A stretch of 44,844 nt of DNA from Myxococcales bacterium (GTDB lineage Bacteria; Myxococcota_A; Polyangia; Polyangiales; JAFGIB01), in contig JAPPOR010000847.1 in the NCBI GenBank assembly GCA_028817905.1, positions 1 through 44,844 on the forward strand, written 5' to 3'. Within the stretch, counting starts at the first letter, position 1. Each line of letters begins with the position of its first letter. A model generated the notes under the pieces. The model did not search any database. It was not told where the DNA came from and saw nothing but the letters and a program-made list of their open reading frames with translations. The position numbers and the translations under genes are program-made. Shown one piece after another: positions 1-44,844 of the stretch.

Positions 1-72
1 TAGGGCGGCGAAAGTCCTGTGGAGTCGAAGGACAAGCGAGGCGGCGTCGATGTCGCGAATGATGCGGGCTAG
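1..72. repeat. Right half of long CTAG-bounded palindrome
   Basis: The window opens inside this element. It starts at what is the internal CTAG of complete copies (compare 25728 onward), continues with the inner arm containing GCGAAAGTCCTGTGGAGTCG and the outer arm ending GATGCGGGCTAG at 61-72. It lies 13 bp beyond the stop of the envC-like gene, at that gene's 3' side. The left half is outside the window, so whether the copy is complete cannot be seen. Confidence 0.75.
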
Positions 73-85
73 CAATGGGTACTGG

Positions 86-1066
86 CTAGATCCCCAACCA
101 ACCGCGGGGTTCGAGGGTGCGTGTACCCTTGCGAACCTCGAAGAACAGGGCGCTGGTGATGGCCGCGCTACCGATGCTGCCCAGGCGGGCGCGCTTGGAG
201 ACGTCGTCTCCGACCCGCACCTCGATCGCGCCCAGGCCACCATACACGGTGTAGTAACTGTCCCCGTGGTCGAGGATGACGAGCCTTCCGTAGCTCCCGT
301 AGTGGTCTGAGAAGGCGACCCGGCCGGATGCAACCGCCCGTACCGGGGTACCTGCTGTGGCCTGGAACTCGAGTCCGGGGCCGTCGCTCTCTTGACGGCG
401 CGCCGGCACGACGCGCACCTCGCCGGACACCGGGGAGGCCAAGGCACCCTTCAATTGCTCGAACGAGCTCTGGGGACCGGGTTCGGAGAATCGAAAGCCG
501 TAGTGGCTCGCTTGGGAGAAGGCTGCGGAGGGGGCTTTGGGAGGTTGGGCGAACACGTCCATCGGGCCTCCAGGCCGGCTGGCCAGTCCGTATTGTTCCT
601 GGACGCTCGTCAGCCGTCCGCGGGCGTTGGCCAACCTGCCATCAAGGTTCGCTTTGCGTTCACGGCTGCGGCCCAAGGCCTCATCGAGCGCGATCAGGTC
701 GCCTTTGTCCACCCGTACTAGGCGTTTCAAGCGAGCCACGCGCGCCACGTGCATCCTCAGGGCGTCGAATCCTCCTGACAAGGGCGCGCGACCGGCGCGC
801 GTCAGCCGGTAGAGGGCTTGCACGTTTCGGGTCAGCCGTGCGCGCGTCGCGGTCTGTTTGTCGGCCAGCGCGTCGACTTCGCCGGCTAGACGCGCCTGGG
901 TGGCGGTAGATGCCTCAATCTCATCCAATAGGCTGGCGACAAGCACGTCATCGGTGATTCCACCACGTCTGTGGTCTCCAGTGCGGTCGCCGCCCAGTTG
1001 CCCCATGCCGGTGGTGGCGACGAGGCCCAGCCCCGTTGCGAGCAAGGCGATGCGCACGGGCTTCAT
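86..1066 (-). CDS. envC: EnvC-like murein hydrolase activator (degenerate LytM/M23)
   Basis: A 326-residue periplasmic protein with an N-terminal membrane/signal segment, a long coiled-coil region (about residues 35-170) and a C-terminal LytM/M23 domain (about 230-326). The M23 metal ligands are missing: the usual HxGxD stretch before GTPV reads GLEFQATAGTPV and the final HxH reads LFFEVR. E. coli EnvC is degenerate in the same way and activates amidases instead of cutting peptidoglycan. The ATG at 1066 shares an ATGA with the ftsX stop, and the reading frame upstream of it is ftsX in another frame. EnvC and FtsEX form a complex in which ATP hydrolysis drives septal amidase activation, so the operon order fits. 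The stop is a CTAG at 86-89. Confidence 0.85.
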   Translation of the reverse strand: MKPVRIALLATGLGLVATTGMGQLGGDRTGDHRRGGITDDVLVASLLDEIEASTATQARLAGEVDALADKQTATRARLTRNVQALYRLTRAGRAPLSGGFDALRMHVARVARLKRLVRVDKGDLIALDEALGRSRERKANLDGRLANARGRLTSVQEQYGLASRPGGPMDVFAQPPKAPSAAFSQASHYGFRFSEPGPQSSFEQLKGALASPVSGEVRVVPARRQESDGPGLEFQATAGTPVRAVASGRVAFSDHYGSYGRLVILDHGDSYYTVYGGLGAIEVRVGDDVSKRARLGSIGSAAITSALFFEVRKGTRTLEPRGWLGI

Positions 1067-1944
1067 ACCGACAGATACCGGCGCAAGGAAAGCGCGCTTC
1101 CGAGCGCGCCTACAAGACCGCCGCCGCAGACCACACCGAGCACCGTTAGCGGCCCAAGGAACACCACTTGCATTCCGGTAAGAGTCACCACCGTGTCCTC
1201 GACCTGGCCTCGGAGTGATAGGTACGAGATACCGAGCAGGACGAGGGATAGGACCGACGCCGTCAGGCCTTGGAGGATACCTTCCACGATGAACGGCGTA
1301 CGCACAAAGCGGTCTGTGGCGCCGCACAGTTTGAGAACTTCTATTTCTTGGCGACGATTGGCGACCGCCAGTCGGATCGTGTTGCCAATGACAGCGACCA
1401 CACAGACCGCTACGAGCAAGGCGAGAATGCCTACGGCCTTTCGCCCTGCGTCAAGGAGCGAACCGAGCTGACCGAACCAATCCTGGTACGTTTCGACGTC
1501 TTCAACGGCGTTGAAGCTCTTGATGCGCTCGCCAATCTTGGTGATGCGCGTCCGATTCGCACTCGCATGTAGGGCCAGTTCTAGCGATGCTGGGAACGCT
1601 TCGGCTGGCAGCGAGCCGACGTCGGCGCCCATCTCGGTTTGCTCTGCGAACTGGGCTCGGGCGCGCGCCGAGTTGATGTACTCCACCTCCGCGACCTCGG
1701 TCAGGCTGTCGAGGACGAGCCGTAGCTGGGCGATGTCGCTCTCGCTGGCGTCCGTGCCCAGATAGACGGTCATGTGCTGACTCTGTGTCCATCGCTCCGC
1801 GACACGGGCGAGGTTCTCGACCCCTAGCAGCGCTGCGCCCAGACAAAGGAACGCGACTACCAGGCTTGCTACCGCCACAACATGTAGGCGCAGGTCATCC
1901 CGAAAACCTCTCCTCGCGCGGGCAAACGTGGTTCGAATGTCCAT
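1063..1944 (-). CDS. ftsX: Cell division protein FtsX
   Basis: The 293-residue permease-like partner of FtsE. An N-terminal transmembrane segment (about residues 22-43) is followed by the periplasmic loop (about 50-165) and three further membrane segments in the FtsX/MacB-type domain, where [15 protein letters not shown] matches the family motif. FtsEX is not a true transporter: it couples cytoplasmic ATP hydrolysis to the periplasmic hydrolase activator encoded next. The start is well supported, because a GAGGAGGAG ribosome-binding site overlaps the ftsE stop (TGAGGAGGAG) 10 bp upstream. The stop overlaps the envC start as ATGA, so the three genes are probably translationally coupled. Confidence 0.95.
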
Positions 1945-1954
1945 CGGCTCCTCC

Positions 1955-2764
1955 TCATGCGCTCAGGCTGTGCATGCGTGCAGACCACGCACGCAGACCC
2001 TGGCTGGCCTCGATCAGGCGTCCCTCGTCGATGACGATCAGGCGATGGGGTGAAGTCTGTAGAAGCGCATGGTCGTGCGTTGCGAAGATGACGGTCGTAC
2101 CCGCATCGTGGATCTCTTCAAAGAGCGTCAGGATGTCGATAGCCAGCGCCGGATCCAGATTGCCAGTAGGCTCGTCGGCGAGAAGCAGGGCGGGTTCCGT
2201 GGCGATTGCGCGTGCGATCGCGACTCGCTGTTGCTCGCCACCCGACAGCCTTTCGGTTCGCTCGTTGCCTCGCCCGGCCAGCCCCACGCGTTCCAGCGTT
2301 TCTGCGACCCTGGAACGCACGACACGTACCGGGCTTCCCAAGATCTCCATCGAGACGGCTACGTTCTCGTAGACGGTCCAGTGAGGAACGACCTTGAAGT
2401 CCTGAAAGACGATGCCGAGGTTGCGTCGCAAGAACGGGATGGAACGTTCGGTCAGGCGCGCCACGTCTCGCCCGAGGAACAGGATTCGACCTGAATCGAC
2501 GGTGTGCTTTCGGTAGATGAGCTGCAGAAGTGTGCTCTTGCCTGCGCCGCTCGGCCCCGTGACGAATACGAACTCTCCACGCTTCACCTCGAGGGCGACG
2601 TTACGCAACGTGGGGACGTCACGTCGGAAGTACTTGTACACGTCCTCCATGACCAGAAGAGGCTTCTCAGCCGGTTGATTCGGATTGCTGCGTCCTAGAC
2701 CACGTACATGCGAGTCCGTTCGGCGAAAGCCCGCCCCGCTGCCGTCAAGGTTCACACGCGCCAT
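1955..2764 (-). CDS. ftsE: Cell division ATP-binding protein FtsE
   Basis: An ABC-type ATPase with Walker [11 protein letters not shown]-loop (VFQDF), signature LSGGEQQR, Walker [13 protein letters not shown] and the switch His in ATHDHALL. It is the nucleotide-binding half of FtsEX at the division site. From 2764 the protein has 269 residues, about 38 more than a typical FtsE. The extra N-terminus has no recognisable domain, so translation may start at the internal ATG at 2650, giving 231 residues. A GGAG lies only two bases before the 2764 ATG, which is tight. It is first gene of ftsE-ftsX-envC. A terminator-like hairpin separates it from the glycosidase gene upstream. Confidence 0.93.
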
Positions 2765-2796
2765 GGCTCCAAGTAACAGGCGCGGAACTTCAAACC

Positions 2797-2826
2797 AAAA
2801 AAACGGCGCGCCGAGCCCGGCTCAGC
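2797..2826 (-). terminator. Probable intrinsic terminator after the glycosidase gene
   Basis: On the minus strand a 6-bp stem (GCTGAG/CTCGGC with one G-U pair, loop CCGGG) begins just after the glycosidase stop. After six more bases it is followed by seven T. The offset between stem and T-run makes it imperfect. It would insulate ftsEXenvC from upstream transcription. Confidence 0.4.
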
Positions 2827-2828
2827 CG

Positions 2829-4103
2829 TCAACGTCGCGTCGGACCGCACGGCCGTTCGGCCCCACACGAGTGTTCGGCGCGTGAGTGGGCGAACGGCTG
2901 GATCGGCGGGGGCCCGGAGGCGGCTGACCAACTCTTCGGGGCAAGCCGCTGGTGCTCCCAGGGCGCGACCGCCGGGTCGGCAGCCCAGGGTTCTTGATAG
3001 GCAGCTGCTAGCAGGACCTCAGCCAGCTTTCCGTGGGGAGAGAATCCCCAAATCGCCTCCTGCGACACGTCGTCCAGGTTGGCGTAGTAGCGCCACACCA
3101 ACACACCGAGCAGCCAGGGCTTGGTGACAGCGGCACCGATCAGCGCAGATAGCGCGCGTGCCTGTTCCCACTCGTCGACGGCGACGTCTTTCATGTGGTC
3201 CGGCCACAACCAGGGCTCGACCGCAGCGTCGGCTCGGGAGGTATATCCGATCTCCAGCATCACGACCGGCATGCCCAGGGTCTCGGCCTGCTCGCCCAAC
3301 GAGGCGACGGCGCGCTCCGCTCCGGTGGCATAGTCTGGATAGCTCGCCCCTTTCGTGTGGGCGAGTGGGTAGAACGCGTTGACGCCAATCCAGTCCAGTT
3401 GATCCCAAAACAGGACGTGCTCTACTTCATCCCAGTTGGCGGAATAGGTTAGAGGGCCCGGAAAAATCTCACGAATCTCCGCGATGAGACGGGTCCAATA
3501 GCGACCAAAGCGGCCCGACCAAGAGACGCACTCGACTCCGATCGAGAAGGCGTCGATCCCAAGGCGGGCGGCGTCCTTGGCCCACGCGAGCACGAATTGT
3601 CGGTAGGCTGCTCGGTAGGCCCGCCAGCCCTCAGGGGAGCCGGGATCGATCTCGCCACGCCAGCCTTCGGTTTCCACCCACAAGTGGGGGATCAGAAGCA
3701 CGCGCAGACCGCGTGCGTGGGCCTGGGCGACCATGCGCTGTACGGCGAGGCGGTTCTCTTCGTAGGGGGCCTCGAAGTCCATGGTGATGTGCGTACTCTG
3801 CAGACTCCAGATTCGCCCGAATGGGGTGACAGAAATGGTGTTGGCGCCGAGCCTGACCAGTTCGTCAAGCAGAGCTTCGGTGTAGTGCGTGCCGTAGCCG
3901 CGCCCTGGCTGCTGCGACGATTCGATTGGGCCGACAGTGATCCCCCGGATGGCGCTCGGAGGCCCAGTGTACCGAGGCTGGTCTCCGACAAGAGGGTGGG
4001 CCACTGCTGCGTGATGTCCCTGCTGTGGGAGCTCACGCTGGGCCACGGCCGGGTGCCAGGCTAGGCAGGAGAGGGTAAGCACAATGACAACGAAGGTCCG
4101 CAT
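2829..4103 (-). CDS. Secreted GH113-like glycoside hydrolase
   Basis: The 424-residue protein has a clear signal peptide (about residues 1-21, ending AVA before Q) and a TIM-barrel glycoside hydrolase domain. The features resemble family GH113 (endo-beta-mannanase and relatives): RGITVGP near the N-terminus, a candidate acid/base Glu in SIGVEC and a candidate nucleophile Glu in VMLEIGY. W, N and F residues typical of the sugar cleft (WIGVNAFYPL) lie between them. The ATG at 4103 places the signal peptide at the N-terminus; the frame stays open far upstream but overlaps mglA and is not protein-like there. The substrate is not evident, and neighbouring division genes make a cell-envelope glycan as possible as mannan. 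Confidence 0.8.
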   Translation of the reverse strand: MRTFVVIVLTLSCLAWHPAVAQRELPQQGHHAAVAHPLVGDQPRYTGPPSAIRGITVGPIESSQQPGRGYGTHYTEALLDELVRLGANTISVTPFGRIWSLQSTHITMDFEAPYEENRLAVQRMVAQAHARGLRVLLIPHLWVETEGWRGEIDPGSPEGWRAYRAAYRQFVLAWAKDAARLGIDAFSIGVECVSWSGRFGRYWTRLIAEIREIFPGPLTYSANWDEVEHVLFWDQLDWIGVNAFYPLAHTKGASYPDYATGAERAVASLGEQAETLGMPVVMLEIGYTSRADAAVEPWLWPDHMKDVAVDEWEQARALSALIGAAVTKPWLLGVLVWRYYANLDDVSQEAIWGFSPHGKLAEVLLAAAYQEPWAADPAVAPWEHQRLAPKSWSAASGPPPIQPFAHSRAEHSCGAERPCGPTRR

Positions 4104-4334
4104 GGCTACATGCCCGACGCTGGGAGGGGCCTGTCTGAGGCTTCGGCTGGCGCGACGATAGGGGACCATGTCCGTCGCCACAACCACCGCTCGGGGAGCA
4201 ACTCGCGGTCGTAGGGACGCGGTGTCCCCCTGGCTAGGGTATCGCGAAGTCGCAGAGGACCCGGACCCGCCTCGCTTGGTCTTCGCGTTCACAGCATTTT
4301 CGCTTCCCCTCGCATAACCAGCCAGCGTTCGGTT

Positions 4335-4390
4335 GGTCGCCGAAAGCCTGCGCGAGGGGGCGCGCCTGGGGCGTGAGTGGTCCGGGCTAG
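4335..4390. repeat. Degenerate relic of the CTAG palindrome family
   Basis: The stretch ending GTGGTCCGGGCTAG resembles the right arm of the copies at 16931-17010 and 43102-43259: it shares GCGAGGG-GCGCGC, a GTGA, and the terminal TCCGGGCTAG. No matching left arm is visible. The final CTAG carries the mglA stop codon. Short and diverged, so the call is tentative. Confidence 0.35.
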
Positions 4391-4980
4391 CCGCCGCTGG
4401 CCTTCTTGAGCTCGGTGAGCACGAGTTTGGCCACCGCTTTGAGGGTGTCGAACACTCCGGTGCCCTCGGGCGCGATCGCCTCGAAGTCCGGGGCGCCGTT
4501 GGTGTTGAGCATTTGGCGGAGCTCATCCACAGGAGCGATTCCGGGCATGTCGCGCTTGTTGTATTGCATGACGAAGGGAACGCTATCCAGGGAGTATCCC
4601 TGCTCGGCCAGGTTGGTGCGTAGGTTTTCGAGTGACTCGAGATTCGCTTCCATGCGGGCAATCTGCGAATCGGCGACGAAGACAACGCCATCGACGCCCT
4701 TCAAGATCAGTTTGCGGCTCGCGTCGTAGAACACCTGACCCGGCACGGTATACAGGTGGAAGCGGGTCTTGAATCCACGGATCTCGCCGAGTGCGAGCGG
4801 GAGGAAGTCGAAGAACAGGGTTCGCTCGGTTTCGGTCGCGAGCGAAATCATCTTGCCGCGGGCGTTTGGGTTGGTCTTCCCGTAGATGTACTGGAGGTTG
4901 GCCGTCTTTCCGCACAGGCCCGGACCGTAGTAGACGATCTTGCAGTTGATCTCGCGCGACAGATAGTTGATGAAAGACAT
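4387..4980 (-). CDS. mglA: Polarity/gliding small GTPase MglA
   Basis: This 197-residue Ras-like GTPase sets the front-rear polarity axis in myxobacteria by binding the leading pole when GTP-loaded. Visible motifs are the P-loop GPGLCGKT (residues 19-26), the intrinsic arginine finger R53, the family-specific TVPGQ with T78 in place of the usual Asp and Q82, and NKRD for guanine recognition. These positions match Myxococcus xanthus MglA exactly. It follows mglB by 15 bp, as in Myxococcus, where MglB is its GTPase-activating protein. The stop lies in the CTAG of a repeat relic. No strong ribosome-binding site precedes the ATG, consistent with coupling to mglB. Confidence 0.97.
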
Positions 4981-4995
4981 GCAGCCGCGTTTCCC

Positions 4996-5475
4996 TTAGT
5001 CGTTGAAAAGGTTGTCTATGTCGTCATCGGTGATCTCGCCAAACGGGGCCTGACCCGGGGCGCCCGCCTTGTCCGCGAGGGTCTCGAAGATGGAGCTCAG
5101 TTGCTCGCAAGCCTTCTTCACGCGCAGTCGAACAAGCCCCAGGCTGGTCTTCTTGTCGAAGATGACGACCAGAATGACGCGGTTGTCCACCAGCTGAATA
5201 TGGATATTGGCGTTCTGTCCCTCGTGGAACTGGGTCGCAAACTCCTGCTCGCGTAGCAGCTTCGCCATGCCACCGGTCGCCGCGATGTTGCCGGCGGTCA
5301 GTGATGCCAGCGATGTCGTATCGATTTGATCCGCATCGCCGGCAGCTGCGATGAGCTGCCCGTTCTTGTCGATGATGAAGACGACGTTCGCGTTCGCCGC
5401 CTTCACTAACCCGTCCACGATCCCCTGGATCTGGGTGAACTCCTCTTCGTACATGACCATTTGCGGGTCGGCCAT
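4996..5475 (-). CDS. mglB: MglB, GTPase-activating roadblock protein
   Basis: The 159-residue Roadblock/LC7 protein is the GAP partner of MglA and marks the lagging pole. It has the MglB signature stretches VMYEEEFT, DKNGQLI, TTSLASLTAGN, QFHEG, TSLGLVRLR and the acidic tail DDDIDNLF, the same length as the Myxococcus protein. The ATG at 5475 is preferred over a TTG one codon upstream because GGAGG sits five bases before it. It is the first gene of the mglB-mglA operon. A promoter-like sequence lies 122 bp upstream. Confidence 0.97.
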   Translation of the reverse strand: MADPQMVMYEEEFTQIQGIVDGLVKAANANVVFIIDKNGQLIAAAGDADQIDTTSLASLTAGNIAATGGMAKLLREQEFATQFHEGQNANIHIQLVDNRVILVVIFDKKTSLGLVRLRVKKACEQLSSIFETLADKAGAPGQAPFGEITDDDIDNLFND

Positions 5476-5596
5476 CAACTCCTCCGCGCGCGTTTCGTGA
5501 TGAGGCTACGGCCCGAAGCTCGATTCACCGGTGACATCGCACCAATAAGTGAAAGCCGTGGCGACAACAGCTGTTCGTGAAGTGCCATCTTCAGGA

Positions 5597-5626
5597 ATTA
5601 TTCCCTATCATGCTGCTCGTTTACAA
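5597..5626 (-). promoter_or_regulatory. Candidate promoter for mglBA
   Basis: On the minus strand TTGTAA (5626-5621) and AATAAT (5602-5597) are separated by 18 bp, resembling a housekeeping promoter. It lies in a noticeably A/T-richer patch of the gap before mglB. No experimental support is available. Confidence 0.4.
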
Positions 5627-5727
5627 GCGCTAGCTGCGCGGGCACGGCACCTCAGCGTAGGCGAACGTACGCGCGGAGCCACATCCGACTCCATCGGCTT
5701 GTGGCATGCGTTATGTTTCCGGGCAAA

Positions 5728-6483
5728 ATGCCGCTGGTCACGCTGATCGCCAACCCATTCGTGCGTTTGCCGTTGTGGCTGTTGCGCTGCACCTTTTTTT
5801 GGGTTGCGTCCGGTCCGTGTGCGCTGGATTCACGTACGACTGGACAGCCGGTCGAACCATTTGCCACGCGCGGCACTGGGTTGGTAGAGCGCTTGCGTGG
5901 CCGTCGGCCGGGGCTGTCGCTCGCGCAGCTCGCGCGTCCGGCGAAGCATGCCACAAAAGATGCGGGGGTCTCTGGGTTGGTCGTCCACCTGGCCGCTTCA
6001 CCGGAGACTGGGCGATGGCAGGCGCCGTCCGTCGCGTCTTGGAGTCCTTGCGGAAGGCCGATCGGCGCATGGTGGTCTTTTTGCCCCAAGGCGGGGGCGA
6101 TCGCGAGCTTTACGTCGCGTCAGCTGCCTCGCAGGTCGTGATTCCCGCGGGCGCCGGTCTCGCTGCTCGGCTTCGCCGCGGGGGGAATGTAGTTTGGTGA
6201 ACTTCCGACGAACCTGGGGCTGGATGCCCAGGTGGTCGCCGAAGGCGCCTACAAGACCGCCGGCGAGCGGCTCGCGCAGGGCGAGATGAGCACGCGCGAG
6301 CACGAGCAGCTCGTGGCGCTCCTCGGTGCGCGGCAACGCTTGCTTGAGCAGGCATTGACCCAACCGCGGGAGCGTGGGGGGGTTGGGTCAATGCCTGCTG
6401 GGCATGTGGACGCCCTTTTCGAGCGGATGTTCTTCTCCGCCACGGACGCGGTCGCTGCTGGCTTGAACGATCAAGTCTGCTAG
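5728..6483 (+). pseudogene. Decayed, truncated SppA-type (S49) peptidase gene
   Basis: Protein similarity to signal peptide peptidase SppA can be followed through three frame segments. From 5728 one frame gives an N-terminal hydrophobic segment (LPLWLLRCTFF) and GLVVHLAASPETG. Near 6010 it shifts to a second frame reading MAGAVRRVLESLRKADRR and ELYVASAASQVVIPAG. Near 6160 it returns to the first frame, meets an in-frame TAG at 6190-6192 where a Tyr is expected, then reads LGLDAQVVAEGAYKTAGE and ends LFERMFFSATDAVAAGL. The lysine of AYKTA matches the SppA catalytic Lys (YKSA in the intact gene at 37.9 kb). The C-terminal domain with the catalytic Ser is absent: similarity stops where the repeat at 6480 begins. 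At least two frameshifts, a nonsense codon and a truncation make it non-functional. Confidence 0.75.
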
Positions 6484-6575
6484 CCCGGATCATTCACGAC
6501 CTCGGTGTCGGATCGCGCTGGGATTCGGCTTCACAGGGCCTTCCACGACGAAGGGAATACTCCCCGTATTTCCTG
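6480..6575. repeat. Left half of long CTAG-bounded palindrome
   Basis: It begins CTAGCCCGGATCATTCA at 6480, then carries the inner arm (GGATTCGGCTTCACAGGG) and the central GGGAATACTCCCCGTATTT. It stops where complete copies have the internal CTAG, and no right half follows. The first TAG is the terminal codon of the sppA relic, so the element sits exactly at the truncation point. Confidence 0.75.
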
Positions 6576-6576
6576 T

Positions 6577-6609
6577 GTCTGTATCGCGTCTGTAACGGGT
6601 CTGTATTGT
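6577..6609 (+). promoter_or_regulatory. Three 11-bp direct repeats, response-regulator-type site
   Basis: GTCTGTA occurs at 6577, 6588 and 6599, each starting an 11-bp unit (GTCTGTATCGC, GTCTGTAACGG, GTCTGTATTGT). Tandem binding sites spaced one helical turn apart are typical of OmpR/PhoB-family regulators; the Pho box is also made of 11-bp CTGTCA-type units. A CATATC at 6615-6620 could serve as -10, with the repeats in place of a -35. A hairpin (ATATCGGC/GCCGATAT, 6616-6639) follows. The lipoprotein gene starts at 6757. Confidence 0.45.
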
Positions 6610-6756
6610 GGGTCCATATCGGCGAAGGCGTGCCGATATAGACACGAATCACGGCAACGGGAGCCGGCGCCGCGGGTGCACGCCCCCCCCAAACCAGTGC
6701 CGTCTTGTCGGGTGGCCGTGGGCTCGTCTATGGTAGGCGCCAACGAGGAGAAGACC

Positions 6757-7326
6757 ATGTTGCGGAAGCGTGTGCATGTGGTGGTGTTGGGGCTTGTTGG
6801 TATTGCGCTTTGGGCCTGTGGAGGCGGCGGTCCGGACATCCAGGCCGGCCCCATGCCCCAAGGGGGCAATTTCACCGGTGTGTTCTTCTCGCCCCAATAC
6901 GGCGAGATGCATATGGTCCAGAATGGGAACACCGTCCGTGGCGAATACAAGCAGGAAGAGCGGACCGGCAAGATAACGGGCGAGGCTGATGGGGACCTGC
7001 TGCGCTTCGAGTGGGTCGAGCTCAAGGCGATGGTGTCGAATCGGCCAACCGAGACCCGGGGCCGTGGCTACTTCGTCTACAAGGTCGACCCCGCGAACGG
7101 GGAGCACGTGCTTACGGGTCGCTGGGGACTCGGCGACGACGAGCACACAGGCGGTGACTGGAACGCCTACAAGTCCAAGTCGCGCGAGCCGGAGCTCTCC
7201 GAGGAGTCCTCGAGCGGCGGCGAAGAGGGGGACGACGAGTACTACGACGACGACGATTTTGAGTCGGCCGACGATGATACCGGGTCGGAAGACGATGACC
7301 TCGGCGGGGACGACGACCTCTTCTGA
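6757..7326 (+). CDS. Lipoprotein with acidic C-terminal tail, function unknown
   Basis: A 189-residue protein with a lipoprotein signal peptide whose lipobox ends WAC followed by GGGG (Cys about residue 21). The middle (about 30-130) looks like a small beta-rich domain: NFTGVFFSPQYGEM, GEYKQEERTGKITGE, YKVD and GRWG. I do not recognise the family with certainty. The last 50 residues are almost entirely Asp, Glu, Ser and Gly. The start at 6757 has GAGGAG seven bases upstream; the frame is open further up but that part runs through the repeat. Its last 85 bp are also coded antisense by the SpoIIM-family gene. Three 11-bp direct repeats upstream suggest two-component control. Confidence 0.8.
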   Translation: MLRKRVHVVVLGLVGIALWACGGGGPDIQAGPMPQGGNFTGVFFSPQYGEMHMVQNGNTVRGEYKQEERTGKITGEADGDLLRFEWVELKAMVSNRPTETRGRGYFVYKVDPANGEHVLTGRWGLGDDEHTGGDWNAYKSKSREPELSEESSSGGEEGDDEYYDDDDFESADDDTGSEDDDLGGDDDLF

Positions 7327-8354
7327 GCACGGCCGGCCCTGAGCAGGTACGCATAGACGGCCGCACCTACCACGCCTGCAACGGTCAGCTTCGTGGAATA
7401 TGCGATCGCCGGGGCGTGCATCTGGCTGATGGTGCCCTCGATCGTGCCAGCCAGAACAAGGAGCGGCATGCCGCCCACGATCAGGACTGCAGCGGTCCTG
7501 GCCTCTGCGAGCAACGCTTCGCGGCGCGTTCGACGGCCGGGTATCCATTGAGCGCGTCCCAGGATCATGCCCGCGGCGCCCGCGATCACGATCACCGTTA
7601 GCTCTGGGATACCATGAGGCAAGATCCATGCCCAGAAGAACAGATCCTCGCCCTCGTGGTGATACTGCATGGCCAGTGCTCCGAGGGGCACGCCGTTGTA
7701 GAAAAGCAACGCAACGGTCCCGACACCGAATGTGATTCCAAGTGCGAACAGCAGGAAGGTTACCTGGATGTTGTGGGTGAATAGGAATCCGGAGAAGGCG
7801 GCGGCAGCGTCACCCTCGATCTCGCCCCCATGGCTGTGTTCGTTTGCGATTCGCTCGTGCGGTGTGTGTGACTGGTGCGACTCGGGTATCAGTGCGCCGA
7901 GGGCTTGTGGATCGCCGTGGACGAACAGGGCCCCGACGCCTGCTCCGGCTGCCAGGATGAGGGCCGACAGGATGACCGCGCATCGCTCTCGCCTGAAGGT
8001 TCTAGGAAACCTGCCCGTGAAGATCTGCCACCAACTGGAGCGCTCTTGCCGTGTCGGTCCGTGGACCACGCCGTAGGCGCGCGCCACGATGTCATTGAGG
8101 TACTCGATGGTGTAGGCGCCGGCGGACTCCGTGCGGGCGCACAGGAGATCGCTGGAAACCGTGCGATAGAGGCGACCCAGCTCGCGCGCTGCCTCGAGGC
8201 TCAGGCCCGCGACACCCAGTCGTTCGGCCTGAAGCAGCAGCTGCTCCAGGCGTTGCCAGCGGTCACTGCGATCCGCCACGAAGCGGTTGAGATCGAAACC
8301 GAATCTGTCGCGCGAGTCGGATGTTCGCGTCATGCTCGTCGCATCCTGGTTCAC
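7242..8354 (-). CDS. SpoIIM-family (DUF95) integral membrane protein
   Basis: A 370-residue membrane protein. The cytoplasmic N-terminus is helical (about 1-120), followed by several transmembrane segments with the SpoIIM/DUF95-type pattern: LFTHNIQVTFLLFALG, FYNGVPLGALAMQYH and WILPHGIPELTVIVIAGAAG. The HGIPEL stretch is characteristic of the family. In non-sporulating bacteria this family usually sits beside RDD proteins, and an RDD gene is divergent here. The role is unknown, perhaps membrane remodelling or transport. The C-terminus is a Ser-rich low-complexity tail antisense to the acidic tail of the lipoprotein gene, so the true end is unusual. The start at 8354 is the first available; no strong ribosome-binding site is evident. 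Confidence 0.8.
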   Translation of the reverse strand: MNQDATSMTRTSDSRDRFGFDLNRFVADRSDRWQRLEQLLLQAERLGVAGLSLEAARELGRLYRTVSSDLLCARTESAGAYTIEYLNDIVARAYGVVHGPTRQERSSWWQIFTGRFPRTFRRERCAVILSALILAAGAGVGALFVHGDPQALGALIPESHQSHTPHERIANEHSHGGEIEGDAAAAFSGFLFTHNIQVTFLLFALGITFGVGTVALLFYNGVPLGALAMQYHHEGEDLFFWAWILPHGIPELTVIVIAGAAGMILGRAQWIPGRRTRREALLAEARTAAVLIVGGMPLLVLAGTIEGTISQMHAPAIAYSTKLTVAGVVGAAVYAYLLRAGRAQKRSSSPPRSSSSDPVSSSADSKSSSS

Positions 8355-8526
8355 CAGCTATGGACGTCCGGCCGGACTGCCTGCACTTGCGGGCCGCCCC
8401 CACTACTGCCATCCAGACCGCGACGGCAGAGCCCTTTTTGGGGAGGGGTCGCTGCGCTGATACTACCTGCAATTTCCCGCGGGACGAAGTGTTGTGGGAT
8501 TCGAAGGTCGGGCCGGGCACGATGAA

Positions 8527-8585
8527 GGCAGGCGCCTGCCAGCGGGCTTCAGATGAGCGCAGGAGGCGCCTGCGCTTGCTATACT
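8527..8585 (+). promoter_or_regulatory. Extended -10 promoter with palindromes before the RDD gene
   Basis: TGCTATACT (8577-8585) is a good extended -10. Transcription would begin about seven bases later, essentially at the ATG at 8593, so the mRNA may be leaderless; no Shine-Dalgarno is present. Just upstream are a perfect 14-bp palindrome GGCAGGCGCCTGCC (8527-8540) and a related GCAGG-AGGCG-CCTGC (8559-8573), possible operator sites also facing the divergent SpoIIM-family gene. Confidence 0.45.
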
Positions 8586-8592
8586 CCGGCGG

Positions 8593-9429
8593 ATGCGGGA
8601 CCTGTTGGAGGTTACGACCCCCGAGAATGTCGTGTTCGAATATGAGCTCGCGGGTCCTCCAACGCGGGCACTCGCTTGGGTCATCGATGTCGTGGTCATG
8701 GTCACCGCCGTGTTCGTGGTGGGGGTGACCTTGTCCCTTGTTGGCCTCGTTTTTCGCGGGTTGGCGACGGCGTTCTACTTCATCGCGATCTTCGTCATTC
8801 AGTGGGGCTACGGAACCGTGTTCGAGTGGCGCCTGTCCGGCCAGACGGTGGGCAAGCGGCTGGTCGGCTTGCGTGTCTTGAGCCGCCGCGGCACTCCGAT
8901 CGGCTTTATGCAGGCATTGGTTCGCAACCTCGTCCGTGCGGTAGACATGCTCCCGTCGCTCTATTTCGTGGGGGGGCTCAGCGTTCTGCTAGATGCCAGG
9001 TGCCGGCGGCTTGGGGATCTGGCTGGTGGCACGGTTGTCGTCCGGGAGCGTCATGCACCGCGCCCGACAGCAATTGCGGCGCCTTCCGAGCGATACAATA
9101 CGTTCATGGAGAATCCTATTGTGACGCACGCTGCCCAGCGCATCACTGCGCCGGAACGCAATGCCATGGTGAGCCTGTCGTTGCGTCGAGACAACCTCCC
9201 CCTTGGTGTTCGCCATAGGCTGTTCGAGCGACTCTCTGAGCACCTGCAGCAGCGCTTGGGGGTTGTGCGGCCTGCCTTTCTCTCCCACGAGAGGTTCGTT
9301 CTGAACTTGGCCTCCGTTGCCCTGGGTCTGCGCGACCGGGAGCGCTTGGGCACAAAAGGCGCGCTACGCCATGGCGCCTGGGCGGCTTCCGATGGTCGGG
9401 CGCCGACCGAGACTGGCGGGGGTGGCTAG
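8593..9429 (+). CDS. RDD family membrane protein
   Basis: A 278-residue protein with an RDD domain in roughly residues 15-155. It has the R-A-L-A-W-V-I-D motif at the first membrane helix, a second helix pair, the conserved GQTVGKRLVGLRV loop, and DARCRRLGDLAGGTVVV at the end of the domain. The remaining 120 residues are soluble and unrecognised. RDD proteins are small membrane proteins, some linked to sodium or drug transport, with the role mostly unknown. It is divergent from the SpoIIM-family gene, a common pairing. The TAG stop is directly followed by the ATG of the DHH gene, suggesting coupled expression. Confidence 0.85.
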   Translation: MRDLLEVTTPENVVFEYELAGPPTRALAWVIDVVVMVTAVFVVGVTLSLVGLVFRGLATAFYFIAIFVIQWGYGTVFEWRLSGQTVGKRLVGLRVLSRRGTPIGFMQALVRNLVRAVDMLPSLYFVGGLSVLLDARCRRLGDLAGGTVVVRERHAPRPTAIAAPSERYNTFMENPIVTHAAQRITAPERNAMVSLSLRRDNLPLGVRHRLFERLSEHLQQRLGVVRPAFLSHERFVLNLASVALGLRDRERLGTKGALRHGAWAASDGRAPTETGGGG

Positions 9430-10413
9430 ATGGCTTCCACGAAGACCGCGGTCGTGGTGTACCACGGGCACTGCTTCGATGGCATGTGTTCGGCTGCTGC
9501 ATTCACGCGGTTGGTGCGGGCGGTAGAGGGCCAGCTGGAGGTGACCTACTGCGGCCTGGACCATCAGCCTGGAGGTTCCCACGTGCCAGACTCGGTGTTG
9601 ACCGGGGACATCAACGCGGTGGTGGACTTTCGCTACAGCGTCTCGCCCAAGCTAACCTACTGGTTCGACCATCACGAGACGGGGCTCGTTGGCGAGCAGG
9701 AGCGAGCCCATTTCGCTGCAGATACCACGGGGCGGAAGCACTTTGATCCCACCTACGGAAGTTGCTGCCGACTGATTGCAGATCGGGCCGAGGCTCGCTT
9801 CGGCGTCGATATGTCGGTGATGGAAGGTATGGTGGCATCGGCCGACGTGATCGATGCTGCCCGCTTTCCCGATGCGCCGTCCGCGGTCCTGATCGACACA
9901 CCGGCCAAGCAATTGATGACCGTCCTGGAGGTACACGGGAACACCCGTTTTCTGCGCACCCGGATCGCCGATCTGGCGCGCGGCGCGAGTCTGGAGGATC
10001 TAGTCCGGGATGCCAAGGTGCAGCAACTCCTAGCGCCCCTGGTGGCAGCGCATCAGCGTCAGTGCGAGGTGATGCGCGACAAGGGCATTTTGGAGGCGGG
10101 GGTGGTCTACTTCGACCTGGTGGGTGCCAGTGAGGAGCGCTACAACAAGTTCATTCCGTACTGGCTGTTCCCCGAGTGCCAGTACAGCGTCGCCCTTACC
10201 GCCGGCAAGACGCGGGTCAAGGTTTCGGTCGGATCGAACCCGTGGGCGCACGAGCCACGCAGACACAACATCGCTGAGCTTTGCGGCCGGTTTGGCGGAG
10301 GCGGGCACCCGGTCGTCGGTGCCGTCAGTTTGAGACCTGACCAACTCGGGCGTGCCCGCGAGGTCGCGTCGTTGATCACCAGCACCCTGCGCGGGCCGAG
10401 CAAGCCGTCCTAG
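9430..10413 (+). CDS. DHH/DHHA1 family phosphoesterase
   Basis: A 327-residue protein of the DHH phosphoesterase superfamily, which includes nanoRNases and pAp phosphatases. Visible are the N-terminal HGHCFDGMCSA (DHH motif I equivalent), VVDFRYS, the catalytic FDHHETG, and a C-terminal DHHA1 domain with FGGGGHPVVGAVS. Metal-dependent hydrolysis of a phosphate ester or short oligonucleotide is expected; the precise substrate cannot be read from sequence. The start codon abuts the stop of the RDD gene with no gap. The stop lies in a CTAG (10410-10413) that also contains the stop of the convergent small gene, so the two coding regions overlap by four bases. Confidence 0.9.
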   Translation: MASTKTAVVVYHGHCFDGMCSAAAFTRLVRAVEGQLEVTYCGLDHQPGGSHVPDSVLTGDINAVVDFRYSVSPKLTYWFDHHETGLVGEQERAHFAADTTGRKHFDPTYGSCCRLIADRAEARFGVDMSVMEGMVASADVIDAARFPDAPSAVLIDTPAKQLMTVLEVHGNTRFLRTRIADLARGASLEDLVRDAKVQQLLAPLVAAHQRQCEVMRDKGILEAGVVYFDLVGASEERYNKFIPYWLFPECQYSVALTAGKTRVKVSVGSNPWAHEPRRHNIAELCGRFGGGGHPVVGAVSLRPDQLGRAREVASLITSTLRGPSKPS

Positions 10414-10655
10414 TTGACCATGCTCCCGCTCTTGGTGGGAGGTGTCTCCCCGTCAGCGAGGAAGATCGAACAATTGGTGTGTTCGGATTCGCGCATGCGC
10501 GCGCACAGTTCCGCCAGGTCGTCGTCGCTATCTACGACCAGACCTTCGGTAGCACGACCGGTCGATTCGTCGAAACTACAGTCGTCGAGGGCAATCCATC
10601 GGCCGCGCAGTACAGCATCTCGGCAGATTTCGTCCCAAGTCATCCGTTGCTCCAT
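10410..10655 (-). CDS. Small conserved hypothetical protein
   Basis: An 81-residue acidic protein with no signal peptide or membrane segment. The sequence contains RGRWIALDDCSFDESTGRAT followed by VVDSDDDLAELCARMRES, a pattern I associate with short uncharacterised proteins in Myxococcota, but I cannot name a function. The ATG at 10655 has GGAG six bases upstream. A TTG four codons earlier and an ATG four codons later are possible but less well supported. It is convergent with the DHH gene and shares its CTAG stop. Confidence 0.65.
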   Translation of the reverse strand: MEQRMTWDEICRDAVLRGRWIALDDCSFDESTGRATEGLVVDSDDDLAELCARMRESEHTNCSIFLADGETPPTKSGSMVN

Positions 10656-11480
10656 GCGAGTCTCCAATCCGTCCCTATCTAGTGGCCCACCCGTGATGGG
10701 CCCGACCCCCGCTCCAGAGCGGCCTACGCGGGTCTTCGCCTCGGCGGTTGGTGGTCGGCTCCCTTCGTCTCCGGGGGTCGCCCTGCGCGCCTGCGCGAGC
10801 GTTACTGCGTGTTGATCGATTAGAGTCGAACCTACTTGCTGCTGCTCTAGTCCTTCGTCTGGTCAATCAGAAAACAACGAACAAGGAAGGCGTCGAAGTT
10901 CAGCGGGGAACCGTGAAAGGTCCAGTAAGACGTCAAAAGCTTCGCGCACCCATTTCCCACGTGCAAGCCCCAAAGGTGTGCCATGTCGCTTCCGGTCGCG
11001 CGTGGGGGGCGATGTCGTATGTACGTGTTTTGCATTGGTTTATCGCGCGATAGATGAGGTGGGGCGAGCCCGTGCAAGCGGCCGATTCGTAGGTAAGGGA
11101 CCGTGAATCCGCGCAAAAGGGGACGGTCGTGTGACGGACTCGGGACCCCGAGAGGAGTGCCACCGGGCTTCCTTGGGTCGCGTCTGTCGGCACCGGTGCA
11201 ATCACACTGCAACGTGCGTGACCCTGATTTTTTTCTGCCTCAGGAGCTACGGGCGAGATCCAGAATGCACCCTGACCGGGATGCCTCCTGGCGGGCCCCT
11301 GGCAGGCAGACATCTTCGCAGATATGAGCCCTTGGTCGCACTCGGTCCTTCACTTGACCGGGGTGAAGGCGGTCCGGTTGCTGGGTGATCGGCTGCGTGA
11401 CAGACTGCTGAAGTATTCTTAGGATTGTGCGTGTTCCATCCGGGTCGTTGGGCACGCAATGCAGGAGGCTGTGCTTGACG
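10656..11480. other. Long intergenic region without a recognised gene
   Basis: About 825 bp. Short open frames exist on both strands but none has a family resemblance or a good ribosome-binding site. Part of it (about 10850-11060) looks less GC-rich than its neighbours. A terminator-like hairpin with a T-run ends near 11234 on the plus strand, which suggests some transcript ends there. I looked for tRNA, tmRNA, RNase P and SRP RNA signatures and saw none. Confidence 0.5.
11175..11234 (+). terminator. Orphan terminator-like structure
   Basis: GGGTCGCG (11175-11182) pairs with CGTGACCC (11217-11224), enclosing a small GCACCGGTGC palindrome, and is followed by TGA and seven T (11228-11234). No plus-strand gene ends nearby, so it may terminate an untranslated RNA. 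Confidence 0.3.
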
Positions 11481-13682
11481 ATGGAATACCACCTGCGCCG
11501 ATGGCGTGGCGTGGCGTTGTACCGGGCGTTGTCGCTCGCGACTGGCTTGATGGTTGCGTGCTCTAGCGAGGCTGGCGATTCCGGAGCGGCGCCGGACGGC
11601 GGCATCTTCTTCGATGCCGGTGGGCGGGCCGCGGTAGATGCTCCTTTGCCCGAGGCCAACGTGCGTGTGCGCTTTGATCTGGGTCGCTTCGAGGACGGTC
11701 CTCTGGACTTCGGCAGCGTCCCGTGGCCCGACAACCTCTACGCGGACCAGGGCTGGGCTCCCGAACTGGGCGGACAGCCCCCGGCAGAAGCCGGCGGCTC
11801 CGGCGCGGACACGGCGCTGTCGGGGCTCGACGGCTTCGGGTTGCTGGGGCCGGTCTACTTCTTCTTCGACGGCGCTATCGATGCAGATAGCCTGCCAGCA
11901 TCCCCTCAGGAGTCTTTGCTGCCTGGAGCCAGTGCCTTCGTCCTCGACGTGGACACGAACTCCCCCAACCCGTTTGCGCGAGTGCCGGTGCAAGTCGCCT
12001 ACGACAAGGGCGAACAACGGGTATCGCTCGCACCAGCCCGGGGTCACATGTTCGCCCCGGGTCGTCGCTACGCGGCCGTTGTGACGGGTGCCCTGCGCGA
12101 CGCCGATGGGGAGGCAGTTGGCGCGGGTCCTGACTTCGCAGCGATTCGCGACGGGGAGCCCCTCGCGAGCGGCGACAACCTGGCGCGTGCCAAGGACCAG
12201 ATTCGCGGCGCACTGAGCACCCTCGCAGAGCTGGACATCCCGACGCAGCATGTTATCGGGCTCGCCCTTTTTCGGACGCAGTCGGTCGTCGCCGGCCTTG
12301 AGGAAGCATACGCCGCGGTGTCGGGCGGAGAACCCGCTGCGGTGAGTGTATCGCTGCGGGTGGGGGCCACCGAGCTAGACGGTGTCCTCGGGCAGCCGGA
12401 GGAGCCGCTGCCCGGGCTCGATGTGCGCGGTGGCGTGCAGCACGGCAACATCGGCGCGATGGTTCACGGCACTTTGGCCGTTGGCAACCTGCTCGCTAGC
12501 GAGCGCGCGACCTTGGGCGCGTTCGAGCGGACTGCTTCAAACGAGTGGCTCGTCAAGCGCATTGAGGATGTACCGTTTACCTTGTTTCTGCCGCTGTCAC
12601 CTGCGGACGCGACCAACCTGCCGTTGGTGGTCTTTGCCCACGGTTGGGGCCGAGAGCGAAGCGACGCGTTGGCGCTGGCAGACTGGTTCGCCGCGAGCGG
12701 GATGGCAGTGGTTGCTCTCGATGCGCCCGCCCATGGAACGCGTTTGACCGGTGCGGACCACGAGCACCGCTTTGTGTCAGTCGAGGGTCCCGACGGCTTT
12801 GGGGACGAGGCTGGCGATCCGATCGGAATGACAGTGCCGACCTCAACGCTTCCTAAGCTGCACCCATTCCTGCATCGAGATCTCTTGCGTCAATGGGCCA
12901 TCGACCATTTGGAGCTGCTTCGAGCACTGGACCATGCCGACTTGACGCCCCTGCGAGAGATCGCTCCCGCGTACGACGAGTTGGCGTTCGACACCCAACG
13001 CGTCGCGGTGGTTGGCATGGATATGGGTGCTACCGTGGCGTTGATGATGGCGGCCATGAGCGACTCGGTCGGGGCCTTGGTGGCCCTGTCTCCCGGTGGC
13101 CACCTCCTGCGCGATTGGCTACAGAGCCCAAAGCGCCAAAGCGAGGCGGACGCAATTCTAGAGGCCCTTGGCATCGACCCAGAAGACGTGGAGGACCGCG
13201 GCGGCCTGGCAATTGAGCCGGACCCAGCCTTCTATCAGATGCTATTGGACGGTGCTGAACCGTTGGCATGGGCTTCCACGGTGCGACGCTTGCCTGTGAA
13301 CGTCATGGTTGTGTCGGCGCCAGATGACGAGGAGGTAACCGCCGTGGGGACCGAGACCCTGGCGCGCGTGCTCGGGGCGGAGTTCGAGCCCGACTCGGAT
13401 ACGGGGGTGGAGCCGGCGCCGCTGGCCGAGAGCAGGGTTTCGCGCATCCTGTTGCGGCTATCCCAGGGCACCCACGACGCGCTCTTGCACCGCAAGGGCA
13501 TGCGGCACTACGCCACTGGCGACGGGGGCTTCCGCAAGTTGGAGCAGGCGGAGCTCATCGACAACCCGGTCGACGAGCTCCTGACGAACCTGGGCTTTTT
13601 CGTCACGTCGTGGCGCGCGTGTTCAATGGAGGCCGAGACCCCCGCGTGTGCCGCCCAGATCCAGGAGTTCAGGGTCGACTAG
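11481..13682 (+). CDS. Large alpha/beta-hydrolase-fold lipoprotein
   Basis: About 733 residues. A signal peptide ends in the lipobox LMVAC, so it is a lipoprotein. The N-terminal third (about 50-270) resembles the Ig-like SbsA region found in surface lipoproteins (VYFFFDGAIDADSLP, APGRRYAAVVTGALRDADG). The C-terminal half is an alpha/beta-hydrolase: LPLVVFAHGWG for the oxyanion region, VALDAPAHGTR, and a nucleophile elbow reading VVGMDMGA, where Asp514 stands in the usual Ser position. SQGTHDALL may carry the catalytic His. With Asp as nucleophile it may be dehalogenase-like or inactive. GGAGG at 11464 lies 12 bases before the ATG and six before an in-frame TTG at 11475, so the TTG may be the true start. 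The end overlaps gcvH by 14 bp. Confidence 0.8.
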   Translation: MEYHLRRWRGVALYRALSLATGLMVACSSEAGDSGAAPDGGIFFDAGGRAAVDAPLPEANVRVRFDLGRFEDGPLDFGSVPWPDNLYADQGWAPELGGQPPAEAGGSGADTALSGLDGFGLLGPVYFFFDGAIDADSLPASPQESLLPGASAFVLDVDTNSPNPFARVPVQVAYDKGEQRVSLAPARGHMFAPGRRYAAVVTGALRDADGEAVGAGPDFAAIRDGEPLASGDNLARAKDQIRGALSTLAELDIPTQHVIGLALFRTQSVVAGLEEAYAAVSGGEPAAVSVSLRVGATELDGVLGQPEEPLPGLDVRGGVQHGNIGAMVHGTLAVGNLLASERATLGAFERTASNEWLVKRIEDVPFTLFLPLSPADATNLPLVVFAHGWGRERSDALALADWFAASGMAVVALDAPAHGTRLTGADHEHRFVSVEGPDGFGDEAGDPIGMTVPTSTLPKLHPFLHRDLLRQWAIDHLELLRALDHADLTPLREIAPAYDELAFDTQRVAVVGMDMGATVALMMAAMSDSVGALVALSPGGHLLRDWLQSPKRQSEADAILEALGIDPEDVEDRGGLAIEPDPAFYQMLLDGAEPLAWASTVRRLPVNVMVVSAPDDEEVTAVGTETLARVLGAEFEPDSDTGVEPAPLAESRVSRILLRLSQGTHDALLHRKGMRHYATGDGGFRKLEQAELIDNPVDELLTNLGFFVTSWRACSMEAETPACAAQIQEFRVD

Positions 13683-14058
13683 CCAGGAACTCTTGGTAGG
13701 CTTCCGCGTCCATGAGGCCGTCGAATTGGGACGAGTCCGAGGGCCGAATGGCCACCATCCAACCTTCCCCATAGGGCGCATCGTTGACGAGCTCTGGAGC
13801 CTCTGCGAGGCGCTCATTGACCTCGACGATCTCGCCTGCGAGGGGCGAGAACAGTTCGCTGACTGCTTTTACGGATTCGATATCGCCGAAGTGTCCATTG
13901 GTCTCGACCTGGGTGCCCACCTCGGGAAGATCGACCAAGGTGACGTCGCCAAGCTGTTCGACGGCGTGCAGCGTGATGCCTATCCGGATCAAGTCGCCGT
14001 CGCGCTTGGCCCATTCATGCTCGTTTGTGTATTTGAGGTCGCTGGGATAGTCCGACAT
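13669..14058 (-). CDS. gcvH: Glycine cleavage system H protein
   Basis: The 129-residue lipoyl carrier of the glycine cleavage system. It shuttles the aminomethyl group from the P protein to the T protein. The sequence has YTNEHEWA at the start, the lipoyl site ESVKAVSE with Lys64, and the typical GEIVEVN and NDAPYGEGWM stretches. The ATG at 14058 gives the canonical N-terminus; an ATG four codons upstream is possible. It lies 58 bp downstream of gcvT on the same strand, probably one operon. gcvP is not adjacent. The 3' end overlaps the convergent hydrolase gene by 14 bp. Confidence 0.95.
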   Translation of the reverse strand: MSDYPSDLKYTNEHEWAKRDGDLIRIGITLHAVEQLGDVTLVDLPEVGTQVETNGHFGDIESVKAVSELFSPLAGEIVEVNERLAEAPELVNDAPYGEGWMVAIRPSDSSQFDGLMDAEAYQEFLASRP

Positions 14059-14116
14059 GGCTCTGTCCATCGTGGGTCGTGGCGGATCGTTTGTCCGGCG
14101 AGGGGCGTGCGCGGGC

Positions 14117-15217
14117 CTACGCGCGCACGTAGAATGGGTACTTGCAGACCGTCGCTTCGATCACTTTCTTGCGAATCTCAACCCCGAGCGAGGTGCCCGG
14201 CGAAGCGAGCCCGGAACGTACGTATCCCAGGGCGATTGGCTTGCCAAGGGTGGGTGATGGGCAGCCGCTGGTGACCCTGCCGACCTCCTCGCCCGAGATG
14301 TCCAGGATGGGATAGCCTTGGCGCGCGATGCCGCGTCCGCGCATCTCGATGCCGACGAGACGCCGGTCAGGAGGATCCGCCTTGGCTCGTACCAGGGCTT
14401 CACGTCCAATGAAGTCCCCTGCTTTCAGTTTGACGAAACGCCCCAGGCCAGCCTGATAGGGGTGGACCTGCTCGTCCATGTCATTGCCATACAAGAGCAG
14501 GCCCGCCTCAAGTCGAAGGGTGTCTCTCGCCCCCAGCCCGATGGGCTGAAGGAGGTTGCTGGCCGCGAGCAGGCGGTCCCACAACTCGGGACCTTGCTGC
14601 GCGGTGCAAAAGATCTCGAAGCCATCTTCGCCGGTGTAGCCCGTTCGGGCGACCCACGTGTCGAAGTCGCCAAGCCGGCCCCGGGCGACCCCGAAGCGCT
14701 TCAGGGACGCGAGGTGGGCCTCTGCCCCCGCCGTGCTCAACGTGGCCTGCGCCATCGGACCCTGCAACGCCAGCAGCACGGTATCGTCGCTGAGGTCCTC
14801 CAACAGGTCGGGCCGCGTGAGGTGGCTTTGCATGTGGGCCACGATCTTTGCGCGGTTGGTCGCGTTGCATACCACCAGGACCTGATCGTCGCGAACGCGA
14901 TACACGATCAGATCGTCCAGAATCCCGCCCGTCGGGCTGCAGCACAGCGTGTAGGCCGCCTTGCCGTCGGGCAATTTGGCGATGCTGTTGGTCACCAGCC
15001 GGTCGACCTCATGGACGGCGCCTTCGCCGCGCAGCCACAGCTCGCCCATGTGGGAAACGTCGAAGAGGCCCGCTGCCTGGCGTACGGCGGTGTGTTCCTT
15101 GACCAAGCCCACGTACTGGACGGGCATGCTGTAGCCGGCGAATGGCACCATGCGCGCACCCAGCGCTTTGTGACGCTCGAACAGGGGTGTGTGTAGCAGC
15201 GGTGCAGTCTCTGTCAC
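14117..15217 (-). CDS. gcvT: Glycine cleavage system T protein (aminomethyltransferase)
   Basis: The 366-residue folate-dependent aminomethyltransferase releases ammonia from the H-protein-bound intermediate and forms methylenetetrahydrofolate. Typical stretches are PLFERHKALGARMVPFAGYSMPVQY, seen here in part, then LFDVSHMGE, TGYTGEDGFEIF, GLGARDTLRLEAGLLLYG and DFIGREAL. The frame is open well upstream, but a GTG at 15217 gives a canonical N-terminus (TETAPLLHTPL) and the usual length near 364. No clear ribosome-binding site precedes it. It is divergent from an FHA-sigma54 activator that starts 48 bp away, and is followed by gcvH. Confidence 0.93.
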   Translation of the reverse strand: MTETAPLLHTPLFERHKALGARMVPFAGYSMPVQYVGLVKEHTAVRQAAGLFDVSHMGELWLRGEGAVHEVDRLVTNSIAKLPDGKAAYTLCCSPTGGILDDLIVYRVRDDQVLVVCNATNRAKIVAHMQSHLTRPDLLEDLSDDTVLLALQGPMAQATLSTAGAEAHLASLKRFGVARGRLGDFDTWVARTGYTGEDGFEIFCTAQQGPELWDRLLAASNLLQPIGLGARDTLRLEAGLLLYGNDMDEQVHPYQAGLGRFVKLKAGDFIGREALVRAKADPPDRRLVGIEMRGRGIARQGYPILDISGEEVGRVTSGCPSPTLGKPIALGYVRSGLASPGTSLGVEIRKKVIEATVCKYPFYVRA

Positions 15218-15265
15218 GGTGCGGGGGACCGTAGAATTGTCGCGGCTCGGGCGCAACCACGGCCC

Positions 15266-16831
15266 ATGCCGGACGATGACAGCAGCATGGAAAGACTCGA
15301 ACTCTACCGGGAGCGGGACCTTGTAGCCGCCTTTGTCGTCGAGCAGCGTGCAGTGGAAATAGGCCGTGAGATGGGTTGTGACATCGTAGTGCATGACCAG
15401 ACGTTCGCGGGGCGCGCGTGGCTGTTCGTGCGGCGTCACGGGACGGTTCTCGCCTACGACCTTGCGGCAGGGCGCCGGGCGCGGTCCGGGGCGCTGCCGG
15501 TGCCCCTCGAGGAGCGATGGCCCATGGGCGGAGGATTTTGCCTGATCCGTCGGGCCGTGCAGGAGCCTCTCCAGGAGGCGCGCAAGGATTCGACCCTGAC
15601 CGTCTTGGCGCCGGATCAAGGGCGCGCGGCCGACGAGTTGGTGGTCGAAGGGCCTGTGGGTGGCAGTGGCCCACGCAGCTACCGGTTGGACGGCACGCCG
15701 GTTCACCTTGGGCGCGCCGCCGGCAACGAGCTTGTCGTGCGCGACCCGCGCGTGAGCGGCTGTCACTGCCGGTTCGAGCCCCATCCGGAGGGGCTCTTTG
15801 TCCGCGATTTAGGCAGCAAAAACGGTACGTATGTTCAGGGTATACGTATAGAGCGCGCGGTGCTCACTCAAGGGGCACGCATGCGCGTCGGCGACACCGA
15901 GATTCGACTTTCGTCGGCGGGACCGGAAGTGGGTGCGGGTCGTGGGGGCATACTGGCCGCGTCTCCCCAGATGCTCGGGTTGGTTGCCGAACTTCGCACT
16001 GTCGCGCCGCTGGGATGGCCTGTGCTGATTCACGGGGAGAGTGGCACCGGCAAGGAAGGCATCGCGGGTGCGTTGCACCGCCTGAGCCCGCGCGCTCACG
16101 GGCCACTGGTCACCCTCAATGCTGGGGGGGTGGCGCGGGAGCTGGTTGAGTCTGAGCTATTCGGGCATGAGCGCGGGTCGTTTACGGGTGCCAGCGGTGA
16201 TCATCGCGGCGTGTTCGAACAGGCGGACGGCGGGACGTTGTTTCTTGACGAGATCGGCGAGCTGCCGCCGCCGCTGCAGGCGCGTCTCCTGCGGGTGCTC
16301 GAGCAAGGTGAGATTCGGCGAGTTGGTGCAGAGCGAACGCGGCGGGTGAGTGTACGTCTGGTATGCGCGACCCATCGCGATCTTCGGCAGATGGTCGCTC
16401 AAGGAACGTTCCGGCAGGATCTCTACTACCGGATTGCCCGCGTGGTGCTCGAGGTTCCGGCTTTGAGGGACCGCCCGGAGGACATCGACCTGCTCGCGCA
16501 GCACTTCCTGAGGGAGATCGTGCCGGAGGTTGGCCCGAGGGTGCTGTCGCAGGCAGCTCTTAGCAGACTCCGAACACATCCGCTGCCGGGCAATGCACGC
16601 GAGCTCCGAAACGTCCTGTGCGCGGCCGCCGCCAGCACGTCTGCCCGCGTGCTCGAGGCGGCAGATGTGGAACGGGCGATGGCTCGCGTGGGCTGCGCCG
16701 CCCCCCAAGTGCCGCTTGCCACGGAGGACCTGGTCCGCGCGGTCGCCCACCATGGTGGAAACCTGTCCGCGGCTGCCAGAGCGCTGGGGATACCTCGCTC
16801 AACGCTACGGGATCGGATACGCGCTGCATGA
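15266..16831 (+). CDS. FHA-domain sigma54-dependent transcription activator
   Basis: A 521-residue enhancer-binding protein. The N-terminus has a degenerate FHA-like segment (about 8-95) and a second, complete FHA domain (about 145-215) with HLGRAAGN, RVSGCHCRF and DLGSKNGTYV. The AAA+ core follows: Walker A GESGTGKE (257-264), GSFTGA in place of the common GAFTGA sigma54-contact loop, Walker B GGTLFLDEI and the arginine-rich sensor region. A Fis-type helix-turn-helix ends the protein (NLSAAARALGIPRSTLRDRI). FHA domains bind phosphothreonine, so a Ser/Thr kinase probably signals to it; two kinases lie elsewhere in the window. It is divergent from gcvTH, which may or may not be its target. An internal ATG at 15287 is an alternative start. 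Confidence 0.92.
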   Translation: MPDDDSSMERLELYRERDLVAAFVVEQRAVEIGREMGCDIVVHDQTFAGRAWLFVRRHGTVLAYDLAAGRRARSGALPVPLEERWPMGGGFCLIRRAVQEPLQEARKDSTLTVLAPDQGRAADELVVEGPVGGSGPRSYRLDGTPVHLGRAAGNELVVRDPRVSGCHCRFEPHPEGLFVRDLGSKNGTYVQGIRIERAVLTQGARMRVGDTEIRLSSAGPEVGAGRGGILAASPQMLGLVAELRTVAPLGWPVLIHGESGTGKEGIAGALHRLSPRAHGPLVTLNAGGVARELVESELFGHERGSFTGASGDHRGVFEQADGGTLFLDEIGELPPPLQARLLRVLEQGEIRRVGAERTRRVSVRLVCATHRDLRQMVAQGTFRQDLYYRIARVVLEVPALRDRPEDIDLLAQHFLREIVPEVGPRVLSQAALSRLRTHPLPGNARELRNVLCAAAASTSARVLEAADVERAMARVGCAAPQVPLATEDLVRAVAHHGGNLSAAARALGIPRSTLRDRIRAA

Positions 16832-16930
16832 ATACGCGCACACCACTTCGCATCGCCTCGCTCGGCCTCAACGGTACAGGTTCTGCCTGTCTCGCAAATT
16901 CAGCGAGCATTCGCCGGTTGCCGCGCCAGG

Positions 16931-17010
16931 TTAGCCCGCATCGTTCACCAAAGCTTTGTGGCTCGAGCGGTTGTGCGAGGGCGCGCGAGTTGGTGATGGA
17001 TGCGGGCTAG
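16931..17010. repeat. Short variant of the CTAG palindrome family
   Basis: An 80-bp inverted repeat. TTAGCCCGCATCGTTCACCAA on the left pairs with the right arm TTGGTGATGGATGCGGGCTA, with only two or three mismatches, around a short core containing GCTCGAGCGGTTGTGCGAGG. It lacks the central GGGAATAC hairpin of long copies. The right half closely matches the reverse complement of the copy at 44790. It lies just before the regulator fragment at 17040. Confidence 0.75.
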
Positions 17011-17039
17011 TGGACCGAAACGAGTCAGGTTGCCTGCAT

Positions 17040-17270
17040 TTGTTGCGTGGACGGCGCTTGCGGCGTTTCTGGGCGGAAGCGGGCATCGTACGCGCGCGCG
17101 CAGACCCCGAGGCCGTGCTCGCCTACACGCTCGGAACAGTCTCCTCGGGCGATATGGAGCGTGTGCGCGAGCTCCACCGCCGCTATTTCAACGACTTGCG
17201 CGCGCTGATCGCGGACTCTGGCCCCGCCGAGCATGTGCTGCTCGCCAACGTCCAGCTCGTCGAGCTGTAG
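17040..17270 (+). pseudogene. C-terminal fragment of a TIGR02147/DUF4423-type regulator
   Basis: The frame ending TAG at 17268-17270 encodes LAYTLGTVSSGDMERVRELHRRYF, NDLRALIADS and EHVLLANVQLVEL, split here for length. This has the pattern of the C-terminal end of TIGR02147/DUF4423 proteins (T-x-S, R-x-R-E-L, then V-x-x-x-N-x-Q-L). The remaining several hundred bases expected upstream, including the helix-turn-helix, are missing. The fragment begins about 30 bp after the repeat at 16931-17010, which suggests a deletion at the repeat. Recognition rests on memory of the family pattern. Confidence 0.5.
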
Positions 17271-17391
17271 TGAGTCAGTCCGAACGCGGCACTCGCCTGC
17301 CTCGCTGCGCCCTCGTGCAAATAGGCGGCCGTTGCTTTTCGCAAGAACTATCAAGCGTGGTCTGTCCCAGCCGGCTAGGGTCGGTGTCACT

Positions 17392-18297
17392 GTGAAGCCG
17401 GCAACCCGCGACAGCTATCAGGCGCGCATCACGCGTGTGCTCGTACATATCCAGGGCCACCTGGATGACGCGCTTTCGCTGGACGCGCTGGCCGCCATCG
17501 CGTGCTTCTCACCGTACCACTTTCACCGCGTCTTCAAGGCGATGGTCGGCGAGTCGGTCAAGCAGCATGTGCGTCGACTGCGCCTCGAACGGGCCGCCTA
17601 TCGGCTGCGGCTGACCGATGAACGCATCACGGAGATCGCGTTCGCCGCAGGATACGAGACGCACGAGTCGTTCACGCGGGCGTTTCGCGAGACATTCGGT
17701 GAATCTCCGAGTGGCTTCCGCGCCCACGCGCGCCCGCCAAACTTTCCAGACAGTCCGAATGCCGTCCACTACGAGGCGTCGCAGCGCCTTGCTGCTTTTC
17801 AGCCGATCCAACCCCAGCATTCAGGAGGAACCCACATGACAGTTCAGCTTGCGACCATAGACACTATCCGCGTGGCATTTCAGCGCCATACCGGACCCTA
17901 CGACAAGGCGTGGCCCGCATGGGTCCGCATGCTCGCGTGGGCTGAGCGCCAGGGCCTTTCGGGCAACCGCCGGATCGGGCTTTCGCACGATGACCCGAAC
18001 GTCACAGATGCTGACAAGTTGCGCTACGACGCCTGTGTCGAGATACCGGCGGCCTTTGAGCCCGACCAGGACGTTGGCGTGCAAGCGATCGCGGGGGGGG
18101 ACTACGCGATCCTGCGACACAAGGGTCCCTACGAGCGATTGCACGAGAGCTACGCTCGTTTGTACGGCGATTGGCTACCGTCGAGCGGGCGCGAACCCCG
18201 CGCTGCACCGCCGTTTGAACTCAATCTCACCATGCCGACCGAGGTTGCCCCGGAAGACCTCATCACCGACATCTACATGCCGCTCGCGGCACGCTAG
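17392..18297 (+). CDS. AraC-family regulator with GyrI-like effector domain
   Basis: A 301-residue protein. The N-terminal half holds two AraC helix-turn-helix motifs (ALDALAAIACFSPYHFHRVF and ITEIAFAAGYETHESFTRAF, residues about 22-110), which bind DNA. The C-terminal half (about 149-301) is a GyrI-like small-molecule-binding domain (VQAIAGGDYAILRHKGPY, PFELNLTMPTEVAPEDLITDIYMPL). This Rob/SoxS-like layout senses a ligand and activates transcription, often of drug-resistance genes. The GTG at 17392 is chosen because residues before it are not family-like. A perfect AGGAGG precedes an in-frame ATG at 17836, exactly at the domain boundary. The stop is in a CTAG. Confidence 0.88.
   Translation: MKPATRDSYQARITRVLVHIQGHLDDALSLDALAAIACFSPYHFHRVFKAMVGESVKQHVRRLRLERAAYRLRLTDERITEIAFAAGYETHESFTRAFRETFGESPSGFRAHARPPNFPDSPNAVHYEASQRLAAFQPIQPQHSGGTHMTVQLATIDTIRVAFQRHTGPYDKAWPAWVRMLAWAERQGLSGNRRIGLSHDDPNVTDADKLRYDACVEIPAAFEPDQDVGVQAIAGGDYAILRHKGPYERLHESYARLYGDWLPSSGREPRAAPPFELNLTMPTEVAPEDLITDIYMPLAAR
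17823..17838 (+). promoter_or_regulatory. Internal ribosome-binding site and start in the AraC-GyrI gene
   Basis: AGGAGG (17823-17828) lies seven bases before an in-frame ATG (17836-17838). Translation from here would give a free 153-residue GyrI-like domain from the same mRNA. The site is stronger than the one at the gene's own GTG start. Confidence 0.5.
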
Positions 18298-18433
18298 CTG
18301 GTTGTCAGCCGGGAAGGGCTCGAGCAACAAGGCGGGGTGGTGATCCAGAATCTCAAATGACCTCACTCCGCCGCATCGGTCCACAACGCCAGTTCTAGCG
18401 ACAAGAGGGGGACAAGAGGCCGAGTTCACGGGT

Positions 18434-18600
18434 CGAGCCCGCATCCATCACCAAGGCACGTGATGATCGTCCAAGTGATCGGCTTCGCAGGGCTTCAGCT
18501 GAAGGAGGGAATACTCGCTGTATTCTTGACTGAGGCGAAAGCGCTGCGGAGTCGAGCAGCTGTGCGAAAGGCACGTGATTTCGTGATGGATACGGGCTGG
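18434..18600. repeat. Long CTAG-family palindrome with eroded ends
   Basis: About 167 bp. Left arm GAGCCCGCATCCATCACC pairs with GTGATGGATACGGGCTG on the right; inside these are paired GGCACGTGAT-type segments, the inner arm CTTCGCAGGGCTTCAGC / GCGCTGCGGAGTCGAGC, and the central GGGAATACTCGCTGTATTC. The terminal CTAGs are mutated on both sides. It fills most of the gap after the AraC-GyrI gene. Confidence 0.7.
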
Positions 18601-18671
18601 TAGTGTGGGGCGGCGCGATGAGTCCGCGTCGGTGCGACCGGACGGGACATGTATGATGCGCGGCGCTTTTC

Positions 18672-18701
18672 GCACGGTCTGAGCGCGGCCCGTGCCTTTT
18701 T
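18672..18701 (+). terminator. Terminator-like hairpin upstream of the VIT gene
   Basis: GCACGG (18672-18677) pairs with CCGTGC (18690-18695), followed by C and five T. It lies 148 bp before the VIT/VWA gene and after the repeat at 18434. It could terminate leftover transcription or act as a leader attenuator; neither is shown. Confidence 0.3.
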
Positions 18702-18848
18702 GGGAGCTACCGATAGAACTTCCGGACGCCTTGGACGTCGTAGCCGGGGTACCCTTGGCTTCCGTTGCGGCGCGGCCTCACTGCTTTGGCTGCGTAGGCA
18801 CATTCGCGCCGGGGGACGCGGACACAGGATTTTCCGGGGAGGTCTGTT

Positions 18849-21800
18849 TTGGCCATAGCGAAGCTCGAAAACCCGCGCCTGCGCGGGTGTCGGTCCCTCA
18901 TGTGGGTTGGACTTGTGGCAACCCTGGTGCAGGCGTGCCACGCGGACGACAACGCGCCCATCGAAGGGGTCGCCGAGCAGGCCGTCGCGGCGTTGAGCTG
19001 GGAGCAGTCCGAGGAGGGTGGGCAGGGGCTGCCCATCCGGCTAACGGGCAGCGACGGGCAAGGCCTTGCTCTGGTGTCACTTCGGGCCGAGGCAATTGTC
19101 CAGCCACCGCTTGCGTTCACCGAGTTGCACCTCACATTCAAGAACCCAGAAGCGCGTCGCCGGGAGGGGCGTTTCGAGATCACCTTGCCGGACTCCGCGG
19201 CGATTTCGCGTTTTGCGATGCGGATCGGTGATCGCTTCCAGGAGGGAGAGGTCGTTGAGAAGCAGCGGGCCCGAAAGACCTATGAGGACTTCCTGCACCG
19301 CCGCCAGGACCCCGCTCTGTTGGAGCAGGACGCGGGCAATCACTTCCGCGCCCGCGTCTTTCCCATCGCACCCCACGAGGACAAAGAGATCATTGTGTCC
19401 TACAGCCAGGTCCTGAGGGACTCCAGCGCGCCCTATCGGCTTCACCTTTCGGGGTTGCCGAGCATGGACCGGCTTGCGATTCGGGTACTCGCCGGACCCA
19501 GCGAGCTCGAGATGGAGAAACGAAGGTTTGCACCCAACGGTGATCTGATCCTGACGGGGGGGACCGCGTCGCTCCCAAACCTCGCAGTGCGTAGCGGCAA
19601 CGTGTATATGGCGAGGGTCTCACCGCAGCTGGATAGCTCCCCAGCCAACGTTGACGGGCTCACGATCCTGTTAGACACGAGTGCATCGGCAGCCCTTGGC
19701 TACGACGCGCGGGTGGAACGCTTGGGCAGGTTGGTCGATCGGCTCCGGAAGCAGCGCGGGTCCGATTTCTCGCTGGAGCTGTTCGCGTTCGACCAAACCT
19801 GCGAACGGGTGTTCGCGGGTCCAGCGTCGCGCATGGCAGAGGTGGGCCTGCCGCTCATGCATGCACGCATGCCGCTCGGTGCTTCGAACCTGCAGGCAGC
19901 CCTCTCGGTCCTCGCCAAGCAGGCGTCGCATGCGCGCGTGCTACTCGTCACCGATGCGGTGGCTACCGCGGGTGAGGATGGGGGCAGGGAGCTTACCACA
20001 CAGGTCGGGGAGCTGGCCGGACGGGGCGTGCGGCGTCTCGACGTGTTGCTGACCGGAGGCATCGTGGACGCAGCTCGCGCAGCGCAGCTGGCGACCCGCG
20101 GGCTGCCGCGGCCCGGGGTGGTGATCCGCGAGCGAACGTCGGACGACGGGGTGCTCGCGGCGATCACACACAAACCGGTCGCCGACCTGACTGTGGAGGT
20201 TTCTGGGGCCAGTTGGTGGTGGCCGCGCCGGGTGGAATCGCTTCTCCCAGGTCAGCAGGTGGTTGTAGTCGCCAATGTACCTGCCGGTGAGAGCGCTCCA
20301 GAGGTTCGGGTGGGCTCCGATCGGAGTCTGTCGCCGCGGCCACTGGTGGTCGCGGAGCCGCTGCTGCGACGGGCATGGGCGCGGGCCAAGATCGACCAAC
20401 TGGAAGCGTCTCTCGATACGCTGGCTTCGGATGCGAGCGCCCAGCGTGCGCGTCTGGAGACGGAAATCATTGCTTTGTCGACGCGCTACCGCGTGCTTTC
20501 CGGACGTACTGCTCTCCTCGTGCTCGAGAGCGAAGCCGACTATCGGCGCTTTGGCATCAGTCGCCGGGCTCTGAGCGACATCCTCACAGTCGGGGCCCAA
20601 GGCCTGGCGGTGCTCGACGGCGCGCAGCGTGCTGGGCAAACTCAGGCGTTCGCTCGTGTCGAAGAGCAGAAATCCGAGGGGGGGGCGCAGGAGGTTGCCG
20701 CAGCCGTGCAGCGCCAGACTCGAGGACGCCGAGCTGATCGCGTCCCCCCAGCCGGAACCCCTCCCAGCGCGGGTACGACGCTGTCGGAGCCCGAGCCGGA
20801 AAGTGCGGCAGCGGCCGCCGAGGTTTCCCGCCGCGCTGCGCGTCCGCGCGCCAAACGGCGGGCACCGACCCGCGGCTTGTCCGCTCAGCCACCACCGCCC
20901 GAACGACTTGGTGGCCTGGCCCGGCAGGCACCCAGTTCTTCGCGCTTGCGCCAAGCCCAGGACGTTGCTCCGGCGGCCCCTGCCCCGAGCGAGTCGGCCG
21001 CGGACGTTCTGCTCGGGTTGGACCGCGCGAGCTCGTCGGGATCGCTGCGCACGCGCGCTGGCGGTTCGAGCACCGCGCGCCTCGCTGAGGGGGCTCTCGT
21101 CAGGGAGCGACGAATTCGGGGGCGTGTGCGAATGACGCAAGGGGCGGGGGGGAGCAAGGATTTCGACAGGTCGATTGTGGTTCGCGCGATCAAGACCCGG
21201 ATCCGCGCGATCCAAGCCTGCTACGAGCGCGAGCTGCGGCGCGATCCGGCTTTGCGCGGCCACATTGGTGTGCGCTTTACGATTCAGCCACGCGGCAACG
21301 TGACCAGTGCGACGGAAACTGGAAACACAACCGGTAGTTCTGCGGTGGCCCACTGTGTATTGGCTACCGTTCGGCGCCTCCGGTTCAATCCAGGTCCGCC
21401 GGTTGCCGAGACGTTTGCCCATCGTTTCACGTTCGCACCTGAGGAATCGTCGGACGTGCCGGTGATCGCTCAGAACGTGGACTCCGCCGAGTCCCGGCGC
21501 GCGCGCCGGGAGGCGGCCCGCCGCCGTCGCGCGCGAGTTGCGGCGCGTCGGCGTGAGCGTGAGTGGAACGACCGCCCAAAGCCCAACCCGTCGGCAGCGC
21601 TCGAAGGGCGCCTCTTGTCCGTGATCGCAGCCGTGGACGCCGGGGACGCTGCGGATGCTCTCAAACGGGCGTGGCGCTGGCGCACCGAGGCGCCCGGCGA
21701 CGTGCTTGCTCTGGTCGCCCTGGGCCACGCCCTCGTCGCCAGCGAGGACCCGAGCCAGGCCGCACGTGCCTACGGCTCGATCATCGACCTATTCCCGTCG

Positions 21801-22526
21801 CGCGCCGACCTTCGGCGAATGGCGGGCAACTACCTGGAAGGGCTTGGCAGTCCCGACGCCTTGCAGCTCGCGGTGGACAGCTATCGGCATGCGCAGCTCC
21901 AACGTCCAGACCACCCGAACTCTCACCGCCTCTACGGGTGGGCCCTGGTGAAAGCTGGCCAGCACGAGGCAGGGTTTCGGGCGCTTGCGAAGGGCTACAC
22001 CCGCGGCTACCCACGTGGCCGCTTCGCAGGCGTCAAGGACGTGCTCGCCGACGATCTTGGAGTCGTCGCCCAGATCTGGAAGCGGGCTGAACCGAAAGCC
22101 CGGGAGCGTATTGACACACAGCTCAGGCGGCTGGGCATCGGCGCCGACACAGCGCCTAGTCTGCGCTTCATCCTCTCGTGGGAGACTGACGCCAACGACG
22201 TTGACTTTCATGTGTACGACGGCAAGCACGGCCACGCGTACTACGGCCGCAAGCAGCTTCCGGCAGGGGGACAACTCTTCGCTGACGTGCGCAACGGTTA
22301 CGGCCCCGAGCTCTTCCGGATCGACCGACCCAAGGCCTACCCATTCGAACTTTCCGCACACTACTACAGTCGCGGACCCATGGGCTATGGCATGGGTAAG
22401 GTGCAGATTATGCATCACGATGGTGATGGAGGCGTCCGGTTCGATGAGCGCCCGTTCGTGATCATGAAGGAGCGGGCCTTCGTTCACCTGGGTGTGGTTG
22501 AACGCAACCAAGGGGAGGGAGCCTAG
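18849..22526 (+). CDS. Multidomain VIT/VWA/AgmX/TPR lipoprotein
   Basis: A 1225-residue protein. A signal peptide ends in LVQAC (Cys30). Then come a VIT domain (about 55-190; RARKTYEDFLHR), a von Willebrand A domain (about 265-430) with the metal-site motif DTSAS, a Pro/Ala/Arg-rich low-complexity linker (about 590-760), and an AgmX/PglI-type TonB-like domain (about 785-865; IQACYERELRRDPALRGHI). TPR-like repeats follow (about 905-1030), then a C-terminal YfaP/DUF2135-like domain (about 1070-1225; WETDANDVDFHVYD). The TTG start has GGGGAGG six bases upstream and places the signal peptide at the N-terminus; an ATG at 18900 is less likely. The VIT-VWA pair suggests protein binding at the envelope; AgmX-type domains are linked to gliding in Myxococcus. 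The stop lies in a 40-bp palindrome. Confidence 0.85.
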   Translation: MAIAKLENPRLRGCRSLMWVGLVATLVQACHADDNAPIEGVAEQAVAALSWEQSEEGGQGLPIRLTGSDGQGLALVSLRAEAIVQPPLAFTELHLTFKNPEARRREGRFEITLPDSAAISRFAMRIGDRFQEGEVVEKQRARKTYEDFLHRRQDPALLEQDAGNHFRARVFPIAPHEDKEIIVSYSQVLRDSSAPYRLHLSGLPSMDRLAIRVLAGPSELEMEKRRFAPNGDLILTGGTASLPNLAVRSGNVYMARVSPQLDSSPANVDGLTILLDTSASAALGYDARVERLGRLVDRLRKQRGSDFSLELFAFDQTCERVFAGPASRMAEVGLPLMHARMPLGASNLQAALSVLAKQASHARVLLVTDAVATAGEDGGRELTTQVGELAGRGVRRLDVLLTGGIVDAARAAQLATRGLPRPGVVIRERTSDDGVLAAITHKPVADLTVEVSGASWWWPRRVESLLPGQQVVVVANVPAGESAPEVRVGSDRSLSPRPLVVAEPLLRRAWARAKIDQLEASLDTLASDASAQRARLETEIIALSTRYRVLSGRTALLVLESEADYRRFGISRRALSDILTVGAQGLAVLDGAQRAGQTQAFARVEEQKSEGGAQEVAAAVQRQTRGRRADRVPPAGTPPSAGTTLSEPEPESAAAAAEVSRRAARPRAKRRAPTRGLSAQPPPPERLGGLARQAPSSSRLRQAQDVAPAAPAPSESAADVLLGLDRASSSGSLRTRAGGSSTARLAEGALVRERRIRGRVRMTQGAGGSKDFDRSIVVRAIKTRIRAIQACYERELRRDPALRGHIGVRFTIQPRGNVTSATETGNTTGSSAVAHCVLATVRRLRFNPGPPVAETFAHRFTFAPEESSDVPVIAQNVDSAESRRARREAARRRRARVAARRREREWNDRPKPNPSAALEGRLLSVIAAVDAGDAADALKRAWRWRTEAPGDVLALVALGHALVASEDPSQAARAYGSIIDLFPSRADLRRMAGNYLEGLGSPDALQLAVDSYRHAQLQRPDHPNSHRLYGWALVKAGQHEAGFRALAKGYTRGYPRGRFAGVKDVLADDLGVVAQIWKRAEPKARERIDTQLRRLGIGADTAPSLRFILSWETDANDVDFHVYDGKHGHAYYGRKQLPAGGQLFADVRNGYGPELFRIDRPKAYPFELSAHYYSRGPMGYGMGKVQIMHHDGDGGVRFDERPFVIMKERAFVHLGVVERNQGEGA

Positions 22527-22562
22527 CAAGTTCGCACCCATAAACGGGTGTGAACTTGCTAG
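22523..22562. terminator. Bidirectional CTAG palindrome between convergent genes
   Basis: CTAGCAAGTTCGCACCC and GGGTGTGAACTTGCTAG pair around a short ATAAAC loop, with one mismatch. The left CTAG carries the stop of the VIT/VWA gene and the right CTAG, read on the minus strand, the stop of the glycosyltransferase gene. The hairpin would form in both transcripts. No T-run follows, so it may stabilise 3' ends as much as terminate. Confidence 0.7.
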
Positions 22563-23269
22563 AGAGTAAAACGGCGTAGTGCCGTACGGGTCTTGCGGAT
22601 GCGCAGATCGACCAGTTCTTTGGCGACCCGTCCGATCACCGACAGCCGCGCTGTCTTCGATGCTCCTGATCGGCGTGGACGACATTCGATCGTGACTTCC
22701 GTCGTCCGAAGGCCTGCCTGCAGCACCCCGATCGGAAACTCGAAATTGAGAAAGAATGAGTCGGATGCGAGCTCTTGGGGGACGAACAATCGGCGGCGAA
22801 ATAGGTAGGGGCCCTCGGAGCGCAGGCTGACGCCGTGCACGAGGGTGATCAGGGCGCGTACCCCAGCTGACAGGATCTTCCGATCGAAGCCGTCATCCCG
22901 GTGATCATAGACCGAAAACACTACGTCCGCGCCGGAAGCATCGGCGGCTGCGCGCAACGTGCCGACGGATTCTGCCGGGATCTGGCCATCCGCAGGAAGA
23001 AACGTGACCCAGTCGCCGTTGGCGGCTGCGACCCCGGTCTTGAGAGCGGCCCCGATGCCCCGATTGCTCGCGTGTCGCAAGCACTTGTGTGGGCAACCAT
23101 CGAGGTGCTGGGCGGCGCGTTCACCTGTCCCATCGGTCGAGCCATCATCCACGAAGATGAGCTCGAAGGTTCGCTCCTGTTGGTCGAGCCAAGCTCTCAG
23201 CTCGTCCAACACGGGGCCGACGTTTTGGGCTTCGTTGAAGGCGAAGACGATGAGCGACAGGTCAGGCAC
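22559..23269 (-). CDS. Family 2 glycosyltransferase (DPM1-like)
   Basis: A 236-residue GT-A fold enzyme with SLIVFAFNEAQNV at the nucleotide-binding N-terminus, VDDGSTDGT, RNxGIGAAL-type SNRGIGAALKTG, and FLPADGQIP holding the metal-binding DxD-like position. Length and motifs fit polyprenol-phosphate sugar transferases such as DPM1/DPMS without the membrane extension, which load a sugar on a lipid carrier for use by GT-C enzymes. The gene just upstream (9-bp gap) is such a membrane protein, so the two probably act together. The stop lies in the shared CTAG palindrome with the VIT gene. Confidence 0.88.
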   Translation of the reverse strand: MPDLSLIVFAFNEAQNVGPVLDELRAWLDQQERTFELIFVDDGSTDGTGERAAQHLDGCPHKCLRHASNRGIGAALKTGVAAANGDWVTFLPADGQIPAESVGTLRAAADASGADVVFSVYDHRDDGFDRKILSAGVRALITLVHGVSLRSEGPYLFRRRLFVPQELASDSFFLNFEFPIGVLQAGLRTTEVTIECRPRRSGASKTARLSVIGRVAKELVDLRIRKTRTALRRFTL

Positions 23270-23278
23270 TCGGGAACT

Positions 23279-25552
23279 CTACTCGATGTGGCCTCGCCCG
23301 TCAGATTCGGCGGATGAGGCCTCGAGGGCAGCAATCAGGCGCTCCGCCTCGCGTGCCAGCTCGGGAGTCGCGCGCCGGAACGTGACGGCCGACCGTAGTG
23401 CTTGCTGCGGGCGGCCTTCCGCCCACTGTAGTAGGGCCAGTTGGAGAAGAGCGCGGGGGGCGCCGCGCTCTGCCTGCAGCCGCAGCAGTGACACGGCCAG
23501 TCCACCCTCGCCCATGGACCACAGGTGGCGAGCTGCTTCCCGTTCGGCCTCGTCACGGGTGAAAAAGAGCGTCTGGGGATCCTCCACGAGACTAGGAGGA
23601 GGCCGCCACGGTCCGGCTGCTTTGGCTGAGAGCACGGCCTGTCTGAGCTCCTTCGGCAAGCCCGGCAGAGCCGCGGCGACCGCAAAGAGCGCTGCTCGTA
23701 CGCCACCTCGGGCAAGCAGGCGTCGTACCCGGATGAGCTCGTGCTGTCGCAGGATGCCGGCGGCCAGGCCATGGTCCCCGTCCGGAGTGCGGCGACGGTC
23801 ACGTGCGAGTTGCGCCGCCAGGCGTTCGCCGATCGAGCGTGACGCGATCACACTCGCTCGTGTGGCGCCTGGGTGCGATAGCAGGCCGGGCCCCACCAGA
23901 GTCGACCGTTCGAGGCCCGGAGCTTCGGTTTCCGTATAGACTGGCACTTGGGGCCTTGCCCGTTCAAGCAGGCCCCGTAGCAGGCGCTCGTGCTTATCGC
24001 CCGACCCGCGACCGAACCGTGGCCGACCGTCGAAGGCTGGGTGGGGGGTCAATTGTCGCCAGTGGAAACTTGAAGCCGCCAGGCCGCGTACAAAGAGTGC
24101 CGCGTCCGGTCGCGCCCCGTCGAGAGCGCGAGCCATGATCCAGTTGGCCGCTGTGGCGTCGGTGGTCGCTACCACGAGCGAGCGCGGTGGCGCGCCATCG
24201 GTCCACATACCTGCTAGGGTCTCCAGGGCGGGGAGGTCGCTGCGCAGGGCATCGTCCAGGTCTTGCCACAGTGCGGCCGGTAGGCACGCGAATACCATGG
24301 TCGCCAAGAGTATCGAGGGCGTGACCAGACGCCCAGCACGCGGCGTTCGCGCCATCCGCCGGTCTCGGTCACTCGCCGCGGGGTCGACTGGCCCCGACTC
24401 CGTGTCCACGTGGGTCGAACGTCCGCAGGTGTAGCCTTCGAGATGGCGAAGGCCGTAAGCCAGACCAGCGAAGCCCGTGATCCACAGCAATGCGAGGGCC
24501 GGGCCGAGATAGGCGACGTTGTCCGGGTTGCGGATCTCTATCGGTTGGACGGCAACGGCTGCGGTGCTCGCCGCGACCGCGGGCAGTAGTGTCCAGGCGA
24601 GGCGTCGCAGTGGCTGGCGACGCCCGACGAGGTAGGGCAGCCCCACCGCGGCGGCGAGCGGAAGCCCATACGTGAGGTGGAACAGGTGACTCAGATAGTC
24701 AGCGAGACCCCAGAGATAGCTAGCTTGTCGCCCAGCAAACGTGTTGGCGGCGTACATGCGTCCGCTGACGTAGTCGATGAAGCCGGACCATGTGGTCGGG
24801 TCTCCCCACATGGGTGCTCCCGCATTCGCACGCATTGGCAATAGGGCGTAGACGGCGACCACTGGTATGAGGAACGCGCCCGCGGTCAGGGTCAGTTGCT
24901 TTGGGGCCTTGAACACCCGTGGCCGACAGGCAGCGGCCATGACCAAACCAGCAGCGACGACTGCTGCGCCGTGGGGAGGGTGGGTCGCCGCGGCCATGCC
25001 GCCAAAGAGGCCGGCATGCAGGAGCCCGCTCAGCGCGCCCGTGAGCGTCCACCGCAACAGCCCATAGAGGCCCGCACAGGAGCACAGCAGGGCGAGTGTG
25101 TACACCTCGATCCGCAGCGCCTGGCGTAGCACGACCGGGCTCAGGCAGACGGCCAACACGATGCCCGCGCGGATGGTTGGAGCGACCCGGTCTCCACTGC
25201 TGGGGCTTGCGACCGCGCCAGCCCTCAACAGCAGGGTGGTGCACCGGGCGCAGATGAGTGCTGCTGCTAGCGCGCAAACGCCGCTCAGGAGTGCCATGCG
25301 GCCTGCGATGGGTCCGAGGGGAAGCAGGCGCGCGAAGCCATGTGCGACCAGCGCATGCAGCGGCTGCCCTGGAGGGTGTGATCCGCCCAGGTGCCAGGCC
25401 GCGGCCGCCAGTTCGCCGGCATCGAAGAGATGCGGGCCTGCGGCGACCTGGAATGCGAACACGGTACCTAGGACGGCAAGCGGTAGGAAGGGCAGCCAGG
25501 TGATCCAACCACGAGCGCTGTTGGGCACTTCCTCGGGCGGAGCCGGCGACAT
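23279..25552 (-). CDS. DUF2723/TMEM260-type membrane glycosyltransferase candidate
   Basis: About 757 residues: around ten hydrophobic segments in the first 400 residues, then a long soluble region. The motif DAGELAAAAWHLGGSHPPGQP near residue 50 is characteristic of DUF2723 proteins related to protein O-mannosyltransferases (GT-C fold), with D and E in a position to be catalytic. GNP-type loop WGDPTTWSGFIDYVSG also fits. Sugar transfer from a lipid carrier to envelope proteins is likely, with the donor made by the adjacent GT2 enzyme. The ATG at 25552 is preferred, preceded by AAGGGAG; an upstream ATG at 25597 would add 15 residues. The soluble C-terminus looks helical and repeat-like. Confidence 0.75.
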   Translation of the reverse strand: MSPAPPEEVPNSARGWITWLPFLPLAVLGTVFAFQVAAGPHLFDAGELAAAAWHLGGSHPPGQPLHALVAHGFARLLPLGPIAGRMALLSGVCALAAALICARCTTLLLRAGAVASPSSGDRVAPTIRAGIVLAVCLSPVVLRQALRIEVYTLALLCSCAGLYGLLRWTLTGALSGLLHAGLFGGMAAATHPPHGAAVVAAGLVMAAACRPRVFKAPKQLTLTAGAFLIPVVAVYALLPMRANAGAPMWGDPTTWSGFIDYVSGRMYAANTFAGRQASYLWGLADYLSHLFHLTYGLPLAAAVGLPYLVGRRQPLRRLAWTLLPAVAASTAAVAVQPIEIRNPDNVAYLGPALALLWITGFAGLAYGLRHLEGYTCGRSTHVDTESGPVDPAASDRDRRMARTPRAGRLVTPSILLATMVFACLPAALWQDLDDALRSDLPALETLAGMWTDGAPPRSLVVATTDATAANWIMARALDGARPDAALFVRGLAASSFHWRQLTPHPAFDGRPRFGRGSGDKHERLLRGLLERARPQVPVYTETEAPGLERSTLVGPGLLSHPGATRASVIASRSIGERLAAQLARDRRRTPDGDHGLAAGILRQHELIRVRRLLARGGVRAALFAVAAALPGLPKELRQAVLSAKAAGPWRPPPSLVEDPQTLFFTRDEAEREAARHLWSMGEGGLAVSLLRLQAERGAPRALLQLALLQWAEGRPQQALRSAVTFRRATPELAREAERLIAALEASSAESDGRGHIE

Positions 25553-25622
25553 GCTCCCTTCATCATCGCATGGCGACGAAGGCCGTGCTCGGATCATCCC
25601 AGAACATTCGCAATGATTGGGG

Positions 25623-25789
25623 CTAGCTCGGACCCTTCATGACTCCGGCGTCGGATCGCGCAGGGATTCGGCTTCGCAGGGCTTTCGACGACCGACGGGA
25701 ATACTTCCCGTATTTTCTAGGGCGACGAAAGTCCTGTGGAGTCGCAGCACAAGCGAGGCGGCGCCGGAGTCATGAAGGGTACGAGCTAG
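25623..25789. repeat. Complete long CTAG-bounded palindrome (type copy)
   Basis: 167 bp from CTAG to CTAG. Outer arms CTAGCTCGGACCCTTCAT and ATGAAGGGTACGAGCTAG extend to about 28 bp with one mismatch. Inner arms (GGCTTCGCAGGGCTTTCG against CGAAAGTCCTGTGGAGTC) surround a central ACGGGAA-TAC-TTCCCGT hairpin followed by an internal CTAG. No open frame of interest lies inside. The right CTAG supplies the miaA stop codon. It sits between miaA and the DUF2723-type gene. Confidence 0.9.
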
Positions 25790-26709
25790 GTGAGTAGCTG
25801 TCGGCGCATCTGCGACAGACGGGCGCAGGTGTTTGCCTCGCAGGGGTGCATCCAGGCATCCACGCTGGGGTCGCTGCGGAACCACGTGCGCTGGCGCTTC
25901 GCGTAGGCAAGCGTCGCCTTGACGATCCGCGCACGGGTCGTGGCCGGATCGCCACCTTGGACGATGTGCTGCGCAAGTTCGCGGTAGCCGACCGCGCCAA
26001 GCGGGCGCACTGACGGTGAATACCGCGCTAGCAGTTCCGTGACCTCTTCGGGCCAGCCCGCATCCCACATCGTCTGAGTCCGCGCTTCGATGCAGGGCGC
26101 GTGGTGGGCAGCGGGCAGGTCCAGCACCCACATGAGGCTCCGGTAGCGTGGGCTGCCCAGGGCATGCTCGGCCCGCAGGACTCCTAGTGCCTGGCCGGTC
26201 TGCGCGAAGACCTCAAGCGCACGAACTACGCGTAGCTTGTCGTTGGGATGGATGTGAGTCGCGGTCGCCGGATCGACGGCGAGAAGTCGGCGATGCAGTG
26301 CTTCCGCTCCGAGTCGACGCCACTCCGCTTCGAGCTGGGCCCGCAGCCCCGCATCGACAGGGGGTAGTTCGAGCAGTCCCCTCAGCAGCGCGCGCAGCCA
26401 GAGACCCGCGCCCCCGACCACGATAGGTAGGCGACCGCGTTTGTGGATGTCTGCGATCGCCACGTCCGCGAGATGCGCATAACGAGCCGCGTCGATCTCT
26501 TCATGGGCGTCCACGACGTCGATCAGGTGGTGCCGAACCTGTCCTCTCTCGAGCGGTGAGGGTTTGGCGGACCCGAGGTCGAAACCCCGGTAGACCTGTA
26601 CGCTGTCGGCGCCAACGATTTCGCCGTCGAATCGACGACAAAGCTCCATCGCCACGGCACTCTTGCCTACGCCGGTAGGGCCGGCAATCACCATGACAGG
26701 AATGCTCAT
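25786..26709 (-). CDS. miaA: tRNA dimethylallyltransferase MiaA
   Basis: The 307-residue enzyme transfers a dimethylallyl group to N6 of A37 in tRNAs that read codons starting with U. It shows the P-loop GPTGVGKS (residues 10-17 region), GADSVQVYRG, HHLIDVVD and the C-terminal RPLGAVGYRE and KRQRTWFR stretches. The start at 26709 overlaps the mutL stop as ATGA, so the frame upstream is only the overlap with mutL. The mutL-miaA order is conserved widely. The stop codon lies in the terminal CTAG of the long palindrome at 25623-25789, and the last residues (RQLLT) may have been altered by it. Confidence 0.95.
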   Translation of the reverse strand: MSIPVMVIAGPTGVGKSAVAMELCRRFDGEIVGADSVQVYRGFDLGSAKPSPLERGQVRHHLIDVVDAHEEIDAARYAHLADVAIADIHKRGRLPIVVGGAGLWLRALLRGLLELPPVDAGLRAQLEAEWRRLGAEALHRRLLAVDPATATHIHPNDKLRVVRALEVFAQTGQALGVLRAEHALGSPRYRSLMWVLDLPAAHHAPCIEARTQTMWDAGWPEEVTELLARYSPSVRPLGAVGYRELAQHIVQGGDPATTRARIVKATLAYAKRQRTWFRSDPSVDAWMHPCEANTCARLSQMRRQLLT

Positions 26710-28523
26710 CGACCGAGCCGACGCTCCAAGTCGGAAAATGGTACGGTCAGGGCCACGGGGCGGCCATGGGGACAATGACTGCCGAATTCATCGATCGCGT
26801 CGAGGTTGGCCAGCAGTGTCTGCATCTCTTCGGGCGCCAGGTAGTCTCCGGCGCGGATGGCGGCGTGGCAAGCCATCGTGGCCAGTGCCATGTCGACGGC
26901 GTCGCCGAACGTCCGATCGCCATGGCCTTCTAGCTCGCCGAGGAGGTCACGCAGCAGCCTCTCCGGCGACGCTCTTCGCAGCAGTGCGGGGACCGCGCGC
27001 ACAGCCACAGTATCCGGACCCAGCAGTGCGCAATCCAGCCCGACCGAGGAGATCTCATCCCGATGAGTCTCGACCAGGTTGGCCTCCCGTTCGCTGCAGG
27101 CAATGCGCTCGGGAAATAGCAGGGCTTGGGTCTTGACGGCGCTCTTCTTGTAGCTCTTGCGCAGCTGGTCATACCGGACGCGCTCGTCGGCCGCGTGCTG
27201 ATCCAGGATGTGGAGACCGTCGCTGGCCTCGCACACCAGGAACATTCGACGGACCTGTCCAATCACGCGCATGCTGGCGAAATACCCTTTCGATTCGGTG
27301 GGCACGCGTGTTTGGGTAGGTGCCGCCAGCGGGCTTGGCTGGTCGCCGGCCGGCGCCCTGCTTGGCTCCCGTGGTTCGACCACGGCCCCCAAGCCCCAGG
27401 GGTCGGAAGGTTCGGGGCCCGTCGGGAGCTCCTGCCCGGGGTCCTCAATGCGCGCCTCAGCGCCCCCTATCGGATCGCGCACGTGCCCCGGGAGGTTCCG
27501 GGTCCAGTAGCTTTGTGACCGAGCGGCGGGGCCACGCCATGCCGACAGGCCGAGGCCCTTGGCAAGCGTTCGGGTAAGGGCGTCGAAGCGTCGCCGACCC
27601 TCGCGCAGGCGAACCTCACTCTTTTGCGGATGCACGTTGACGTCGACTTCGTCCAGTGGAAGCGCCAGGCGCAGGGCTCCGATGGGGTAGCGTCCCGGAG
27701 GCAAGACGCTCCCGTATGCAAACGCCACCGCGCGGGCCAACGAGGTGTCGCGGATGGGTCGGCCGTTGATGAATAGATGCAGGCCGGCGGCCCCCGAACG
27801 CGCCCTTTCCGGTGGGCCCAACACGGCTTCGATTCGCATGCCGTCGGCGTCCTCCGCCACCGACGTCAGGGTTTCGCCAGGGAACGCGGCCCGTACGCGC
27901 TCCGCGAAGCTGTTGGCTTTCAGCCAGGTGCGTGCGGTTCGGCCGTCGCGCGTGAGCGTCAACTGCAGTTCTGGATGGCAAAGCGCGACGCGCAAGCAGA
28001 CGGCCGCTATCTGGCCGCTCTCCGTCGCCTTGGTTCGGAGGAACTTTAGGCGCGCCGGCACGTTATAGAAGAGGTCACGCACGACCACGGTGGTCCCACT
28101 CGGACATCCGACTTCGCTGACTTTTCCTGGAGCGCCGCCAGCGATGGCTACACGCGTCCCTGCGACGGCCTCCGAGGTGCGGGTTCGCAGCTCGAAGTCA
28201 CTTACGGATGCGATGGAAGGCAGCGCCTCACCGCGAAAGCCAAGGGTCCCGATGGAGAAGAGCTGGTCTCGGTGGGAAAGCTTACTGGTTGCGTGGCGTT
28301 GCACGCAGAGGGTGGCGTCCTCGGGGGACATACCGACGCCGTTGTCGGTGACGCAGATCCTTGTCCGCCCTCCGTTTTCCATCTCCACGGTGATGCGAGT
28401 CGCCTGCGCGTCAAGCGCGTTCTCGAGCAGCTCCTTGACCACGCTTGCGGGCCTTTCCACGACCTCGCCAGCCGCGATCTGATCCGCTAGGGCGTCCGCC
28501 ATGACCTGTATCGTCTGAGTCAC
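26706..28523 (-). CDS. mutL: DNA mismatch repair protein MutL
   Basis: A 605-residue GHKL ATPase that links MutS mismatch recognition to strand incision. N-terminal motifs are IAAGEVVERPASVVKELLEN, VTDNGVGM and GFRGEALPSIASVS. The C-terminal dimerisation domain carries an endonuclease-type motif reading DQHAADERVRYD, where the last position is Asp and the consensus has Glu, plus ATMACHAAIRAGD and the zinc-site CPHGRP. The GTG at 28523 gives a normal N-terminus; GGGG lies four bases upstream. It overlaps miaA by four bases. An inverted repeat and a kinase gene lie divergently upstream. Confidence 0.95.
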   Translation of the reverse strand: MTQTIQVMADALADQIAAGEVVERPASVVKELLENALDAQATRITVEMENGGRTRICVTDNGVGMSPEDATLCVQRHATSKLSHRDQLFSIGTLGFRGEALPSIASVSDFELRTRTSEAVAGTRVAIAGGAPGKVSEVGCPSGTTVVVRDLFYNVPARLKFLRTKATESGQIAAVCLRVALCHPELQLTLTRDGRTARTWLKANSFAERVRAAFPGETLTSVAEDADGMRIEAVLGPPERARSGAAGLHLFINGRPIRDTSLARAVAFAYGSVLPPGRYPIGALRLALPLDEVDVNVHPQKSEVRLREGRRRFDALTRTLAKGLGLSAWRGPAARSQSYWTRNLPGHVRDPIGGAEARIEDPGQELPTGPEPSDPWGLGAVVEPREPSRAPAGDQPSPLAAPTQTRVPTESKGYFASMRVIGQVRRMFLVCEASDGLHILDQHAADERVRYDQLRKSYKKSAVKTQALLFPERIACSEREANLVETHRDEISSVGLDCALLGPDTVAVRAVPALLRRASPERLLRDLLGELEGHGDRTFGDAVDMALATMACHAAIRAGDYLAPEEMQTLLANLDAIDEFGSHCPHGRPVALTVPFSDLERRLGR

Positions 28524-28616
28524 GGTTCCCCACGCTACCAAACCCAGGGCCCCAGGTCGCGGCCGATCCGCGGGGGTGAACGGGTGGGCTGGTCGAACGA
28601 TCCGGCGACCCATTGG

Positions 28617-28653
28617 CGATCGTTAACTATTTGAATTTACGCTGTAACGATCG
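28617..28653. promoter_or_regulatory. Inverted repeat operator candidate between mutL and a kinase gene
   Basis: CGATCGTTA (28617-28625) and TAACGATCG (28645-28653) form a perfect 9-bp inverted repeat with a 19-bp, A/T-rich spacer. Both genes are read away from it. The spacing (28 bp centre to centre) would suit a dimeric or tetrameric regulator. Confidence 0.4.
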
Positions 28654-28676
28654 ACCTTGGTGGGGGGTCAAGCGAA

Positions 28677-28704
28677 TTGACCGTGGCCTTTCGGCTTTGA
28701 TAGC
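28677..28704 (+). promoter_or_regulatory. Weak promoter candidate for the kinase gene
   Basis: TTGACC (28677-28682) and GATAGC (28699-28704) are 16 bp apart, giving a plausible sigma70-type -35 with a poor -10. It lies 26 bp before the GTG start and downstream of the inverted repeat. Confidence 0.3.
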
Positions 28705-28730
28705 GTCTGCAGCCACTGGAACTGGGGAAC

Positions 28731-30356
28731 GTGGCTGGTTCGCACAAGACCTGTCGGGTTTGCGGCGCTGAGTACGGGGAGGGGGAGCTCTTTTGTCCTG
28801 CGGACGGTACCCGTCTGGGCACACCTGGAGATCCCGATAGCGACACACCCGCGGATCCCCTGATCGGGGACACGCTGGGGGAACGGTATCGCATCATCCG
28901 TGTCATCGGCGAAGGCGGGATGGGGATCGTATACGAGGCGGAGCACCTGGGGATCGGGGCCCACGTCGCGGTTAAAGTCCTGCGCGCCGACTTCACGACC
29001 CGTCCTGATGTGGTCGAGCGCTTCCGTCGGGAGGCCCGTGGCGCGTCGAAGATCGGCCATCCGAATATCGTGACTGTCACCGACTTCGGTGAGACTCGCG
29101 GCGGCGCGAGCTACTTCGCGATGGAACTGCTCAAGGGCGAGGATCTGGCTGACATGCTTGCTCGCGAGACCGCGGTTTCCCCCGCCCGGGCCGCCGACAT
29201 CGCCCACCAGGTCTGCCAAGCGTTGGGCGCTGCCCATGCCCAGGGCATCGTTCACCGGGACCTCAAACCGGAGAACATGTTTGTCGTGCCACAGAAGGAT
29301 GGACGGCAGCTGGTGAAAATCGTCGATTTCGGCGTGGCCAAGATCAGTGACATGGAGCTGACCGCTGGGGGGCCGGGGCGGCGGCTAACGCGCACCGGGA
29401 TGGTGTTCGGAACACCCGAGTACATGAGCCCGGAACAGGCACGCGGCATCGACTTGGATGAGCGTGTGGACGTCTACGCGCTCGGGGTCATCATGTTCGA
29501 ACTGGTCACCGGCCGCGTGCCGTTCGAGGGTGACAACTTCATGGAGCTGCTCAACAAGCACGCGACGAGCCCAGTGCCGGCGCTCACCTCGGTGAACCCC
29601 GGCGTGCGGGTGAGCGATGAGTTTTCGCGCGTGATTCATCGAGCGCTGCACAAGGATCGCGCGTATCGCTATCCGACGATGTCCGCCATGGCACAGGACC
29701 TGCTGCTGTGCCCCGAGATGTCTCAGCGACGAGGCGGCACCTCGAGTGCACCCCCGCTGTGGTCGTTGGTGCCACCACCCGCTGTGCCCGGCAGTGTCAC
29801 GGTGCCGTCTGCGACCGAGGGCAAGGGGCCGGATAGTCCCGAGAACCCCCGCTCGCAGCGTTGGTCGGCGCGTCGCCGCTGGGCCGCCGGCATGGCCCTG
29901 GCGGCGGTTGTCCTGTTGGGCGTGGCCGGCCTTTGGCCCCAGCGCGCGTCGCAGATGGCTAGCAATGCATCATCGGCGACAAGGCCGCCAGCGGTCGAGG
30001 GGGCCAGGATCGCGAAGCCGGCGCCGCGCGAGCGCGTGGACACCCCGGTGCCGCCGGAGCCTGCCTCTGGGATGGCTCCGCAGCCGCTTTCCGTAGTGTC
30101 CGTCACATCGCAACCACCGGGGGCAAGCGTGACCGTCAAGGGCATGGGCGAAGTCTGTGAGGCGACGCCGTGCACCGTCAGTTTGCCTCGGCAGCAGCGC
30201 CATCGGTTGCTGCTGCGGGCTGGCCGTGCCAAGGGGTCAGCGAAGGTGCTACCAACGAAGCCTCGCCAGGCGGTCCATGTGGTTCTGCGCGCGCCTCGTA
30301 GTGTCGCAGGGGAACTCAAGGTTCCGCGCGCCTTCCTCGAGCCCCACACGAAGTAG
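28731..30356 (+). CDS. Membrane-anchored Ser/Thr protein kinase with zinc ribbon and PEGA domain
   Basis: A 541-residue Hanks-type kinase. The N-terminus has a zinc-ribbon-like [15 protein letters not shown] (residues 8-22). The kinase domain (about 52-325) has [11 protein letters not shown], the ATP-binding Lys in [21 protein letters not shown] and a [10 protein letters not shown] activation segment, so it should be active. A basic stretch, one transmembrane helix (about 385-405) and a PEGA-type domain ([14 protein letters not shown]) follow, outside the membrane. The GTG start has GGGG four bases upstream. It is divergent from mutL, with a possible shared operator. Its targets are unknown; the FHA activator at 15.3 kb is one candidate. 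Confidence 0.9.
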
Positions 30357-30403
30357 CCCGGGACTGCTCACCAAGGCTGCCGCGCCTCGCGCGGTCTCGA
30401 AGC

Positions 30404-30437
30404 CCGTGGCTCGCGCACCGCAAGTCCCGAGCCACGG
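30404..30437. other. Inverted repeat after the kinase gene
   Basis: CCGTGGCTCG (30404-30413) and CGAGCCACGG (30428-30437) form a perfect 10-bp stem with a 14-base loop, 48 bp after the kinase stop. No T-run follows, so it could be a 3'-end stabiliser, not a clear terminator. TAGCCCGG at the kinase stop resembles the left end of a CTAG palindrome. Confidence 0.4.
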
Positions 30438-30589
30438 CCCGGAGGGGCCGAGAAAGGGCCAGTCAGGCACGGCTCGGGCTGACGTGGGGTGGGGGCTGAC
30501 AACCGACTACGGCATCTCACATCGACTTGCGGGGCGACATACGGGTGATCGTGGGACCGGTTGCGAAACAGGACCTACTGTGGGGGATC

Positions 30590-32473
30590 ATGTCACCAAG
30601 GGGCCTGCCCTGGGTGATATGCGATGGTCCGACGTCGTCACTCTTGCGTGTTTGCGGTGCGGTGCCGTTTGATGGCGAGGTGGAAGCCTGCGGTACAGAG
30701 GACCCTTCTTGCGCCCGTCAGCGCCGAATGCTGGAGGTGATCACCCGCCTCAACCGCCAGTTCTCCAGCGTACAGCCTGGGCCGGAAGCGTTTGATCTGC
30801 TCCTTGCGGCCCTGCTCGAGTTTACCGGGAGTCAGTACGGCTTTCTGGGGCATGTCTTCCAGTCCGACGAGGGCGAGCGCTATCTCAAGACCCGTGCGAT
30901 CACGAACATCGCCTGGACCGATGAATTGCGAGCCTGGTACCGCGACAATGCGCCTGCTGGTCTCGAATTCCGAAACCTGATGACCCTATTTGGCAAGGTT
31001 ATCCGCGAGGGCGCGATCCTGATCGCGAACGATGCCCCGGCTCACCCGTCGGCGGCGGGCGTACCCGCGGGCCATCCACCTCTCGATCGCTTCCTGGGGA
31101 TTCCCCTGTACGTCGGTGAGCACTTTGTAGGGATGGCCGGCGTATCCAATCGTACGGAGCCGTATGACCTGGAACTCGTCGAAAGCATAGCGCCCTTGAC
31201 CTCGACCGTCGGGCAGTTGCTCCATGCGGCACACGAGCACGAAATCCGGGTCGAAACCGAGAGGCAATTGCACGCCGCGGCTCAGGCGGCCAGGCGAGCG
31301 ACGGCCGCCAAGGGCGAGTTCCTCGCCATGATGAGCCACGAGATCCGAACCCCTATGAATGGGGTCCTAGGCATGGTCGAGCTGATGTTGCAGGACACGC
31401 TAACCCTGCACCAGCGTGAGCGGGCCGAGACGATCCAGAGCAGTGGCGAAATGTTGTTGGTGGTACTGAACGACGTGCTCGACTACTCCAAGATCGAGTC
31501 GGGCAAGATGACCCTGGTGCGCAAGCGTGTTCGTCTTGCCCGAGCATGTCAGGAGTCGATCGATCTCGTGGCGGCCATGCGCGAGCAAGCGGCCATCGAT
31601 ATCGTGCTCGACGTGCCCGCGGATCTCGATGACCGCATCGTCGGCGATCCTGCCCGCGTGGGTCAACTGTTGAGCAATCTGCTGGGCAACGCCCTCAAGT
31701 TCACGGAGAGCGGCGCGGTTCGGGTGAGCTTGAGCACCGCGGCCGAGAAGGGCGCCTCCTTTGTTCGAGTCTCGGTGGCTGACACGGGGATCGGTGTGCC
31801 CGCCGACTTGCGGCCGCTCTTGTTCGAGCCCTTCACCCAGGCAGACGCCTTCTCCACACGGCGACGCGGCGGCACGGGGTTGGGTCTGGCGATTTGCCGA
31901 CGGCTGACCGATCTGATGGGGGGCACGATCGACTACGAGCCACGCGAGGAAGGCGGATCCGTGTTTTGGTTTCAGTTGCCTCAGGATCTGGCCGCATATG
32001 AGGCCCTTGCGCAAGAACCGTCGACGCGTGGTTCTCGCGATACCTCGCGGGCGGGGACATGGGTGGGTCGTGGCGTGCGGGTGCTGGTGGCCGAGGACAA
32101 TCTCATCAATCAACGGGTGGCTCGACAGATGCTTCAGCGATTGGGGTTGGAGGTCGTGTGTGTTGGCGACGGCGCGCAGGCCATCGCGGCCCGCCAGCGC
32201 GGTCGGTTCGATCTGGTCTTCATGGATGGCCAGATGCCCAATATGGATGGCTACGATGCCTCCATCGCCATTCGTGCGTGGGAGGCCGAAGAGGGCTTGG
32301 TACGCGTTCCGATTGTTGCGGTGACCGCTAGCGCCACGGACGGCGCACGCCAGCGCTGTGAACAAGCGGGGATGGATGACTTTCTGTCGAAGCCGATCAC
32401 GATCTCCGCTCTGGAGCGATGTTTGAAGCAGTGGTTGCCCTCGGCGGAGGGCGAGCGGGCGGCCGAGGGGTGA
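30590..32473 (+). CDS. GAF hybrid sensor histidine kinase with receiver
   Basis: About 627 residues. A GAF-like sensor domain (about 50-210; FGLxxGH-type YGFLGHVF, IPLYVGEHFVGMAGVSN) precedes a short coiled coil and a HisKA domain with the phospho-acceptor in MMSHEIRTPMNG. The ATPase domain has LLGNALKF, VSVADTGIGVP and GTGLGLAI. A C-terminal receiver domain carries the phospho-acceptor Asp in LVFMDGQMPNMDG and the conserved Lys in DDFLSKPI. With no output domain, it must pass phosphate to a separate regulator. The start is uncertain: 30590 is preferred to 30527, and an ATG at 30728 would also keep the whole GAF domain. No obvious membrane segment. Confidence 0.88.
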   Translation: MSPRGLPWVICDGPTSSLLRVCGAVPFDGEVEACGTEDPSCARQRRMLEVITRLNRQFSSVQPGPEAFDLLLAALLEFTGSQYGFLGHVFQSDEGERYLKTRAITNIAWTDELRAWYRDNAPAGLEFRNLMTLFGKVIREGAILIANDAPAHPSAAGVPAGHPPLDRFLGIPLYVGEHFVGMAGVSNRTEPYDLELVESIAPLTSTVGQLLHAAHEHEIRVETERQLHAAAQAARRATAAKGEFLAMMSHEIRTPMNGVLGMVELMLQDTLTLHQRERAETIQSSGEMLLVVLNDVLDYSKIESGKMTLVRKRVRLARACQESIDLVAAMREQAAIDIVLDVPADLDDRIVGDPARVGQLLSNLLGNALKFTESGAVRVSLSTAAEKGASFVRVSVADTGIGVPADLRPLLFEPFTQADAFSTRRRGGTGLGLAICRRLTDLMGGTIDYEPREEGGSVFWFQLPQDLAAYEALAQEPSTRGSRDTSRAGTWVGRGVRVLVAEDNLINQRVARQMLQRLGLEVVCVGDGAQAIAARQRGRFDLVFMDGQMPNMDGYDASIAIRAWEAEEGLVRVPIVAVTASATDGARQRCEQAGMDDFLSKPITISALERCLKQWLPSAEGERAAEG

Positions 32474-32485
32474 GCCAGCGCTGGG

Positions 32486-34954
32486 CTAGTCCAGGTAGAA
32501 CACCGTGACGGCATCGCCTCCCTCTTCCGGGGTACCCGGGCGGGTGCGGGTCACGTGCGTCATTACTTGCTCCAGGTGCTTCCGAATTGCCTTGCGCAGG
32601 GAGCCGGTTCCGTGACCGTGGACTACGAAACCCACCTTGTCTGGCCCCATCAGCATCCGATCGACGAAACTCTCCATCATCGGCAGAGCATCGTCTACGC
32701 GCATGCCCTTGAGCTTCAAGGTGTTGTCGCGCGTTCGAAGCTCTTGTGGCTCAGATCCAGACTCTGACTGGCGATCGCTCGGGGACGGCTGGCCCCGCGG
32801 TCCATTCGCTCGGCCCTGCGGCCCACTATCATCGACCACGGTTTTGAGCTTGTCTGACTCCGTCCAGAGCTTGATCGGACCGGCCGCGATGCGGAAGCGC
32901 CGAGTCTTCGGGTCGACTTCCACGACGGTGCCGCGGGAGCGCAGGTGGGGAACATACACTGCGTCGCCCGGTGCAAGGTCGACATGGGCCTCGGCGAGTG
33001 TGGCACCGGACACGGCTTGATCGGTGGTTGGCCGTACCCGCGCGGCCTCCAAGTCGCCTCCAATGGCAGCTCGCGTCGCCACTGCCTGCAGCGCCGCCTG
33101 AGCCGACTTGAGCGACTCGGCGGATGCAGCACGGTCTCGGAGTGTGGCCTTGGCAACTCGCAAGGTCTCGCGGGCCTCGCGCAGGTCGGCCATGAGTCGG
33201 TCTGCCTCAGCTGTCAGCTTCCGCCGGCTCTGCTCCTTGAGTCGGGCCAGGCGGGTCTCGTGCTCTCGACGGACCGCCTTGGCTGCCGCGAGTTCGCGGG
33301 TGAGTTGCTCCTCGCGCTCTTTTGCAGTTCGCGTGTGGGCATTCAGCTTGCCAGCCAGAAGTTCAAAGTCCTTTGCCTGCTGTGGAAGTACGCGTTGTGC
33401 ATGCTCGACAACGGAGCTCGGGATGCCAAAGCGAGCCGCCACCCGCAGCGCACTGGAGGCACCCGGTACGTCCATGGTAAGTGAGAAGTTCGGCGCCATG
33501 CGCTCGATGTCGAAGCCGACCGAGGCGTTTCGAAGTCGTTCGCTCGACAGCGAGAATGCCTTGAGCGCTTCGTAGTGTGTCGTCACAAGGACCGTGGCCC
33601 CGGCTTTGCACAGCGCATCCACGACCGCGCAGGCGAGGGCGGCGCCCTCCTCGGGGTCGGTGCCCCCACAGATCTCGTCCAGCAGGACCAGTGCGCCGGG
33701 ACGCGCCTGCGAAAGGATCGTGGCGAGGCTTTGCACGTGTGCCGAGAATGTCGACAGGTTCTTCTGCGTGGACTGTTCGTCCCCGAGGTCGCTCAGGATC
33801 GGGTCGAAAAAGCCAAGTTTGCTGGAGGCTTTCGCTGGAAGTGGTAGGCCTGCACGGGCCATCAAAGCGAACAGGCCAAGCGTCTTGAGCAGCACTGTCT
33901 TGCCGCCCGCGTTTGGACCCGAAATCACCACCCCATGTCCTGCTTCCAAGACCAGATCGTTGGGGACCACGTCGACCCCGTCTAGCTGTAGCAGGGGATG
34001 GCGTGCCGAGCGCAGCGAGGCTACGCCCTCTGGGCAGAGTTGTGGCACGGCGGCCTCCAACTCGAGCGCCATGCGCGCGCCGGCATCTCGCAGGTCCAGC
34101 AGCGCGAGGGACTCGATGGCGGCTCTGACGCTGGCCAGGTGTTCCGCGACCTGGTCCGACAGGGCGCTCAGGATGCGAGTTTCCTCGCGCTCCCGCTCGC
34201 CTTCGGCCATTTTCAAGCGATTGCCTTGCGGGACCACGGCTCTGGGCTCGACGAACAAGCTGGCGCCACTGTCTGACGTCGCATGTACGATCCCGGGAAC
34301 ACGGTCGTGGGCATCGCTGCGGACGGGCACGACGTAGCGGCCTTCACGTACGGTATAGAAGCTGTCTGACAGGAGCTCGCGGTGCTTGTCTATAAACTGC
34401 TCAAGCCGCCCCACGATGCGGGCTCGCAGGTTGGTACATTCGTGACGCAACTTGCGCAGTTCTGGGCTCGCGTGGTCGTGAAGGTTGCCGTCGAAGCCGA
34501 TCGCGGTAGCCAGTGCGTCGTCGAGGTCCGCGAGCGTGGGATCCACGGAGCAGATGCCGAGCAGTGCGGGCAAGCGGTCTTTCCGCGTACTGATAAACTC
34601 CCGCAGCCAGAGCGCAGCTCGTAGGTTTACGCGGAGATCCGATAGGGCAGGGCCGTCGAGAACACCTCTGCGTTCAAGCCGCGCGAGATGTGGATCCACG
34701 TCGCGCAGGTCGTCGAGTGGGAGACCCTCGCCGGCTTGGTGGAGCTCCATCGCTTCAGCCGTTTCTGTCAGTCGTGCTCGTGCTTCCTCCAGTGAGCTCG
34801 CCAAGGTGAGTCCTCGGCGCTCGGTCGCAGCGCAGTGGCATCGGCTCAGCACTGCTTTCGCGAGTCGCTCCCATTCTAGATGGACCTGCGAGCGAGTCAG
34901 ACTCAGATGCGCAGGCGATTGGGCAGCAGCGTTGGCGCCTTCAGAATTTTTCAT
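32486..34954 (-). CDS. mutS2: MutS2 family endonuclease/ATPase
   Basis: An 822-residue MutS-related protein without the mismatch-recognition domain. MutS2 suppresses recombination and, in some bacteria, rescues collided ribosomes. Core motifs are Walker A GPNAGGKT, ALVLLDEICGGTDPEEG, and VTTHYEALK. A long coiled coil follows, and a C-terminal Smr nuclease domain (about 740-822; LKLKGMRVDDAL, GFVVHGHGTGSLRKAI) ends it. The ATG at 34954 overlaps the end of the upstream kinase gene by 14 bp; there is no separate ribosome-binding site, so translation is probably coupled. It is convergent with the hybrid histidine kinase with a 12-bp gap. The stop is in CTAG (32486-32489), next to an AGCCAGCGCTGGGCT near-palindrome. 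Confidence 0.93.
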   Translation of the reverse strand: MKNSEGANAAAQSPAHLSLTRSQVHLEWERLAKAVLSRCHCAATERRGLTLASSLEEARARLTETAEAMELHQAGEGLPLDDLRDVDPHLARLERRGVLDGPALSDLRVNLRAALWLREFISTRKDRLPALLGICSVDPTLADLDDALATAIGFDGNLHDHASPELRKLRHECTNLRARIVGRLEQFIDKHRELLSDSFYTVREGRYVVPVRSDAHDRVPGIVHATSDSGASLFVEPRAVVPQGNRLKMAEGEREREETRILSALSDQVAEHLASVRAAIESLALLDLRDAGARMALELEAAVPQLCPEGVASLRSARHPLLQLDGVDVVPNDLVLEAGHGVVISGPNAGGKTVLLKTLGLFALMARAGLPLPAKASSKLGFFDPILSDLGDEQSTQKNLSTFSAHVQSLATILSQARPGALVLLDEICGGTDPEEGAALACAVVDALCKAGATVLVTTHYEALKAFSLSSERLRNASVGFDIERMAPNFSLTMDVPGASSALRVAARFGIPSSVVEHAQRVLPQQAKDFELLAGKLNAHTRTAKEREEQLTRELAAAKAVRREHETRLARLKEQSRRKLTAEADRLMADLREARETLRVAKATLRDRAASAESLKSAQAALQAVATRAAIGGDLEAARVRPTTDQAVSGATLAEAHVDLAPGDAVYVPHLRSRGTVVEVDPKTRRFRIAAGPIKLWTESDKLKTVVDDSGPQGRANGPRGQPSPSDRQSESGSEPQELRTRDNTLKLKGMRVDDALPMMESFVDRMLMGPDKVGFVVHGHGTGSLRKAIRKHLEQVMTHVTRTRPGTPEEGGDAVTVFYLD

Positions 34955-36446
34955 AGGGAGATGGGCTATCAGCCGGTTGCGGCGCAGAATCGCTCGTGCC
35001 GAGCGACTCATTCGGCGTATCACGTGTTCGCTGCGCTCGCGCGGCCTTGGTCCGGCGCTTTCTTGTCTTCTTCCTTGCCTTCGACGCCCGGACTCGTTTG
35101 GTGCGTGAGAGGCGTGTGGGCTGGCTGATAGAGGCGCTAGACTGGCGAGCCATCGTCAGGTGGCGCTCCCCATCGTTCGGCTCCAGGCGGACCGACAGAT
35201 CCACGAAGCCATCCTTCTTTAGCAGAACATGGCTCGGCAGGTGGGGGGCCATCGGCACAACCAGCGGCGTGACGCCGATCCGCTGTCCCCCGCGCAATAC
35301 CTCCACACCCCGCGGCTCGGTTGATAGTTGAACCATTCCATTGCGGGTGGCGATCTGGCGCACGTCTTGCCCTTTGGGGTGCTCCACATCCGTCCCGAGC
35401 GCAAGCGCGATCGCACCGCCCATGAGGCCGAGGACCGCCAGTGCACCCCATCGAACTCGGCCGGGGAGGCTCCGGGCGCGATGCCACCGTGCGACCGCGA
35501 GCTCGCGGGCTCGGCCCAACCCATCGTGCTGGTCGGGAACGCAGAGGCGGCCTCCACGCGCGCAATGCTCGAGGGCTGTTTCGAACTCACGGGCGGACTG
35601 GAAGCGCTCCTGTGGGACCTTTCGGAGGGCCTTGGTGACGATCGACACCAGCTCAGGGTGAAACTTCCAGCCTTCATGGGGACAGCTCAGTGCCTTGGGC
35701 GCCTCACGAATGTGCTGCGCCATGACCACCACCGCATCGTCGTCGCAAAACGGGGGCGCGCCGGCAAGCAATTCGTAGAGGATGATGCCCACTGCGTACA
35801 GATCGCTTCGATGGTCCAGTGACTTTCCTTGGGCCTGCTCGGGGGACATGTAGCGCGGGGTGCCGAAGACGGTCCCGTCTTGGGTCTCGAACTGATTGAG
35901 GGTCTGTTCGCCTTGAATTGCCTTGGCGATGCCAAAGTCGAGCACCTTTGCGATCGGTTCTGCATGTCCGTCGACTTGCGCGATGAACACGTTGTCCGGC
36001 TTGAGGTCCCGATGAATGATGCCTTTGCTGTGGGCTTCGCCGATCGACCAGAGAATCTGACGGGCGTACTCTACCGCCTGTTCGGCCGTGACCGCGCTTT
36101 CCATGATCAGGTCGGTGCAGAGCTTGCCCTTCAGCAGTTCCATCGCTAAGAACAGCCCGCCGTCGCGCGTCGTACCAAAGTCGAACACGCGTACGGTGTT
36201 TGGGTGGGTCAACGCGCTCATCGCCTTGGCTTCTCGTCGGAAGCGCGCGATCGTATCGCGGCCCCAGCGCAAACCGGGTCGCAACACCTTCAATGCCACC
36301 GGTCGGTCGAGCCCACGTTGGTGAGCGCGATAGACCGCCCCCATGGCGCCGGCTCCAATCGACGCCTCCACCACGTACCGACCGGCCACCGTGGCACCTA
36401 ACAACGGGTCGGTCATGTTACTGCTGCTGGTGGCTGTCGACGACAT
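34941..36446 (-). CDS. Membrane-anchored Ser/Thr protein kinase
   Basis: About 501 residues. The kinase domain (about 24-290) has GAGAMGAVYRA, the Lys in PVALKVL, HRDLKPDN, LDFGIAK and GTPRYMSPEQ, so it should be active. One transmembrane helix follows (about 345-365), then a PEGA-like segment (LSTEPRGVEVLRGGQRIG) and a very basic Arg/Lys-rich tail ending in a Ser/Pro stretch. The ATG at 36446 is a choice among several; another lies at 36416 and the frame continues to 36527. Its last 14 bp overlap the start of mutS2, so kinase and MutS2 are made from one operon. An extended -10 lies about 50 bp upstream. Confidence 0.9.
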   Translation of the reverse strand: MSSTATSSSNMTDPLLGATVAGRYVVEASIGAGAMGAVYRAHQRGLDRPVALKVLRPGLRWGRDTIARFRREAKAMSALTHPNTVRVFDFGTTRDGGLFLAMELLKGKLCTDLIMESAVTAEQAVEYARQILWSIGEAHSKGIIHRDLKPDNVFIAQVDGHAEPIAKVLDFGIAKAIQGEQTLNQFETQDGTVFGTPRYMSPEQAQGKSLDHRSDLYAVGIILYELLAGAPPFCDDDAVVVMAQHIREAPKALSCPHEGWKFHPELVSIVTKALRKVPQERFQSAREFETALEHCARGGRLCVPDQHDGLGRARELAVARWHRARSLPGRVRWGALAVLGLMGGAIALALGTDVEHPKGQDVRQIATRNGMVQLSTEPRGVEVLRGGQRIGVTPLVVPMAPHLPSHVLLKKDGFVDLSVRLEPNDGERHLTMARQSSASISQPTRLSRTKRVRASKARKKTRKRRTKAARAQRTRDTPNESLGTSDSAPQPADSPSPYEKF

Positions 36447-36494
36447 ACCCCAATAAGGGGCGGCTGCCCCGTGATGTGATTTCGGTGGTGACAG

Positions 36495-36503
36495 AGAATA
36501 GCA
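36495..36503 (-). promoter_or_regulatory. Extended -10 upstream of the kinase-mutS2 operon
   Basis: Read on the minus strand TGCTATTCT is an extended -10 element. It would give an untranslated leader of about 40 bases containing a GGGGC/GCCCC hairpin (about 36457-36470). No -35 is obvious. Confidence 0.4.
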
Positions 36504-36569
36504 CGCCTGCTGGCGGCCTAAAGGCACATCCTTCCACCACGGATGATGGCGCGCCCCGACGCATTCCGA

Positions 36570-36672
36570 CTAGCCCGGATCATTCACCGTCTCGACATCG
36601 CCTCCGGCCTCGATCTTCCCGCCTTTGGTCCTCCCCGCTCTTGCTCGTTCGCTTCGGTTGACCGAAAAGCCC
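36570..36672. repeat. Eroded left end of a CTAG palindrome
   Basis: It starts CTAGCCCGGATCATTCACC at 36570, the consensus left outer end, but the rest has diverged and no inner or right arm can be matched. Another isolated CTAGCCCGG occurs at 36779. Both sit directly before the complete copy at 36792, so elements have accumulated in this 500-bp gap. Confidence 0.45.
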
Positions 36673-36791
36673 AGCGAAGCCGATCACTTGCATGATCCTC
36701 CCGAGCCTTGAGCACGGTATTCTGCCCAGCTGCACGACCCTGAAAGACGCGTGACCGCTCGGGTTCGGTAGCTATTCCCTAGCCCGGTCCC

Positions 36792-36958
36792 CTAGCCCGG
36801 AGCATTCATGACTACGACGCCGCCTCGCCTGTCCTTCGACTCCACAGGACTTTCGCCGCCCTAGGAAACACAGGCAGTATTCCCGTCGGTCGTCGAAAGC
36901 CCTGTGAAGCCGAATCCCTGCGCGTTCCGACGCCGTAGTCATGAATGATCCGGGCTAG
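36792..36958. repeat. Complete long CTAG-bounded palindrome, inverted orientation
   Basis: 167 bp, the same length as the copy at 25623 but with the central GGGAATAC core on the opposite strand. Outer arms CTAGCCCGGAGCATTCATGA and TCATGAATGATCCGGGCTAG extend into ACTACG/CGTAGT and GACGCCG pairs. The internal CTAG is at about 36863. The right CTAG gives the stop codon of the TPR protein gene. Confidence 0.9.
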
Positions 36959-37815
36959 AGGGGTCCAACCAGCAACATGCCAACCTGTCGGTGGGACACC
37001 TGTGCGCTCACGGTGAAGGTTGGCTTGCGCTCGCCGTGGTTTGGACTGTCTCTGGTTTTGCCTTCTGGATCACGCAAGAAGTACAGTAGGGCGGCGCCCG
37101 CGACGGTGGCGAGCCCCGCCCCCAACAGCACGTCTGCCGTGAGCGCGAGTCGGTCCGCTTCGCGTGCCACGGACTGCTTGGCAGTGAGTGGTCCGTCGCC
37201 TTGCGGCGGTGATCCCAGGACGAACGCTACAAGGTCGTTTTCTCGTTGCAGCGCCATCCACCCCGTTACGCCGCTGGCGAGCAGCAGGCCAGCGCCCGCG
37301 GAGGCGGTGAGCCAAAATGCCAGGTCAGCTTTGCCTAGGGGCGTGTCTTCCGTGTTCACTCGCAAGTCCTTCAGCTTGCGAGGCTGAGCGGCAGCGCGCA
37401 CTTCGTCGCGAGCCCCGTGAAGCCGCATCAGGGTGGCTTTGATGTCGGCACGTTCGTCGCGTTGGTTCCGCTCGAGCGTGTCGAGGTAGCGGCCGTAGTA
37501 CGCGATGGCTTCGTCGAGGTTGCCCAGTAGCTCGTTGACGCGCGCGACGTTGTACATCAGGTTGGGCGAGTGCGGGTCGAGTTTGAGGGCGGCCTTGAGT
37601 CGGGCGATCGACTCCCGATAGCGTCCATCCTGGTAGAGCGCTCGGCCTTCGAGGTACAGGTCTACGGCCTCCGGCGGAGGCGACGGCTGGGCCCAACAGA
37701 GGTTTGCGGGTATGGTCACAGCAAGTGACCATGCGAGCAGGCATCCGAGCGTGCGCCCTACAGCGCTGGGTGTGCAGCCCTGTTGGGGGGAGGAAAGCCT
37801 ATCCCGTCCGAACAT
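36955..37815 (-). CDS. TPR-containing membrane protein
   Basis: A 286-residue protein with a signal peptide (about 1-42, ending CWA before Q), then two or three tetratricopeptide repeats (about 50-120; EGRALYQDGRYRESIARLKAAL is shown in part, then YNVARVNELLGNLDEAIAYYGRYLD). Two transmembrane segments follow (about 165-185 and 228-250). This layout, TPRs outside and a pair of helices, is frequent in Myxococcota next to kinase genes. I cannot assign a function. The stop is in the CTAG of the palindrome at 36792-36958. It is divergent from the SppA fusion with a 75-bp gap. Confidence 0.75.
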   Translation of the reverse strand: MFGRDRLSSPQQGCTPSAVGRTLGCLLAWSLAVTIPANLCWAQPSPPPEAVDLYLEGRALYQDGRYRESIARLKAALKLDPHSPNLMYNVARVNELLGNLDEAIAYYGRYLDTLERNQRDERADIKATLMRLHGARDEVRAAAQPRKLKDLRVNTEDTPLGKADLAFWLTASAGAGLLLASGVTGWMALQRENDLVAFVLGSPPQGDGPLTAKQSVAREADRLALTADVLLGAGLATVAGAALLYFLRDPEGKTRDSPNHGERKPTFTVSAQVSHRQVGMLLVGPL

Positions 37816-37890
37816 CCGAACAACCTAGCTGCTGGCTAGGTGCTTGCCAACGGCTGACAGCTCATCGCACGCCCGTGCTATGACCGCCGC

Positions 37891-40401
37891 ATGGGCGACA
37901 GGTTTAAGGATCGCGCGGCGCTTTGTTCCTCCGGGCTCGTGCGTCGTGTCTTCGCGTCTCTCCTGGCATGGGTCTCAAGTCTTGCCTCGTTCGCCGCCTC
38001 GGCGCAGTTTCAGGGAGCAACCGATGGCGTTGTGGTTCCTGCGAGTTCCGTCGTGCTGCAGGACGATGCGGTAGTTGCCGAGGTGAACCCCGCGCTGCTC
38101 GGGTACCTCCAGGGGTTCAGCCTGGCTTATGTGCATGCCGAGGTGAATCGCAAGGGCGAGTGGTTGGGCCGCGGGGACGCACTGCACTTGGCCCTGCCAT
38201 TGTGGTTCGACCTTTCAGCTGCCCTGTCGCTGCAGAGCATCCGACCGGGGGATGCGGCGCTTCGCCCTTTCGGGATCCGGGCGGACCGAGGCATGGCCGC
38301 GCTGTCGCTCGCATATGGACCGAGCGACAGCTTCGCGGTGGGCGTGACCGCACGTGGTTTTTCGTCTCCTAGTGGGATGCTCGATGGGTTGGCCGCGATC
38401 GATATGGGCATGTCGCTGCGACCCTCTCCTGTGCTAGGCATCTCGCTCGTCGGACGCGATCTATTCGCTTCCCGGGAAGGACTTGGCACCGCCGGCCTAG
38501 ACCTGGGATCGAGCCTCGAGTTCGGCATTCAGCTCCGACCTCTGGGCGTCGATGACTTGATCCTCGACACCACCCTCGCTAGCGGTGTCGGAGGCCGCGT
38601 GGCCGGCCGTGCAGGCCTGGGGGTACGCATTCCGTGGCTTGGCTATGCAGCGGCCACAGCCGAGGTGGAGCGCTTCGCCGACTCAGACGCGGTGCTACGG
38701 TTGGTCGCCGAGCTGTCCCTCTCCTACGGAGGTGTGACCGCAGCCTTCGGCGGTATGGGCGGGGATGGCTTCTCGAGCAACGAGTTTAACTGGTATGCAA
38801 TGGCACGGCTTGAGGGCTTTCAGCGGAGAGGTCTCCCGGTTGGGGGGGCGGTACTGGATCTTAAGCTCGAAGGGCTCGGACCGCGTGGAATGCTATCGGT
38901 GCTTGCGCTTCTCGATCGGGTCCGTACCGATGATCGCGTCGCGGGCGTGTTGTTGCGACCCAGGGGATCCCTTATGGGGACCGCCTATGCCCAGGAGCTG
39001 CGGATGCAAATTCGGGCCTTGCAGGCGGCCGGCAAGCCGGTGGCTTGCCATCTAGATGGGGCGAGTGGTGCCGAGTTCTACGCCTGCACGACGGCTGATG
39101 AGGTGATGTTAGACCCCGCAGGCAACGTGCGCTTCGCGGGTGGTGCGGCGCATGTGCTCGTGTTTGGCGGTACGCTTCAGAAGCTCGGGGTGCGCGCCGA
39201 CTTTATTCGCATCGGTCCCTATAAGAGCGCGCCCGAACAGTACACCGAGCGCACCATGTCCGAGCCTGCTCGACAACAGCTAGCCGGTCTGATGAACGAT
39301 GTTCAGCGGCGTATCCATACCGATGTGGCGGGCGACCTTGGGGTCTCGCGTTCGCGCGTTTCTGAACTCATGGATACCGGGATGTTTCTTGCGCTCGACG
39401 CCCAGGCCGCCGGGATGATCGATGGAGTGGCGGATGAGGTTCTGCTCCCTCAGTTGGGCATCGGAGAGTTGGGCCGGAGGCCGCTCAAGCGCAAGGTGCC
39501 AGACCTGCGTGACCGCCATATGGGCACCGCTGCTCGCATAGGTGTCGTGTTGGTGGACGGGGCGATCGTGGATGGCGAAAACGTCGACGTTCCGTTCCTG
39601 GGTACCCACATGAGTGGCGCGCGTACTGTCGTGAAGGCGCTTGAGGGCTTGGCTTCCGACCCAACGGTGCGCGCGATCGTTCTGCGGGTGGACTCGCCCG
39701 GTGGGTCCGTGCTGGCTTGCGACCAGATCTGGCGCGCGGTCATGCGCGCGCGCGAGCGCAAGCCGGTCATCGCTTCGATGGGTGCTGTAGCGGCGAGTGG
39801 TGGCTACTACGTCGCCGCTGCTGCGGACGAGATCTGGGCTGACCCGTCCACGGTGACCGGCTCGATCGGCATCTTCTACGGCAAGGTCGACATCAGCCCG
39901 CTAGCGGAGCAGCTTGGCGTTGGTATAGATATCATCCAGCGTGGCAAGCGGGCAGGGGCCGATAGCATGTGGCGGTCGTTTACGCCGGATGAGCGGGCGG
40001 CCTTCGCAGACAGACTGCGTCGATATTACCGGGTGTTCTTGGAACGCATCAAACAGGGGCGCGGCATGGACGTGGCGCGCATCGACGAGCTTGGACGCGG
40101 GCGCATCTATTCCGGCGATGCGGCGCAGCGCGTCGGGCTGGTGGATCATCTCGGAGGCTTCGGCGCCGCGCTGCGCAGGGCCCGCCACCTGGCACGCCTC
40201 CCTCCGGACGCATCGATGGTCTTGCTGCCCAAGGGCCCACCAGGCTTGCTCGAAATGGTTCTTGGCCTGCGGTCTGCGGGGGCCACTGCGTCAGCACGCG
40301 TCCCGGCCCCCTTGGTCTCACTGGCGCACACATTTTCGCTGCTCTATCTGCTCGACGGCCAACGCGCGATGGCCCTCATGCCGCTGGATCTCCGCCTCTA
40401 G
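37891..40401 (+). CDS. sppA: SppA-type S49 peptidase fused to an N-terminal barrel-like domain
   Basis: An 836-residue protein with a signal peptide (about 1-38, ASAQ). About 40-300 is a region of alternating short strands (LALPLWFDLSAALSLQS, FAVGVTARGFSSPSG, GISLVGRDLFAS) that looks like an outer-membrane beta-barrel or similar beta domain. Two S49 domains follow (about 300-520 and 545-770), as in 67-kDa SppA. The catalytic dyad is present: Lys445 in GPYKSA and Ser636 in AASGGYY; the sequence GSIGIFYGK follows. SppA degrades membrane-released signal peptides; here the extra N-terminal domain suggests envelope or outer-membrane targeting. It is convergent with a small lipoprotein gene and ends in a shared CTAG palindrome. 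A decayed paralogue lies at 5.7 kb. Confidence 0.88.
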   Translation: MGDRFKDRAALCSSGLVRRVFASLLAWVSSLASFAASAQFQGATDGVVVPASSVVLQDDAVVAEVNPALLGYLQGFSLAYVHAEVNRKGEWLGRGDALHLALPLWFDLSAALSLQSIRPGDAALRPFGIRADRGMAALSLAYGPSDSFAVGVTARGFSSPSGMLDGLAAIDMGMSLRPSPVLGISLVGRDLFASREGLGTAGLDLGSSLEFGIQLRPLGVDDLILDTTLASGVGGRVAGRAGLGVRIPWLGYAAATAEVERFADSDAVLRLVAELSLSYGGVTAAFGGMGGDGFSSNEFNWYAMARLEGFQRRGLPVGGAVLDLKLEGLGPRGMLSVLALLDRVRTDDRVAGVLLRPRGSLMGTAYAQELRMQIRALQAAGKPVACHLDGASGAEFYACTTADEVMLDPAGNVRFAGGAAHVLVFGGTLQKLGVRADFIRIGPYKSAPEQYTERTMSEPARQQLAGLMNDVQRRIHTDVAGDLGVSRSRVSELMDTGMFLALDAQAAGMIDGVADEVLLPQLGIGELGRRPLKRKVPDLRDRHMGTAARIGVVLVDGAIVDGENVDVPFLGTHMSGARTVVKALEGLASDPTVRAIVLRVDSPGGSVLACDQIWRAVMRARERKPVIASMGAVAASGGYYVAAAADEIWADPSTVTGSIGIFYGKVDISPLAEQLGVGIDIIQRGKRAGADSMWRSFTPDERAAFADRLRRYYRVFLERIKQGRGMDVARIDELGRGRIYSGDAAQRVGLVDHLGGFGAALRRARHLARLPPDASMVLLPKGPPGLLEMVLGLRSAGATASARVPAPLVSLAHTFSLLYLLDGQRAMALMPLDLRL

Positions 40402-40448
40402 CCCGCATTGCTCACCAGCGCGAAGCGCTGGCGAGCAATGCGGGCTAG
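40398..40448. terminator. Near-perfect 51-bp CTAG palindrome between convergent genes
   Basis: CTAGCCCGCATTGCTCACC and GGCGAGCAATGCGGGCTAG pair, extended by AGCGC/GCGCT, around a GAA loop: 24-bp arms with one mismatch. The left CTAG is the stop of the SppA gene and the right CTAG, on the minus strand, the stop of the lipoprotein gene. No T-run. Its ends match the long palindromes (CTAGCCCGCAT), linking it to that family. Confidence 0.8.
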
Positions 40449-40966
40449 TGGGGGGACTCGAATGAGCGCACGAAGAAGGGACCCGAGCCAGCGTACGCGG
40501 ATACCTCCAGCCGGTACGTCGCAGTCGTGTGCGGACAAATGTGGGCCTGGAGGCCCAGAATGGGCAACCCGTCTTGCGAAACGTCCCGCTGAACCGGCAC
40601 GTTGTTGCTATCGTACAGTACGAGGTCGAGATCCTCGAGCCCGGGGCCTCCGGCCCCGATGAAGCGATAGCAGCGTCCATAGCGCAGCACGGCCATAGAA
40701 CTCCTTCGCTCCCGGTCGGCAAGGTCCCCCTCGACCCGTAGCTCGCCGGGGTCCCAGCCTCGTGCGTGGCGTGCGGCCAGCTGTTCAACCCGTCCCGCGA
40801 GGCTGGCGTTCGCCGTGCCATCTGCAACGGCGACTTCCTCGGGGGCGCTGGGCTCCGGGGCATCGAGCGCATGACGGGCGGCGCTGTCGGGCGCTTGGGA
40901 ACTGCAAGCGGCGAACAGCAGGAGCAGAGCGCCGAGCGAACGAGGTGGTTCGAACGCGAGACCCAT
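40445..40966 (-). CDS. Small lipoprotein, function unknown
   Basis: A 173-residue protein with a lipoprotein signal peptide (LLLLFAAC, Cys about 21), an Ala/Pro/Glu-rich linker, and a C-terminal domain (about 65-173). It contains RYGRCYRFIGAGGPGLEDLDL, shown in part, then VLYDSNNVPVQRDVS and CPHTTATYRLEVSAYAGSG, which resembles a compact beta-sandwich such as those that bind ligands or walls. I do not recognise the family firmly. A GTG one codon upstream (40969) is also possible. The TAG stop lies in the CTAG palindrome shared with the SppA gene. Confidence 0.65.
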   Translation of the reverse strand: MGLAFEPPRSLGALLLLFAACSSQAPDSAARHALDAPEPSAPEEVAVADGTANASLAGRVEQLAARHARGWDPGELRVEGDLADRERRSSMAVLRYGRCYRFIGAGGPGLEDLDLVLYDSNNVPVQRDVSQDGLPILGLQAHICPHTTATYRLEVSAYAGSGPFFVRSFESPH

Positions 40967-40997
40967 CACGGCGCCGTTCTATCAGTGAGCGGACCGG

Positions 40998-41041
40998 CAA
41001 AAAAGAAAACCGGGGACAGTGCGCTGTGCACCGCCCCCGGT
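40998..41041 (-). terminator. Intrinsic terminator of the GD-repeat lipoprotein gene
   Basis: On the minus strand ACCGGGG-GCGGTGC pairs with GCACTGT-CCCCGGT in a long stem with a short loop (41041-41009), directly followed by TTTTCTTTTTTG. It starts 24 bp after the gene's stop. A textbook hairpin plus T-run. Confidence 0.85.
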
Positions 41042-41065
41042 GGGTCCTACACGCGGTTCGATGAC

Positions 41066-41308
<243 letters not shown>

Positions 41309-41385
41309 TCCAAGCTCCTTCATGCATGCATTGCTTCTGCACAGGGTCGCGTCCCTTCGACCCCGTGCGGAATTTAGTGGGCGTG

Positions 41386-41415
41386 ATACTACTCGGCTGG
41401 CCGCTCCGGTACCAA
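41386..41415 (-). promoter_or_regulatory. Promoter candidate for the GD-repeat lipoprotein
   Basis: On the minus strand TTGGTA (41415-41410) and TAGTAT (41391-41386) are 18 bp apart. The implied leader is about 70 bases and contains the ribosome-binding site AAGGAG. Confidence 0.35.
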
Positions 41416-41614
41416 TAATTCCTGTTTGGTAGAGATGGGCGGCTGTTCCCTATCTGCGTGTTTCGAGTTTGTGTCCAATCGCGATCTGCCAAGTAGTGCC
41501 AAGTAGTGAATTTCGCTCGCTATCTAAGGCGAAGCGGGATGCGGCGCAACCGGTGCAAAATGCGGGCCGGCACACCGTGTGGGGATTGCGCAGGTGAGTT
41601 AACCGGTTGGAACA

Positions 41615-43259
<1,645 letters not shown>

Positions 43260-43350
43260 CTATAGCTAGGCCGCGACCGGAAATGCCACTTTCGCGGCAC
43301 GCGCTCATGCGACCCGCGAACGCGTCAGCTTCCCGAAGGGCAGTTTAAGC

Positions 43351-44778
43351 CTAGCGACGCCTACGCGTTTTGGGGCCCGGCTTCTTTGGGCTCTCGCTTG
43401 CGTCGGGTGCGGGCGGGTTGGCCAGGATCTCGGCAGTCGTGTCGGTGTCGTACTGCCCCGCGCGAAACGCTTCGTGGGCCAGCACCTGTCGTAGGAAGCC
43501 AAGGTTGGTGGTCAAGGGGGTGAGGACTGTCTCCGCCAGCACGCGGTCGAGCGTGAGCAGAGCCTGGTGTCGGGTCGGGGCGTAAGCGATCAGCTTGGCG
43601 ATCAAAGGATCATAGTGTGGTGTCATGGTGGACCCCGCAGTCACGCCGGTTTCGATCCGAAGCGCACCGGGGGCTACCATCGGCCAGCGCAGGTTCTCGA
43701 TCTGGCCCGGTCGAGGGATGAAGTTCTGGGTGGCATCTTCCGCGTATAGCCGAGCTTCCATGGCGTGGCCGGTCGGCTGGGCCGCGATGGCTTCAGGAGG
43801 CAGCTTCTCGCCGGCCGCGATGCGCAGTTGCAGTTCCACCAGGTCGAGACCTGTGCACATCTCTGTTACGCCGTGCTCCACCTGCAGTCGGGGGTTGAAC
43901 TCAACGAAGTAGATACGGTCCTGCGCGTCCATCAGGAACTCCGCGGTGCCGACGTTTGCGAAGTTCGCTTCGCGCGCGATGCGCAGGGCCGCGTCGCACA
44001 GAATCTCCCGTTTGAGATCGCCGTGATCCGGTTGCACGAATGCGGGGGAGGGTGACTCCTCCAGAAGTTTTTGATGACGTCGCTGGATGCTGCACTCGCG
44101 TTCACCGAGCGCGACATACTGGCCATGTGAGTCCGCGACCACCTGCACTTCCAGGTGCCGAGGGCGTTCGATCAGCCGTTCCAGAAACACCCGACCGTCG
44201 CCGAAAGCGGCCTCCGCACGGCGTTGACACGTTGCGAACGCTTCTTCCAGATCCTCAGGGCCATGGCTTCGCTGTAGGCCGATGCCGCCACCTCCAGCCG
44301 CCGCTTTCAACATCACCGGGTATCCCACGTCGTCTGCCGCCCTGACCGCGTCGGCGGCGCTTTCGAGCGGCAACTCCGTGCCGGGCACCACCCGAACCCC
44401 CGCGTGGGCAGCCAGCTCGCGGGCCTTGAGCTTGTCGCCGAACAGCCCAATGGCCTCGGCCGTCGGTCCCACAAATGCCAGTCCGGCTTCCTCGACCGCC
44501 CGGGCAAAGTGCGGGTTCTCGCTCAAGAAGCCGTAGCCGGGGTGAATCGCATTGGCGCCGGTCTGCTTGGCCGCCTCGATGATTTTCGTGGCGTTCAGGT
44601 AGCTGCCCCTTGCCGGTGCCTCGCCGATGCAGACCGCTTCGTCGCACGTGCTGACATGCAGTGCTTCGGCCTCGATATCGCTGTGCACGGCAACAGTTGC
44701 GATTCCCAGACGCTCGCAGGTGCGGGCGATGCGCACGGCGATTTCTCCGCGGTTGGCGATCAGAACCTTCTCAAACAT
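43351..44778 (-). CDS. accC: Biotin carboxylase subunit of acyl-CoA carboxylase
   Basis: A 475-residue ATP-grasp enzyme that carboxylates biotin on a carrier protein, the first step of malonyl-CoA or other acyl-CoA carboxylation. It has LIANRGEIAVRI, HPGYGFLSEN, the ATP-binding AAAGGGGIGL loop, ECSIQRRHQKLLEE and EFNPRLQVEHGVTE (more usual: EMNTRLQVEHPVTE). These variants point to a carboxylase of the acetyl/propionyl-CoA type as much as to the E. coli AccC. It ends in a basic KKPGPKTRRRR tail and has no attached biotin-carrier domain. accB is not adjacent. The stop is in a CTAG. No strong ribosome-binding site is seen before the ATG. Confidence 0.92.
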   Translation of the reverse strand: MFEKVLIANRGEIAVRIARTCERLGIATVAVHSDIEAEALHVSTCDEAVCIGEAPARGSYLNATKIIEAAKQTGANAIHPGYGFLSENPHFARAVEEAGLAFVGPTAEAIGLFGDKLKARELAAHAGVRVVPGTELPLESAADAVRAADDVGYPVMLKAAAGGGGIGLQRSHGPEDLEEAFATCQRRAEAAFGDGRVFLERLIERPRHLEVQVVADSHGQYVALGERECSIQRRHQKLLEESPSPAFVQPDHGDLKREILCDAALRIAREANFANVGTAEFLMDAQDRIYFVEFNPRLQVEHGVTEMCTGLDLVELQLRIAAGEKLPPEAIAAQPTGHAMEARLYAEDATQNFIPRPGQIENLRWPMVAPGALRIETGVTAGSTMTPHYDPLIAKLIAYAPTRHQALLTLDRVLAETVLTPLTTNLGFLRQVLAHEAFRAGQYDTDTTAEILANPPAPDASESPKKPGPKTRRRR

Positions 44779-44789
44779 GGCGCGGGAGA

Positions 44790-44844
44790 CTAGCCCGCAT
44801 CCATCACCAAATCACGCGCCCTCGCACAACTGCTCGACTCCGCA
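44790..44844. repeat. CTAG palindrome, left part, cut by the window end
   Basis: It begins CTAGCCCGCATCCATCACC and continues into CGCGCCCTCGCACAACTGCTCGA, closely matching the reverse complement of the right half at 16931-17010 and of the right arm at 18434-18600. It lies 11 bp upstream of the accC start. The remainder is outside the window. Confidence 0.7.

Follow-up and report, generated by a model that had tools for sequence, protein, structure and literature searches.

The repeated palindromes of the 44.8-kb window, which is the whole stretch of DNA analysed, very probably belong to an IS1380-type MITE that is very abundant in its host and has CTAG as its target. The copies end sharply with CTAG on both sides and are dispersed in hundreds, and complete IS1380 elements in the phylum have matching ends and the same CTAG. 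The mobile unit would be about 159 bp long (CCCGGATNATTCA...TGAATNATCCGGG) and non-coding. It would insert into CTAG and duplicate it, and its ends would be recognised by an IS1380-family DDE transposase acting in trans, which might now be lost or missing from the assembly. Such an element is ordinary in kind, a MITE and not a new kind of element; what is notable is its abundance, its CTAG and stop-codon rule, its apparent IS1380-type parentage and its covarying arms. If this assignment is right, it connects a very abundant orphan repeat with IS1380, a family of bacterial piggyBac relatives.

Copies in the window and in the host genome

Two subfamilies are distinguished by the bases next to the flanking CTAG: CCCGGATNATTCA in subfamily A and CCCGCATCCATCACCAA in subfamily B. 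The full-length subfamily A copy at 25623-25789 (plus strand) has a 159-bp core (25627-25785) flanked by two CTAG, the right one of which contains the MiaA/IPPT stop codon (gene at 25786-26775, minus strand); its RNA is predicted to fold at -113 kcal/mol (z -12.4). A second full-length subfamily A copy, at 36792-36958 (minus strand, profile match), is also 167 bp long, lies in the opposite orientation and is 88% alike. Its right CTAG contains the stop codon of a TPR-protein gene (36955-37815, minus strand). The subfamily A copy at 43102-43259 (plus strand, profile match) has a deletion inside one arm and measures 158 bp, and its left CTAG contains the stop codon of enolase (41696-43105, plus strand). 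Subfamily B is represented by a full-length, eroded copy at 18434-18600 (plus strand). The earlier note, made from the letters of the window, had described these four copies as a family of nested palindromes bounded by CTAG; the family is real and the copies are as described. The short variant that it listed at 16931-17010 (no strand assigned) is a subfamily B copy shortened to 80 bp by an internal deletion, and its half copy at 6480-6575 (subfamily A, plus strand) is a true half that stops at the position of the internal CTAG. Another half copy (C29:2539-2611) ends in the same way as that at 6480-6575, where subfamily A has its internal CTAG (or CTAC); from these half copies, the internal CTAG may sometimes serve as an element end.

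A profile made from the 167-bp copies detected eight copies in the window. Two of them were absent from the earlier note: an eroded copy at 4263-4389 (minus strand, 33.8 bits) and an eroded subfamily A copy at 36570-36698 (minus strand, 22 bits). A 51-bp CTAG-bounded mini-hairpin with CCCGCATTGCTCACC ends at 40398-40448 (no strand assigned) was likewise absent from it; the left CTAG of this hairpin contains the stop codon of an S49 peptidase gene (37891-40401, plus strand). No Rfam match to the window was found.

The window is one whole contig (G000:C983) of a draft genome of 11.14 Mb in 1110 contigs. The partial copies at its two ends, listed before as a half copy at 1-72 and a cut copy at 44790, are indeed present. 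They are not variants of the element, because the contig ends cut them: 1-72 (plus strand) is the right half of a subfamily A copy truncated by the contig start, and 44790-44844 (no strand assigned) is a single subfamily B end cut by the contig end. The assembly thus broke within the repeats, and the abundance of the element helps to account for the high number of contigs.

Genome-wide, the subfamily A end CTAGCCCGGATNATTCA gave 741 matches with up to two mismatches, compared with none for the reversed pattern, and the subfamily B end CTAGCCCGCATCCATCACCAA gave 565 matches with up to three mismatches, compared with one for the control. The genome total would be roughly 650 element equivalents. 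In a survey of 609 kb, 123 copies were found, 70 of them full length and mostly 166-168 bp; this sample was picked around copies, so that it overstates their density. The limits of the copies are sharp at CTAG, and the flanks are unrelated to each other. The copies are short, non-coding and numerous and have terminal inverted repeats, as in MITEs. Among 57 genomes, nine contained element ends, with 1 to 532 matches each: the host had 532 and the genomes of the same family 0-28. The copies are far more frequent than expected by chance, as the 741 end matches against none and the CTAG counts given below show. The proposal that the family is a non-autonomous mobile element also holds, in view of the terminal inverted repeats, the fixed CTAG boundary, the hundreds of dispersed copies and their patchy occurrence in relatives, seen as differences between whole genomes.

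Subfamily B copies are up to 97-100% alike. In another genus (G004), one subfamily B copy reaches 95% likeness, compared with 76-80% for the other copies of that genome. This high identity, together with the G004 copy, points to recent movement, and perhaps to transfer between genera. Two elements, L247:1743-1908 and L235:1886-2046, combine an A-type with a B-type end; such hybrids suggest that the subfamilies have exchanged sequence. In a genome of another family of the same order (G054), 159 matching ends belong to an element about 184 bp long (e.g. L053:1501-1684, and L047). The interior of this element is unrelated, which means that several MITEs have these ends. Viral contigs with the end pattern had mostly isolated matches, and no transposase was found in the three viral-contig loci inspected.

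CTAG boundaries and stop codons

CTAG is present at both profile ends in 43 of the 70 full copies; among the remaining ones, many are one-base variants or reflect edge effects of the profile. Within the 609 kb, 50 inverted repeats are bounded by CTAG, at 933 CTAG sites. For 15 other palindromic tetramers, having 60 to 8,586 sites each, 0-9 bounded inverted repeats were found outside the elements, the exception being CCGG (19 at 5,155 sites), which belongs to the element arms. Per site, none of these tetramers flanks inverted repeats comparably often.

Serial copies share a single CTAG. Three in a row (A-B-A) occupy C314 19379-19871 (segment coordinates), and further arrays with one shared CTAG are in C148, C145, C32 and C417. 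Such arrays would form if each insertion duplicates its CTAG and leaves one on either side. In the nested case of C166, one element lies within another without loss of flanking bases, and a 4-bp slot that is GCAG in the sister copies is CTAG twice. This fits a 4-bp duplication, but the element might also carry its own CTAG, which counts against the preferred explanation. A search for empty sites with joined flanks gave no clean site, since it was swamped by shared element ends. Most copies have CTAG on both sides and neighbours in arrays share it, but CTAG is itself a palindrome; it is a putative target site duplication.

In four genes of the window, those of enolase, MiaA, the TPR protein and the S49 peptidase, the stop codon is the TAG of an element CTAG. 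The closest relative of the window enolase is that of a Sandaracinaceae MAG (81% identity), followed by Myxococcales and related MAGs, which suggests that the host is a Myxococcota of the Polyangiales type. The enolase gene of this nearest relative (L159) stops at the corresponding codon, which is TGA there, and lacks an element at its 3' end; therefore, the native stop is where the window element lies. The 64 occupied sites of the survey comprised 21 at stop codons, 43 in intergenic regions and none inside predicted genes, and the unoccupied CTAG comprised 66, 233 and 429, respectively. Genes were predicted by a simple script, which overlooked at least MiaA; the number of stop-codon sites is thus a minimum. 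Occupancy is higher at stop codons than at all other sites together (odds ratio 4.9, p=6.5e-7), and it is not significantly higher than at intergenic CTAG only (odds ratio 1.7, p=0.077). A preference for stop codons as a targeting rule was rejected for this reason. The simplest reading is that insertions inside genes were purged, whereas stop codons were spared since the duplication restores them. Insertion into a C-TAG stop would re-create CTAG and leave the protein intact, and copies at stops and between genes would survive. A transposon with such a target rule could enter stop codons harmlessly.

Among the script-called genes of the genome survey, window included, 186 stop with TAG, 161 with TGA and 21 with TAA. 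TAG is thus the commonest stop of this GC-rich genome, and about half of the TAG stops have a preceding C.

Ends shared with IS1380 transposons

PF13701 matches occur in 74 of 379 genomes of the phylum. Around 23 of these loci, inverted ends were searched de novo, the window motif not being used. In nine of the 23 IS1380 loci (L102, L103, L104, L109, L116, L119, L121, L128 and L130), inverted repeats starting with CCC, or a one-base variant of it, were found with CTAG on both sides (CTAG-CCC...GGG-CTAG); the same search gave 0 of 40 at enolase control loci. Transposases of IS1380 loci scored 345 and 388 bits with NF033539 (cut-off 180). The lower of these belongs to L109, a 1.67-kb element encoding a 450-residue transposase of the NCBIfam IS1380 family, whose ends are CCCGGATAATTCACGACC and CCCGGATCATTCACCAAC. 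Its left end, CCCGGATAATTCACGAC, differs from the subfamily A consensus, CCCGGATCATTCACGAC, by one base in a match spanning the first 17 bases, and its right end shares TCACCAA with subfamily B. The ends of the window family thus match those of an autonomous transposon, L109, and of further IS1380 loci, and both ends and target are the same as in IS1380 elements. IS1380 insertion sequences (NF033539, PF13701) resemble the window elements in their CCC-starting inverted ends, and L109 has the same 13-bp end. They differ in being about 1.5-1.85 kb long with a transposase gene, compared with about 160 bp of non-coding sequence in the window family, and no significant likeness was found between the interiors of the window elements and L109.

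No IS1380 transposase was detected with the PF13701 and PF01609 profiles in the host assembly, which is fragmented at repeats, nor was any found in seven relatives that bear the element. The link to IS1380 therefore rests on ends and target. The family is classified as IS1380-type by these two features, a narrower statement than that IS1380 moved it; we infer that an IS1380-family transposase moved the host copies.

The IS5, IS701 and IS630 families have YTAR or CTAG-like targets. The earlier note had compared the family with MITEs of IS5-like transposases, and a MITE of another DDE family, namely IS5 or IS701 through YTAR or IS630 through the TA inside CTAG, would account for the boundary. 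This origin seems very unlikely. The matching ends, found on IS1380 elements, and the CTAG boundary speak for IS1380 transposons. The host had no match to DDE_Tnp_1 (PF01609) or DDE_3, the profiles that the search covered for these families, and no matching transposase was found there with DDE_Tnp_1, DDE_3, DDE_Tnp_1_4 and Y1_Tnp. In relatives on Persicobacter (Bacteroidota) megaplasmids, which have the same ends as the window family, CCC is preceded by the tetranucleotides TTAG and TTAA; this fits a 4-bp target and not a TA target between an invariant C and G. More widely, the target may follow YTAR.

The Persicobacter element is a 222-bp MITE with CCCGGATTATTCATGC ends (L097:4000-4225 on plasmid 2 of sp. 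JZB09, L098, L099 and L100). In L100, a related copy is split by another insertion sequence, which we take from its protein to be IS1595-like. It was rejected as the parent of this MITE, as it interrupts the copy.

The other model named in the earlier note, that of REP-type elements, would mean REP/BIME palindromes dispersed by a RAYT (Y1 HUH transposase), for which CTAG would be the guide tetranucleotide; it is largely refuted and hardly credible. The window elements are, like REP/BIME, abundant intergenic palindromes bounded by a tetranucleotide, and RAYT-like genes do occur in these genomes. However, the window family has another end structure, with long terminal inverted repeats and CTAG at both ends, and no linked RAYT. 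The RAYT loci of relatives have flanks without these ends, and none of the RAYT genes found has elements on both sides. The RAYT of the host (L031 1046-1724, G000:C60) appears frameshifted and cut by a subfamily B copy. It is the IS1380 loci, not RAYT, that carry the ends. A transposase with matching ends, which the earlier note had proposed to look for beside RAYT, exists as IS1380 in relatives within the phylum; in the host neither it nor a RAYT with such ends was found. In L031, the subfamily B end is at 1670, just beyond the region matching Y1_Tnp.

IS1380 is a distant prokaryotic relative of piggyBac (PMC10140906), which has TTAA as its target and ends mostly starting with CCC (PMC10813416). 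The likeness of the window family to piggyBac, whose transposase is distantly related, is one of ends and target only, that is, CCC ends and a palindromic 4-bp target; piggyBac is eukaryotic and uses TTAA, whereas the window elements are bacterial and use CTAG. Correia elements (IS630-type) and MITEPye1 (IS1182-type, PMC11578231) are also short, non-coding and mostly intergenic, with inverted-repeat ends, terminal direct repeats and hairpins, and are thought to be mobilised in trans. The window family differs from both in its IS1380-type parent, CTAG target and several hundred copies. In the literature searched, no IS1380-derived MITE was found.

Complementarity of the arms

Compensatory changes were found in 27 of 50 pairs among 49 aligned subfamily A and B copies, and 97% of the cells paired, compared with 32-38% for slid partners; owing to the common descent of the copies, shuffles overstate the significance. 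The nested palindrome is real and is more than sequence likeness. In the outer 13 bp, covariation can be explained by recognition of both ends by one transposase. Beyond the outer 13 bp, another cause is needed, for example, template switching between the arms or selection on the folded strand. G-U pairs exceed A-C pairs (29 versus 19 in rare cases, 7 versus 0 in common cases), which is suggestive only of selection at the RNA level; the strand evidence for RNA is weak.

These pairing data, the very stable fold and the many copies at stop codons would also suit a domesticated 3'-end element, in which the hairpin is under selection as a bidirectional terminator or mRNA 3' stabiliser overlapping the stops of the host, possibly on top of a MITE origin. 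This explanation is considered to be unlikely. The elements show no significant orientation relative to genes (14 same and 8 opposite; 26 and 20), stop codons are not significantly preferred over intergenic CTAG, as described above, and there is no U-tract at the CTAG ends; an intrinsic terminator would show a U-tract after a GC-rich hairpin and a gene orientation. The patchy presence in relatives and the fresh copies with 97-100% likeness also count against it.

There is a slim chance that an active process, such as hairpin-templated copying or selection on the folded strand, keeps the arms complementary well past the transposase-binding ends and that the host has co-opted stop-codon copies as structures at gene ends. 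A transposon would then supply the 3' ends of a considerable fraction of the genes. The family offers a large natural set of paired arms in which the upkeep of symmetry in long palindromes can be studied.

Other palindromes and repeats were also observed. A 40-bp near-perfect CTAG-bounded hairpin of another family (CTAGCAAGTTC...GAACTTGCTAG) lies at 22523-22562 of the window, and its two CTAG contain the stop codons of two convergent genes. Further CTAG-bounded palindromes without CCC ends are at C385:8057-8220, C192:8900-8957 and C10:1297-1384. A tandem repeat of the GCCGTC/ACCGTC type occupies 41069-41210 of the window, in coding-like sequence.
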